Shown piece by piece: positions 1-64,000 of a stretch of DNA of 64,000 nucleotides (the stretch's first letter is position 1; each line of letters opens with the position of its first letter). This DNA is from Argopecten irradians (lineage: Eukaryota; Mollusca; Bivalvia; Pectinida; Pectinidae). Location: contig NC_091134.1 of the NCBI RefSeq assembly GCF_041381155.1, forward strand, positions 38,027,338-38,091,337, given 5' to 3'. Below the pieces are notes generated by a model. The model was not told the DNA's origin. It was given only the letters and a program-made list of their open reading frames with translations, and did no database searches. Both the position numbers and the translations under genes were made by a program.

Positions 1-344
1 GAAAAGTTAAAGAAAATTGAACCAGTATCATCAAAAATAAATTGGAGAATTTTTTGGAGCTGTAATTTGTTCATTCAGCTGATGTTCTGAACATAGAATT
101 ATTTACTATTTCTTTTCTTATTTTATTGTGATAATTCATATTTCAATAAATTGTACTTCAAAATTAAAATTGATTTTAAAAAATACAACCCACTAGTCTG
201 TGCATGTTTTGATATTTTCCATTGAATAATTTATTTTTTTATGAATATATTTGAATATAATACCAATACTGTATAGCTATATTAACCAGCAAGCACATAA
301 TTAAATTTGAAATAGATTTGAGTTGTTATCTCTGCTAGGTATAG

Positions 345-394
345 AATAATAATAATAAAAAAAAAAAAAAAAAAAAAAATAAAAAAAAAAAAAA
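345..394. repeat. AAT/poly-A tract
   Basis: A short AAT run passes into a roughly 35-base A tract broken by one T. It is simple sequence in the presumed 5' intron or upstream region of the LIM gene. It could be the tail of an old retroposed element, but no body is recognisable in front of it. Confidence 0.8.
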
Positions 395-1227
395 CCCGAA
401 TAGATCTACAGTAGTCAATTTAAATACAAAACCATCTTTCCTCCAGTTTTCTGGTGGTAGGTGTAAGAGTAGATAGTATAAATCCTATGTGAGTGCCAAG
501 TAATAAAGGGCAATATGACGATTGATGTAAAGTCACTCTTTACATTTGGGAGATAAAATGTGAGACCCGAGTTGGCCTTCCTAGTCTAATATGGCTCAAT
601 GAAATAGAACTCTACTGTATATAGTGGACAAAATTTATACCAGCTTTTCAAATATTTGTACATGTTTGCTCGTTTTAGGAGCCTGATGTATCTTGTGCTG
701 ACTGTGGGTATAGCTATTGTAGATAGTTTTATAGTTATCGGTGATGGAAGTCAAAGCAAAGACAGATCTAGAGAGAATGAATGGTTTATGGACGGCAGGC
801 TTCATGTGTAACAGTCAACATATGTTATAAGCAGCAGAGTTCTTAGGAGTCCTAGACAGATGGAAAATACCAAAAAAAAAAACATGATGAGGTATAACAT
901 GACTAATTGGCAGGCATATTCATGTGTAGTGAGTGCATTGACGTGATGCAGTGAGCTCATCAGAAATAATCAGATATTTACAGGAATGAAAATCAACATA
1001 CGGTATGTGAGGCTATTATTACAGGTGGGGGATAACATGCTGTAGATATATGTGTCCCTCCCCTAGAATGTTTTGTTGCATGATGCTAGAATTCTAGTTA
1101 AAAAACAAGATACTGCTTATTATTGTACTGGATGTTTGATACATGCAAAGTCAATTAATTATGCTACCTTTGGAAAATCTGTCTCAGTGCTTTAGGCACT
1201 CCATACCTCAAGGGATTGTCCTCAAAT

Positions 1228-1466
1228 GATCAATAGCTCAATGATAAATGACTACAATATCTAAAACTTATTTCAATTTCATTGAAATCACACATTACCA
1301 CAAGTCCTCTACCTCAGGGTTGAGTATTTGAATCCCATGTGGGACAGTTGCCAGGTACTGACCTGGTTTTTCACTGGGTACTCTGGCTTTCCTTCACCAT
1401 CTTAACCTACCACCCCATAAATAACCCTGGTTGTTAATAGGATGTGAAACTAATCAAACCAAAAAC
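1228..1466 (+). mobile_element. tRNA-derived SINE-like copy
   Basis: A degenerate tRNA A-box-like segment (TAGCTCAATGATAAATGACT, about 1231-1250) is followed by a B-box-like segment (TATTTGAATCCC, 1324-1335). Next comes a body containing TGGGACAGTTGCCAGGTACT and a tail ATAACCCTGGTTGTTAATAG near 1421-1440. This tail resembles the end of SINEs I recall as widespread in molluscs and other invertebrates. The copy looks old and diverged. Family assignment (V-SINE or MetaSINE group) is from memory. Confidence 0.5.
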
Positions 1467-2783
1467 ATTGAAATTAGGCCAAGGTCAATATGAAGTTTGT
1501 TGTGCATTATTATACCAGACATTATTAAATTGGACATCAGAGATGATATACAGGCCATAAGTAAAAGCTCATTAACCTGTTGATGTGTAGTATTGAGAAG
1601 TTCAGCTGCTGCATTATTTGGAGGAATGTGATGACTAAACTCTGTGTTGGAACTCTCCCATATTCTTACATTCCACCGTAAATAAACCACCAACTCTTCT
1701 GCTGATCTTGTCTCATCTTTCTCATCCCATAATTGTCTCTTAATGTCAGTAACTCACTTCAAACTCTCAGTTGCTTACTGGAATCATATTGAAACAAAAG
1801 GGAGGGCAGGGTTAAAATTTCTTAAATAAAGAATTGTGTCATTACCATTAATTAGCAATATTAGACAACCTGTAAATTAAATATATCAATGTTTGATATG
1901 ATCATTTGGAAGTTTTTGAATACCATATCCACCAGAAGCTGACTATTCTTACTGCATTGTTGCTTCATATACAAAGTAAGTAAATGCCTTAGATGCAGAG
2001 AAGATTTATATACTTTACAACACACATAAGACTTGACATAAATAACATCTAAAGAAATATGCTGATGGAACATGCTTTGAATTTCCAGGTTCTTAGTACA
2101 TAAATAGATTGCTAATCTTTCGAAGGTTTTCTGCACTTTTATACCGTTGTTGAATACTTTTGTTAATATGGTCATTAAACGGTGAAGAATTAGATATGTA
2201 TGTCTATAAATAACCTGAAATTTTATTGGATTATTTCTTCAGAAAACAATATTTTATATACAGTAATGCAATCCCTCCCTCTTAGAGTCAGTTTAAATTT
2301 TGAATTTAAATCATTTGCAACAAAGTTTATCTTTATATTCGTAGTTCTTCAAACAGATTATCATTTATCAAATGAACAAAAATGCCTTAAAAGTCTGCCT
2401 CAAAAGTCAAATTCGGGAAATTAAAACTTAATATAATATTTATTTCAATATTAATGATAATTTGATATTTATATTAAATTATAGTTTATATACAATATGA
2501 GCTTCTGCTTTTAATTACTTTATTAATATTTTGTGCAATTGTTTTGTTTGTTTATATATAATTGTTTTTTAGTTTGTTTATGTGGCTTATGTGTCATTGC
2601 TTACGTGTATATGTATGTAGATGTTTCACATACATTACATGTAAATTAGGGATGCGCTAATTGACCAATCAGCATTCATTTGGGGGATCCTTTGTTGGGG
2701 TTGTTGGAACCCCATAGCATAGTTTTTTTCGTTTACGAAATGGCGATTGTGTAGGCTAACCCACTCACTATCCCCTTCAGCAC

Positions 2784-3300
2784 TAGGGGCGTAACAATAC
2801 ATCTGACTATTGATATATTGCGATTGTATGCCTCTCAACTCGATCAATTGATGGCAATTTCAAAAAGTCGATAACAATCACCGATAGTACGCCAAACTAT
2901 CGATAGTTTCAATAGTCAGATATTTTTCTGTAACTTGGACTAAAATCATGTACTCACAGAGGTTTCATCCAGTAACAGACTAACAGTCACGATAAAATGT
3001 CACTTTTCCATGCTATTCAATCCAAACATAAACACCGATAATGTTCTCAATCACGATCTTCATTGAATTTGAGTTGGTACTGACGCTAGTAGGTAAAGGG
3101 AAGTAACTCTAAACCAATATTGCTCTAGATGTACGTCATGGCGGCCAATTCATCGACCAAATTGTCATCGAATTCTGAGTGCAATACTATCACAATACTA
3201 TTGCAATTGTATTCTGCAATAGTTAAACTATCCCAATAGTGTTTCCCTCGATAGCAATAGTATTGCAATACTTAAAATTGTAAGCAATTACTCACCCCTA
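2784..3300. mobile_element. hAT-type MITE, 517 bp, with perfect 8-bp TSD
   Basis: The element starts TAGGGGCG and ends with the complement of TAGGGGTG. It is flanked on both sides by the identical 8-bp duplication TTCAGCAC (2776-2783 and 3301-3308). An 8-bp duplication with TAGGGG-type ends fits the hAT superfamily. The interior is rich in short palindromes (ACTATCGATAGT near 2897) and in CAATAGTATTG-like stretches. There is no ORF, so it is non-autonomous. The intact duplication suggests a fairly recent insertion. Confidence 0.85.
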
Positions 3301-3556
3301 TTCAGCACCATGGTATTTTCTTTTATTACTATCAGTTTGTCTTCTGTTTACATCATCAATTGCTTCTTTTATTTGTATTTCTTTCTCCTGTCATGATTTA
3401 CAGATTTATTTATATATTCTTCCTTTTCTGTTAATTGGGTTACTCACTCTGTCTTTAGTACTTTTATTAAAGCATTAATTTGGTTGGCATTAAATTCTTG
3501 GGGAATCCCCCCCCCCAATAAAATTCAATAGAATATATATTTATGACAGTATGCTC

Positions 3557-4610
3557 CAGCTTCTCTCATATCGTTGGGGGTCTAGCTAGCATATAAAGCT
3601 TCTCTCATATCGTTGGGGGTCTAGCTAGCATATACAACTTCTCTCATATTGTTGGGGGTCTAGCTAGCATATACAGCTTTTCTCATATCATTGGGGGTCT
3701 AGCTAGCATATACAGCTTCTCTCATATCGTTGGGGGTCTAGCTAGCATATACAGCTTCTCTCATATCGTTGGGGGTCTAGCTAGCATATACAGCTTCTCT
3801 CATATCGTTGGGGGTCTAGCTAGCATATACAGCTTCTCTCATATCGTTGGGGGTCTAGCTAGCATATAAAGCTTCTCTCATATCATTGAGGGTCTAGCTA
3901 GCATATAAAGCTTCTCTCATATCGTTGGGGGTCTAGCTAGCATATACAGTATACAGCTTCTCTCATATTGTTGGAGGTCTAGCTAGCATATACAGCTTCT
4001 CTCATATCGTTGGGGGTCTAGCTAGCATATACAGCTTCTCTCATATCGTTGGAGGTCTAGCTAGCATATAAAGCTTCTCTCATATCGTTGGGGGTCTAGC
4101 TAGCATATACAGCTTCTCTCATATCGTTAGGGGTCTAGCTAGCATATACAGCTTCTCTCATATCGTTGGGGGTCTAGCTAGCATATACAGCTTCTCTCAT
4201 ATCGTTGGGGTGTACTTAGCATATACAGCTTCTCTCATATAGTTAGGGGTCTAGCTAGCATATACAGCTTCTCTCATATCCTTGGGGGTCTAGCTAGCAT
4301 ATAAAGCTTCTCTCATATCGTTGGGGGTCTAGCTAGCATATACAGCTTCTCTCATATCCTTGGGGGTCTAGCTAGCATATAAAGCTTCTCTAATATCGTT
4401 AGAGGTCTAGCTAGCATATACAGCTTCTCTCATATCGTTGGGGGTCTAGCTAGCATATACAGCTTCTCTCATATCGTTGGGGGTCTAGCTAGCATATACA
4501 GCTTCTCTCATATCGTTGGAGGTCTAGCTAGCATATACAGCTTCTCTCATATCGTTGGGGGTCTAGCTAGCATATACAGCTTCTCTCATATCTTTGAGGG
4601 TCTAGCTAGT
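3557..4610. repeat. 39-bp tandem array, about 27 copies
   Basis: The 39-bp unit begins CAGCTTCTCTCATATCGTTG and continues GGGGTCTAGCTAGCATATA. By counting, there are 26 full units plus a partial last one. Most copies differ by one or two bases; one copy near 3943 carries a 7-bp duplication and one near 4207 a disrupted CTAGCTAG. Each unit contains the 8-bp palindrome CTAGCTAG overlapping GCTAGC. Degenerate relics of the unit continue to about 4730. It lies in the intron just before the LIM1 exon. Confidence 0.95.
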
Positions 4611-4765
4611 CTTATATATTCTATTAAGTTTTCAGCAGCTCCATGTCGCTACAGAGTCTAGCTACTTCTCTGGAGCCGTTCAGGGTCTAGTAGCTTCTCT
4701 GTATCTTTGGTGTCTTGCTAAAGTCCCAGCTCTGACACCTCAGAGCCCCGTAATTCATTGTTTAA

Positions 4766-4945
4766 ATATTCCAAATTTGCATATTACAGAGTTATCTTCA
4801 CTTGCAGGTAGGTATTGATTGTGGCGTCATGAGTTTGCGAATGTAGCGTCATAGGTTTCGGAGAAAATTGCGTTCACAAAATAATGACATAACAATGGAT
4901 ACCAACCCACAAGGGAGCCAACTCTGTAATATGCAAAGACGGAAT
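4766..4945. mobile_element. TIR element (CATATTACAGAGTT family), copy 1
   Basis: The left end TTTGCATATTACAGAGTTAT matches the complement of the right end, TTTGCATATTACAGAGTTGG, and the similarity runs about 50 bp inward. It is short (about 180 bp) with no ORF. Related copies lie near 13197, 39938 and 53478. No clear target duplication was identified. It sits about 220 bp before the LIM1 exon. Confidence 0.75.
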
Positions 4946-5163
4946 ATAGGTTGTAAGTTAATTATATGGATATGAGTGATCAGTAGCCCCTGATATGCCA
5001 AATTTTAGTTTTAAACTGTAGTGTAATAAACAGGTAAACTGTTCTCTTGAGTGGTTGTATATAAATATGAATATAAATGACAATTTCACTAATTATTTTT
5101 CCTGGATGATTTCTTCTGTATATATATATACATTTAAGTTGATTTTCCTTTTACATTTTTCAG

Positions 5164-8100
5164 GACCTGTCCTACAAGGATCGTCACTGGCACGAGTTTT
5201 GTTTTAAGTGTTTTGAGTGTCAGAAATCCTTGGTAGACCAACCATTTGCTCCTAAAAATGAGAATATTTTTTGCTCTGATTGTCACGATGACAAATTTGC
5301 TGCACGCTGCGATGGATGTGAAAAACCATTCAAGGGAGGTAAGCATCATTTATTTTGATAAAAATGTTAAGTTATAAATCTTACATTGACAGCTGCTATT
5401 TATTTCATTGTGGAGAAAAGATCATTATTCTGCATCCGTCTACAAACATTTTTTCGTCTTATTTTTTTCCTTGAAAAGTCATACTGTAGTCTTTTCGAAG
5501 GCTTTTCTGATGGTTTTTTTTCTTCAAATTTCCATAATTGCTAATTAGAAAAAGTTCATTTCTTAATTAGTGATATAGATTTTTATTTAATTTTGCTGAA
5601 CATGGCTAAGATTAAGATATAAAAATGATTTTGTAGAAAATTTTATTGTGTTGTCATAGATCATTACCATTAATATAAAAACTTATATATTTTTTAATTT
5701 TCCTTTTTTTTTAACAATATTTGCAACACTCTTCTTTATAACTTTTTCCCCAATCATAGACAGTAAGTAAAAAGCAGGCTGACACAAGCTTAAATGAGAC
5801 GTGTTATCCCTTTATTATACTGGCTGTCAATACAATTGCTGAATTGTCTCCCCTGACTGAAATCTCCAGCAGCAGCAGCAGTTTATTATAAAGCAATCAT
5901 ATTGCTATATAAATAGCTAAATGATAAATGCAGCATCCAGTTTTGAATTCTGCTTATACATGACATAACAGATAGCAATTAGCATTCCAAATGCAGCTGT
6001 AGCGCTTTACAGCAATTTTATTCTTTTTCAATGAACACAAGCTATTGCTGAATAAATGTGATGCACACTTTCACAAACTTAATAAGGACTTTGATTAAAA
6101 AGCCTCAATCAAAGCTCTAGGTAAACCTGCATGGAAGATATAAAAATGATTAGGAGTGTGCTGGAAATCATTTAAATCTTCTCTCTGTCTAATTAATCAT
6201 AATCATCTAATCAAGCAAGCTAAAAGTTGTGAATGCTTCATTACCATTGTGTTGGCTGTAATAATTGCCCTCTTCACCCTCCTATTGTTAAAGCGATCCT
6301 CCCCTACAATTTCCCATACCTTTATAAAAAATCCATCCCTAGCCTGTCTCTTTTACTTCAGTATAGTCCTCACCTATAAGTCTCCTTCCCCCTATATGTG
6401 CCCCTTCCCTACAAGTGACTCACCCCTTTTCAGTGTCCCTCTCTTAAATTTGGGTCTTTTAAGCACCCTTTTGATAATAAGTTCCTTTTTACCTATAAGG
6501 AGTCCTAATCCCCTTTATTATTAAGTGTCATTCCCCCTTTAAATGTATCTCTTAGGCTTTCCTTGCGCCCTTTCCCTATAATGTCCATCCTCCTCTAGGC
6601 TTTGTTTTCCATACAACACATTTTCCACTGAAAGTACCCTTTTTATTTTATTTCCATGTGCAAACCTCTTCTGTGATAAATGCCCTCCTTACCCAAGAAG
6701 ATTTCCCTTAACCTCTCAGCACTCTTTTCCTGATAAGCACCTTTTCCCCTGTTACAAATACTTCCCCCATGTTCCCCTCCCCCCACCCCGCCCCCTTTAT
6801 CTCTTATTAGTGTCCCCATGCCAGCTCCTTATGACACTTTTAGTTCATCTTAAACCCTTGAAGACATATTTCGGTACTTCTAAATCAAAGACTAGAGCAC
6901 AGTCCATGGTAAAATTTCAGGGATGAGTTAATAAGTTGGGCACTTATTAAATGATCTACAACCTATAGATATACTGTTTTGTTTGCCATGTGATGTTGGT
7001 ACAGAACAAGAACCTGTGGCTACCAGCAAATGCAGTTTGATTGATCAAATTGTGATTGTTATTTGTCTGTATAAATTTTAAGTTGACAAGTTGACCAAAT
7101 GCAATTGCCTTTTGTCTGTCGTTTTCTGTAAACATGTATCATCTGTCATAAGAATAAATATTTAAACTTTATTTAATGACTTAAAGGGTCAGGGTTATGA
7201 TGTTGCTTTTCAGACAAAACGAAATAATAATACCTATATATTAAATAATAATACCTATATATTATTATTGACTCACAGGCCTAAGGTAAATGATAAGAAA
7301 CTTAATTTGGCAAAGATATTTTGAAACTTGGGTGACCGTTAATGCCTAGTAGGCGTTGTTTGCTTGTTGTATATTATAAGTTTTGTATGCACCGACATTT
7401 TGTAGATGCAGACAATTGTGCTCATCAACTGAATAAAAAAAAACGGCACTAATTTTCACGATTTAAAATGTAGATTATATTAATTAATATCACATTCTAA
7501 TGAAAGAAAATTTCATTATTAATCAGAATACTAAATTAATGAATTTTATTATAAAGGATTTAATTGCTTATATTTTTTTGGAGAAAAAAAGTATTAAATT
7601 GTGGTAAGTTATGTAGTTTATATATAAAAACAAATTCCTTTCCGGCATCACAGGCGATGAGAGTGCTGGAGTCCCAGGTATTAAGATAAAAATCAGTCAA
7701 TCCCAGGCCAAATATTTTGCAGATTTTATTCTAATGAAGAAATTCTCAATAACAATCAAAAAGTCCATCAGGATATACACTCAATGTATTATAGAAAGGA
7801 AGGTATAAAAACAGACATTTGTTTAATGATTCATTTGGCAAGAAGTGAATTAAGCTACACATCATTAATTCTTACATAGATAATTCTATGGTAACCAGAA
7901 TTGCGAAATCTGCAAAATTCTTGGTCTGTGAAAGGAGACTTGAAAAACTGCCAGTTTCTATTTTTGTTGCTATTAAACAGATGCAAATGATTATATAATC
8001 ACTTAATGCTTAATTTAAGGCATGTTGATACTCATTTCTTCAGTGCTAGTTGCATTAAGTATATTATGTAAATTTAATCAGCTTTTTTAATATATATATC

Positions 8101-11100
8101 TTAAGTTTGCTACATCAAGGTAAAAAATGTTGAAGTGATCGAGGGTCACATGTTGAAACAATTTAGAGATGGAGGTTACTAGCTAAAAAATAGAGAATGA
8201 AATGACAGCGTAACGTGATGAAATAATTTAGAGATAGGGGTTACATGTTGAAAGTAAATGGTGAAGAAATTTGGGCTTTTAACAAGATGAAATAATGGGG
8301 AATAAAGGAGGAAATGATTTAGAAATGGGGTTATCTGAAGAAACAAGAGATTTGGGTTATGGGATAAAATATTGTACATGTAGTAGATGGGAACAGTCTT
8401 ATGATTCAAGAATTTAGAGAAAATGGTCACATAATGAGATAAAGAAGAAATGGGGGTCATGAAATGGGAGAAATAGGAGAAAAAAGAAATGACCCATGTA
8501 ACAACAGGTTCAACAAATGTAAACCAATAAAAAGTGGCAAACAAAGTTGAATTAAGTGCAACATGGAATGTTGACTGTGCAGTACCAAAAATATCAAGAC
8601 AAAATGTTGGACAAAATCACTAGGCTAATACCCATCATAATCCAATGGGTCAGCTCGCTGGACTGTTTACCTTAACATCTCTCTAAGTTTATCTGTATTC
8701 TTAACAAGCCAGACTGATTTGTGATGGCAGTCATTTTTGGTTACATTTGATTATGTCAACTCCAATGAGTTGGAAGGGAAAATGTTGTCAGAATTGGTTA
8801 TCAATTAATTTGATTGTATTTGATTACCCAAACAGAAGTGAAATTCTGTTACAACATCTGATGGATTTTATGCTCTTCAGAAAAATTTGTCAATTATACT
8901 ATTATAAATGTTCATATTATAAAATATCATGCAAGTGAAAGAATATGCTAAGCAGAGATAGGCAAACAAAATAGCATTTGATCTAGTAAAAAAAAACACA
9001 ACTACCATAATCCCTTTAAAACAAAAAACCAACAAACAGAAAGCAAATGGAAAAATACAAATCCACATACAACAAACAAATGAAAAATATCAAAAGAAGT
9101 TTGCTACAACTAGCATCAAATCAAATTGGAAAACAACAGATGAAAAGTGGTCCTTAAGTTACTCTTTCTCAGAATGTAGTAACCTGAAGAAGCCTCTTTA
9201 TACATATAGTTCCCCTTTTGTATTTCAACACACATGATGGATGGGATAGAAAAAAGAAAAGGAAGGACCTTTATTTGCAAGCACTGTAGATTAGCAACTC
9301 AGTTGTTAAGAGATGGACAATTTCAGAGATTGTAAACAAAACTGTTGCGTTAAAGGCAGGTTTAGTCATCACCCACATTTTGTTGTTGACTGATGTACAT
9401 TTTTTTGCCAAAAAAGATCAATCTTTCTGATCATGTGTAACTGTGATTAAATAAAGTTTAAAGTTTCCCCAAAACATGACTGTACCTGGTAATTATCAAA
9501 CAAATGTCACTGAAGTTTTCATGATTTGTTAATTTGCTCAAACATTCTGTCAAACATGGGCATCTTTTAATTATTTAACCGAAAGATAAAAAAATATATA
9601 TACAGTGAATTTATTTTAGTTAAATTCACAGCATTACACTTGACATCTGGAGCACATGATTGCATGATTTTGTGCCCTGTTATAAGGAAAGTTTAAATGA
9701 TTGTACTAGGCATGGAAATTTCAGAAGTTTTAGAGGTATTTTTATCTTTGGCCCAGTAAGAGAGTGTACATGCTTCGTTGGCTTCTCCGTAATTTCTGTG
9801 TTGTCTGATTTAACATCATATTTGTTACTGTTCAATGTTTAGGAGCATGAGTTGCATTGAATGATCACCCCAACAGACAGATCCATCTACAAAGTTGGAG
9901 ATTCTATTCCTCACCTGTCAAACTATATCTCATTCAACAATGCAATATATAGTCTCCGATATTATCACAATTAAGACCCTTGAAATAATATATATCAGAA
10001 AGGGAAGAGATAATTGAATGGGAAATGGTGCAAATACGGTGTACCAAAAATTAATCAATTTTGATTTCTCCTAAATTCGAGGTAGATAGAACCCAGTTTA
10101 GTAGTGTTTGATAAATTGAAAAAGACAGTGGTTAGTTTTCTACGAAAAATAAAATGTCAAACAAATTAGTGATACTGACCTTGATTGTATGACCTTGTCA
10201 TACAGCAATTTAATATTTCCATGTGATGACGGGGTGTTACACTTTTGTAGTATTCGGTCATCCAGAAGTAGCTGGTAAGTACTGGTTGTCTCCCCTTACA
10301 TTATCAGAATACATTGCTCTCCAGGCCTCATATTCTTGATTCCTTCCAGTCATACTCGATACTAAGATGTGCCTTAAATGGATCTTTTAATTGTGTTCCT
10401 TGACATCCTTCACATTTCTTCAATCCCATTTGGTGTGTATTTCAGTCATGGTTTAAGCCTTACTTGACATCAAACTGGTGGATTCAAATTCCCATTCTGA
10501 CCGGTACACATTGCTGAAACCTGTCCAACCCATACCACCATATTACCTGAACTTCTGTAAGACTATCAAGTCCCCAATGTTTTCCAACTCCTGTCCCCAA
10601 TCTTTTCCACATTATAAACATTTCCATTTTCAAACCTGGATTTCCTTGTTACCATGGACGTGAAGTCTCTGCTATACTGAGTAAGGAACACAGCCGACTT
10701 CCTTCTCCAAAACTGTCCAAAGTTATTTATAGCCGACTTGTGGAACAACTTCTCTTTCTGTTGCTGCCACCACAAAAAAATCCATGCTCCAGCCTCCAAC
10801 CATCAGATAACAAGATTTTCTCTATCAAAACTAGTCAGTAGAATTGTTGACCATATCGCTATTATCATTGTTACTTTAATTTGATTTTTGAAAAACAGCC
10901 TCATTGAAACTTTATTAGGTTGAACTTTTGACTATGTTGCAATCATCAATGTTTGAACAACCCTGCAGCAGCAATAGCTTAGTGATAGATTTCATCATTC
11001 GTTTAAACTGTTGATTCACAAGTTAATGTACAAGGTAAAGTTGGTTGATGGTTGTTAGTTACCCGACAGTTCTGTATATATGTATAAGTTATGTTTATTG

Positions 11101-14100
11101 TTACAAAAACTGAATGCCAATGTAATTTAGAGTTCTTGAGTCAGATATGAAGAATGTCAAAAAATCAAGAAGCATTTGGCTGAAACTGTGCTTTATATCC
11201 CAGCAAAGGTATATGGCATCGTCATCCCACATTTATTTGCTTGAGCAGGAGACAAATTGATAAGAACTTGTGGAAATCATTATATATTTAAGATAGACTC
11301 GTTGATGAATATTGAATTCTTTAATTCTGTTCTCATATAATTATTGTCTTATACACCCCATAGTATTGAAAGTGAAGTATGTCCTAATTATTTTCAAAAA
11401 CACATGTATGTCTTTTGTTATCAAATGCAGCTTGTTTGACAGGTAGATAGGTGATATCAAGATATTGCAGAAAGATAATTCAAAAATTTGAAACAAACTT
11501 CAAGCTTATACTCTATGATTTGTTTTCATTCTGTTCAATCGATGACAGTTTTTAAGATTTTACATTGATGATTAGACCAAAGTTCCTGCTTGTTCCTTGT
11601 GGATCATATATACATTTTTGGTTATGGAAAAGCATGTGTTAATTTGTTAAAATTGAGCTGATGCATTAGGAACTTATGGTTCTTGGGAGTAATGGTCATT
11701 ATTTACCCAATCTGCATGTCTACTGCCCTGTTTAAAAAGGTAACTGACTATCTGATCTTAATGTAAAACAAGGAATACTTGAAATTGTAACAATGAACAT
11801 ATTCTTGAATAGTACTAGGAAAATATTTTGTACTAAAACTTAAGTCTTCTTAAAGAAATGATATTATTGTTGTCTTCCTGTTTTAGTATAAAAGCTGTGT
11901 TGTTATTAGAATTGGTCACATTTTTGAAAGATAAATATATTACCTAAAAAATAATGGTGCTCAAAGTACTTGTTTTCATTCTTTGCATGAATATATCACA
12001 ACAACATACAATATATTGTAATAGTGATTCTTCTAGAGTCATTTTAGTGACCAAAGAGCTCTGTGTATTAAGAACAATTTTGGCTACTGTGTTACTAATG
12101 ATTTTATGTACAAGTGTATAAGGGTTTTTTTTTTGGGGGGGGGGGATCATAAAACATCATGTGGTGTGGACAAAGCACATGTTATATTTATATATAATAC
12201 CTATAAGTGTTGGCAAATCCTTCTAATATATAAAATTATCATCTTGGTGTTGGCAAATCACATATAATTGTATATGTACATGTATATTTTATTAAAAGGT
12301 GTTGGCAAATCTCATGTACCATTTATATGATATATTGATGTGGGCAAAATATGTACCTGTATAACATTACCTTACATATCTTAATTGGTATTGGAAAATT
12401 ACATACATTATTATATAATATATAAGTGTTGGCAAATAACATGTAACATATATGCAGGTATAAATTTTCTGTCTTGGTGTGGACAAAATACTTAAAATAT
12501 TTTATCTAATATCTTGGCATGTATAACATTTATATGATATTCTGGTGTGGATAACTCATAATTTTGACGAGGTGATGGTTCAACTGTAGTTTTGACAATG
12601 TTCTACTTAAATAATGTGGTAAGATCATTTTTGTGCCTAATGTGAAGGAGCATGCTGGAAAGTTAATTGATTCATGGAAATCATTTATTCATTCATCTCA
12701 GCAGATAGGATTGTGCTCAAGGTTATAGGGTTACAATACATTGCAGCTGATTAAAATAGTTCCCTGATTGATCAACGACTACTGGTAAATGTTATAATCA
12801 ACTTAATAACCCAATATTTCATGTATTAATTGTCTTCATCAATGTCACTGTTGCCAAATGTGTATTTTGACGATTTCTATCATCTGTTGCAGGCATGAAG
12901 AAGTTTGAGTACCGCGGTAAGCAATGGCATGAGGAGTGTTTCTGCTGCATGGTGTGCATGCAGCCAATCAGGAACAAGAGTTTCATCCCACGTGACCAGG
13001 AAGTTGTGTGTGTTGCCTGTTACGAGGATCAGTTTGCACAGAAGTGTAGCAAATGCAGTGGGGTAAGTCAGCATAAACATATTTGTCTGAGTCTGGTATA
13101 GAGGACTTTACATATAAGTCCTGAACCAGAAATAAACTTATCTTATCTTATCAGAAATAAACTTATCTTATCTTATCTTATCTTATCTTATCTTATATTC
13201 TGTCTTTCTCATATTACACAGTTACCTCCCTTGTGGTAGGAATCAATTGTGAAGGAAATTCATACCGTTTTCTCTGAAAAGTATTAAGTTATGCTCGCAA
13301 TCACATGACGTCACAATCAATTCTTACCTGCAAGGGCAGATAATTCTGTAAATTCAAATACAAAATAGTTCTTCGGGTGAAAACTTCTAGATCAAGAGAC
13401 TGAGTGACATGTTGCTGTTTAGGTGTCAAATGTCCTATTTGTTTCTCAACTGAAGTATGAAAGGTATTTTCAATAATCAGTCTTAAACTTAATTCCTTAA
13501 TGTATGAAAATGTAGGCCCAAGTCTGTTGCCAGAATGGATAAACTTATCACTAGGACTTATTTTCAAAGGTGAAAAAGTGCAAGAGACTTAAATTCAGAA
13601 ATCCTGATAAATGGTTACAAATCGTTCTAATAAACAAATATTGGCCTGATTCAAAATTCTGAAAAAATGTAAATTTTTTATTACTACCTGAAAAATAATC
13701 AGTGCCCATATCTTATGGTTGATTTACCTCCAATGCATATGCCCCACGGTTGCTTGCTGTAGGTGATCAACAAAGGGGGTGTGGCCTACAAGAACCAGCC
13801 TTGGCACAAGGAATGCTTTACCTGTACCAACTGTAACAAGGAGTTGGCCAAGGAGAAGTTCACTTCTCGTGACGAGAAGCCATTTTGTGCTGGATGCTAT
13901 GGTGACCTCTTTGCCAAAAAGTGCTGCAGGTGCTGCGAAGCCATTACAGGTAATAACTCTATTGTAGTTTATAGGACACTAAATACAGGATTGCTGGATT
14001 TTATATAGAACTAAAATTGTAGCTCTAATGTGATTTAAGGCTTTAAAATGTGTTGCTGGCATGGTACAATCTAGTTTCACTTTGCTCTACCTCATTTATT

Positions 14101-14478
14101 GTTAAATATAGATAGTTGTGTGCTTGTCATACATTACTTCATTCAGAGGGCCATCTGCTGGATGGTATAATGCTATGAGCTACCCACATATATGTAATTA
14201 TTTAGTATCCTATTTACAATACCTTGTATAATTATAAGGGATATAACTAAAAAATTTAGTTGATGCTTTAAGTACATTGTATAACAGTAATGACACACTA
14301 AGGTACTTATCTTTTTTATTTTTATATAGGCTTTGGAGGAACTAAATTCATCTCTTTCGAGGATCGCAACTGGCACAGCGACTGTTTCGTGTGCAGCAAG
14401 TGTGAAGCGTCCATGGTTGGCCGCGGCTTCTTGATGAACGAAGGAAGTGTGCTGTGTCCTGACTGTGGCCGCAGTTAA
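5164..14478 (+). CDS. FHL2: FHL2-like four-and-a-half LIM domain protein, 3' part (4 exons)
   Basis: The coding exons are 5164-5338, 12893-13062, 13763-13949 and 14330-14478, with stop TAA at 14476-14478. Introns have GT/AG ends and the phases join (1, 0, 1), giving the last 226 residues. Exon 1 begins DLSYKDRHWHE, a hallmark of FHL LIM1. LIM2 has KSFIPRD, LIM3 has QPWHKECFTC, and LIM4 has FGGTKFISFEDRNWH and ends VLCPDCGRS. All Zn ligands visible in these exons (the HxxC, CxxC and CxxC/CxxD sets) are present. Vertebrate FHL proteins are about 280 aa, so only the half-LIM and the first zinc finger of LIM1 are missing; they should lie on upstream exons. FHL proteins are scaffolds in muscle and nucleus that bind actin-linked, integrin-linked and transcription partners. 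An alternative is a Limpet-type PET plus LIM protein, which has similar C-terminal LIMs but a different N-terminus outside this window. Confidence 0.93.
5339..12892. other. Large intron of the LIM gene
   Basis: This intron of about 7.55 kb separates the LIM1 and LIM2 exons, with donor GTAAGC at 5339 and acceptor TGTTGCAG at 12892. No embedded gene is recognisable; open frames here are under 125 codons. About 6260-6830 is strongly pyrimidine-rich on this strand and about 8120-8560 is purine-rich with degenerate repeats (AATTTAGAGATGGAGGTTAC-like). The last kilobase holds a degenerate TGTTGGCAAAT minisatellite. Confidence 0.75.
12150..12560. repeat. Degenerate minisatellite around TGTTGGCAAAT
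   Basis: A core like GTGTTGGCAAATCACATGTA recurs seven or eight times at irregular spacing of about 50-70 bp, for example near 12208, 12247, 12300, 12340 and 12426. Between cores lie AT-rich stretches such as ATATATAA. Copies are well diverged, which suggests an old array. It lies about 330 bp before the LIM2 exon. Confidence 0.65.
13136..13197. repeat. (CTTAT)n microsatellite
   Basis: Pure CTTAT/TCTTA pentamers run for about ten copies, broken once by CAGAAATAAA. The array lies 75 bp after the LIM2 exon and directly abuts the TIR element at 13197, which apparently inserted at its edge. Confidence 0.9.
13197..13365. mobile_element. TIR element (CATATTACAGAGTT family), copy 2
   Basis: The left end CATATTACACAGTTACCTCC pairs with the right segment around CAAGGGCAGATAATTCTGTA. 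It has the same layout as copies 1, 3 and 4. It contains a perfect CRE-like palindrome TGACGTCA at 13306-13313. No ORF is present. Confidence 0.7.
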
Positions 14479-16261
14479 ACAACTCTTTAATAACTCTTAC
14501 ATTAAACTGTAGGCCTGTGTCAGGTCGTAGTCGGGTGAGTTTAGGGTAGGATGCAAAACTTTCACAGCCATATCAAGGACTGAAATGTTTATATTAAAAA
14601 ATGATAAGAATACATGCAAGAATTAATGTAAAGAGATAAACACGTTCCTGCGTTGGTAGATAAAGCCAAGTGAATCATAGAATTGTGCTTGGTATTACAT
14701 CCTACCCTGAGCTCACTATAAGAACCAAGACATGCCTTTGTGTGGTTTCTGAGGAGTGTAATACATGACACTACCTACAATATGTATAATACTGTCCATT
14801 TTAGAGATTGATATTACAACTGTTGATCCTTATGTAGTCACACACCTGTTATTTATTTTTCTTTTTTTTGTGTGAGTTTTACAGTATTTAAGAAGCTGAC
14901 TTAAGAGATTGAAGTTGTACCAAATCAAATTATTTACTCTCGGATTTTATATTAATCTTGATAGCATTTTATTGTCTTCCTTTTTTATCACATTTACATG
15001 AAATTTGACCGCTATCAGTAAAATTTTAAATTACAATGAAAAGTTTTTAAAAAAATATTGTAGTTGTAGTTCATACATTTTTCAGTCATAGTGAAGTTTC
15101 ATAAAATTACATGTATGTTTTTTTCTAACATAAGAATACTATTTAAAGTGGTTTTTTTCTTTTATAGGCATTTATTTAAGCATTTATTTTAGAATAAAAT
15201 TTAGATTTCTAAATCTTTATTTTCACTTCATTGCATAAAAATACAAAAAAAAAAAAAAAAAAAAATGGATAAATAAACAAGGATGTATCCTTGGATTATG
15301 TCCTTTAACAGACACAGATAGTTAATTGAGAAATCAAATGTTACCTGCCAGAATTGTTTAATATGCATAGATGAATGTTCTTTTCCTGTAATGTTTATAA
15401 AACTCTACAAACTTTCCACTGCCAGTGCCACAGCAATATATATAATATATACTTTAAAAGAACATAGTTCTTCTGCTAGGATGTATATGCCTTAAAGAAA
15501 GTTTAATCATTATTTTATTTTCTATATGTTTTCTGAATGTGTTGGATTGTAATTTCTTCTTGATTAGTGTTAACATTGTGTGTCCATATGACATATGATG
15601 CACTTTGTTTGTTTGAAAAATGTTTGTATGGAGAATAATATCACATTATTTCAAAAGAATATATACAAGTAATATACCACATCTATCACGGAACAACCTG
15701 TACATATTTTAGATCGCTGTAAGTTACCATCAGTCTGGTCTGTTTGCTTATATATGAAGTTTTAACCACCATAGGTATAACATATAATTTACTGACATCA
15801 AAGGGAGATAACACAGATGACAGGTTATATCCTTGTATTAAGCTATTTACCCACTAAAACAAGAGTCTTCAGGCATTCCAGATATAAAAAATCATCAACT
15901 TGAGAATCGAAATTGAAGGAGAATGATGCAGATAATTAAAGTTTGTATTAATAAATCAACTTAAAACTGATGATCTGTACAGAATATTTATATGTGTAAT
16001 ATATTTGTTTTCCTGCCATGCACTGCCTTTGTGATATAATAACTTTTAATATATTCAAATTTATCATACCAACATATCCAAACTAACAAAACCTATTGTT
16101 TTTTACCAACTCTTTCAATATTAGTTTTTGGGTAATCTTGACAAAGCCATTTTTTACCCACTTTCTTTTTATTATTTTTTATGAGTAAACTAACAGAAAC
16201 TTTATTTTACTCACTTTCTCTTGTTTTGGTTTTTGTGTAACTTGCATCAGGTCCAGTTTAA

Positions 16262-16790
16262 AGCCACACTATACGTAACTATCAACAATAATTCAAGTTA
16301 AAATTCACGACCAAGATTATGTTAGTATTTGTAGATTGTAGTTAAAATTAAGAATATATTATAGAATATTCATTAATTGTTTTTTTTGATAACTTTGGTA
16401 CACGATACACTGTAAAACATCCTTCATTTTAAACTGGTCGCCATAGAAGTTTACGAGTATTGCCGACGAAAGTCGGAAAGTTCATGACCCGTTTTCGGAA
16501 GAGTTCGGACAGACGTTACTTAGTTACAGTAGTCACATGACGTTCTCATCTCGGCAAAGACGTTACATTGTCAGGGATAAACTTTGTTAGGACATAAGTG
16601 GGACTCACACCTAGCGATAGTTATATATTTATTTTGATTTTTAAAGGATAAATATTACCCGAATCATTATCGCTCATTCTTGACCTTCCGATTTAGTCAC
16701 ATGTCTATGCATGATTTACAACAGGATTTTTTTTTCAAACATTTCCTTCTAAATCAAGAAAATACGAAGAAAGATACGGATATTGGGCCT
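16262..16790. mobile_element. TTAA-flanked MITE, 529 bp
   Basis: It is flanked by TTAA on both sides (16258-16261 and 16791-16794). The left end AGCCACACTATACGTAAC is an imperfect inverted match to the right end, whose complement reads AGGCCCAATATCCGTATC. The ends resemble the AGGCCCACTACC elements at 43807 and 58981, although the interiors differ. A TTAA target is typical of piggyBac-like transposons. There is no ORF. Confidence 0.6.
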
Positions 16791-18297
16791 TTAAATAGGA
16801 TCTGATTCAATACCTTTTTATCCTGTAGATCCATGTAAGTTTGTCCTTATCTTTAATCCTACACTTGTTTCCTCCTAAACTTTAATATACATCAAACAAG
16901 TTAATTCTAAAATATTTAACCCATGAAAAAAAACCTCTTTTAACTGCTTTTGCAAAATTGTTTGTTGATGTTTAGAACTATATGTATATGCAAATTTTGA
17001 TTGTCTAAATGTTTGTTTACTGGCTGCTGCTGTTGTTAATTATCAGCTGATAATGATGTTGTTGATGTTTTTGTCGGTTTGGTATTCTTTTTGTTGATGG
17101 AATATAACAACAAAATACATTGTTGTATGTATAAATATTAATGTATAAATTTTGTTTTAGTATGCAAATAGACCATTAATTATTTGTTAATTGAAAAAAG
17201 AAATATAGATTTGATATTATAGAGCTTTTATTCTTTACAAATCCACTACAAAACAGAAGATAATTTCATGATGGAAAAAACATTTAAACACAGTAGATCA
17301 ATTGTATACAAGGCTGCCGTGGTTTGCTGTGGAAAGCCGGATTGTGGTTAAGCCATTGTTTAATATTTGTGCGATTACCTTCTGAAATTTTAAGTAATAC
17401 TAGAAAGCATGTTGAATTGTTGTTTTATTTCCAATTGTACATAAAGAGGAGTTTCATTAATATAATATTTAAGAGTCAATTAGTGACTATATGCATTAAC
17501 ATAGATAGGGTATTTATTTTTTCAATTTCATGTGTTATTTATATTTAGTTTTAATTATCATTTCATATTAGATTCTACATGTATTAAGTCGAGAGGAATG
17601 AAACACATGTTAACATGTATTTCGGAAAAGGAAAATAGTTTTAAGATATGTTGATTCAATGTTGAAATACATGCAGAATAGTGTTTAACTAGCGTTCACA
17701 ATAATGACATAGATGTTTCATTTTCGTGTATAGTCAGACGTTAAGGAATGTTATATAAATGCATGGTAATAAACACTTTAGAGTTTGTTCCTGGAGTGAC
17801 AAAGGCCAACAGTCATCTCGGTCATTTTTCTTTGTTTCATTTTCATGTGTAATGTAAATTCATTTATAGACTGCACGTCTGATAGGGATTGTCATAGATA
17901 TTACTGATTTTACTTAACTGAATCAGAAATGTTTAAGGTTTTTGGTGTCCCTAAGTTGAACATGAAAAATATGGGGCAAATGTTTGTTTATGTATAAACA
18001 CAGAGGCCGTTGTATCTAGTCTGTTTAGAGACACACAGAATCTTCCCATGTACTTTGTGACCTGTGTGACATTGATACATACAATGAGAATCTCCAAATA
18101 TATATTGTTAGTAGTCCATACTGTTCTGTGTGAACACTGTGATAATCTAGTTAATAGAGTTTAATATGTCCTAGACAGTTTCTGTCACTACATCTTGTAA
18201 TGTCAATCTTGTGTCTCCTTTAGATTGGTGAAATGGAAACTCACATCTTCGCTGTAAATTTGAATAAAATGAATAAAGAAAAAGGGAATACAAGACT

Positions 18298-18400
18298 GAC
18301 TTTATAAGAGTTACTTTCCCTTGACTTTATAAGTGTTACTTCCCCTTAACTTTATAAGGGTTACTTCCCCTTGACTTTATAAGGATTACTTCACCTTTAT
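18298..18400. repeat. 25-bp tandem repeat, 4 copies
   Basis: The unit is GACTTTATAAGGGTTACTTC followed by CCCTT. Four copies differ by one to three bases. It is a small intergenic minisatellite with no coding context. Confidence 0.9.
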
Positions 18401-20507
18401 GAAAACAAATACAAGAAGGGGGACCTTACTTAGTCTGATTTAGGTAACATATGTCAAATGTTTAAGCAGCAATGTCAAACATCTTGTCTGCCAAAAGGTG
18501 ATCACCAGTATATAACTTTTGAAAGATCAACTGAATCCAAGTGAAGACTATTTGAGATGCACCGAAAAAGGCAAATACAACTGTCTCAAAGAGAGACTAC
18601 ATGTATATGGTGTTTTATGGGAGATTGACAAGGTATTTTGTCATGAAATACAGACATGATTTGTTGACTTAAGTGACAGTTATGTTTCCATAAAGAATGT
18701 TGCCATGGAGATGTTGTTCATTGTCATGGAGATAGGGTATATCTCCTTGGAAAGGCATATTTATTTCCCAGCACAAGTTGCCATAGAAACAGAATATGCT
18801 GTGATGTTGGTAGCTTAAAGTCAGGGTCGGTTGACATGAAGATACACTAGCCCTGTGTGAGTTAATTGTCTGTGTTGGTGGTGTTTGGTCTAAACTTTAC
18901 CTAGTTAAGCATTACCTAACATACATATATGCATTACCCACCTCTAGACATGGTGGCCGTTAACTCAATAAACTATGCTTGCATATGTTACGAGTTTGTT
19001 TTGTTATTTAAGTGTTGTTCTTCCTTTATTTTGACTTCTTGTATGCAATTTATTGCTTTGAGGTGACAGTGATATGCTGGAATGCTTGGTCTTGATCGCG
19101 GGATTCTAGCTCATTTATAGTGCTATACTGTCAAAGACAGTGAAAAGCACACCCTACCTACATGAGCACATTATACTGACAATGGGCAAACCAGTTGTCC
19201 TATCGGTTTATTCTTAAGCACTTAATATTCACAAGCAGGAGAAGAAATACCTATTGATATTGATTGTAACGTATCTCAACCAGGTTCAAATGGCATTATC
19301 ACTGGAGAAAACACTTAACGGTGGACCAAAAGGGGTGGGACATTGATGTTTATCTGATGAATTTGAAATCAAAACAATATAAGAAGGTCAGAGGTCATGT
19401 TAGCTCCAAAACCAGCAGGATGCCGTTGTTTTAAATCACAGTTTAGCAACAATTTTTGTATTAAAACATTGCTGGTGATACTGGTTAACAAAATTATATA
19501 AGATTCCTAAGAACTCCATTACTGGTGTTTCAGCAAATGAAAAATAAAAACTAATCAAGTGATGAAGCTGTTAGTCCAGTAAAGATAGTGTGTTAACCCG
19601 CAACAATGTTTTCTTCGTTTTTCACACAGATCTGACCTATATAGCTATCTGCTTATTGAACAACCAGGAACTAGTCATCTCGGTTACTCACTAATCCGTC
19701 TACACTAAATATTGTGCTCTATTAAAAAGTGTAGTGGGGTTTAGACATCGTGGTTTCCCAGGGTGAGAATGATAATGCTTTAACAAATTTATGATTGTAA
19801 GTTGTGTACAGGCAATCTTGTTGCTATGGTTACTAACAATCAGTACCCTTAGATCCAACATGTCACTTGAGGAGTAATACATGTACATGAGCACAAAAAT
19901 GAGTGGGTCCCATCATAAAAAGGTGTTACATGTACGACTGTATAGAAATGGAAACGATAATGTTCAGTCCTAGCAATATTTTCAAATAAACAATGGAAAA
20001 CACATGAACGTTATTTCATCAACAAAAACACGATTTATTGCTATGTAAACTTCAGTACATCTACTTGAACACTTAGATGAAACATCACAGTAAATATGAA
20101 TCATTATATTATCACAGTATGCTTTGGTACACAATATTGAAAACAAATTGTAAGTGAATTTAAATTGTTTAATGTAAAAATTATAAAATTGTCTAACTGT
20201 AAATATAAATATATATATAGGTATATAAAAAGTATTCAATTTGTGAGTATATACATAAAGACGAAAACAAAACGTTGTTGGTTTGTTTAGTAGATCACAC
20301 ACAATTAAACCATTTTTTATCAATGTATGTATATCTAGATGGTAAAATCCATTCTGTATCCTAAATTACAAGATATGTTTGTAGTAATAATTACAACATT
20401 AATTATTATCTTTACTTAGATATAAAAAGCTAAATCATATTACATGCACCATTCATAAATAAGATTTTATATGCACGCATGCAGACAGAGTGAAGATATA
20501 TATACAA

Positions 20508-20710
20508 AATATAGAGCTTTTAAAAAAGGCAATATATACCAACTTATATAACATATACATAATATAGAGCTTTTAAAAAAGGCAATATATACCAACTTAT
20601 ATAACATATACAAAATATAGAGCTTTTCAAAAAGGCAATATATACCAACTTATATAACATATACAAAATATAGAGCTTTTCAAAAAGGCAATATATACCA
20701 ACTTATATAA
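20508..20710. repeat. 53-bp tandem repeat, about 4 copies
   Basis: The unit begins AATATAGAGCTTTTAAAAAA and continues GGCAATATATACCAACTTAT then ATAACATATACA. Copies are nearly identical (a TAAAAAA to TCAAAAA change in the last two), which points to recent amplification. It is AT-rich and intergenic. Confidence 0.93.
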
Positions 20711-21591
20711 CAATGAAACTTAACATAGAAATAAATATCAACTTCAACTAATTAAAGTATAACAACCAATTTGATAACCAAACAAATATTGCAAAGCATG
20801 TATATTAATTGTGCCATATACATTCAAATCAATTAAAAACACATCAAATTAGCGAGAAAAGTATCGAATTCACATCATTTTTCAATTAAAACAAATATTG
20901 AATTCATGTGATTGCAAATTAATAACAAAACAAAAACAATAAAACTTCAGAAAGAAAGAAATATCAATGTTAAAATAATGAAAAAATAATAAACATTAAA
21001 GTTATATGTGCCGTAACTGGGCAAAAATTTTGTCATGTTATTTTTTCTTCATTAATCTATTGAAAACCACAAGGTTTGATGAATTAAGCCGTGAAAGTCA
21101 TTCAAATGACTTCCGATGCCTTATAAATATTAGCTACAACACATACATTATGTACTGTAGAGTTGTATTTTATGCGTTAGGTATGTTTAGATGGAAAAAT
21201 ACCTGCAGAAAGCACTTTACAATTACTAATAACACTGTAAAAATGTGAAATGAAATTGTAGACCACAATCTGGCTTCATGGATTGAAAGCAGTGTAATTC
21301 TCAAAACGATGGTTACTTTTGGTAATGAATAACATATTAAAAGCTCATCTTGATTCTGGAGTATGAAAAATACGGTACATATAACTTTAACAAAACAAAT
21401 TACAAATATTTTCAACTGATTGTGACATTTACTCGGTAATGTTTTTTTAATGAAAGTAGTAGGATTTGTGTTGTACTTCTCCATACTTGTGACATAACAG
21501 CTATTACTATATACTATATAAATATTACTAAAAAATACAAACTAGATCAAATAAATTGGTTACCATCATATCAAACTCGATATTCAAAATG

Positions 21592-22300
21592 GCAATGAAC
21601 TGTTATTCAGTGTTCGTTTCTTCCCCGATGAATATTTTTGCAGTCAAACCATTTTGTCTGCTTCCTCCCCGATGAATTGTTGTTCAGTCAAGCATGTTTG
21701 TCTGTTACCCATCTAGATGAACTGTTTTGCAGTCAAGTCATTTTGTCTGCTTCCTCCCCGATGAATGCGTTTTCAGCCAAGCATGTTTGTCGGTTCCATT
21801 TCTAGATTAATTGTTTTTCAGCCAAGTATATTTTGTCGACTTCCTCCCCGCTGAATCATTTCGCAGTCAAACTATTCTGTCTGCTTCCTTCCCGATGAAT
21901 TATTTTCAGCCAAGTATGTTTTGTCTGCTTCCTCCCCGATGAATTGTTTTCAGCCAAGTATGTTTTGTCTGCTTCCTTCCCGATGAATTGTTTTGCAGTA
22001 AAGCCATTCTGTCTACTTCCTCCCTCCCCGATGAATTGTTTTTTTCAGCCAAGCATGTTTTGTCTGTCTCCCCCCCCCCCCCCCACGGATGAATTGTGAA
22101 TTGTTTCGCAATCAAGCCATTCTGTCTGCTTCCTCCCCGATGAATTGTTTTCAGCCAAGCATGTTTTGTCTGCTCCCTCCCCTCCGATTTCGCAATCAAG
22201 CTATTTTTTATTATCTCCATGATGAATAGTTTTGCAGCCATTCCATTTTGTCTGTTGTCTCCCCAATGACCAATCCATGGCCCGTACCTGTTCTTCTTGA
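21592..22300. repeat. 44-bp degenerate minisatellite at the 3' end of the IAP gene
   Basis: A unit of about 44 bp with the core GCTTCCTCCCCGATGAATTG followed by TTTTCAGCCAAGCATGTTTT recurs about 15 times with considerable divergence. It includes a C13 tract around 22071-22084. On the minus strand it begins about 60 bases after the stop of the IAP gene. A minus-strand AATAAA (22207-22212) lies inside it, so the transcript end may fall within the array. The open frame across it (about 110 codons) is a repeat artefact. Confidence 0.85.
22207..22212 (-). promoter_or_regulatory. Candidate poly-A signal of the IAP gene
   Basis: AATAAA on the minus strand, about 146 bases after the IAP stop codon. 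It is the nearest canonical hexamer seen and lies inside the minisatellite. Confidence 0.45.
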
Positions 22301-22357
22301 TGAACAGATTTTCACCCCAGACACGTTGTTACTGCACTCTCGTTAATGACCTGTTTT

Positions 22358-25300
22358 TCATCCAAGCCATGTTTTTACTGTACCCTGTATGACCTTTCCG
22401 CATACAGGGCACTTGCGGACAGCCTGGGAACAGACCTGACAACAGACGAGGTGAGCACAGGGTAAAAATGCAATAGAAGCATCCTCTTCCTCACAAATAC
22501 GACACAGCTTTTCTCTTTTCAGTCTCATGTTTTCTTCCACCAGCGCTCGGAGTTCTGTAACAACAATATATAAATGTGTCATTATATGCATCAAAGTTTT
22601 TAAAAAAATCAATCAAAAATTAATTATCAGCAGATGTAATTAATTATGTAACCACTTTTATATATACCTTTCATTTCTTGATCCTCGGCGTTACTCGTTT
22701 CGTCATCCATGACTGTGATTTCGTCATCATTACCTTGGTTGTCCCCAAGACGGTGTATCTCATCCACTATCGTTACAGCATTTATAAGTTGTTGACCTAA
22801 GAGATAAAAAATAAATCTCGATGACGGAAATCGCAAGACAAATCCATTATCAAGGATGTCTGTTTTATGATCTTTTTTTTCCTACAAACGCTGTTATTGT
22901 AACACTTTAATACGATTTTCCGATTATTGCATACCTTTGTTGCGAAGACTCCTAAACGCAAGATCAATCTTTTCTTTATCGTAACCATTCTCCAATAGGC
23001 TCTGATATGCCGGCAGTGAATATTCTTCTATGCTCTCGGCTTTCTGACATCGTCTCTGGTGAACTGACTCATCTTTGGCTGGCTCTGTTTTAGAGACATT
23101 CCCTTGCTGTTGCTGTAAAGATAAGATATTTTTGTGCGTTTAATTGATCATATTCAATAGAGAAAATGAAGTTTATGTCTTGTAAATAAGCATTAGGTCC
23201 ACAAGATTATAGCTTTGTTTTCCATAGATCAAGAAAGAATAAAAAACAGACTGATGCATACTTATTGAAAATATAAAAAAAAAAACTGCCAATTAAATGA
23301 AATGACTTACCTCTCTACTCAATTCTTCGTGCACCAATTGAATGAACTCAATTCCCTTATTTTGTTGTAAATAGGCACATTTTGGGAACCATCGCGCATG
23401 CTCAATCCATGGATCGTCACCATCCTCCCAGTTGCGTAATCCTCCACCGCAGAAAAAACATCTTGTGTAGTCGGCGTACCCGGCGTACACGAACCCCGCA
23501 TCAGCCATTAACTGTGGGGCCTGGGAGCAAGACCAACCTTTGTAAGAGCTCATCCTTATGTGTAACACTGCAAATGCTGGGTACTTCGGTTTGTCGAAGT
23601 TGACGCCGAGTGGAATCAGCCTTTTCATCGTATTTGTGCTAACGCCTGTGCTTGATCTTTGTCCGTTTCTCGGAGACTGTGCGTCCTGTTGGCCTGTCCC
23701 GTTTGCGATACCATTTGTTGGCTGCTGGTTCGGTCTAATAGATGTTCCTTTCAACATTCGTTGGGCATCATTTGATCTAATTTCAGTGTTACTTGTTGCA
23801 GAATCTGCCCGGTGGCTTTGGTTGTGTGTTTGTATCGGTGATAGATAACCGTTTGGTCTGGTAACTGAATTAGGGCCTGGTCGTTGATGATTTGGTAAAT
23901 GTTGATTGATAATTTGTCTATCTGTATGAGATTGTGCGTCATTCGGCGATCTGACAACTGGAAGTTCTCGTACTTGATGAACAAACATATTTCCTGTCGT
24001 TTGGATACCATTGTGTCTTCCAAACCTTGTATTCTCCTGGCTAGTTACTACTTCTTGCTCGGGTATCGAAGGATTTTCTTGCATGATATAAGTATCCAGT
24101 CTTGCATCATGTGGTTCTGCTCTTTCTTCTGTTTGCGGTCTTTGATTTCTCGGTATTTCCACCTCTCCTCGTTGTATTGGGAGGTCCGTGCGTCCTTCTC
24201 CTGTCACATGACTACACGTTGGCGACATCCGTCGGTGAATCGCAATAGGGTCATCACCAATGTTCCAGTTTCGGTATGTAAATCCACAGGAGTAACACTG
24301 GACTTCGTCTTCTCGTCCAGTGTGATAAAATCCTGCTCTCGCAAGGAATATCGGACTGACCTCTAAACGCCGCGAACTATTTCCGAATGAGTTAAGCCTT
24401 AACCATTCTATATGCATATTCGATGCATTTGAACTTGTGTTGCCATTTTCCAAACTTTGAAAATATGGGTCAAGACTTCTGGAAACAGGATACACCTGTA
24501 TTGATAATGTTTCTGGGTGGATGCACAATTTTCCAATGATGTCTCTGAGTTTTGAATGCTGGACAGCCATCTTATTTCCATCTTGATCCAAGTTTTTCTC
24601 TGTTACTGTCGTCTTGCTCCAGTGCTTTTTGAGGGATTTGATGACTGTTGATTTTATTTTTCTCTCTCTGGCTCTTTTTCGTTGTTTCATTTCCTTAACA
24701 TGGTTTCCTTTGTGAATGATTGACCATTGCTTTGCTTTCTTCAAAGATGACTTAAGGTCATTTACAAGACTTTTGTCCTTGTGTCGACCTTTGGCATTTG
24801 GCATTTGTTCCAAACAAACGCCTCCTGTTTCATTTGCTAAAGTCACCACATATTCAAATCCCTTACACTTCCGGGGCTTTGTCTTCTTCTCAGACTTGTT
24901 GAATAATGGAATGTGAGCTTTCTCGCATAATTTCCTGATTTCATCCCTCAATTCAACTATATCTCCACTAATTCTGCTTATTCTTTCCTGTGAATGATTT
25001 CGCGAGCTTCTTGGGAATACCGGCGGTCTGGGTATTCTCACTTTCGTTATCTTGCGTTTGACTTCAGACACAGTTCGTATTTCATTGCATTTTGTGTCTG
25101 GCATAAGTGCATGGGAACACTCAGCAATCCTTCGGGTGTCCACTTTTTGACCATTTGTGCAATAGCTGTTTCGTAATTGCTGTAATGAATTCTCAACTTT
25201 CTCCGTCAAAGTTTCTCTTGATGTATATGCGTTACGCCTTCGCAATTCTGTTGCTTCTTGAAACGGACGTTGTTCTAACAATCTCTCGGTGCAATGAGTC

Positions 25301-25551
25301 CCTTGATTATTACTCAGACTTTGCGAAGTAGTAACAGAATTGTTTTGTGATTGCCATATCGTAGTTTTCTTACTTGCTTCTCGTGGTGTATATTCATTAT
25401 GTCTCTGTAATTCTGATGCTTTTTGAAACGGACGTTGTTCTACCAATCTTTCAGCGCAACGAGCCCCTTGATTCTCACTCAGACTAGTATCTTGGTGGTT
25501 GGTTATGAGCTCTAAGTTTATATTATAGATATTTTCTTCGGTATACGTCAT
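22358..25551 (-). CDS. Inhibitor of apoptosis protein: long N-terminus, BIR-BIR-UBA-RING
   Basis: Coding exons on the minus strand are 25551-23311, 23112-22935, 22796-22668 and 22554-22358. Phases 0/1/1 match and give 914 aa. An acceptor (TTTTGTTTTACAG) just before the ATG implies an untranslated first exon. Residues 1-370 are novel: a 55-residue duplication (from 24 and 79, core EQRPFQ) and a basic, NLS-like stretch near 290 ([11 protein letters not shown]). BIR1 is about 379-448 and BIR2 about 658-727, both with intact CX2CX16HX6C. BIR2 has [14 protein letters not shown] and ARWFPKC, the pattern of a type II groove that binds IAP-binding motifs; BIR1 lacks the last Trp. A Gln/Asn/Arg-rich linker joins them. 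A UBA-like helix set follows (about 777-807, [19 protein letters not shown]), then the C-terminal C3HC4 RING (CRICEEED to [17 protein letters not shown]). IAPs are E3 ligases that restrain caspases and act in NF-kB and immune signalling. Known IAPs are about 300-600 aa, so this one is unusually long. Confidence 0.93.
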
Positions 25552-27248
25552 GATTATTTCTGTAAAACAAAAAAAAGTTACATTTAAAGATGCTCCACCA
25601 CTGACAAAAAGTTTTTTTCTCAATAAAAAGCAAAAGCAGATGAATAAGTATTTTTCTTCAATTACAAAAGTTACTTACTTTACACCATTACCACCATTGA
25701 ATTTTTAAGTAGACATATATATATATAATGATTAAAAGCCAATTATTGTTCAAATGATGAGTATCATTTATGCTCTCAGGGTGTTATATATATATATATA
25801 TTCCTGAAGAGCCATCATGAAATGGTGAATGTACAAGAGGAAAGTCGTTGACTTTTATTTTTTATATATTCAACTTTTATTTTTTATATATTCAACTCTA
25901 CATGGACACGTACTTTTTTCTTGGTATATGTATATCGACACAGGAGCATAAAAGCATAGGCGATGGGAAAACAAAGACTCCAAGCGCTTAAACCTCACAG
26001 AAAATTGACATGCAAAAAAAACTATGTAATAAGAATCTTGAACAAAAAAAGCCCATTACTATGAAAGGTAATAATTGAGCCAATTTCATTCAATCATTTA
26101 TTTAGTTTTGCTCTCCATCTGTGGTTGTCTGTATCTTTGGCAAATTAATTTTCTATTTTATTGTTGACTGTAGACAATGCAAATTATATCAGATAAAGTT
26201 TTAAACTAAAACAACATCAGCATCTCTATTAATTGCAGCTATCGCGCTTCATTTGTATTTAGACAACTATTTTAGTTTTAACTTGTACCGCTGTCTTGTT
26301 TTGAGGGATGTCTGACATTGTCGAATTGTTGATAAAATTGTTTTAAATTAAAATGCAAGAATTGGTCTTATAGGTTAGGATAGACGGATAGCACATAGCT
26401 TGGATAGTCTTGATTCCATTGATTTATTAAGGGATTATTTTTTTCCAAATTAATACACATAATTAATGCCTCTATTTAAACGCCACGATAATGTCAGGTT
26501 TTCGTGCCAATCTCGATTTTTTTTACAAAGTGGTATGAAAAATAAAAATTGGTCTATCAGAAAGTCAGATTTAGCATAAAAACACAGAAAAAAATACTTT
26601 TTTTTAATTGTTTAACTACAATGTTATGAAATTATGTAAATAACAATAGTAAGTTATGAAATATATATCAATGCCTTGTTCAGCATAATACAATTATATT
26701 TAACGTTAAAGTTGGTTCAGTAAGCAGTTTTAATTTTCCCTTGACCCCAAATGGTACGAAAATCATATTTCCCAATGTAGATATCAACAATTTTTTCAGT
26801 TTCGGTGTAGGTATTCATCACTGTAACATGTTTTCTTTGTATTGCCCACATTTTTGATAATATTGATGGCTAAGTAGGTATTTTATATAAAAAAAATAAT
26901 AATCACATTTTTGACACACATATAATTCTACGTTACCGAACAACAGAAATCAACATGTGGATTTATTTTTAATGCCCAAAAGGAATGGAATTCAAAGAAA
27001 TATATATTGTAATTGTACTCATTTACGTTCTACAGACATTTAGGTAGTATATACTATCTAAAATTTCTGTTTTCAATTTACTCAAACCATTGGTATTATT
27101 ATCAAACATCGGGAAAAATAGACCAATATTTCAAGAGTTTTGGGACTCTTCCAGAAATATTTGGATATTTATCCAATCTCACTCTATAAAGTTTTTAGTT
27201 TCTGTAGTCAGATTTAATAGGTGAAATGTAATGTATCACCATTTTTTA

Positions 27249-27545
27249 TTTGATATTATTTTTGGTTAGGAGTTACATGTATTTTAAGATTTAAAAATGG
27301 TTATAATTCATAACTTCTATTGAATTCCGCGATAAACAATGAACTTTTTTTTTAATTTCTAAATAGGGTATTTCTTTATTAGTTTATCCAATAGTTGAAA
27401 TCTTTTTTTAACATTTATATATATATTTTCATATATTATTTTTGGTGAGGAATTATTTTAAAATTTAAAAATGGTTATCATTCATAACTTCTATTGAATT
27501 CATTATTACCAAAAAATATATGAAAATACATATATAAATATAAAA
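27249..27545. repeat. Diverged direct repeat with an AT-rich inverted pair
   Basis: The segment containing ATTTAAAAATGGTTAT and CATAACTTCTATTGAATTC occurs twice (about 27249-27330 and 27432-27505). The second copy is enclosed by inverted AT-rich ends (TTTTCATATATTATTTTTGG and its complement near 27510-27545), as if a small foldback element had captured or duplicated the sequence. Confidence 0.55.
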
Positions 27546-27786
27546 AAATATTTAAACTAATGAATAATAATATGTATATAGAAGAAAATATTTTATGTGG
27601 GTGAGCGTTCTATACGTTTCTAGTACAATCTCTTCTGTTGCTATTTATAGCTGTTTGGGTGTATTTTTCGTGACAATGACGTATCAAAACAACACGCAAT
27701 ATATACACATGCAATATATGTAAACATTCTGTGTGATTCTCATGCGTGAATCAGCTATGGTTAAAAGATAATAACGATGTTTTACT

Positions 27787-28281
27787 CTAGGCCTGTGTAA
27801 GCTACATGTATATACATATTTCCTTCAGATCCGTCTGCTTGGGTGCCATGCTTCTAGGGACTCAGTAGTACGAGATATGCCTAGTCAGCATACACGTGTA
27901 AAGTAAATTATCAATAACAATTAATCTAAATCTGATTTTATGAAATATACTATTCAGAATTAGTTTGATAAGTCATTATATATTTTTTCCATTTATTGTT
28001 TTACTTGTTGTATAGATACATGTAAATAACATAAAATGTTAGGAAAGACTATACTTGCCACGTATACGTCCGGCCTATCTAAGGATATCCCATCTATGGG
28101 TGGGCTTTCCCTATCACAACTTATTTATATATACGTATTTCGCAATAATAGTGACGTAGATCAACCAATAATCTAGGCCTGTGTAGGCTACATGTATATA
28201 CATATTTCCTTCAGATCCGTCTGCTTGGGTGCCATGCTACTAGGGACTCAGTAGCAGACGTAGATTAACCAATGATCTAGC
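27787..28281. repeat. 82-bp direct repeat pair, second copy flanked by 24-bp direct repeats
   Basis: An 82-bp block starting CTAGGCCTGTGTA and ending GGGACTCAGTAG occurs at 27787-27868 and 28173-28254 with only two mismatches. The second copy is itself bracketed by the direct repeat GACGTAGATCAACCAATAAT with CTAG (28152-28175 and, with two changes, 28258-28281). It looks like a recent segmental or transposon-related duplication. Confidence 0.85.
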
Positions 28282-28331
28282 AAGATCAGTTCATGGTTAT
28301 TTTTAGTTATTGTTTTTTTATAAGACATTAG

Positions 28332-28405
28332 CAATCTCTCCAAGAGTGCATTTCGGTTACCCTTCATAAATGAAGGGTAACCGCAATGCACTCTGGGAGA
28401 GATTG
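28332..28405. mobile_element. 74-bp near-perfect hairpin element with 9-bp TSD
   Basis: Two 36-bp arms (left CAATCTCTCCAAGAGTGCAT, right the complement with two mismatches) are separated by two bases. They meet at GGTTACCCTTCAT-AA-ATGAAGGGTAACC. The hairpin is flanked exactly by the direct repeat AGACATTAG (28323-28331 and 28406-28414). A 9-bp target duplication suggests a Mutator-like or related transposase. The element is too small to carry any gene. Confidence 0.85.
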
Positions 28406-30220
28406 AGACATTAGATGGTTTCCATTAAAAATCTATTAAAGAGTTTTTTCATACATCGAAGTTTTATAACAATCTTACAAATAAGATAGCCGGCCAAACA
28501 AACTTTATATATACGGAGGTTGCGTTCTATTTTAACGCAAATCCTGAGTAGTAATTGATGATTACAGTGACATCAAGAAGTTACATTGCATGGGAAGCTG
28601 TGTTATACAGTCTCAAGCGACATGGGCGTATGAGAGAAGGATAATAACTTGTTAATCAAGTTATCGTGACAGGGTCAGAAAATATCATCTATAGTTCCAT
28701 TAGCAGAAAGGTATGTAGTTTATGAATATGAATACAGTATAAATTTAAAATAATGGTTATATATATATGATAATATTGGATTATAAATGACCAATTATAG
28801 TGACGGTTCTTTTAAATAAAAAAAATAGAACATTATCTTATTTAATCTACCTTTTTTAAATCAGTGTCTCTTAAATTTTTTTTCAGGATGGACATTTTAA
28901 TTTTTTTTTGCGGCACTATAATAAAATATATCTTAACTTATTCCGTAACTGTATACTATTTTCAAGTTTTCCCTTTCACCTAAAATCCATAGGAAAATAA
29001 TCAGTTAATAATTCCTTTCGATCAAAATGAAACATTCTAGGGGAATCACTAACGCCCACGCGATGACGCAGATGTTTCTACCCGAAACATTACGGGTGTA
29101 TTGATGAAAGTATATGTAGGTCATATATGTATAAACATATCACGCTTTCTACTTCTATTGTTAAGCAGGTTATGAAGGGAATACCCAAGTTATGAATCAT
29201 CTGATATATTTGTTTGTAAACGAAGTGAGATCTATGAGTTAATAATCTTATTAGCATTGTCTGTTCGGAATATCGAGCAACTTTAGACAGCCATTTGAAT
29301 AGATAGGGATACTGAAATGGCAGTGAATATATTTCATTCTCGATAGTCGTACTGACTGTCGTTTATGTGAGTAGTATATTCAGTTATTCTGCAGGTTAAA
29401 TATATCGAGTTCAAACAGTGATAATTATTAATGTTAATAGATGTTACACACATTGAAAGAAATCGTTCATGTTGGATGCAGAAACAATATTCAGGAGGTT
29501 TTGAAATATCCATTTCTTATGCATTTCTCGCCGAATGCATTACCGAATTTTGACATGAAGTGAAGAGTGGACATTAAAAAAACCAATATTAATTCTAAAC
29601 TTCTTCTATGCTGAACTAAATCCAGAAAAAAAACCCGGCCTCATACGTTTAACTGACAATATAGTAGCCTACTTGCATTTTCATTTCAATGTTACTATGT
29701 TATAAAAGTAGTTTCCGCTGGTTTTTTTTCTCCTGTATTTGAACATCGAACGCAATATCTTGTGACAGTGCAACGCTAATGTAATAATTTCAAAGAATTA
29801 CTTGATATAAATAGATATGTAATGTATGTGTGGTAATAATAACATCATTGATCGGTAACTCTTGAACTTGGTTTTTTATTTTCTAAGTCTCTGTCTTCTT
29901 GGGTTACCTGACTGTCTACTGAGAGTGGCCGTAAGAAGTATAGAGCTGTAGATCGAGAAAAAAAACGACTCTCGAAAAGTTAAATGATCAACCTTCTGAT
30001 TGCACTATAATGAGATGTCCCTCTCTATTTTGCAATTTGAAGTACGCTTTATTTACTCAAGTAGTTATAATGTGTGCTCTATTATCTTTTGATACAAATC
30101 TACTTTAATTCATACGTACAGTACGTATATTTATCCTTTCCACCTTTCATATATTCACTTATAAGGGTCAAATTAAGGTTTTAAGGTTTGGATAAAGGTT
30201 TCATTTTCAGTTTGGTGAAG

Positions 30221-30319
30221 AGTTTTGATGAATGTTCTGGAGTTTGGATGAATGTTCTGGAGTTTGGATGAATGTTCTGGAGTTTGGATAAATGTTCTGG
30301 AGTTTGGATAAATGTTTTT
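30221..30319. repeat. 20-bp tandem repeat, about 5 copies
   Basis: The unit AATGTTCTGGAGTTTGGATG (late copies end GGATA) is repeated in register. It explains the repetitive minus-strand open frame here, which is not a gene. Confidence 0.92.
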
Positions 30320-32600
30320 GAATATTTTTGTAGTTCGAAATCGAATTCTGTAGAACAAAGTATTATACATAATAATAAGGTAGCGTCAAACAAGCTTTCT
30401 TTCCTCAATACGCTTATTAATAATAAAATATAATACAGTAATTAAGAAATAATTTATCTGCAAGAAAAAGAACATTTATTCATAACATACGGCTGTATTG
30501 GAATTGTCCTTAATTACAAGGCTATATGATGACCAATTTGAATTACTCATAACCGCGTGAGGTGTACACGATATGAGTATATGTACTTAAACAGTTATGA
30601 CTGTATTAAACTTCCTAACTCACACATATTTTTGGAAGGAAATTGTAGTTCTGGTTTAAATTTACAAGGAAGAATGTACACGATATACAAAGAAAATAAG
30701 GATATCATGAACCGCATCTGTTTATCTTATTTCAAAATGTTCATATTAAGCACATTTACTATCCAGGAATTACCATGTAACGTATACGCGTATAAATGCA
30801 AATGTATGTTCTATTTTTTTCGGTTTCCACCTGTTTTAGTCTGTATATAAAAGTTTAAAGGTTTCTTATGTTCTGTCTATATAATTATAAGTTGATGTTC
30901 CGCATTAAACAAATTCATTGGATGTTTAGGTTTTTGTAGGTTAAACATTATATTACATTTTACTTGCGTTTTTAATCAGACAAAACTTCTAAATTTCACC
31001 TTAACCCATCATTCACAAGTATTATTGATGTTAAAATATATGTTCTTCTTTTTCTTTTTAGATTTCAATAAGACAATAGGATAACGTTATGTAAATTTTG
31101 TTTACAAAGGAAATAAACAGAAAAAATGTAGGAGTACCTAACATTTAAAAAAAAAATATAAAGTCATTGTACTTCAAAAAGTTTATCATTGAGTAATTTT
31201 ATACGACATATCATAAACTTCCAAAAACTATTTTGGAAAATTACTAACACCGATAGCTCATGAGTATCATTCACGGAAATTTCATAATCAAAACAAATAT
31301 GGACATGATAGTCCACGTAGACACAAGTATAAATAAAATTTGTATAGTCTATATTTAGCCGCAACCAGGAATATATACAGTGTATATTGTGTCAATTGAC
31401 AATCTGTTGCGTCATGGGTTAAATTCTGTCACGATCACTAACAACACTAAAGTTAATGCTGTTTATCTATTGTCTTTTGTAACTTCATATGCACGAGATT
31501 TCAGTGTATTACACATAAGAAAAATGAGCAAATACCTTTAAAAATGTTCATTTAGATTAAATTTTCTTTTATTATTATCATTACATATATGTTTACCATG
31601 AACATGAAATAAATTGAAAATAGGAACATTTGTCACAGATCATGTATACTTAAAACAAATAATATCTTTGGTACATATATTACAACATCATTCTTACATT
31701 CTCTCGAATTTACATTTAATATAGAACAATATTTTACAAAAATAATAAAAAAGACTAAAAAAAAAAAAACTTAACTTAAGTTGGTTGGGTGAAATATAAC
31801 TTAATTTATCATGTTTATATTTCGTCAATAGTCAAATAGAAATAAAAATAATTATATAGGGTTATACAGCTAAATATTGGTTTCAGCTAGAAGAAAATGG
31901 AAAAGAAGCAGTTCCATTTAGTACCAAGTCGAAACCTAACGAGTGTAGGTTTATAACAGGGGCGTGGTTTAAGGCCCCTTCAGGTGAAACTTATAAAGTG
32001 AAGGGTGAAACTAAGATTAGGGGTGTTGGGAAGGGGACTATTATGTTTTTCTCGATGTCATTGTTTTTACATATTTCTTTCCTGAGTCTGATCAAACTTA
32101 ATCCATCTTATAAGACTGTATGATATCCTGATATGCAATATTGCAAACCTTATACCGTTACTAGGGAAACATCTATATATAAAAAGACATGTATATCAAG
32201 CTTATCAAACACATGACCAGGTGATTATGATACCAGTATCAATAACACAATTATTTTATTGATGGTTTTTGTACCACATACAATATTTCCAACGACTCGG
32301 ACCATTTATTTAAAACTCTAGGTATATCATAAATATTTATCAATTTATAATTTTATATATCATGAGATATAATGCAACGTCATCTTTAACAAATGACTAA
32401 ACAATGATTAGAGTTATAATGTTATACAATTTTCTGAAATTTCTGAGACGCGATAATATTTGTAACAGAAATATTTATACAAAGTAGATAATTACATCGC
32501 ATACAATATGTACTTTGATAAAAAGGATGGAGTCACATATAGACATGACCCATTATATGTCAAGTGTAAAAATGACATGAAGATCGAAATATGCAATAAT

Positions 32601-32706
32601 CACAGGGGGGCAACTCAATGAAGATGGATGTTGTCTAACATTTTTTTGTATTTGGTGGATGGAATGATGATTATATATAACATTTTCTTTGAATTGGCCC
32701 CCTGTG
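32601..32706. mobile_element. 106-bp hAT-like micro-MITE with perfect 8-bp TSD
   Basis: Its ends are CACAGGGGGGCAACTCAATG and the complement of CACAGGGGGCCAATTCAAAG, an inverted pair of about 26 bp. It is flanked by the identical octamer GCAATAAT at 32593-32600 and 32707-32714. An 8-bp duplication with CAGGG-type ends fits hAT. There is no coding capacity. Confidence 0.85.
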
Positions 32707-33110
32707 GCAATAATGGTAAGATAGTGAAATTTTCTGGACTAATTTGACACCCAAATCAACTAGGTATATTTCCCCCTGTATCTATAATGTTTTCCTTATT
32801 ATAAATTGGCTGATTTACTCCAACCAATCAAAAATCGCCTCTTAACGCACAAAGGAAACAGCGAGCCTAAGTTTCAAATAGGAAATCACCTTTACTAAAT
32901 AAAGAACGCGATGTTTTAAAATAGACACACTGTGTAGCCAATCACGGATTTCTATTTACATGTGCACCATAGCTGTATAGATTATAGCTTAAGCAGAAAT
33001 TTCATCTAGCAACATGGTTTCTTCATTTAAGGTAGGTGTACACATTACAATTCCATTTCCATCATTTGTATTTTTTTCATTTAAATTTATATCTTGCAAG
33101 GAACCATAAC

Positions 33111-33212
<102 letters not shown>

Positions 33213-33249
33213 TGAATGTATTATGGTTATGCAGTATTTTTCTGTCCAT

Positions 33250-35140
33250 TTATAAAACAAAGGTGGGATATCATTTTTGGCCGTTTTACTGCCACTCAGT
33301 TTTAACATTAGGGTCAGCTATATATTATTATGCTCTTCAGAATATCCGATTTTTTTGTGCTCATGGTAAATGAGGTCAAAGGTCAAAATGTAAAAATTCA
33401 CACTTTCATTGTTGAAGTCCTTATTAATTAAATATTAGAATAGAAATAAAAAAAATGCAGTTTTTGCCTGTAAATATTGGGTTTGTGAAGTTCAGTTCAG
33501 TTCAGTTCAGAAAAATAATGAAAAATTCCAGAAATAGGTCACAGTGACCTAGTTAAGCATTTATTATATTTTAGCATTAAAAACTTTAATATTTTTGCTG
33601 AAAACTAGGATTTTTCAAAGCTATGATGAAAATATTTTAATTTGTCAACCATTTCAAAGCTTAAGAGACTCATGTTTAGCACGTGAATTGTATTTTGTCA
33701 CGATCTGCTTTAGGTTATTACATTCTGGGTTCAGATTTGCTTGGTCACGTGTATAAATTAAATTCAATGAAGTTTTTTGTCTGTCATTGAAGTATCATCT
33801 GGATTTTCCATGTTTAAAGCAAGTGTTTAAGCTTTTCAAGTCTGTTGTAAGAGAAAATATTAAGCAACACCTGCATTAAAAGTATGATGTTAGAATTGTG
33901 CCTGCTGCCTCATTGCATGATCGGAAAAGGCGACTAAATCTGGGATCTCAATTCTACTGGCTACCTAAATCAAAATATATTGGATTTCTGTCTCGAATGT
34001 CATAGGGAATGTTTCTTTCTCGGGAAAACATTCCTGTCACTGCAAACCAGTTAATAATAAGATAATACTCTCTCATGGTGAACACTAGATGTTAAATACA
34101 TGATATTGTTTTCCAAAGCCACGATATAAAGGTTCCATATTTAGTCGCCTTTTACGGTCAAGCAATGGAGCAGCAGGCACAGTTCTAACAAAATGCAGGT
34201 GTTGCTTGAGATTATCTCATAAAACAAACTTAAATAGCTTAAACACTTGCTTTAGATATAGAAAATCCAGAAGATGCATAATTGACAGAATATACTTTTC
34301 ATTGAATATGACCTAATTCATCCCCGTCACCCAGTTCATGTAACCCTAATCTGCCATCATCTTAACCAGATCATTACAGAACCTAAATAAAGCTCTAAAC
34401 GTCATTCTGGAACTATGGAATGATTGAAAATGTAAACTATTTTCATCTACGTAACTATGAAATAAAGATTCCCAATTTAGTCGCCTTTCACGATCATGCA
34501 GTGGGACAGCATAATTCAAACATCCTACCACAGTGATGGCGTTGCTTGAAATTAAGCTAATAAAACAAGTCTAGATAATTTGAAATCATGCTATAAACAT
34601 TGGAAAACAGCATATGCTTATTGGACAGATGATACCATTCATTGAAAAATGACCTATTTCATGCACGTGACCTAGCCAATGTGACCCTAGGATGTAATCA
34701 TCTTTAGCAGATCATGCGAAGATTCTTCTTCAGTACTAAACACCAATTTCAAGCTATCAAATCTTTGAAAAATCCTTGCTTTCAGCAAATTTATTAAAGT
34801 TTTTTATGCTAAAATAGAATAAATGCTTAACTAGGTCACTGTGACCTAGTTTTTGGATTTTTTCTGAACTGAACTTCACAAACCCAATATTTATAGGCCA
34901 AATATGCAAAAAAATGTTATCTCTATTCTAATATTTAATAAATTAGGACTTAAACAATGAAAATGTTAATTTTCACCCTTTGACCTTTGACATCTGAAAT
35001 TACCGTGAGCGCAGAAAAAAATCGGATATTCTGAATAGCATACAATATGCAGCTGACGCTAATGTATCTTCATACAAAATACCTCACTTATCACTGAGTG
35101 GCCGTAAAACGGCCCAAATTGATACAACTCCTTTATAAGT
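33250..35140. mobile_element. Large foldback (long inverted repeat) element with nuclear-receptor-like sites
   Basis: The left arm begins near GGCCGTTTTACTGCCACTCA (33279) and the right arm ends with its complement (TGAGTGGCCGTAAAACGGCC near 35095-35114). Pairing continues inward for 400 bp and more, including AGGTCACAGTGACCT (33536-33550) against AGGTCACTGTGACCT (34833-34847). A block containing TTTAGTCGCCTTTTACGGTC occurs twice in the right arm (about 34138 and 34478) and once inverted in the left arm (about 33930), so the right arm carries an internal tandem duplication. No ORF longer than about 60 codons exists. A family name cannot be assigned. Confidence 0.8.
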
Positions 35141-35216
35141 ATATACATATTTATTAACAGCAAAATTTTCAACATCACAATAATGCACACTTATCTAAAA
35201 TGTTTATTGCTGTATA

Positions 35217-35798
35217 ACGTGACGCTACCGAAATTGGAACACTTTTTTGTGTTTTAATCTAATTTTTTTTTCTTAATATTCCATGATTTGTTTACTTGTC
35301 AGTAGTGCATATATTTATAAATACAGAGCTTGGAAGCATGCCCGGTCCATCACTGTGTTTCAGCAGGTTTGAGTACCCAAAATGGAACACCTCCTAAATA
35401 AAGTTTGATTAAAAAAAGCCCAGACAAGATAAAAAAATTGAATTCATTTAAAGAAAGTTCAATCATTTTTTAGTTTATTCAAGTTACATCTCTTTCAAAA
35501 ATATTCCATTCAGCAATTGTTTTTCTTATTTTAAAATATATGGTGTTTTTAGGGTTGTCGCATGACGTCGTTTCCCGGAGTTTTTCAAAATTTCATTATT
35601 TTCATTTTTAAATACATACATGTATAGTAAGCAACTGGAAACAAAATGAAATATTAAAATTGTCACAGTTATTAGTCAGCACCTTAATTTTTGTTCATGA
35701 CAGTTATCGCTAGTTTAGATTGTAAACTGAAAATTCTGTATCACATATTTTAAAAGTGTTCCATTTTGGGTAGCGTTCCAAATTGGGTAGCGTCACGT
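35217..35798. mobile_element. Mariner/Tc1-type MITE, 582 bp, TA target
   Basis: The left end ACGTGACGCTACCGAAATTG is inverted at the right end, whose complement reads ACGTGACGCTACCCAATTTG. TA flanks both sides (35215-35216 and 35799-35800). At the right end the GGAACGCTACCCAAAATGGA segment shows that the terminal motif is duplicated. There is no transposase ORF. Confidence 0.75.
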
Positions 35799-36610
35799 TA
35801 GATGCATTTAAGTGTAATACACCAACCCTTGTTATGCTGTCTTATTACAGTTTTCAATGTTTTTAAAAACTTTACGTGCTTGAATATACATTCACATTAT
35901 GTTTATCAGTAGTGTAGTAAATGGTAGTAATTTAAAAAAAAAAGAGTTAAAAAAATAAATGAATAAATAAATAACATATAATGAAAAACAACAGATTAAG
36001 CCAATATTTACTTAATATATCGATATATATTATTACTAAGTATTGTAATACATTTGAAGAGTAAAACTGTGTTACTTTTTACATTAATTTTTAACAATGT
36101 TAATCTTAAAAATCGGCAAGGCAATCTGGATTACTGTTCTTGCATGAGGGGGTTTCCCTCTGGGAATCCATGAACTTGTTCTCGAAACTTCTATTAGCTT
36201 GTAAATGGCAGAAGTGAATTGACCAACTTTCCTGTGTAAGTCAATTGAAAATATTCAACCGCCAATATCATATCCTTTTTTTCTCGTACATGTTATGTGA
36301 AAACATTGACTTCGGTTTCCTTTCCGATTCCGATTCCATACAGAATGGTATTCAGTTAGCAATGTATAGCATGCGCACGTCTGAGGATAAATTTATTTTA
36401 AGTTTGTCGTAGTCAGGAATTGACAAATCATGCATCTATATTTAGTATTAGACTTAATCGACTTTTCTCTGTGTCTAAAGTATCCATAGAAATGACATAT
36501 TATTGTTAAATCTTCAAATCTCAAAATTCTTGAATTGGCAACAATCCAGTTGGAAATCCCCTTAGCCAAATTTAGCAAACAAAAAGCTATTTTTAGTTTA
36601 GGTAACATAA

Positions 36611-36942
36611 GAGTAAGATCATACTCAATACTAGAGGTTACTATCACTGAAATATAATATTCACTCCTGGATTATCTCATAGTAAAACTTGAGGCAGAAA
36701 AAAACTGACCAATCTCAGTCCTGCAAAGACTTCTTTTGAAGAATACAGAGAGAACGATCCCGACTTCAAAGCCAGGCAATCAAGCACAATATACCGTTAT
36801 TCGATTCTTTTGATGTACATCAAAAAACCAAATACATCTGAAATCACTCGTCTTATGTTGCCTGCAGTTTTACTATGACATAGTCCAGGGGTGTATATAA
36901 CGTCAGTGGTAGTAACTCCTGGAGTATCGAGGATGGAGTAAC
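36611..36942. mobile_element. Long-TIR MITE, about 330 bp
   Basis: The left arm (from GTAAGATCATACTCAATACT) matches the complement of the right arm (GTTACTCCATCCTCGATACT) over about 85 bp. The match includes CATAGTAAAACT on both sides (36678 and near 36880). The GGAGTATCGAGGATG motif resembles a repeat I recall from bivalve genomes. A related partial copy lies near 60700-60840. There is no coding capacity. Confidence 0.75.
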
Positions 36943-37056
36943 ATACATGTACATGATGTTTACATAATACTGTTTAAATAAAGTACTATAAATCCATATG
37001 TGAAATTCACTTTTTTACATTTAGTGAAAAACTGTGACAATCCTCCTGGACTAGGA

Positions 37057-37240
37057 AAGGAAGTTCCTCATTGTCATCATTCCAACACAGGCCTTCCTCA
37101 TTCCAATACAGACCGAAAAAATCTTCCGTTTTGCCATCATTCCAACACAGACCAAGAACGAAGATCCTCGATCAGTATTGTCATCATTCCAGCCCAGACC
37201 AAGGCAGATCCTCATTGTTATCATTCCAACACAGACTTTT
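37057..37240. repeat. Degenerate minisatellite, CATCATTCCAACACAGAC core
   Basis: Five or six imperfect copies of a roughly 25-50 bp unit with core TCATCATTCCAACACAGACC lie about 400 bp before the start codon of the downstream gene. The open frames on both strands here come from the repeats and are not genes. Confidence 0.8.
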
Positions 37241-37629
37241 GAGGGACTACTGAACAGTACGCCTGCACATGGATGAAATGACATACCTACCAATGAAATG
37301 CAGCTCATTTCAAAATTGGCAAGGAAAAAGGAGCAACGCCTTAATGCTTTACGAATTTTGCTTCCATATCCCTAGCGATTAAGGTGACTTTTTCATTTCA
37401 TCATTATTTTGGTTTTTATATCAAACTTAAAGAAATCATATGTTTATACTTCATTTTCTGCATATCTTCACTTGCTTGATCCTATTGACTATAACTCGTT
37501 TTCTATAACTTGTTCAATGTGTTAATCACTGGTGTGTTTTTGTTTCAAGTCGTAGAGTGAGTTCATTTGCTGATTATTTTAACATTTGTGAACTGTGTGA
37601 ATTTAAAATCAACGTTCAAAATTACAAAG

Positions 37630-40600
37630 ATGCCTTCGCCCATCGATCCTCGCAGTATGGATCTTTATGCCACTCCTCATACGGCTTCTCCGAAAGAGTG
37701 TAGAAACGAACAGGGTACAGTAGTACATATGAGACATCTTGCTGCTGGAGAAGAAACTCGTTTACCAAGAAATAGTGTAAACACACCGAACGGAATTAGT
37801 GTTAACATTGCTAGAGATGGAATGGAGGGATTGGAAGACCGCACAGCAGCCTCTGATGATGACAACATCATTGATGATATTGCAAGTGTGGGAGTTGAAG
37901 GAAGGGAGGAACTCGGAACAGTGCCAGATGAACTTTCTCAGTATCAGTCGTCAAATAACGTAGAGGTAAGTTTATTGATCCTAAAGATGAATCAAATTGT
38001 TATATAACATTATCTGGGGTCGATTGTGTCTTGGTACGCGACGGTGAAATGCAGAAATATTGATTAAAAAGTTAATTTTACATGATTCTGTATATTATAT
38101 TGCTGTTCGAAGAAGTTGAAATTTATCCGAAACCTCGTACCATAACGAGGTGCTGCGTGTATTTTCTTCAATACTCGACTATTTTAAAGTGTAATACCAT
38201 TGTCAAATAATTTCGAGTTAATGAGGTTATCAGTTAATGAGGTTATTAGTTAATGAGGTTACCAGTTAATTAGGTTACCACCAATAAATTAGCATGTAAT
38301 GTATTATTCCTTGCAATACGTTTGCATTTGTTTTCTGGGTAAAACGCATTCATAACTTCAAGATAAAGGCAATGAATTGACGTCTACATCAGCATAATGC
38401 ATTTAAAGCGATCATACGTTTGAAATTTTGAATTAATATCCATTAAGGTTATCTGTTTAAACGTGTGTTTTGAATAACATTTTGCATGCAATAAAAACAT
38501 CTTAAAGTTGTATTCAGGTCTTACAAATTCTAGGAAAGTACTATGAATGTTTTCATTTACGCACTCTTAAGTTTTTACAAAAAGAGAATTTCAACGACTC
38601 GTCTGATAAAAATTACATATTCAAAGGTCTTGCATATGTATTGTATATACATTGGAAATAAAGTTATTTTCATACTCACGAATCAAAACAATATTACTTA
38701 CAATGCATAGGTTTTAATATCACAAATACAACTAAGAGCTGAAAATGAGCAGTACTGCTAAAAATCCTAATATTTACATTTACAATGCAGTGAAATGAGT
38801 ACATACGGTAAAACGATGAAGCCAAGATGTGGTCTGCGATTTCACTTAACAATTATTCAGTGTTATAATAGCTATAAAGTGATTTCTGCAGGAATTTTTA
38901 CGTTTTAACAAACATAAGTATACAAAACAATAATTTTACAGTGCACAAATTATGTGTTGTAACTAACGTTTAAAAGCCATCATACATATTTTTCAATTAA
39001 TGTCAATGGTTTGCAATAGATAAGCTACAGAAGAAGAACAACATGTCAAAATGTTTTATGTTAATGAGATAAGCCGAAAACTGTACTACATGTGCGAGAG
39101 GGTACAGCAACGAGGCCCGTAATAGGTAAATCCGGTACATTCCATGAAATATAACACAAAAAGAACAAAAGGATTTACGCTAACTGTGTTTTGATAGTTA
39201 TGACACATATGACTTTAACTGTATACTTCAGGAAGTCCCGATCTATTTAAATAGGGACTTGTCACCTTAAACCAAAACGAGGATGAAAACAATGAAACCA
39301 AACAAAACGTTATTGTGGAGATGATAATGAGGGGTTACAATCCTATCCGTGTCCAATCAGCCGTGGACGCAATTTTGTCAAGTATGTAACTCGTGTTATT
39401 TGTATATTGTTTTTAAACAATTTTCTTTGTATATATGAAAATTTGGCAGTTGGAAAGAAGTTTTTAAACGCTTTCCATGTATACATTTGGGTTTCATTTT
39501 TTATATGAGGATTTATCACAAATATTAAAGTTCAAAAATTTCTTTTTGTACATCGAAATTGATCAGAATGTTTTTAACTTTTTTTGTATGTTTCACGCAC
39601 ATGCGCATTAGACACAAGTGTTCAAATGTGAATAATATAATCACCTTATCGGTAACAATTTCACTCTGTATTGAGATTATTATTGAAAAAAATCTGTTAT
39701 TCAATGAAAACATGTTACTTCCCTAAGAGCCATGGTATGTTATGATTGTCATTTAAAGCAAACTATAAATGGATACTTACTGAACTATCATATCCCTATG
39801 TCGTTTTAGATGACCCAAATGCAACGTTGACGCCGGTGGCCGTGGAGCACAATCTGCAAGAACGGTCACTTAGTCAGGAGGGATCCGAAAATGTCGTTAT
39901 GGTCGGTGCTGGATCAGAGAGTATACAATGTCGGTGTCTATTCCGTCTTTACATATTAAAGTTACCTTCCTTTTGGGTCGGTATTCATCGTCACGTCGTT
40001 GTTTTGTGAGTGGAATTCACGTCGTTTTCTCTGAAAACTGTGACGTTATGCTCACATGACGTCACAATCAAGAACATCCCTGCAAGAACAGACAACTTTG
40101 CATAATATCTATATATGTGTTCTCAAGTTTTGCTATATGTGCATTTACTAATGTTAAATATATTATAGCAAAGGCATGACAAATTTACTGTACGAAACAA
40201 AATATAATTCTTGAAATCCTTTCGATTTTCAAAGGATCCAGTTCCTCATTTGTACTAGCTTTTGTTATGTAAAAGTTACATTTGTTGTAAACGTTTATCC
40301 GGTTATTTACGAGGGTCAAACTATTCACTATTTGAAAAAAATAGTGATTTTAAATTTCCGCTATTTGACTATATAACAAGTATTTTAAGTCTTATCTAGT
40401 AATCTTCACGTTTGGTTACGACTTCATTCGAAATTCTCAATGGCTAGTTACCAGATGCAGAGCTATATCTCTAACCTGTCTTCAGATACTCCGGCTTTCA
40501 TCCGTCTCTTTACATTGACATGTCTTTAATTAACTACATATTATATACAGGTCATTAGACAAAATAAAACAAAGACCTTAACTATTCTCATATCGTTTGT

Positions 40601-40809
40601 TTTCAGATGATAAGCGAATGCAGATGGAAAATAAAAAGTGGAGGGAAGCCTACTTGTGTAAAGTCTGCTATGAAGATTATATACGTGAAGTATTTCTGCC
40701 GTGTGGTCACCTGGGAAGTTGTAATAGGTGTTTTCAAAGCATGAATGACACATGCAATATATGTAAAAAACACATTGTGTCGCGCACTCTAGTTCACAAT
40801 GATGTTTAA
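37630..40809 (+). CDS. BIR-less IAP paralogue: acidic N-terminus, UBA, spacer, IAP-type RING
   Basis: Four exons: 37630-37965, 39255-39381, 39810-39920 and 40607-40809. They join at phases 0/1/1 into 258 aa. Residues 1-112 (from MPSPIDPRSM) hold no BIR and end in an acidic stretch (SDDDNIIDDI). Exon 2 encodes a UBA-like segment (VEMIMRGYNPIRVQSAVDAI), found because its phase was required. Exon 4 has a complete C3HC4 RING (CKVCYEDYIREVFLPCGHLG, then SCNRC and TCNIC) preceded by MENKKWREAYL, as in IAPs. The exon order and phases are the same as in the three last exons of the minus-strand IAP at 22358, so common origin is likely. Predicted role: E3 ligase, perhaps pairing with or competing against BIR-bearing IAPs through the RING. 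The tail SRTLVHNDV differs from the usual IAP dimer-forming tail (TVKTWLG in the neighbour). A TTTGTTTCAAG acceptor at 37552 suggests an upstream untranslated exon. Confidence 0.8.
39938..40115. mobile_element. TIR element (CATATTACAGAGTT family), copy 3
   Basis: The left TTCCGTCTTTACATATTAAA and right CAACTTTGCATAATAT segments are inverted relatives of copy 1. It contains TGACGTCA at 40057-40064. It lies in the third intron of the BIR-less IAP gene, 17 bases after the donor of exon 3, and extends the apparent open frame there. Confidence 0.7.
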
Positions 40810-42600
40810 TGAGTCCTTAAGTCATAGTTAATTGGTAGACAGATTTTGTGACATTCGTTTGATTTTTAAACTTTTTACTTTATTTGTTTTGTAGGAGTAG
40901 TCCATCGTACTTTCGCCTGTCATTGTTTTGCTTTGAATCACTATAAGACATTAAAAATATGTTGATGAAATATAGTATAGCCCTATGAGAATAGGAACTG
41001 CTCTAGCCAAGCTGAAGGAGAATCAATTAACATAAAGGAAAAAGAACATTTTAAAAATACTTCTGCAAATGAAAAGATGAGAAATATGGTCCCAAATAAG
41101 TTGTCGTTATCGTAGGTTCATTGTGTTGAACATTTATTGTTCTGTTTGTCCTGACCTTTCAGTAGACAATATTTTGCCGTTATCCGCTAAAGAGCAGGAT
41201 GCAATGTTCAATACAATACGTCTTTATTATATTTTATGAGCACTCTGCTGACTGATTGAAAGGAATAGAAGAAAATATAACATTTTCTATGATTCCTTCC
41301 TTTACAATTATTTGAAATCTGTATATATTTCGGTAAAAGGAATAAAATTTGTATTAAATGTGGAGCTTGACAACTAACACCCAAAGACGAAGGGTACAGT
41401 TCTGAAAATATTCTATGATGTATTCGGACATAACAAATTGTTTTATAGCATGGAATCCGGATTTCCAAATAGTCCCAAGGATAATGGTCAAAAAGGAAAA
41501 AGGAAACATTAATAAATTACGTAACTGTGTGCATAGAACCAAATGCAGTAGGAACTGTGCGTCAAGGCATCGAGAATAGGTTGTCCTTCAATGGATATAT
41601 ATGACTGATTTCTTAAACAAAGTAGTAAGACCACAATAATTTGATTATTATCATTTTTCATTATCATTTATTTCCATTATAATTTATTGGTAAAGAGGAA
41701 CAAACTTGTAAAACCAATGACACAGCCAATTGAATTTTGTCTAAAATGAGTCTGTAGCAAAGTCTCTGAAATCCTCTTGGTGTAGTAACGAAATGGTGTG
41801 GTCTACTGTTAACCAACTTACTTTCGTAGCTACTAAATTTCGCAATTTCCGTTTTAAGGATGTATTCTTCAGAGGTTTCAGTCCAGTTGAAGTCTCGTTT
41901 TGACATGGATCAAAAGAGTTATGAAATTTTCAAACACATGTAAAATTTATTAATATCTGTAGCAAGTTGCCAGTTACAAATTTTGTAAAAAAAAATACAA
42001 GGATATTAAGAAATGGCTTATTTGACGGCCATTTCAAATTCGTGTCTTTTTTCGCTTTGAGTAAAGCCATTGTTTTACCATTTTTTACTTAAATCATCAC
42101 TGCGCCAGCATTTTTAGTTGTATCGAGCTATTTTTTGCTGTAAATTTTTACTAGGCTCGTGGTAATTAGTCATTTTATTTTTACATTTAATGGTAATTTG
42201 AGCACTTTTATTTTTTAATCTAAAATATTGAAAATTACCAAAATCTTTAAATGGGGCAAAAAGTAAGCATACAGAGCCCTCCATTTTTCTGCTGATATTG
42301 TTGATATGAAAAATATTGACAAAAGAATCTTTAGATTTAGCAAATATGGGTGAAAATGGTGCATTTTATAGCTCAAAATTAAGGTGTAGGGTCAGCATTT
42401 GTTGCTATTGTGAGAAAAAATATGAGTCTTATTATTCATAACTGGTATATTTTTAAAGAAGACTACTTAAAAATAAATTCTACAAATATCCATGCATATC
42501 AAACACCTTATTGGGAAATTATGAATTTATTTCCAAAAATCTATATAAGAAAAAAAGTTTAATACAAGAAAATTTTGACTTCTCAGAGGAATACATTCTA

Positions 42601-42765
42601 AAACAAGTTCGCGAAGATTAACATTCGCAGATTTTAAAAATGACTGAAATTCCTATCAGTATCAATGATGTAGATGTTAATTCGCGAAGATAAACTCCAG
42701 CGAATTTATTTGGATCGCGAAATTCGCGAAAGTAGCTTACACGCGAAAGACAGATGGTTTACAGT
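42601..42765. repeat. Dispersed TTCGCGAA-rich repeat
   Basis: Repeated TTCGCGAA or CGCGAA motifs at irregular 20-30 bp spacing end in GGTTTACAGTA. Similar sequence occurs near 54085-54210 (ends TGGTTTACAGTT), 63853-63945 (ACTGTAAAC at both ends) and more weakly near 45905-45985. It looks like a short interspersed family whose class I cannot name. Confidence 0.6.
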
Positions 42766-43429
42766 ATGTTTTGTCTGCTTGAACGTCGATCAATAAAAAA
42801 GAATGAAATTGTTTCTTTATCTACCTCCAAACTCACCTGGAACAGGTTAGCGGCCAACGAGACAAATAAATGAGATATTTTGCTATAAGTTCGAATTATA
42901 TTTGTAAACGTTTACACCCAATTGTATCTGAATGCAGAACCTGGTAACAAATACAAATATATTTCCTGTAAAACTGCACAGGGGACTGTCACAATATACG
43001 AAGAAGGGATGTTTTATCAACATACTATTGTTTGTGAATAAGACTGTGTACTGTGACTGCTCTCTGGGTGCAATTGATAGTGACTCGATAAAGAAACATA
43101 TGGGTAAGATCTATAATTTTTAACGCGACCAAGCAGTCAAAGGGACGTAAGCAACTCTTTCGGCTAGCGATATATCATGTTTGGTTGGTTGTATACAGGG
43201 TAATACACACAAGTGGTTTATACTCGATATATTGGAGGTTATAATTGTATAAACTTATCATTGATGATGTATGTTCAATACGCACAATAAAATATTAACC
43301 AGTTTGATTGAAAACATGTTATGTTGTATTTCGATTGAACAACTTTGTGTCACTTCGTATTTTCAGCGTTCTTTATGCTGGGGTATCAGAATTGAGTTAT
43401 AAGTAAAACAATGAAAATGTCAATATTTT

Positions 43430-43802
43430 TTTAAAAGTTTTAAGTTTTAAAATGAGAATGCAGAACGAGTTCGATACTTTTGTAAAGTTATTAACTTATC
43501 GTTAATGTTACACGTATCGTCACCTTCTGAACAATTTGATTGAAATAAATAAAATGTTAATTTTCATAACACGGGCCGTCTGATGTGTCCCGCCGTCGTC
43601 CTAAATACCGCGCGATAGTTGATTATCACTGCGTTAGACGGCAAAACAGCGAAATGACTCTCCACTGTTATCATATATTACTGAGGAAATCTTGCATATG
43701 TTTGGTGTTGTAAGCTCATCTTAGGCCATCGGTATATATTTTCTGATGCTATTAATATTTTTAAGAAACCTTTATGTTTTACTCCGGAAAGGTATAGGGC
43801 CT
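43430..43802. mobile_element. TTAA MITE, copy A (left end lost)
   Basis: It matches the 58981-59377 element in the same orientation, for example GTCGTCCTAAATACCGCGCG and CTTAGGCCATCG. It ends CCGGAAAGGTATAGGGCCT at 43802, directly followed by TTAA. The first roughly 35 bp, including the left inverted repeat, are missing or diverged. Confidence 0.75.
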
Positions 43803-43806
43803 TTAA

Positions 43807-44205
43807 AGGCCCACTACCTTTCCGGAGCAAAATTTAAAGGTTTCTAAAAATCATAGATAACATCAGAAAATATATATCGATGGCCTAAGATGAGGTTATA
43901 ACATGAAGCTTATGCAAGACATCATGCGTAATATATGATAACAGTTGGGTTTCATTTCACTGTTTTGCCTTCTGGCGCAGTGATAATCAACTACCGCGCG
44001 GCATTTAGGACGACGGCGGGAAACATAAGACGACCCGCGTTATGAAAATTAACATTTTATTTATTTAAATTAAATTGTTCAGAAGGTGATGATAAGCGTA
44101 GTATTACCGGTAAATTGATAACTTTTGCGACTCTATAAAATTATCAATCTCGTTTTACATTTCCATTTTAAAAATTAAAAGCCGTATCGGAAAGGCAGTG
44201 GGCCT
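43807..44205. mobile_element. TTAA MITE, copy B, inverted next to copy A
   Basis: A 399-bp element with ends AGGCCCACTACCTTTCCGGA and the complement of AGGCCCACTGCCTTTCCG. It is flanked by TTAA at 43803-43806 and 44206-44209. It is the inverted equivalent of copy A and shares a single TTAA with it. The target and ends suggest a piggyBac-like source. There is no ORF. Confidence 0.85.
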
Positions 44206-46637
44206 TTAAATAATCCGTCAGTTACACTATAATGTATCATATTTACCATTTCTCAATGATATCATGGAGATAGCGGCAGTATCTACAAGAGAGACGAACA
44301 AATCATTCCAACATTTATGGATACTGTCATGATTACACTTACTATGTCAATTTCACAAGAGTTACGTATCATATAGTCGGGTTTTGTTTTCGAGTGGCTC
44401 GAGCGGTTCCGTTGAACATTGCTATGTTCGGGAAAATTTGATTTGCGAACAATTGAGAAACGGATTATTATTATTTATACGTTCATAGCCAAATCGAGAA
44501 ATTCAAAACCATTTCAATTTAATCCGCGTATGAAGACCATATCGTGTAAAGTTTGATGAATTGTTTGTGACTCACGGTAATAAGCGGCTATAAGGGATGT
44601 CTTTTTCATGCCGACAGTTACGTATGTCATTTTTCAAACTGGGAAACTGGAAAATAAATATTGTCTACTTTGGCGGATTTACCATTTTAATTGTGTGGCA
44701 TGAACGTTTTTTTTTTACATGTCTTCCCCACAAATAAAACGAATCAAAAGTTTACTTACGGTATCTGGCAATCAAATATGTAAAAGAATAATGCATGTTA
44801 TTTAGTTCAACTCGACTGTTGTGATTTAAAAATCGTGAGATTAATGTTACAGGTCTGTATTAAAGAACTGTTAGGATATTTACAGTCAGTGTGGTTGAAA
44901 TTGTTGATATGATTTCGAAGAAAATGTGTACAGTCATGCACTTCTCTTAATTAATATGATATGCTGAAATTAAACAGAATATCAATGTACTCATAGGACA
45001 ATAACAACGGAATTCTATACTGCAGTCAGTACGTGACTAGACCTACCTTCTGAATAAAATTATAAACGTGTAGTTGTAGTATACCTGTAATCAATGATCA
45101 CATACTACCCCTACCAATTGTAACTACACCCACATTGCATATTTGTTTACAATGCTGGCCGACAAATAGAACAAAGTTGAAAGTTCATCGTACACTTCTC
45201 GGAATTTATATTCCGGATATGCACTCTTAAAATACTTATTCAAATTCACTGTAAGCATGCAGTTCCGATCTGATGAAATATGCCTATGTGTAAACATTCC
45301 CAATTAATACTTATCCGGCTAATATAACACAAATTGTGAAACAAGGTAACCAACCTGGATACACTGTAAGGTAGGTACACCTTGCATTTGTGCAGTCTAT
45401 TTTTCTATTGGAAGCAATCAGTTGTTTGCAAACCTGTTCAGCTGAACCATACTTCATTCTCGCTCCATTTTAAATTTTTTTGTCATATTTGTTATATTTA
45501 TTTTATGCATACCGATCTAATTTGACGATGCCATGTATGTTGTTGCAATAATAGTCAAAGATATCGGATCAATCTACGATAGATCGATTTGCAGGTACGA
45601 GTGTTGCAGTCAAATCAAAGATGGCGGCTCGTGGTCAAAAGTCCAAATATAGCCCACGACAAACGTATTTTGTTAAAATCAATATATCGTTTGTCACCCG
45701 ATTATTTTTTTTCCAAATTTAGCCAGGTGGTACATTATGATGCTACCTGTAAGTTGACACATCATCTGTTAAAAAACGGTTACAATGCAAATGTAATGGT
45801 AGATAAGATAGATATTGTCCGATTAACATGATGTAAGATGTCAATGATATCAAATACAACGGTTATATATATGTTTTACAAACTACAGTTCTCTTTGCAA
45901 ATTCAAGATTTCGGAAATTTCAAGAAAGACTGAAGAACTTTGAATATTCTTCGCTAAAAAGTTCATCTCTTTGCGAATGCATGTTATTTAAGAAAATATA
46001 TTACATACAAATGGTACTTACTAGGTACCCTTTTCCTATTGATGTTTGTTTGCATTTGGCAATAGGTTTTCTATTCATCTATTAGCATACACCTTCTCTG
46101 AAATCTCTCACTTTTTATTTTATTCTTTTTTATCAAATGATAATTCGGTCAATTGGTGGGTTCTAAGGACAATACATTTGAAACCTGAAAATTTAAGTGC
46201 ATATCCATATATGTAAAGGTTACATTATACTTTTATTTGTTTGAAAAAGTTCCCGCAGTTTCATTTCAGCACGCTAAAACGTTTCAAACGCAGGAATGAT
46301 CCCTTATTACTTAATATAAGTAACCAAGGAATCAGGATACTGAATAACCGAAAATACAGAATATTGAATACAAAACACAGAATACTGAATAAGAGAAAAC
46401 ACAGATTATAAATAATAAATTAAAATATATATATAAATAAAAGAAAATATAGAATATTAAATACATGTAATGTAACAAACACATCCAGTTTCATCATGGT
46501 TACTTCAATGCAATAATTGTAAACTAAAATAAAGAAACAAGTCAAGTTCAATCGCACGGACCGGTAAGCTTGGGTACCCTTCATTGAATTTGGCGAAAGT
46601 ACGCTTCTGTAGTTAATCCTTTACGTTTTCGTTACAG

Positions 46638-49600
46638 TACTCGTTATATTACAATTATGGCAGCGAAGTACCCAGAAAGTGATGATGACGAAGATTGTCA
46701 TTCCTCATCGTATCAACTAACTATTCCAAGGGTACTGATTGAAGGGGAAACGGTTTCGGAAGCAAGGGTACAGACTGAAGGCAGTACGGTAGGAAAGATA
46801 CCGGTTGAAGGAAATACGGTCGCCGACGCTAGTGATACAGAAGAAATAGATTTCAAAGGATCACAAGTTGCTTTTTATCGTTCTTGGTCGGAAGGAAGTG
46901 ACGGTAGCAATAGCAATGCTTCTCTGAATGTAGAGAGCTCAAACTTTGCGAAACTTTTTCTTTTGTCATCAAACATTTGTCAAGATGTTATGCGTGAGAT
47001 CATTCGCAAGAAGAATCCTGAAGGTTCAACAGATGCCGATTTGCATAAACTTATTTCCAACAGCGAAATGTTACGGAAAAAGGTTGATCATTACACAAGT
47101 GAGGCAATGCTTTTGTTTCCGAAAGGTGGAGAAACAGTACGCTACAATCAATTGGATTTTTCTGCAATGTATAAAGTTGTTAGGTATGCACTTCCGAACC
47201 AAATTGCACCATGCCAGTCTTGGATTACTTCACCGAAGCCTGGGTCAGAATGTCTAGTAGCATGCATAGAAAAACTTCGTAAATTTCGAAACGACTGCTC
47301 ACATTCAGCAAGTGGATCGATCAGTAAACCAAATTTCCAGGTAAAGGTCAACGAAATCACTAGTGTGATAATTCGGATTGAACATTTGCTAAAAACACCA
47401 AAGAAGTTTTCTCATCGGGTGAGGCGTCTAACGAAAGCGTCACTTTCACCACGAACGACCGAGCTAGAAGCACGGTCTGTCAATCTTGAGAGAGAAATCA
47501 AGGAGCTGAAAGGTTCTCTTGTCAAGCAGACCGAAATAACAGGTATTTCTGTTTTGGTATTTTCGAAATAGTGTTAGTTTTTAATTTTATATTTGACATT
47601 ATCTCTCCTTATTATTTCCATTTGTAAATATCAAAGTTTGGGATTGTCAAAAAACGTATAATTTCTGGCTCTAAAATAATGTAAATTTGAAAAGTCCTAG
47701 AAATAATTATCACGAGACTCAACGAATGATATTTTTAATGATATGTACTCGAGTTTGTGTAATATTTACACGAATAAAAACGAATTGAAATGCTTATGTA
47801 ATTGTTAGAAATGCAAAGTAATCATGGATAACACATTTACTCAGCAGTTACTCTAACGCAAATTGTAATGGTGACGTAAAACCTTGCATCACGATAGCTG
47901 ATTTAAGAAGAATGCTAACATGACACGCTTTAATTTCAGGCTTATTCAGCGAATGGAAAAAACATCAGCAGGAACTCCTAGAAGTGCACAGCAAGCTGGA
48001 AGACCTTTATAAAGGTATTCTACAACTATGTGCCATTTAAACTTATTGCTTACGGTATTAACGGTAACGCAACATGTAAACTTTGAATTTCAATTTGAAC
48101 CTATTGTTCTTATTTTGTTGCCGTTGGTTTTGTTTCCAAAACCGCACCAAAAATGTTATAAAAACTTCCCGCTCATAAATTAAAATTGAATTGTTATTAA
48201 TGAGGTTTTGGGGTCAGATGATAAATAGGAAAAATACAAGCATTGAGCAGATGAGTTTGATCAGATTGTTGAAAGTGTTCCCTTTATTTTGATACAGCAT
48301 CAACCTCGGATGTCGACGAAGAACTTCCATTAGTACAACGAAATCTGAATGCTGAATCCATAGGAGGTAAATATATTTAAGATAAATCAAGATAAATAAA
48401 GATATTTAAATCTAATATATAATAATTTGAAAATTTCAAATTGATAAATTGGTAAAATAATGTAATGTTACGAAACGCCATAGCTGTCAGGGATCAAGTA
48501 TACTACATAGATTTGTGTCTTCATTTGTAAAATGGTTTTATCATTGTGTGAAATGGAAACACACTATATAAGTTATTTGAAATATATTATTTTCATTGTA
48601 GTGAATACGAAACAAGATAAACTAAATCTAATTTTAAAACATATAAACATGGGCATACGGTATTGCAAATTTCCGTTTTCCAAATTACACTGTCAATATC
48701 TTTCCAAAAAAGAAACGTCACATTTCATGTGTTTTGGTTACCGAGATGAAACAGTACATAGTGTCTGCCAGATCGGTATTTATTTATTTTAACATAGATC
48801 AAACAGGTTTGTTTAATTATATTTTCTTCACGGTCACAGTTATAGACAACAAATAAATGTCAATTGGTTTGTTTTCGTTTTTAGAGTCAATGAGGGAGAC
48901 GTTCAGAGATTGCCTTGCAGAGGAAGATTTTTTCTGCGAAACCAACGGTACACGGAAAGCCAAGAAGTATTTAGATGAAAACCACTGGGTCATAATTGCG
49001 GGCCGCAAAGGTAATGGGAAAGAACGCCTTGCGCACCACTTAGTGTTATCATTAATGTCAGAGACAGAATGTCAGACACATGTATTAGACGGTGTAAATG
49101 ATGTAAGACATTGCTTTAAACAAAAATCACATGAAACTGTTGTTGTGTTGATAAGTGATGTACTTATCGATGAAGCCACAAAACGAACAATTACAAAACT
49201 GAGTAAAGAATTTTTTAAAGGTGGTTCAAAAAAATATCTTGTCATCACCTCTCTCTACACAAAACATCTAGCAGGTCTGTCAAATTTAGTCAACCTGTCG
49301 ACAAAACAATTTGAACTCACATCACAAGAAAAAACAAACATTTTGAAAGCACACCTTAATCAAAGAGCAGAAGAGGAACATATCTCTAGGAATCGTTTGT
49401 CAGAAAGAGAAATAAATGAAATTGTAAAGATGAAATGTTCATTAGAATTCCCTTTAGCATGCGCACTCTTTACATCAAAGGCCAAATACTATTCAAAGGG
49501 AGTGCTTTTCTTTCGATACCCTATAGATTATTTTTTGGGGGAATTGAAATCATTGGCAGAGGATCCGAGCAGAAAGTTGTTCTTTGATTTATTGCTCCGA

Positions 49601-52600
49601 CAACATGAAGGATCTCCTTTTCATTTTGTCAATGGCAATCAATCAAATGACATAAACGACGTAGATCTAGTCCGAAGACTGCAGAGGGATGATTTAGACC
49701 TGAGTGACCTTGCAGAAATTGGCGAAGATCTCGCTAGAGAAGGTATTCTCATTCACAAACTACCAAATACTCAAAAAGCTTTCACATTTAGCAATGAAAC
49801 AGTGGAGAAAGCAGCGCAAATTTGGTTACTAGAAACAAATTTCTCGAAGGCATTAGACCTTTTGAGTTCTGAAACTCTGTTGTATTGTGTTGAAATCGAT
49901 CCTGGTTTGGAAGAAACTTGTTTATATGTCCCAAATTCACGAGATAACAAAAGTCGTATTGCGGAAAAGGTTATTGATGACATTTTATCTAAAAGGGTAA
50001 GTGAAACAATCTGGGACTCAAGTCTAAGAAATTGGTACAACAAAGAGTTTGTGGACCTTTTGGCTGAAATTCTCGTTAAGAGACTCGAGAATAAATCCGA
50101 ACGTTATAGTATAGTCTCCTCAATATTGACAAAGTGTGTTACGCATCGTTTGCATGGTTTGTGTAAGGCCTTAGTTGAAAGACTTAGAAAGGCAACCTTC
50201 TTCGAAAGCGAATATACAGGGCTTGTATCACAAGCGTTACTCAAAGCTGCTCAAGTTCACGGTAACATGGACGTTCTAAAAGAACTCATTAAAAATGGGG
50301 CTGACATAAGTTTCTGTAAGAAATGTGCCAATAGGCCTGACACAAAACACAAATGTGCGCTTGAACATGCGGCTGAGGCAAATGATCAAGATGCAATACA
50401 TTTTCTACTGCAGTCTGGTGCAACAATTCCACACAGCAAATGGAAATTTTGGAATTTTTTGAAGGTGGCCGCCAAGTCACAAGATACGTTTGTGTGCAAT
50501 GATACTTTCATCAAACAACTCTCTGTGTGTTGTAGAAGTAAAGTAACTACTGTAAATACGAAGATGGACGAATTTGTAGAAAGGTCTTTAACTCTCAATC
50601 CAGATGACGAATATGATCGCAACCAGTTGTTCTTCAATTGTCTTTTATTGGTAGGAATAGATCATAACTTACATGATGTTTTTAAATCAACTGTAATTCA
50701 CACTCAGAAATTACCGAAGGACAATCAAGGAGAAAACTCTTGCCACAAAATTCTTGACTCATTCCTTGATCCTGATATGGAATTTCGTACATTGGGCACA
50801 CTTGCAAATGTGGAGTTTGACATGCTCAACGAGAGGAATAACTCTGGATGGACCCCTTTACTGAAAGCTGTTTCACTTCAGAAGAGCGACAGAATATTGT
50901 CACAGATGCTACTTCAAAATGCCAACGCTGACATAACAGATTCTAATGGAAGAACTGCACTACATTTGGCAATTTCATCACAGTATCCCGACACCTGGGT
51001 CCTTCAATTCGTAAAGGCATTATCAGGACCCACTATCAAATGTATGGATATAACGAGTGCTACTCATCTTCGTCTATGTTTGGAAAAAGGTCGCCATCGC
51101 ATTGGCACTCTGCAACAACTGCTTGCACTACATAGAAAGGAGGGCACATTACCGACTTCTTTAGTACACGATTGTCTTGATATGTCATTAACCGAGGAAG
51201 AAATGTTGGAAACCTTATCGGTCCTGAAACAAGTCGGTGCAGACCCGAATACCGAGGATTCCTGTAAGTCAAAACCGTTGGCAAAGGCTATGAAGCTTTC
51301 ATATTTCAGCATTGTTATCACTTTGCTTGAATGGAAAGCAGAAGTAGAAGATATAGACAGTCAACAAAACACACTATTACACTATTGTAGCTTGCTCGAT
51401 GCACCAAGCGGACAAAAACTTCTCGACGGATATAGCAAATATCACCCAAACAATGATGTCATTGTCAATAGGAAGAACGAAACTGGGAAAAATGCAATAA
51501 TGGCCTACTTAGCCGAGCCTACTACCGTGTGCAGCACGAGCATTCTCTGGCGGTTACTAAATATGGAACCAGATCTCACATTGCAAGACGAAAACGGAAA
51601 TACAGCGTTACATTACTTAATGCAGTCTACGCTACCTGATGAAGATGTTTTAGACTTTACCCAAGTTATGGTCAACGATTTATTCGCATCTGTTTCTATC
51701 TGCAACAAGCGTTCTTTGAGTCCGCTGATGGCAGCGTTTACTGCTGGGAAATCCCGATACAATACCGTAAAGTTTCTCTTGTCAATGCAAGAATACCAAA
51801 CCCCTATACAGTCTACTGAAAGGGGAGTCCTTCATCATTGCATTACAAGTTGTATGGAAGATGAAGAAGTACATGAAATATCTGAAATTTTGATTCATCA
51901 ATGTGGGATATCCACACACGAGAGCGATGACAATGGGCTATCCCCCTTCCTTGCATCCATTAAACACCAGTCATCGCGATGCAAAACAATTGCCTTGATT
52001 CTCAAATGCTCTTCAAGAGAATTGTGCGATGTCGTGCTTTCAGACCTCATAAAACACAACAGACTTGATGCAGATATTCTGCAAGCAATACACACGGCAA
52101 ATATTCCTATTTTCAAGCCAACTGAAAAACAAGGGTACTCAATATTCCATTTTCTCCTTCACAATGCCAGTCATTCTCTTGTATTCCACGATCTTTTGAC
52201 TGCTGCATTGCTTTTTGAACACGACATTAACCATATTGACTCAGAGGGTCTTTCGCCATTATTTCATGCATGCAGAGATACTTATCCCGAGTCGGTCGTC
52301 ACTTGGTTTTTGATGAACGGTGCTAGGGGGCACATATCAACAAGGCACGAATCCGCCTTACATCTGTGTATTAGGTCAAAACGAAATGACACAGAAACAA
52401 TGAATATCGTTCGAGGCTTCCTTCGAAACAAATGTGTAGCAATCGACGCTTGCGATTCATACCACACAACGCCTCTGGCAGAAGCTGTTTGTCAGGGAAA
52501 GCTGGTCACAACAAAAGTCTTACTAGAACACGGAGCGGACCCCAACCTCCCCGACAGAGAAAATAGAACGGTATTGCACCATAGCGTAGCAGGGAAATGG

Positions 52601-53161
52601 TCCGACCAAAAAGCCTGTGCATTTCTGCAGTTGTTTCTACCATTATGTCAGATCGATCGCAAAGATGGCGATGACCGTACTGCCTTACATGTGGCTGCAG
52701 CCCATGACTCCTTCAGTAGAATATTCAGTATATTAAAGCTACTAACCGCTGGTAGCAAAACAAAGATGGTAGACCGCCTCGGTCGGTCACCTCTGCATAA
52801 TACATTAAAGCTCATAACAAGTAATGTAGCATGTTGCAAGTTGGAAAGGCTGTGTCGCATTCAGCTATTTCTTCATTTTGGGATAAGTCCCATCTGCAAG
52901 GATGATAATGGCGAAAAGCCGATTGACATATGCAAGAATAAAACAATGCTGGACGAAATTAGACTTTTGAACAAAGAACTTGATGCATTAGAGCCATGTG
53001 AACAGATTCTGTCGATGTTACAGGTAGGCGAAAATGGCTTGGATCCGGAACTTCCTACATTTACTGAAGATTCCGGTAAAAGGGTTATAACCGAGCGCAT
53101 GTTTAATTTGATGGAGAAAATCGCTTACCAGTTACATGATATTGATATGTCATCATGTTGA
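46638..53161 (+). CDS. HEPN - coiled coil - P-loop (STAND-like) - ankyrin repeat protein
   Basis: Coding exons are 46657-47542, 47940-48014, 48298-48366 and 48885-53161. All internal joins are phase 1, giving 1768 aa. The acceptor TTTTCGTTACAG at 46637, 19 bases before the ATG, implies a leader exon. After an acidic N-terminus, residues about 92-245 form a DZIP3-like HEPN domain with RNDCSH (R211, H216), the Rx4H ribonuclease-type motif. A coiled coil (about 265-320) and two short phase 1-1 exons form a linker. The 4.3-kb last exon begins an NTPase: Walker A-like GRKGNGKE (383-390) and Walker B-like VVVLISDVLIDE (429-440). The usual Ser/Thr after Lys is Glu here. Residues about 800-1690 hold a dozen or more degenerate ankyrin repeats (GNTALHYLM, DDRTALHVAA, LLEHGADPNLPD). 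The layout is that of an NLR-like immune receptor with a repeat sensor and a HEPN effector; ligand and activity are unknown. Confidence 0.88.
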
Positions 53162-53477
53162 AACTATCCTATTTACCTCTGCTGCATTTCTATAACTTGG
53201 TTCAATCATCATTTGTAGTCGTTTCAAAATTACCATGACTGACAACTATTTAAGCAAACTCAAAAGTTTCCTTAAAAAGTAATTAAGGGAGTCAATGACG
53301 GATCTATACAATATTATTACCCTAACAGAAGTCTTATTACATGAGAGACATAGTATATAGATCATATTAGCATAAAAGCGATAGTCAAATATAGTCAACG
53401 TTTCATTTGAAGAAATAATTGTTGACACATTCATTTCAAATCTAACACCTCTATAAAATAATCAGTGATGTTTTACC

Positions 53478-53600
53478 TTGTATTCCGTCTCTGCATATCA
53501 CTTTCTGGTAGGTACCCTTGACGTTATACTAGCAACCACATGGCGTTACAACAAATGCATTCCCACATGAGTAGATAATACTGTAATATGGAAATGTAAG
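53478..53600. mobile_element. TIR element (CATATTACAGAGTT family), copy 4
   Basis: The left TATTCCGTCTCTGCATATCA and right ATAATACTGTAATATGGAAA segments are inverted relatives of copies 1 to 3. This is the shortest and most diverged copy; its TGACGTCA is degraded. Confidence 0.6.
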
Positions 53601-53910
53601 ATAGATAAAAGAATATCATTGCAAGACATTTGAAGAAAAGATCTTATCCTGCTTTCACAAATATTTGATAAAAAAAATATCAAAACAATCTCGAAAACTA
53701 ATTTTTAACATTTAAAATTTTGAACAAATAGCTGATTTGACTTATTTTAGGCCAAGCTGCAAAAAAGACAGTGCCTTTCTCACGAAAAAAAAATGTTTAA
53801 ATTGACGAGCCTTATTTTCAATTTCCTTGAAACGTGGTATGAGGATACATAGCACTATTTTTACTGAATAAAACACTTTACAAAAGAAAACCAAAATCTA
53901 GAACATACCT

Positions 53911-54052
53911 GGGTTAAAGTCGAATTTTCTTACCTGAATTTATATATGGTTATATAAATATTTTGTCGTATGATGTAAACATGGGTTAAGGTCGAATTTT
54001 CTTACCTGAATTTATATATGGTTATATAAATATTTTGTCGTATGATGTAAAC
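53911..54052. repeat. 72-bp tandem duplication
   Basis: Two adjacent copies (53911-53982 and 53983-54052) begin GGGTTAAAGTCGAATTTTCT and GGGTTAAGGTCGAATTTTCT and are otherwise nearly identical. It is a recent tandem duplication in intergenic DNA. Confidence 0.95.
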
Positions 54053-55560
54053 AAACTTGATGAAAACAAACTTGTTTTTGCATATTTCGCGAGCGATAGA
54101 AAATCGCGTGAAAATGTTTCAAAGTAAAACAAAAGAAATAAAACCGTCCTGAAAAAACTCTGCGTGAAAACGCAAAATTAAGTTTGCGCGAAAATAAGCT
54201 GGTTTACAGTTATATCAACTTCAGGTGTATTACTCAAATATACTGGAGGTTGTTCAATGATTTAGAACTTTGTGTATATTATGTAGCACTCTGTCGTGGT
54301 ACGGTACATCTATATGTATCTATATCTGATATTGAGAGAGAAACCCATTGTTAGCAGTATAACACATGTCTGATTTTATTCATCGAACAATACTTGTCTT
54401 TTATATTTTATGATTGTGTCTTTTTATCGTAATGTTGTACTTTGCACATATTCTAAAGCGACCAGTGTTATAATCAAAATATTCAGATCAAAATTTTAAA
54501 TGATTTTTTAGAGTAATGTCAAAATTATATATATTATATGTCAATTAGAATGTGCAATTACGTTCATATTTGAGCTGTGACTTTTGAGCGTGTTTATTCT
54601 ATATATTTTTGTATGCGGGGACAACTGGTATGATAAAGGAATTATATTGTTTCTGGTGCTGTTTGTCATGTGACTTTTTGTTTACATCATCAACGGAATA
54701 GCATCATACGCAATATACAGTTTTCGTCGCCTGAATTACATACTGTTGCTAAAAACAGTTTTGTTGTTCTGCTTCTCCTTTATCAAATGCCAAGTTCATA
54801 AACGATTATTTGTTAAATAACAAATATGTGCTAAAACATTATACAGTTGTTGACTGGACTTGAGGGCAACAGATGATTTATTAGAACCGAAGACAAACTG
54901 TTTCGGTCTCGGGCAACAATTTGTGTGAGGGTCCAACAAATCATTTGTTGCCCGAAAACCCAGTCGATAACTGTTTTGTTATACCCAATTGTGACGCCAC
55001 TCCCGTCCAACAGCACAGACCGCTCCACGGAACAGTTCATTTATTGGCATTTTTGTCAATAGAGTTTATATAGAAAATATTTGATGGTGGTATAACAATG
55101 TAAATTGTTGAATGTTCGTCATTGGTTACTGGTTTTGTTATCAAATAGGACATGTATAATTATATCTTATATACATTATGTTTATACACTTATTATAACG
55201 TATAAACATGTAAACATGTATTAAGTTAAATTGCGCGAGATGTTTCAAAATGTGTACAATTTAACAAATTATGTTACTGTACTATAACACAAAACTGTAT
55301 AATGTATATGTACAACAAAAGCATAATGCATGTATTTTCTTTTAAGTGATTTTTTCTCATTACATTGAAATATTCTTATGACAAAAAGTATTGCATTTGT
55401 GTATCGAATATTTTTTAACAAATGTTTGCTTTATTTTGTAAAATATTTTGCAAGCCAAGACTTCTGATTAGCACGTTACAATCTACGAACGTGAGTGTAA
55501 CGTAATCAGAAATCATGGCTATCGAAGATGCTTGTAAAATTAGTTGGATTGGTTTAATTA

Positions 55561-56163
55561 CAGGGTGTCCCATAAACTATGTTACACTTTCAAAGGTTAA
55601 TCTTTTGATACAGAACGTAAATCACCAATAACTCATTTTCAATAAGCCTGCAATAAGATTTTTTGTTGTTTATCTAGACTATAAAGGTAATCTTAGCAAC
55701 GATTTTGATGAAAGTCACATTGCTGCAATATATGGTCAAAACGACGTTATCATAGACATATGAGCACTTCAGTACACTAGTATCGAGTATTAAATATCAT
55801 TTTCTAATGTCTTATTGTACAAATGGAGAACTTTTTCTGGTATTGTTGATTAAATAATACACACAGAGAAAGAATTGGATTTGTTGAGGGCTGTGGCATT
55901 CGAGGACTAAAATCACTTTTTCTTAAACGTATTGACCATTTCTCATTACCTGTATAATGTCTTCTTGACGTGGCAATGTCTTAAATGTGGTGACGTCATT
56001 ATGACATCAATGCTTTTTAATAGAATCAAAACATTCCGTTATATTGTTCATATCATAAAACTTTCGATTGCATGTCTTCATATACCATAACTATGCATAA
56101 CTTTTCGCTGCTCATGTATGTCAAAAGCTATAACATTTTGAAAGTGAATTATGGGACACCCTG
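55561..56163. mobile_element. Mariner/Tc1-type MITE, 603 bp, TA target
   Basis: The ends CAGGGTGTCCCATAAACT and the complement of CAGGGTGTCCCATAATTC are inverted. The similarity extends about 45 bp with one 6-base gap (CACTTTCAAA on both sides). TA flanks the element at 55559-55560 and 56164-56165. There is no transposase ORF, so it is non-autonomous. Confidence 0.85.
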
Positions 56164-58980
56164 TATATGGCAAATTGAGGTTATCATGTTGGGGATTTGA
56201 AACACAAGGAAGGCAACTATAATAAAATTCAAAATGACGACCATGAGGTTGGTCAGATGTTTTTTGAACAGTCCATTACGATTGCATTTAGCCTGTCAAA
56301 ATACTCTCAATTCAATATAGTGGCCAACCCATAGCCAATGTTAAGATCTCTTGGATCCGGTTGTTTTTCAAATCGGTCACCTAAAATATTCATATTGAAT
56401 ATGAGCATGTCTTTAAAGTAAGGGGTAATTAGAACTTTCACAAACGACGTTTGTAAGCTAGTCACTTTTAAGCTAATGTCTGTGCAGTAGTTGTGATACC
56501 AATACTTTTAGGGACTCTGTTTCTTAATCGAAGTGTTATCAACGGCAAGAAATAATTTAATGATCTCTTTTTGAGAAAAAAATAACAAATTTCCATATGC
56601 AATATAGTTTGCTTTTTTTCCAGTATAATTTTCATTTATACGATTTATTTGTCAATGAGTTGAAATTATTATTATTTACATATTATTTCAATTATATACG
56701 AAAAAAAATCTTGGAAACTTTTTGATACTTGTACTTAAATGCTTGATTTAAACATGTAATATTTTATGTAAATGTATACATGAATTGTCTTTATGTGAAA
56801 ATTCTCAAGGTGAAATCTATTGTTTATCATTATTATTATTTGATACTATATTATATAATTAATAAAACAAATATTAACGATGTGTGCCTGCCTTATGTTT
56901 TGTATGAATATACATTAAAACGCATTTATCACGAACATGCATATAACGAATTTATGATTATAACGTAATGATTGAATTTCATATGTTACACTCATTTCTA
57001 TTAGTTAAATCTTTGAGGGTTTTTTCCATAGACCGAAAGAATTGTACGTCAATTACTATGACGTCATATATACAAAACGGTTTCGCATGGAATTTCAAAA
57101 GTGGCACAATCATTGGCCAAACGGAATTATTGGATAAGATATCACTGCGCCACAACTCAATTTTTTTTTTGTTTTTGTTTTTTTGTTTTTTGTTTTGTTT
57201 TTTTGTAAAAGTAAGTAAAATCACGGATATATATGCCTAATTAGTAGCTGAGTGAGTTAGTTAAATTATAAGCAAAATTCTTAATATCTTTTGGGGTTAT
57301 GAAGTCATAGACCAAAAACGGACGGACATTCTTTTTCATAAACGCTTCATCCCCTTCAGGATTCCTATAAGATATTTTAACGAGTTTATAACGAACTATT
57401 CTTATACCAAAGCGATTGTGCTGGTCCCTGAGGTTCGCTATAACCGTCACTTAGAAAGTGATAATAAAAATATAAGTAAACCATTAGATGTTGTAATTCG
57501 AGAAAAAATATTTAGTCAACGTTGTTTCATAATCGGTACAATGAACATAAATATAGATTTATATTCTTAGCTAGTTATTGAATAATTGGGACAAAAGATT
57601 TTAAGACGTGAAAATATTCATTTTTTAGAATAGACGACAAATACCTAAAAACATATACTACAGATCGTAATCTTAAATAACTGGTTCGGTTTATACTAAA
57701 TAATTACATTACATGAGCAACATCTGAGCCTATTTCTCGAAACAATTAGTCTAAAGGCAATACATAAAATTTAAAATTTATATCTATCCTTAGATCACTA
57801 AGTAAACATTTCGAATGAAGTCTTTGTTTCGAGAAATCAGGATATGATTTTGTTAAAGAACCACGACGCTTATTAAGACATAATGATAATACAATGATAA
57901 AAACTTGTAACGGATACGTAAACTAAAGAGCTGTATGGAAATTGAGTGTTCCGAAGGGGTTTCAACAGTGACACAACACATAACAATATAGGTGAAATCG
58001 TACCAAATCATAATTTACAATGTTGTCAATTAGCTGGTGACAATGCAGCTACAAAGTGTACCAAGAACAAGTCTGGAATACATTTTGGATACAGTCATGA
58101 TACTATCCATCAACGGAAAGTAAATCATCATGTTTATCATATGGCGTATGTTGTCCCTGCTGGTATTGTGTTATAAAACAGAGGTAAGATAGACATGGTC
58201 GATAAAATGTTATTTAATTGGGGAGTATTTAATAGATCCTCAACCTTTCTGTAATTTCAATTTTGGAATAAAATGTTTGAACAAAAATCTTAAGCGTAAT
58301 ACATTGATCCGCAATCGTTTTTATCTTCTTAGCAACAACTTTCCTCCGATAATGTATCAAGATGGCTTATTTGAGTGATTCTCAATCGTCTAAAATCAGA
58401 CAGAAAAAACCTCTAATCTTTATTTCTCTGTTTTCTAGAATTTTTCCTATTGGGTATCCTAACAAAAAAACTATTAAGTCTATCAATTGATATTACTGTT
58501 AGTTTCATCGGTTTTCCTTGACAACGGCAGAAATTCTACATGGAAGTTGGTTCATTCATTAAAAGTTCGATATATTTGTGCTATTTCCATATTCCTTTAC
58601 CGTTTCCTAACGACAATGACATCCACACTACATAAATAATTAAGAAACCTCTGCAATACTATACAGTATAATTATATTTGTGTTAACACAAGCGAATTTT
58701 ATACAGATTCAAAGTAAATACTCAAGAACGTGCAAATTGTTTATATTGATATGTAGATATCATATTGAAGCTTAGTTAATCTTTTTTAATATTTTTAATT
58801 TAATAAATTAAATGCCAACATATTTAATAAATCTCTATATAATAAAACATAATTTATAATATACAATCGGAATAAATAAGAACAGCTAACAATTTCATGA
58901 CGGGATTTGACAGAATTACTCACAACAGGACAAAAGGAAGTGAAACATTTTGTCCAGGAAATCATGCATGCCATTTTTAA

Positions 58981-59377
58981 AGGTCCACTACCTTTCCGAA
59001 ACAGCTTTTATTTTTTAAAATGGGAATAGAAAACGAGGTCGATAATTTTGTAGAGTCGCAAAAGTTATTAACTTACCGTTAATACTACACTCATCATCAT
59101 CGTAGGAAAAAATAATTAAAATAAATAAAATGTTAATTTCATAACGCGGGTCGTCTTATGTTTCCCGCCGTCGTCCTAAATACCGCGCGGTAGTTGATTA
59201 TTACTGCGCCAGACGGCAAAACAGCGAAGTGGATCTCGACATTTATCACATATTACGCAGGAAATCTTGCATTTGTTTGGTGTTGTTACCTCATCTTAGG
59301 CCATCGATATGTATATTCTTATGTTATTAATGTTTTCAAGAAACCTTTAAATTTTGCTCCGGAAAGGTAGTGGGCCT
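58981..59377. mobile_element. TTAA MITE, copy C, 397 bp
   Basis: Its ends are AGGTCCACTACCTTTCCG and the complement of AGGCCCACTACCTTTCCGGA. It is flanked by TTAA at 58977-58980 and 59378-59381. It is collinear with copies A and B (43430-44205) and has both ends, so it is the best reference copy in the window. Confidence 0.88.
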
Positions 59378-59845
59378 TTAACATTGTTATCGATTCCATG
59401 TTTCATTAGCTGGATGAATCAGGATCAATTTTATTTACATAATTATTATCTGTTTAATATGTTAGTAATGAATCACCGAGCGTATTTCACAGTATATTTC
59501 TACATATCCATGCAAATAGGCTATAATAAACAGCATTATACCCAATATCTAACAAAAAGATACGCATATCCAACCAGTTAGGTGATGCACTCCTTATCTA
59601 ACAAAAGCAGATGGGGACGGTCGGGTGACCACACTGAGTCGCTTTCTGGTGACAACCAGGTGGATTTTTGAGCATGTCAATTAATACATCAGGAAAGCAT
59701 GCAAACATATCAAATATAGGCAGACATAACAGCTATATTTAGTCCCCTACATGCGGCGGCTGTTATCGTCCATGACTTCTTAGTAAACCATATTGACCTT
59801 TCACCTAACCTATTTGCATACAATTAGGTCGTAATGCAGATCCGG

Positions 59846-59941
59846 TATAAAACAAACGTTTATATATGCGTCTGCATATCGATCAGACACCGGTTGGAGA
59901 GCGTCTTATACATGTCTACACTGGATCGGACATTTGTAAAG
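59846..59941 (+). promoter_or_regulatory. Candidate promoter and leader exon of the second HEPN gene
   Basis: A TATAAAA box (59846-59852) lies about 30 bases before a possible start near 59880. A candidate leader exon ends at 59941 with the donor AAAG/GTAATT. It contains a short in-frame ATG run (MSTLDRTFVK) that does not connect in frame to the next plausible exon, so it is probably untranslated. An octamer-like ATTTGCAT lies about 35 bases before the TATA box. The link to the gene starting at 61433 is by position only. Confidence 0.35.
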
Positions 59942-60689
59942 GTAATTAAAAAAGAAAAGAAAGTGTTTTGATAAAAATAGATAGCATAAATATTTTGATA
60001 TGATTATGGAAAATGAGGAAGTAAATAATTTCAGATATGTTGCACCGGGTGAATGTAGTACAGTTCTGTTTCCCCTGGGATGTACCAGGAATTACAAATA
60101 ATTAGGACATATTAATCATCGATCATCACAATTTTAGGAATTAGTTAGTAATATTTATCTTACAATCCTGACTGGAAATCATTCTTTGATGTTGAAAGCT
60201 TTTTTACTTTCGGTTTAGGCAACGTTACCACTACATGCTACTGATATCAAATGTTACCCCAGAACCAACAATAGTTTTGTTTCCATACTGCTTTAGTATT
60301 TTTCCGAAGTATTAACTTTACCTTAAGGTACATAAATACCCAACAATGTGTGATAAATATTTTATAAACATAAATTATTTCACCATTGTCAGTGTTGATA
60401 TTTTTGTGTAATGGTATCTGAAGACATGTATAACCAGGCTTGTAAAATCATTTTCTGAGTATCCTACAAGATAAGAATCGTGACTAGCATATCTCTGTTG
60501 TCAACATTATTAGTTCAACTTTTATACGTATGTTAAGAGAAGATTAATAAAAAATACATGAATGTTTAAATACAGTATTAGCATATGTAGCATTATCATA
60601 TGTTGAAATTATATATCATATTATCAAATTCAAAAGTTCGAGGCTCATCTAAAAGCTGATGTTACTTCACTCATACCACCTCTATGAAA

Positions 60690-60840
60690 CACTACTTGCC
60701 TCTGTAATCTTCTAATGAAGCCATGCAGGTCAGTGATTGGTCAGTTATTTTCTCCTGAACTGCCATAAACTTTGTAATGATATATTCCAGGGGTGGATAT
60801 AACGAAAGTGATAATAACCCTAGAGTATCGAGGATGAAAA
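60690..60840. mobile_element. Partial copy of the long-TIR MITE
   Basis: CTCTGTAATCTTCTAATGAA, GATTGGTCAGTTATTTTCTC and ATTCCAGGGGTGGATATAAC, ending GAGTATCGAGGATG, match the 36611-36942 element in inverted orientation. Only about half is present. Confidence 0.65.
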
Positions 60841-60869
60841 TTAAGTAGACAATCATTATAGCACTGGCA

Positions 60870-61205
60870 ATAATACAGGGACATATTGCCTGAGGGATCA
60901 GACCCACTGCTTATACAAAATTGATTCCCTTTCACCCAAGGAAGCTTCAGACCAAGTCAGAATCAAATCCCTTCATTTCCTTTATTGGATCCAACCCCTC
61001 AGCCCCTGGGGACCAGATCCACTGATTATACAGAATTGTTTTCCCTTCACCCAAGGATGTTTCAGACCAAGTTTGGTCAAAATCCATTAGGCCATTCATG
61101 ACTAATGGATTTTTTTGTGAAAAATTTACGGACGACGCACGGACGACCGACGCCTCGTCATGATATAAGCTCATCGGCCCTTAAGACCAGGTAAGCTGAA
61201 AAAAA
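60870..61205. repeat. Dispersed repeat, tandemly doubled unit, bivalve-like
   Basis: A unit of about 120 bp with TTCACCCAAGGAAGCTTCAG and GGGATCAGACCCACTGCTTA occurs twice. It is followed by AAATTTACGGACGACGCACG and AAGCTCATCGGCCCTTAAGA. I recall very similar sequence (ending GGGCCAGGTGAGCTAAAA) as a common interspersed repeat of bivalves; no search was made. It lies just before the second HEPN gene. Confidence 0.55.
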
Positions 61206-61432
61206 CAATATGAATGACTAAGATCATTGAGACAATGATGACTACCGCCATTGATGACATTCAAATATTATGTATTATTTAAATGTTTTGTCTGTTGTAC
61301 TTGTTCTAATTGACAGCTTTAACTCTATTATTACTTCCATTACGACCAGATCCATTATAATTGTAATACTGTCATTCAGAAATGGTCTGCCTGCTGGTAG
61401 CATGATCGCACCTTTGGGGATGATTTGATAAA

Positions 61433-63341
61433 ATGGCGGATGAAGAGGATAGTTCATCCTCGTCAGATATGGCTGACGATCCTCGGATACACATGGCTGA
61501 CAACCCTCGGATGCACATGGCTGACGACCCTCGGATACAATTGACTGACGAACCTCGGATACACATGGCTGACGACCCCCGGATACAATTGTCTGACGAA
61601 CCTCGGATACGCATGGCTGACGAGCGTCGGGTCGATATAGCAGGCGATTCTCAGAATATGCCTGTCGACCCTTCAACCGATAAGACTGTTGACCCATGGA
61701 ATTGCATGGCGGACGATCCTGTAACTCAAATTACTGACGATTCTCACGGAGATCCAAATATGTGGTCTAGGTATCCCATCGGAGTAGATCCTGATAATTC
61801 CTATGAATCTGCTACATCTGACATGAGTATGCACGAAGATCAAGGAAAGGAACTCGAACAGATCAACGACGATGATTCAAGCGATGTATTCTATGACTGC
61901 ATTTCGGATGAAGAGCCAATATTTAGGTTAGTAGAATTTTGACAGAATATCACAATATCAAAATTTGCCTCTCATTAAATTAATTTATTTCGGTAATAAG
62001 CTTTTATTGATATGATAATTATATACCTTATAAAAAATTGTTAACCTGGTATTATAATTTTCCTCTTTCCTGGTATTGAAGAATTATATAGATATCAGTA
62101 TTTACCTTTATAAGCAATACTTATTAAGTTAGATATATTTTTAATAATCTACCAGGTACACTAATTGCTTTTATCTACATATTAGAAAACAAACCTTTTA
62201 GTGTAAAACGCTTGAGTTTTGTGCCGGTGATAAATATCTGGTACGTATTTTATAACGTGTGTGTTGCTATCGCTCATCGCGTATGTTATGAGCTTTTGCA
62301 GCGATCGATGCCAAATTTTAGACCTGTCACCAGATGATCATCCTTTTTACTATAACATTGTCTAGTGGTAGATATAATGACAGAAAATTTCAAAGCAGTA
62401 TATCTGGTATTTTTTATAATCCAGTAGCCCACCTGAAGGATATATACCAGGAATGTGTAACAGTCAGCCTGCAGATCACACGTTGGATGACGCCGAATGG
62501 GAAAGCGAAGAGGAGGAAGAAGTAAAGGAAAGTCAAGTAAAGGAATTAGATATGGACGAAGAGAAAATAAAGGAATGGGACATCAATGAAGAAGCCGAAG
62601 CAGGGTCAATGTCATCACCACAAGTCCCCGTGACACCTGATAATGATGTTCCAAAGCCATCGAGCATGTATCTTGGAAAGCAGGCAGCTAACTGCGCTAA
62701 ACTTGTTCATCTATCCATGACCACGTGTCAGGAGGTTATGAGAGAAATTCTAAGACACAAGAATCCGAATGGCAAGGGAGACTCCGATTTGCGGAGAACT
62801 TTGAAAGAATGGGGAAAAAAGACTAGGCAGGAACAACAGAAAGCATTACTGTCAAAAGACAAAAGAAAGACTAGGCGTGGACATCAGAAACCATCACTTT
62901 CAAGTGACAAAAGGAAGATCATGCAGGGACAACAGAAATCATTACTGTCAAAAGACGAAGAAAGGAAGCTGTTCTGTGGAACAATTACTTACGATCAACT
63001 TGATATGTCGTTGTTATACAAAATTGCCAGGAACTGTTTACGAAATAATATACTGACAGACCCAGATCACCCGTGGGACACTGAACCTCCAGGATATGAC
63101 GTCAGCTTACAGGCCTGTATTGAAAGGCTTCGAATATTTCGAAACGAATGGTCTCACTCTCCGAACGTTGTTGTATCTGACGAACGAATTCGTAACTCTT
63201 TCAAGCATATCAGAGACGTCGTCGAAATGACTGAGAAACATATTGATATAGAGCCCCAGTACAGTCTCCAAGTGGATTATGTACAGGCTGCAGAACTCTC
63301 ACCTGACGTTGCAACGCTGCAGGAACAACTCACGAAGCTAG
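61433..63341 (+). CDS. Second DZIP3-like HEPN gene, 5' part (runs off the window)
   Basis: Two exons, 61433-61926 and 62425-63341, join at phase 2 (donor GTTAGT; acceptor TTTTTTATAATCCAG). The second ends at a GTAAGT donor in phase 1, so 470 codons are seen and more exons should follow. The ATG context is AAAATGG. Residues about 12-70 are an acidic octapeptide repeat, consensus MADDPRIH, seven or eight copies. After a Glu-rich stretch comes a HEPN domain like that of the gene at 46657: CQEVMREILRHKNPNG, then ITYDQLDMSLLYKIAR, then RLRIFRNEWSHS with the Rx4H motif at R404 to H409. Three basic 16-residue repeats (QQKALLSKDKRK type) are inserted inside this HEPN domain. The end (LSPDVATLQEQLTKLG) matches the coiled-coil start in the first HEPN gene, so a similar NTPase or repeat region may follow. 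Function is unknown; an RNA-linked immune role is inferred from the family. Confidence 0.8.
61469..61660 (+). repeat. 24-bp coding tandem repeat (octapeptide)
   Basis: A 24-bp unit such as ATGGCTGACGACCCTCGGAT followed by ACAC repeats about eight times in frame inside exon 1 of the second HEPN gene. Variant codons keep the D-[DNE]-P-R core. Length changes in multiples of 24 would preserve the reading frame. Confidence 0.92.
62815..62968 (+). repeat. 48-bp coding tandem repeat inside the HEPN domain
   Basis: Three copies of a roughly 48-bp unit (AAGACTAGGCAGGAACAACA... then GTCAAAAGACAAAAGAAAG) encode basic 16-residue repeats. The same position in the HEPN domain of the gene at 46657 has no such insertion, so this is a lineage-specific expansion. 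Confidence 0.85.
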
Positions 63342-63790
63342 GTAAGTCATATGGTATACCATTCATACATAAATGAGTTCTAAGGAACCCACACGAAAGT
63401 TCTGAACTTCAGGCACAACTCACGAATCTTGATAAATCATATGATATACCGTTCTCATTGTATTGATGGTATACCATTCATACATAAATGAGTTCTAAGG
63501 AACCCACACGAAAGTTCTGAACTTCAGGCACAACTCACGAATCTTGATAAATCATATGATATACCGTTCTCATTGTATTGATGGTATACCATTCATACAT
63601 AAATGAGTTCTAAGGAACCCACACGAAAGTTCTGAACTTCAGGCACAACTCACGAATCTTGATAAATCACATGATATACCGTTCTCATTGTATTGACTTC
63701 AACACACACAACGTAAGTTCTAATGCATCCAATTCTCACATGACGGTACTGAACTTCAAGCACAACTCCTAAATCATGTTAAATAATATG
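63290..63790 (+). repeat. 115-bp tandem array that includes the end of a coding exon
   Basis: Perfect-register copies begin ATGGTATACCATTCATACAT at 63351, 63466 and 63581 (115 bp each), with a diverged copy to about 63790. The coding exon end CAGGAACAACTCACGAAGCT and its donor GGTAAGTCATATGG form the diverged first unit. In the downstream copies the same place reads CAGGCACAACTCACGAATCT then TGATAAATCATATG, so the donor GT is lost. Confidence 0.9.
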
Positions 63791-63841
63791 ATATACGATA
63801 CTCTTGTTACGGTACGTCAATGCAGGAACATCGTATACATC

Positions 63842-64000
63842 TGTTATAGGTCATACTGTAAACGTCAATATAAATCGCGAGTATTTAATTTCGCGATTTT
63901 TGCGATGTTATTACTTTCGCGATGAATACACTGTAAACATTTTGCAATACATATCTATGTTTTCTTTGACATATAATCCATATCTGACAGCCTGAAGTAC
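63842..64000. other. Right edge: intron of the second HEPN gene
   Basis: Presumed intron sequence containing a TCGCGAT-rich repeat (63853-63945) bounded by ACTGTAAAC motifs. No exon was recognised before the window ends. Confidence 0.5.

Follow-up and report, generated by a model that had tools for sequence, protein, structure and literature searches.

The way in which an IAP-type RING promotes ubiquitin transfer has been described in cIAP1. In this protein, the donor ubiquitin of one protomer is held by Arg614 and Phe616 of its partner, so that the RING tail acts in trans, while Arg606 is the linchpin; replacing the tail Phe by His (F616H) impairs ubiquitin transfer (PMC6349121). RING heterodimers in which one partner is inactive and the other active are also known, as reported for MDM2/MDM4 and RNF2/Bmi1 (PMC12326332). 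With respect to the UBA domain, which has three helices in IAPs, XIAP is reported to depend on an MGF/LV motif to bind ubiquitin (PMC3240630).

In bivalves, the hard clam has been credited with 159 IAPs, called the largest set of any metazoan (PMC7831173). The oyster and hard-clam censuses are described as having kept only BIR-bearing genes (PMC8917759, PMC7831173), and a scallop survey as having confirmed the BIR by HMM and SMART (PMC7893105); on these descriptions a BIR was required, and such censuses are thus blind to BIR-less genes. Among open-access titles and abstract openings, which are no proof of absence from print, we found no BIR-less IAP RING gene in molluscs, and the sole "BIR-less" case that the literature search returned is an isoform of human NAIP (PMC2685007).

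Here we consider a locus of the scallop Argopecten irradians lying in a stretch of 64,000 nucleotides (positions 38,027,338 to 38,091,337 of contig NC_091134.1), hereafter the window, in which all positions below are counted. This locus is most likely a real four-exon gene of about 258 codons, an old and fast-diverged IAP paralogue without BIR.

A four-exon gene with the intron phases of IAPs

The four exons lie on the forward strand, at 37630-37965, 39255-39381, 39810-39920 and 40607-40809, and once joined they form a single open frame of 777 nt, i.e., 258 codons and a stop, with the places and phases that the earlier note had given them. Exon 1 brings the start codon and 112 codons and exits at phase 0, exon 2 runs from phase 0 to phase 1, exon 3 from 1 to 1, and exon 4, which enters at phase 1, ends with the stop codon. 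The existence of exon 2 had been deduced from the need for a phase 0-to-1 exon between exon 1 and the RING exon, and this deduction is borne out by the joined frame and by rank: exon 2 comes first among the 49 phase 0-to-1 candidates of the 37966-40606 interval, when splice matrices (approximate, and drawn from general knowledge) are combined with a codon score, and among 300 introns simulated as order-1 chains, 3 equal its score. As to exon 3, the six best of the 64 candidates of phase 1-to-1 all use its acceptor at 39810, and its score was never equalled in 300 simulated introns.

Splice sites are of unequal quality. The donor of exon 1 is strong (7.8 bits); the acceptor of exon 2 (39253-39254) is weak, and a better AG located 23 nt upstream would lead to a stop. 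The exon 3 donor at 39921 is poor (-5.4 bits, a score equalled by 53% of the GTs of the window) and only the third choice, as the in-phase sites at 39930 and 39906 total higher, giving alternative 3' ends at 39929 or 39905. This donor is therefore uncertain, and the product may have 258 aa or be a few residues longer or shorter.

Coding signal was measured with a codon model whose training set was made of four further open frames from the window, one of them the first exon of the neighbouring IAP, and compared with 516 open non-coding pieces of the window. Codon usage as high as that of the exons was found in 1 of these pieces for exon 1, 8 for exon 2, none for exon 3 and 44 for exon 4. Of the six frames, the claimed one scores highest in exons 1 to 3; in exon 4, another frame scores slightly above it (0.060 vs 0.035). 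G+C content is 0.37-0.53 in the exons vs 0.28-0.33 in the introns, and the openness of the exon 1 frame is matched by 13 of 20,000 composition shuffles.

The protein encoded by exon 1 is acidic (pI 4.4) and has no match in Pfam, nor do exons 1 to 3 have any other match in their own genome at E up to 0.1 (846 Mb in 1508 contigs, of which C1 to C16 span 34.5-75.5 Mb, the window being on C1, of 75.5 Mb). It had been described as acidic and unlike any familiar domain, and so it remains. Matches of exon 1 to "Pizza" proteins, found at the top of the PDB list, were discarded as repeated short and weak matches, none of them above 7.4 bits in the two alignments displayed. The locus also includes, in intron 1, a dispersed repeat of about 290 bp (38695-38981, forward strand) with at least 40 other matching rows at 76-80% identity (40 of 4971 candidates scored); its matches overwhelmed a DNA search that took the entire locus as query against the genome. 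AATAAA was rejected as a marker of the gene end, since there are too many of these motifs in the window (203, against a mean of 171 in shuffles).

About 6 kb downstream, on the same strand, lies an NLR-like gene, made of a HEPN_DZIP3 frame (46588-47568) followed by a 1434-aa open frame with an nSTAND3 NTPase and ankyrin repeats (48857-53158). The proposal that exon 1 is the first exon of this HEPN gene was rejected, as the HEPN frame has its own ATG at 46657. Further along, also on the forward strand, an acidic frame with repeated ADDPRI-type units (61424-61939) is followed by a second HEPN_DZIP3 frame (62420-63373).

A complete IAP gene located nearby on the minus strand (22358-25551), encoding two BIRs, a UBA-like region in exons 2 and 3 and a RING, was used as the yardstick for phases. 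At its best splice sites, its exons (25551-23311, 23112-22935, 22796-22668 and 22554-22358) show a phasing identical to that of the four-exon gene, so that the order proposed beforehand, with UBA (0 to 1), middle exon (1 to 1) and RING (1 to stop), was reproduced. Best-scoring sites also give a 0-to-1 UBA exon and a RING exon entering at phase 1 in five other IAP genes (L029, L037, L039, L040 and L042), where only 1-to-1 middle exons were looked for, the phase of this exon following from those of the flanking ones; as L039, L040 and L042 belong to one cluster on C7, these are not five independent cases. Both BIRs of the neighbouring IAP are within one exon, which does not fit the published description of hard-clam BIRs as being mostly divided between two exons (PMC7831173). 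Just past the 3' end of this gene, at 21600-22260, a degenerate array of units like TTTTGTCTGCTTCCTCCCCGATGAATTG can be seen by eye.

An IAP-type RING without BIR

Exon 4 encodes a helix with the IAP "EN" motif, a complete C3HC4 RING and a degenerate tail of 14 residues, and thereby places an IAP-type RING at the C-terminus and in the last exon, as in IAPs. All eight zinc ligands are kept (C-K-V-C ... C-G-H ... C-N-R-C ... C-N-I-C, 40657-40764, forward strand). When the product was searched with profiles, the RING was recognised (Pfam zf-C3HC4_3, E 9.1e-11) and no UBA was reported. The first RING relatives among solved structures (PDB) are XIAP, BIRC3, MYLIP and BIRC2, and a profile of 31 RING sequences, including this one, leads to BIRC2, BIRC3, XIAP and BIRC7, and then to MYLIP. 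AlphaFold2, run on the same 31-sequence alignment, gives a mean pLDDT of 90.2 for the RING and the preceding helix. The position of the intron points to the same family: a splice site that precedes the first Cys codon by exactly 50 nt is common to 25 of 44 IAP-type RINGs (own counted) vs 4 of 34 others, and is the best acceptor in 23 of the 44 vs 1 of the 34.

Phylogeny was less decisive. A RING tree was built from 72 rows (81 RINGs minus 12 long-loop ones, plus 3 human) and 64 columns; its best position for this RING is inside the IAP group (86/82), where the earlier note expected it, with a bootstrap that had not settled, and the AU test does not reject a position outside (p 0.458). The end branch is long (1.77 vs a median of 0.52), and the RING carries, between ligands 6 and 7, a one-residue insert that is absent from the other 30 aligned RINGs. 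When the genome was searched with an E limit of 0.1, the two top RINGs besides this one showed 38% and 44% identity to it. Identity of the RING exon is 30% with the neighbouring IAP, 39% with the RING of the L037 gene (L002) and 35% with another locus (L036); since the RING is no closer to its neighbour than to several others, the gene looks like an old family member rather than a recent copy of the neighbour. A search of viral contigs found no close relative of the RING exon, and a viral origin was set aside on the basis of this single-protein query, which reaches close relatives only.

As for the BIR, which is present at least once in every member of the IAP (BIRC) family as defined, none was found for the four-exon gene. 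A genome-wide search (at least 143 places; 150 of 191 candidates scored) gave nothing near the locus except the BIRs of the neighbouring IAP, on the opposite strand, and the nearest upstream BIR on the same strand among the matches listed, in a search known to miss some, is 4.57 Mb away. Similarly, tblastn with the BIRs of the neighbour and of L029 over the window detected only those of the neighbouring IAP below E 0.1, and a four-sequence BIR profile found none over 26001-41000 (best E 1.3). The claim that the locus is a BIR-less IAP paralogue is thus well supported: it has an IAP-type RING, the intron phases and intron position of IAPs, and no BIR found within reach.

This gene may not be alone. 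In a first count over 51 RING loci listed as IAP-type, 37 had an upstream BIR on the same strand and 14, including this one, had none. However, when six of the remaining 13 were read over 8 to 9.5 kb of upstream sequence, BIR-like exons came to light in three (L118, L119 and L120), whereas no BIR was found over that distance in L116, L117 and L121. The genome-wide list of BIRs is therefore incomplete and the first count of 14 too high; BIR-less RING loci besides this gene may exist, in a number below 14, and possibly form a small class.

A worn UBA-like segment and an altered RING tail

In the complete IAPs of this genome, exon 2 holds UBA helices 1 and 2 (xxHPAVxSVMEMGYxK...), and in five of six genes exon 3 opens with helix 3 (AEKLLxVVWxIEE-like), the motif not being clear in L037. 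The earlier label of "spacer" for exon 3 does not hold, given that real IAPs encode helix 3 at the start of this exon. Exon 2 of the four-exon gene would encode UBA-like helices 1 and 2 (VEMIMRGYNPIRVQSAVDAIL). An ungapped BLOSUM profile, built on 28 hand-aligned columns of five IAP UBA exons, places it second of 1278 pieces of the window, behind the UBA of the neighbouring IAP, and with six exons in the profile its score is reached by 6 of 20,000 shuffles; an HMMER UBA profile ranks it only 105th of 1804, and recovers the UBA exon of the neighbouring IAP, when this gene is left out of the model, at rank 1 with an E of 0.0016. A UBA query from a paralogue hit only 8 places in the genome, exon 2 not among them. 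That Pfam reports no UBA says little, since the UBA of the neighbouring IAP is equally unreported. Exon 3 does not match helix 3 in the ungapped profile (14,329 of 20,000 shuffles are as good), and only this test speaks on helix 3, as the HMMER helix-3 model missed the neighbouring IAP's own exon (rank 110). The identification of exon 2 as a UBA is therefore suggestive only. The MGF motif reads RGY in exon 2, the Met being replaced by Arg, and no LV can be identified, so that binding of ubiquitin by this segment seems unlikely, and the suggestion that the product binds ubiquitin chains is not supported.

In the RING and its tail, the residues at positions 606, 614 and 616 of cIAP1 numbering, assigned by distance from the last Cys, are Lys, Leu and His; the tail has one extra residue at its end and no F, Y or W. 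The aromatic residue that acts in trans in the cIAP1/BIRC7 mode is thus missing, with a His at the position of Phe616. In addition, the equivalent of Pro603, in the C-P-x-C motif, is an Asn, this position being a Pro in 33 of 46 IAP-type RINGs. From these replacements, the RING has probably lost the working end of its ubiquitin-ligase domain. The designation of the gene as a ubiquitin ligase is hence undermined by the replacement of the tail Phe and Arg of cIAP1, and a ligase that binds ubiquitin chains is doubtful, in view of both the RGY of exon 2 and a tail His that, as reported for cIAP1, impairs activity (PMC6349121).

The tail position is aromatic (F, Y or W) in 27 of the 46 IAP-type RINGs, this one being counted, and is another residue in 19. 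Of these 19, 12 are not flagged as BIR-less, and BIR-like exons lie upstream of two that are flagged (L062 and L069). This gene is therefore not the only one to have lost the tail Phe, a loss that these animals may tolerate.

Among the RINGs of this genome, a cluster of very similar IAP RINGs lies on C7, at 39425463, 39435302, 39463295 and 39567995 (L004, L008, L003 and L040). They end in KAIVS or KAIIS, with an Ile at the position of the cIAP1 tail Phe, and have BIRs upstream nonetheless.

Possible roles and comparison with known systems

Our best guess for the role of the gene is that its product pairs with IAPs as a natural modulator. The protein would begin with a new acidic region, continue with a worn UBA-like segment and end in an IAP-type RING; lacking BIRs, it would have no usual means of binding caspases or IAP antagonists. 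The RING would fold and, together with the preceding helix, pair with active IAPs of the same cell; bringing no working tail in trans, it would poorly activate the E2~ubiquitin of its partner, and this pseudo-ligase partner would thereby dampen the ubiquitin-ligase activity of IAPs. Such a function for an old BIR-less paralogue is a plausible proposal, somewhat short of an even chance. It is supported by the gene structure and phases, the coding signal (weak in exon 4), the RING matches and intron position, the best tree, the retention of the eight ligands, the replacement of the Pro603, Arg614 and Phe616 equivalents by Asn, Leu and His, the reported defect of cIAP1 F616H (PMC6349121) and the known pairs of an inactive with an active RING (PMC12326332), and weakened by the poor splice sites of exons 2 and 3, the result of the AU test, the loss of the tail Phe in other genes and the insert in the RING. 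In a bolder version, the BIR-less gene would be a natural dominant-negative regulator of IAPs that selection has maintained for its ability to pair through the RING; it would carry by nature the Phe-to-His change with which cIAP1 was crippled in the laboratory, and would be one of a class left out by BIR-based censuses; taken as a whole, this version is unlikely.

As the main rival reading, the locus could be a decaying copy of an IAP that lost its BIR exons, whose frames are open by inertia and which is no longer well expressed or spliced. The weak acceptor of exon 2 with its stronger stop-giving decoy, the weak donor of exon 3, the unrecognisable helix 3 and replaced ubiquitin-binding Met, the degenerate tail, the long end branch and the lack of any close copy in the genome would all be expected of such a relic, but all four frames are open, exons 1 to 3 have coding-like codon usage, and the eight ligands were retained far beyond what neutral change would allow. 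Indeed, when the RING exon of L037 was left to drift neutrally to at most 42% identity, in simulations with substitutions alone, 3 of 4000 runs kept the eight ligands and 1 of 4000 was also open. Conservation of these ligands indicates that selection has probably acted on the RING fold, for much of its history. Decay is, on the whole, rather unlikely.

It is also conceivable, with a still lower probability that we regard as slight, that the gene encodes an active BIR-less ubiquitin ligase, directed to new targets by its acidic N-terminal region. The RING core is complete. It keeps the Val that faces the E2, as well as the two residues, His and Ile, through which cIAP1 contacts donor ubiquitin, and the linchpin Lys is still basic; XIAP, with a Tyr there, is reported to remain an E3 with reduced activity (PMC12326332). 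Nevertheless, the Asn in C-P-x-C and the Leu and His of the tail, the latter being the same change that is reported as defective in cIAP1 (PMC6349121), do not favour this possibility. Lastly, a reading without a single gene, in which exon 1 is part of another transcript and the RING exon a stray 3' exon from an IAP, is very improbable, as the absence of an IAP relative for exon 1 and the weak exon 3 donor are opposed by matching phases, rank-1 exons, the coding signal of exons 1 to 3 in the claimed frames and the separate start of the downstream HEPN frame.

If BIR-less, ligase-impaired relatives such as the pseudo-ligase partner proposed here are expressed, the IAP family would contain its own brakes. 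With regard to the mode of action, the proposed pairing of an inactive RING with an active one would resemble that of silent RING partners of the MDM4 (MDMX) and Bmi1 type, which belong to different families. The BIR-less isoform of human NAIP is similarly a BIR-free product of an IAP-family gene, but it is reported to arise from an intragenic promoter and to carry an NBD and LRRs (PMC2685007), whereas the four-exon gene has a RING and no BIR found at all. The closest likeness is to BIRC2/BIRC3-type (cIAP) genes and the expanded IAPs of bivalves, in which, too, the last coding exon carries an IAP-type RING and is preceded by a UBA-like exon; the likeness in intron phases comes from comparison with the IAPs of this genome. 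The four-exon gene differs from both in having no BIR, an unrecognisable helix 3, replacements of the ubiquitin-binding Met and of the tail residues, and an acidic N-terminus with no known relative.
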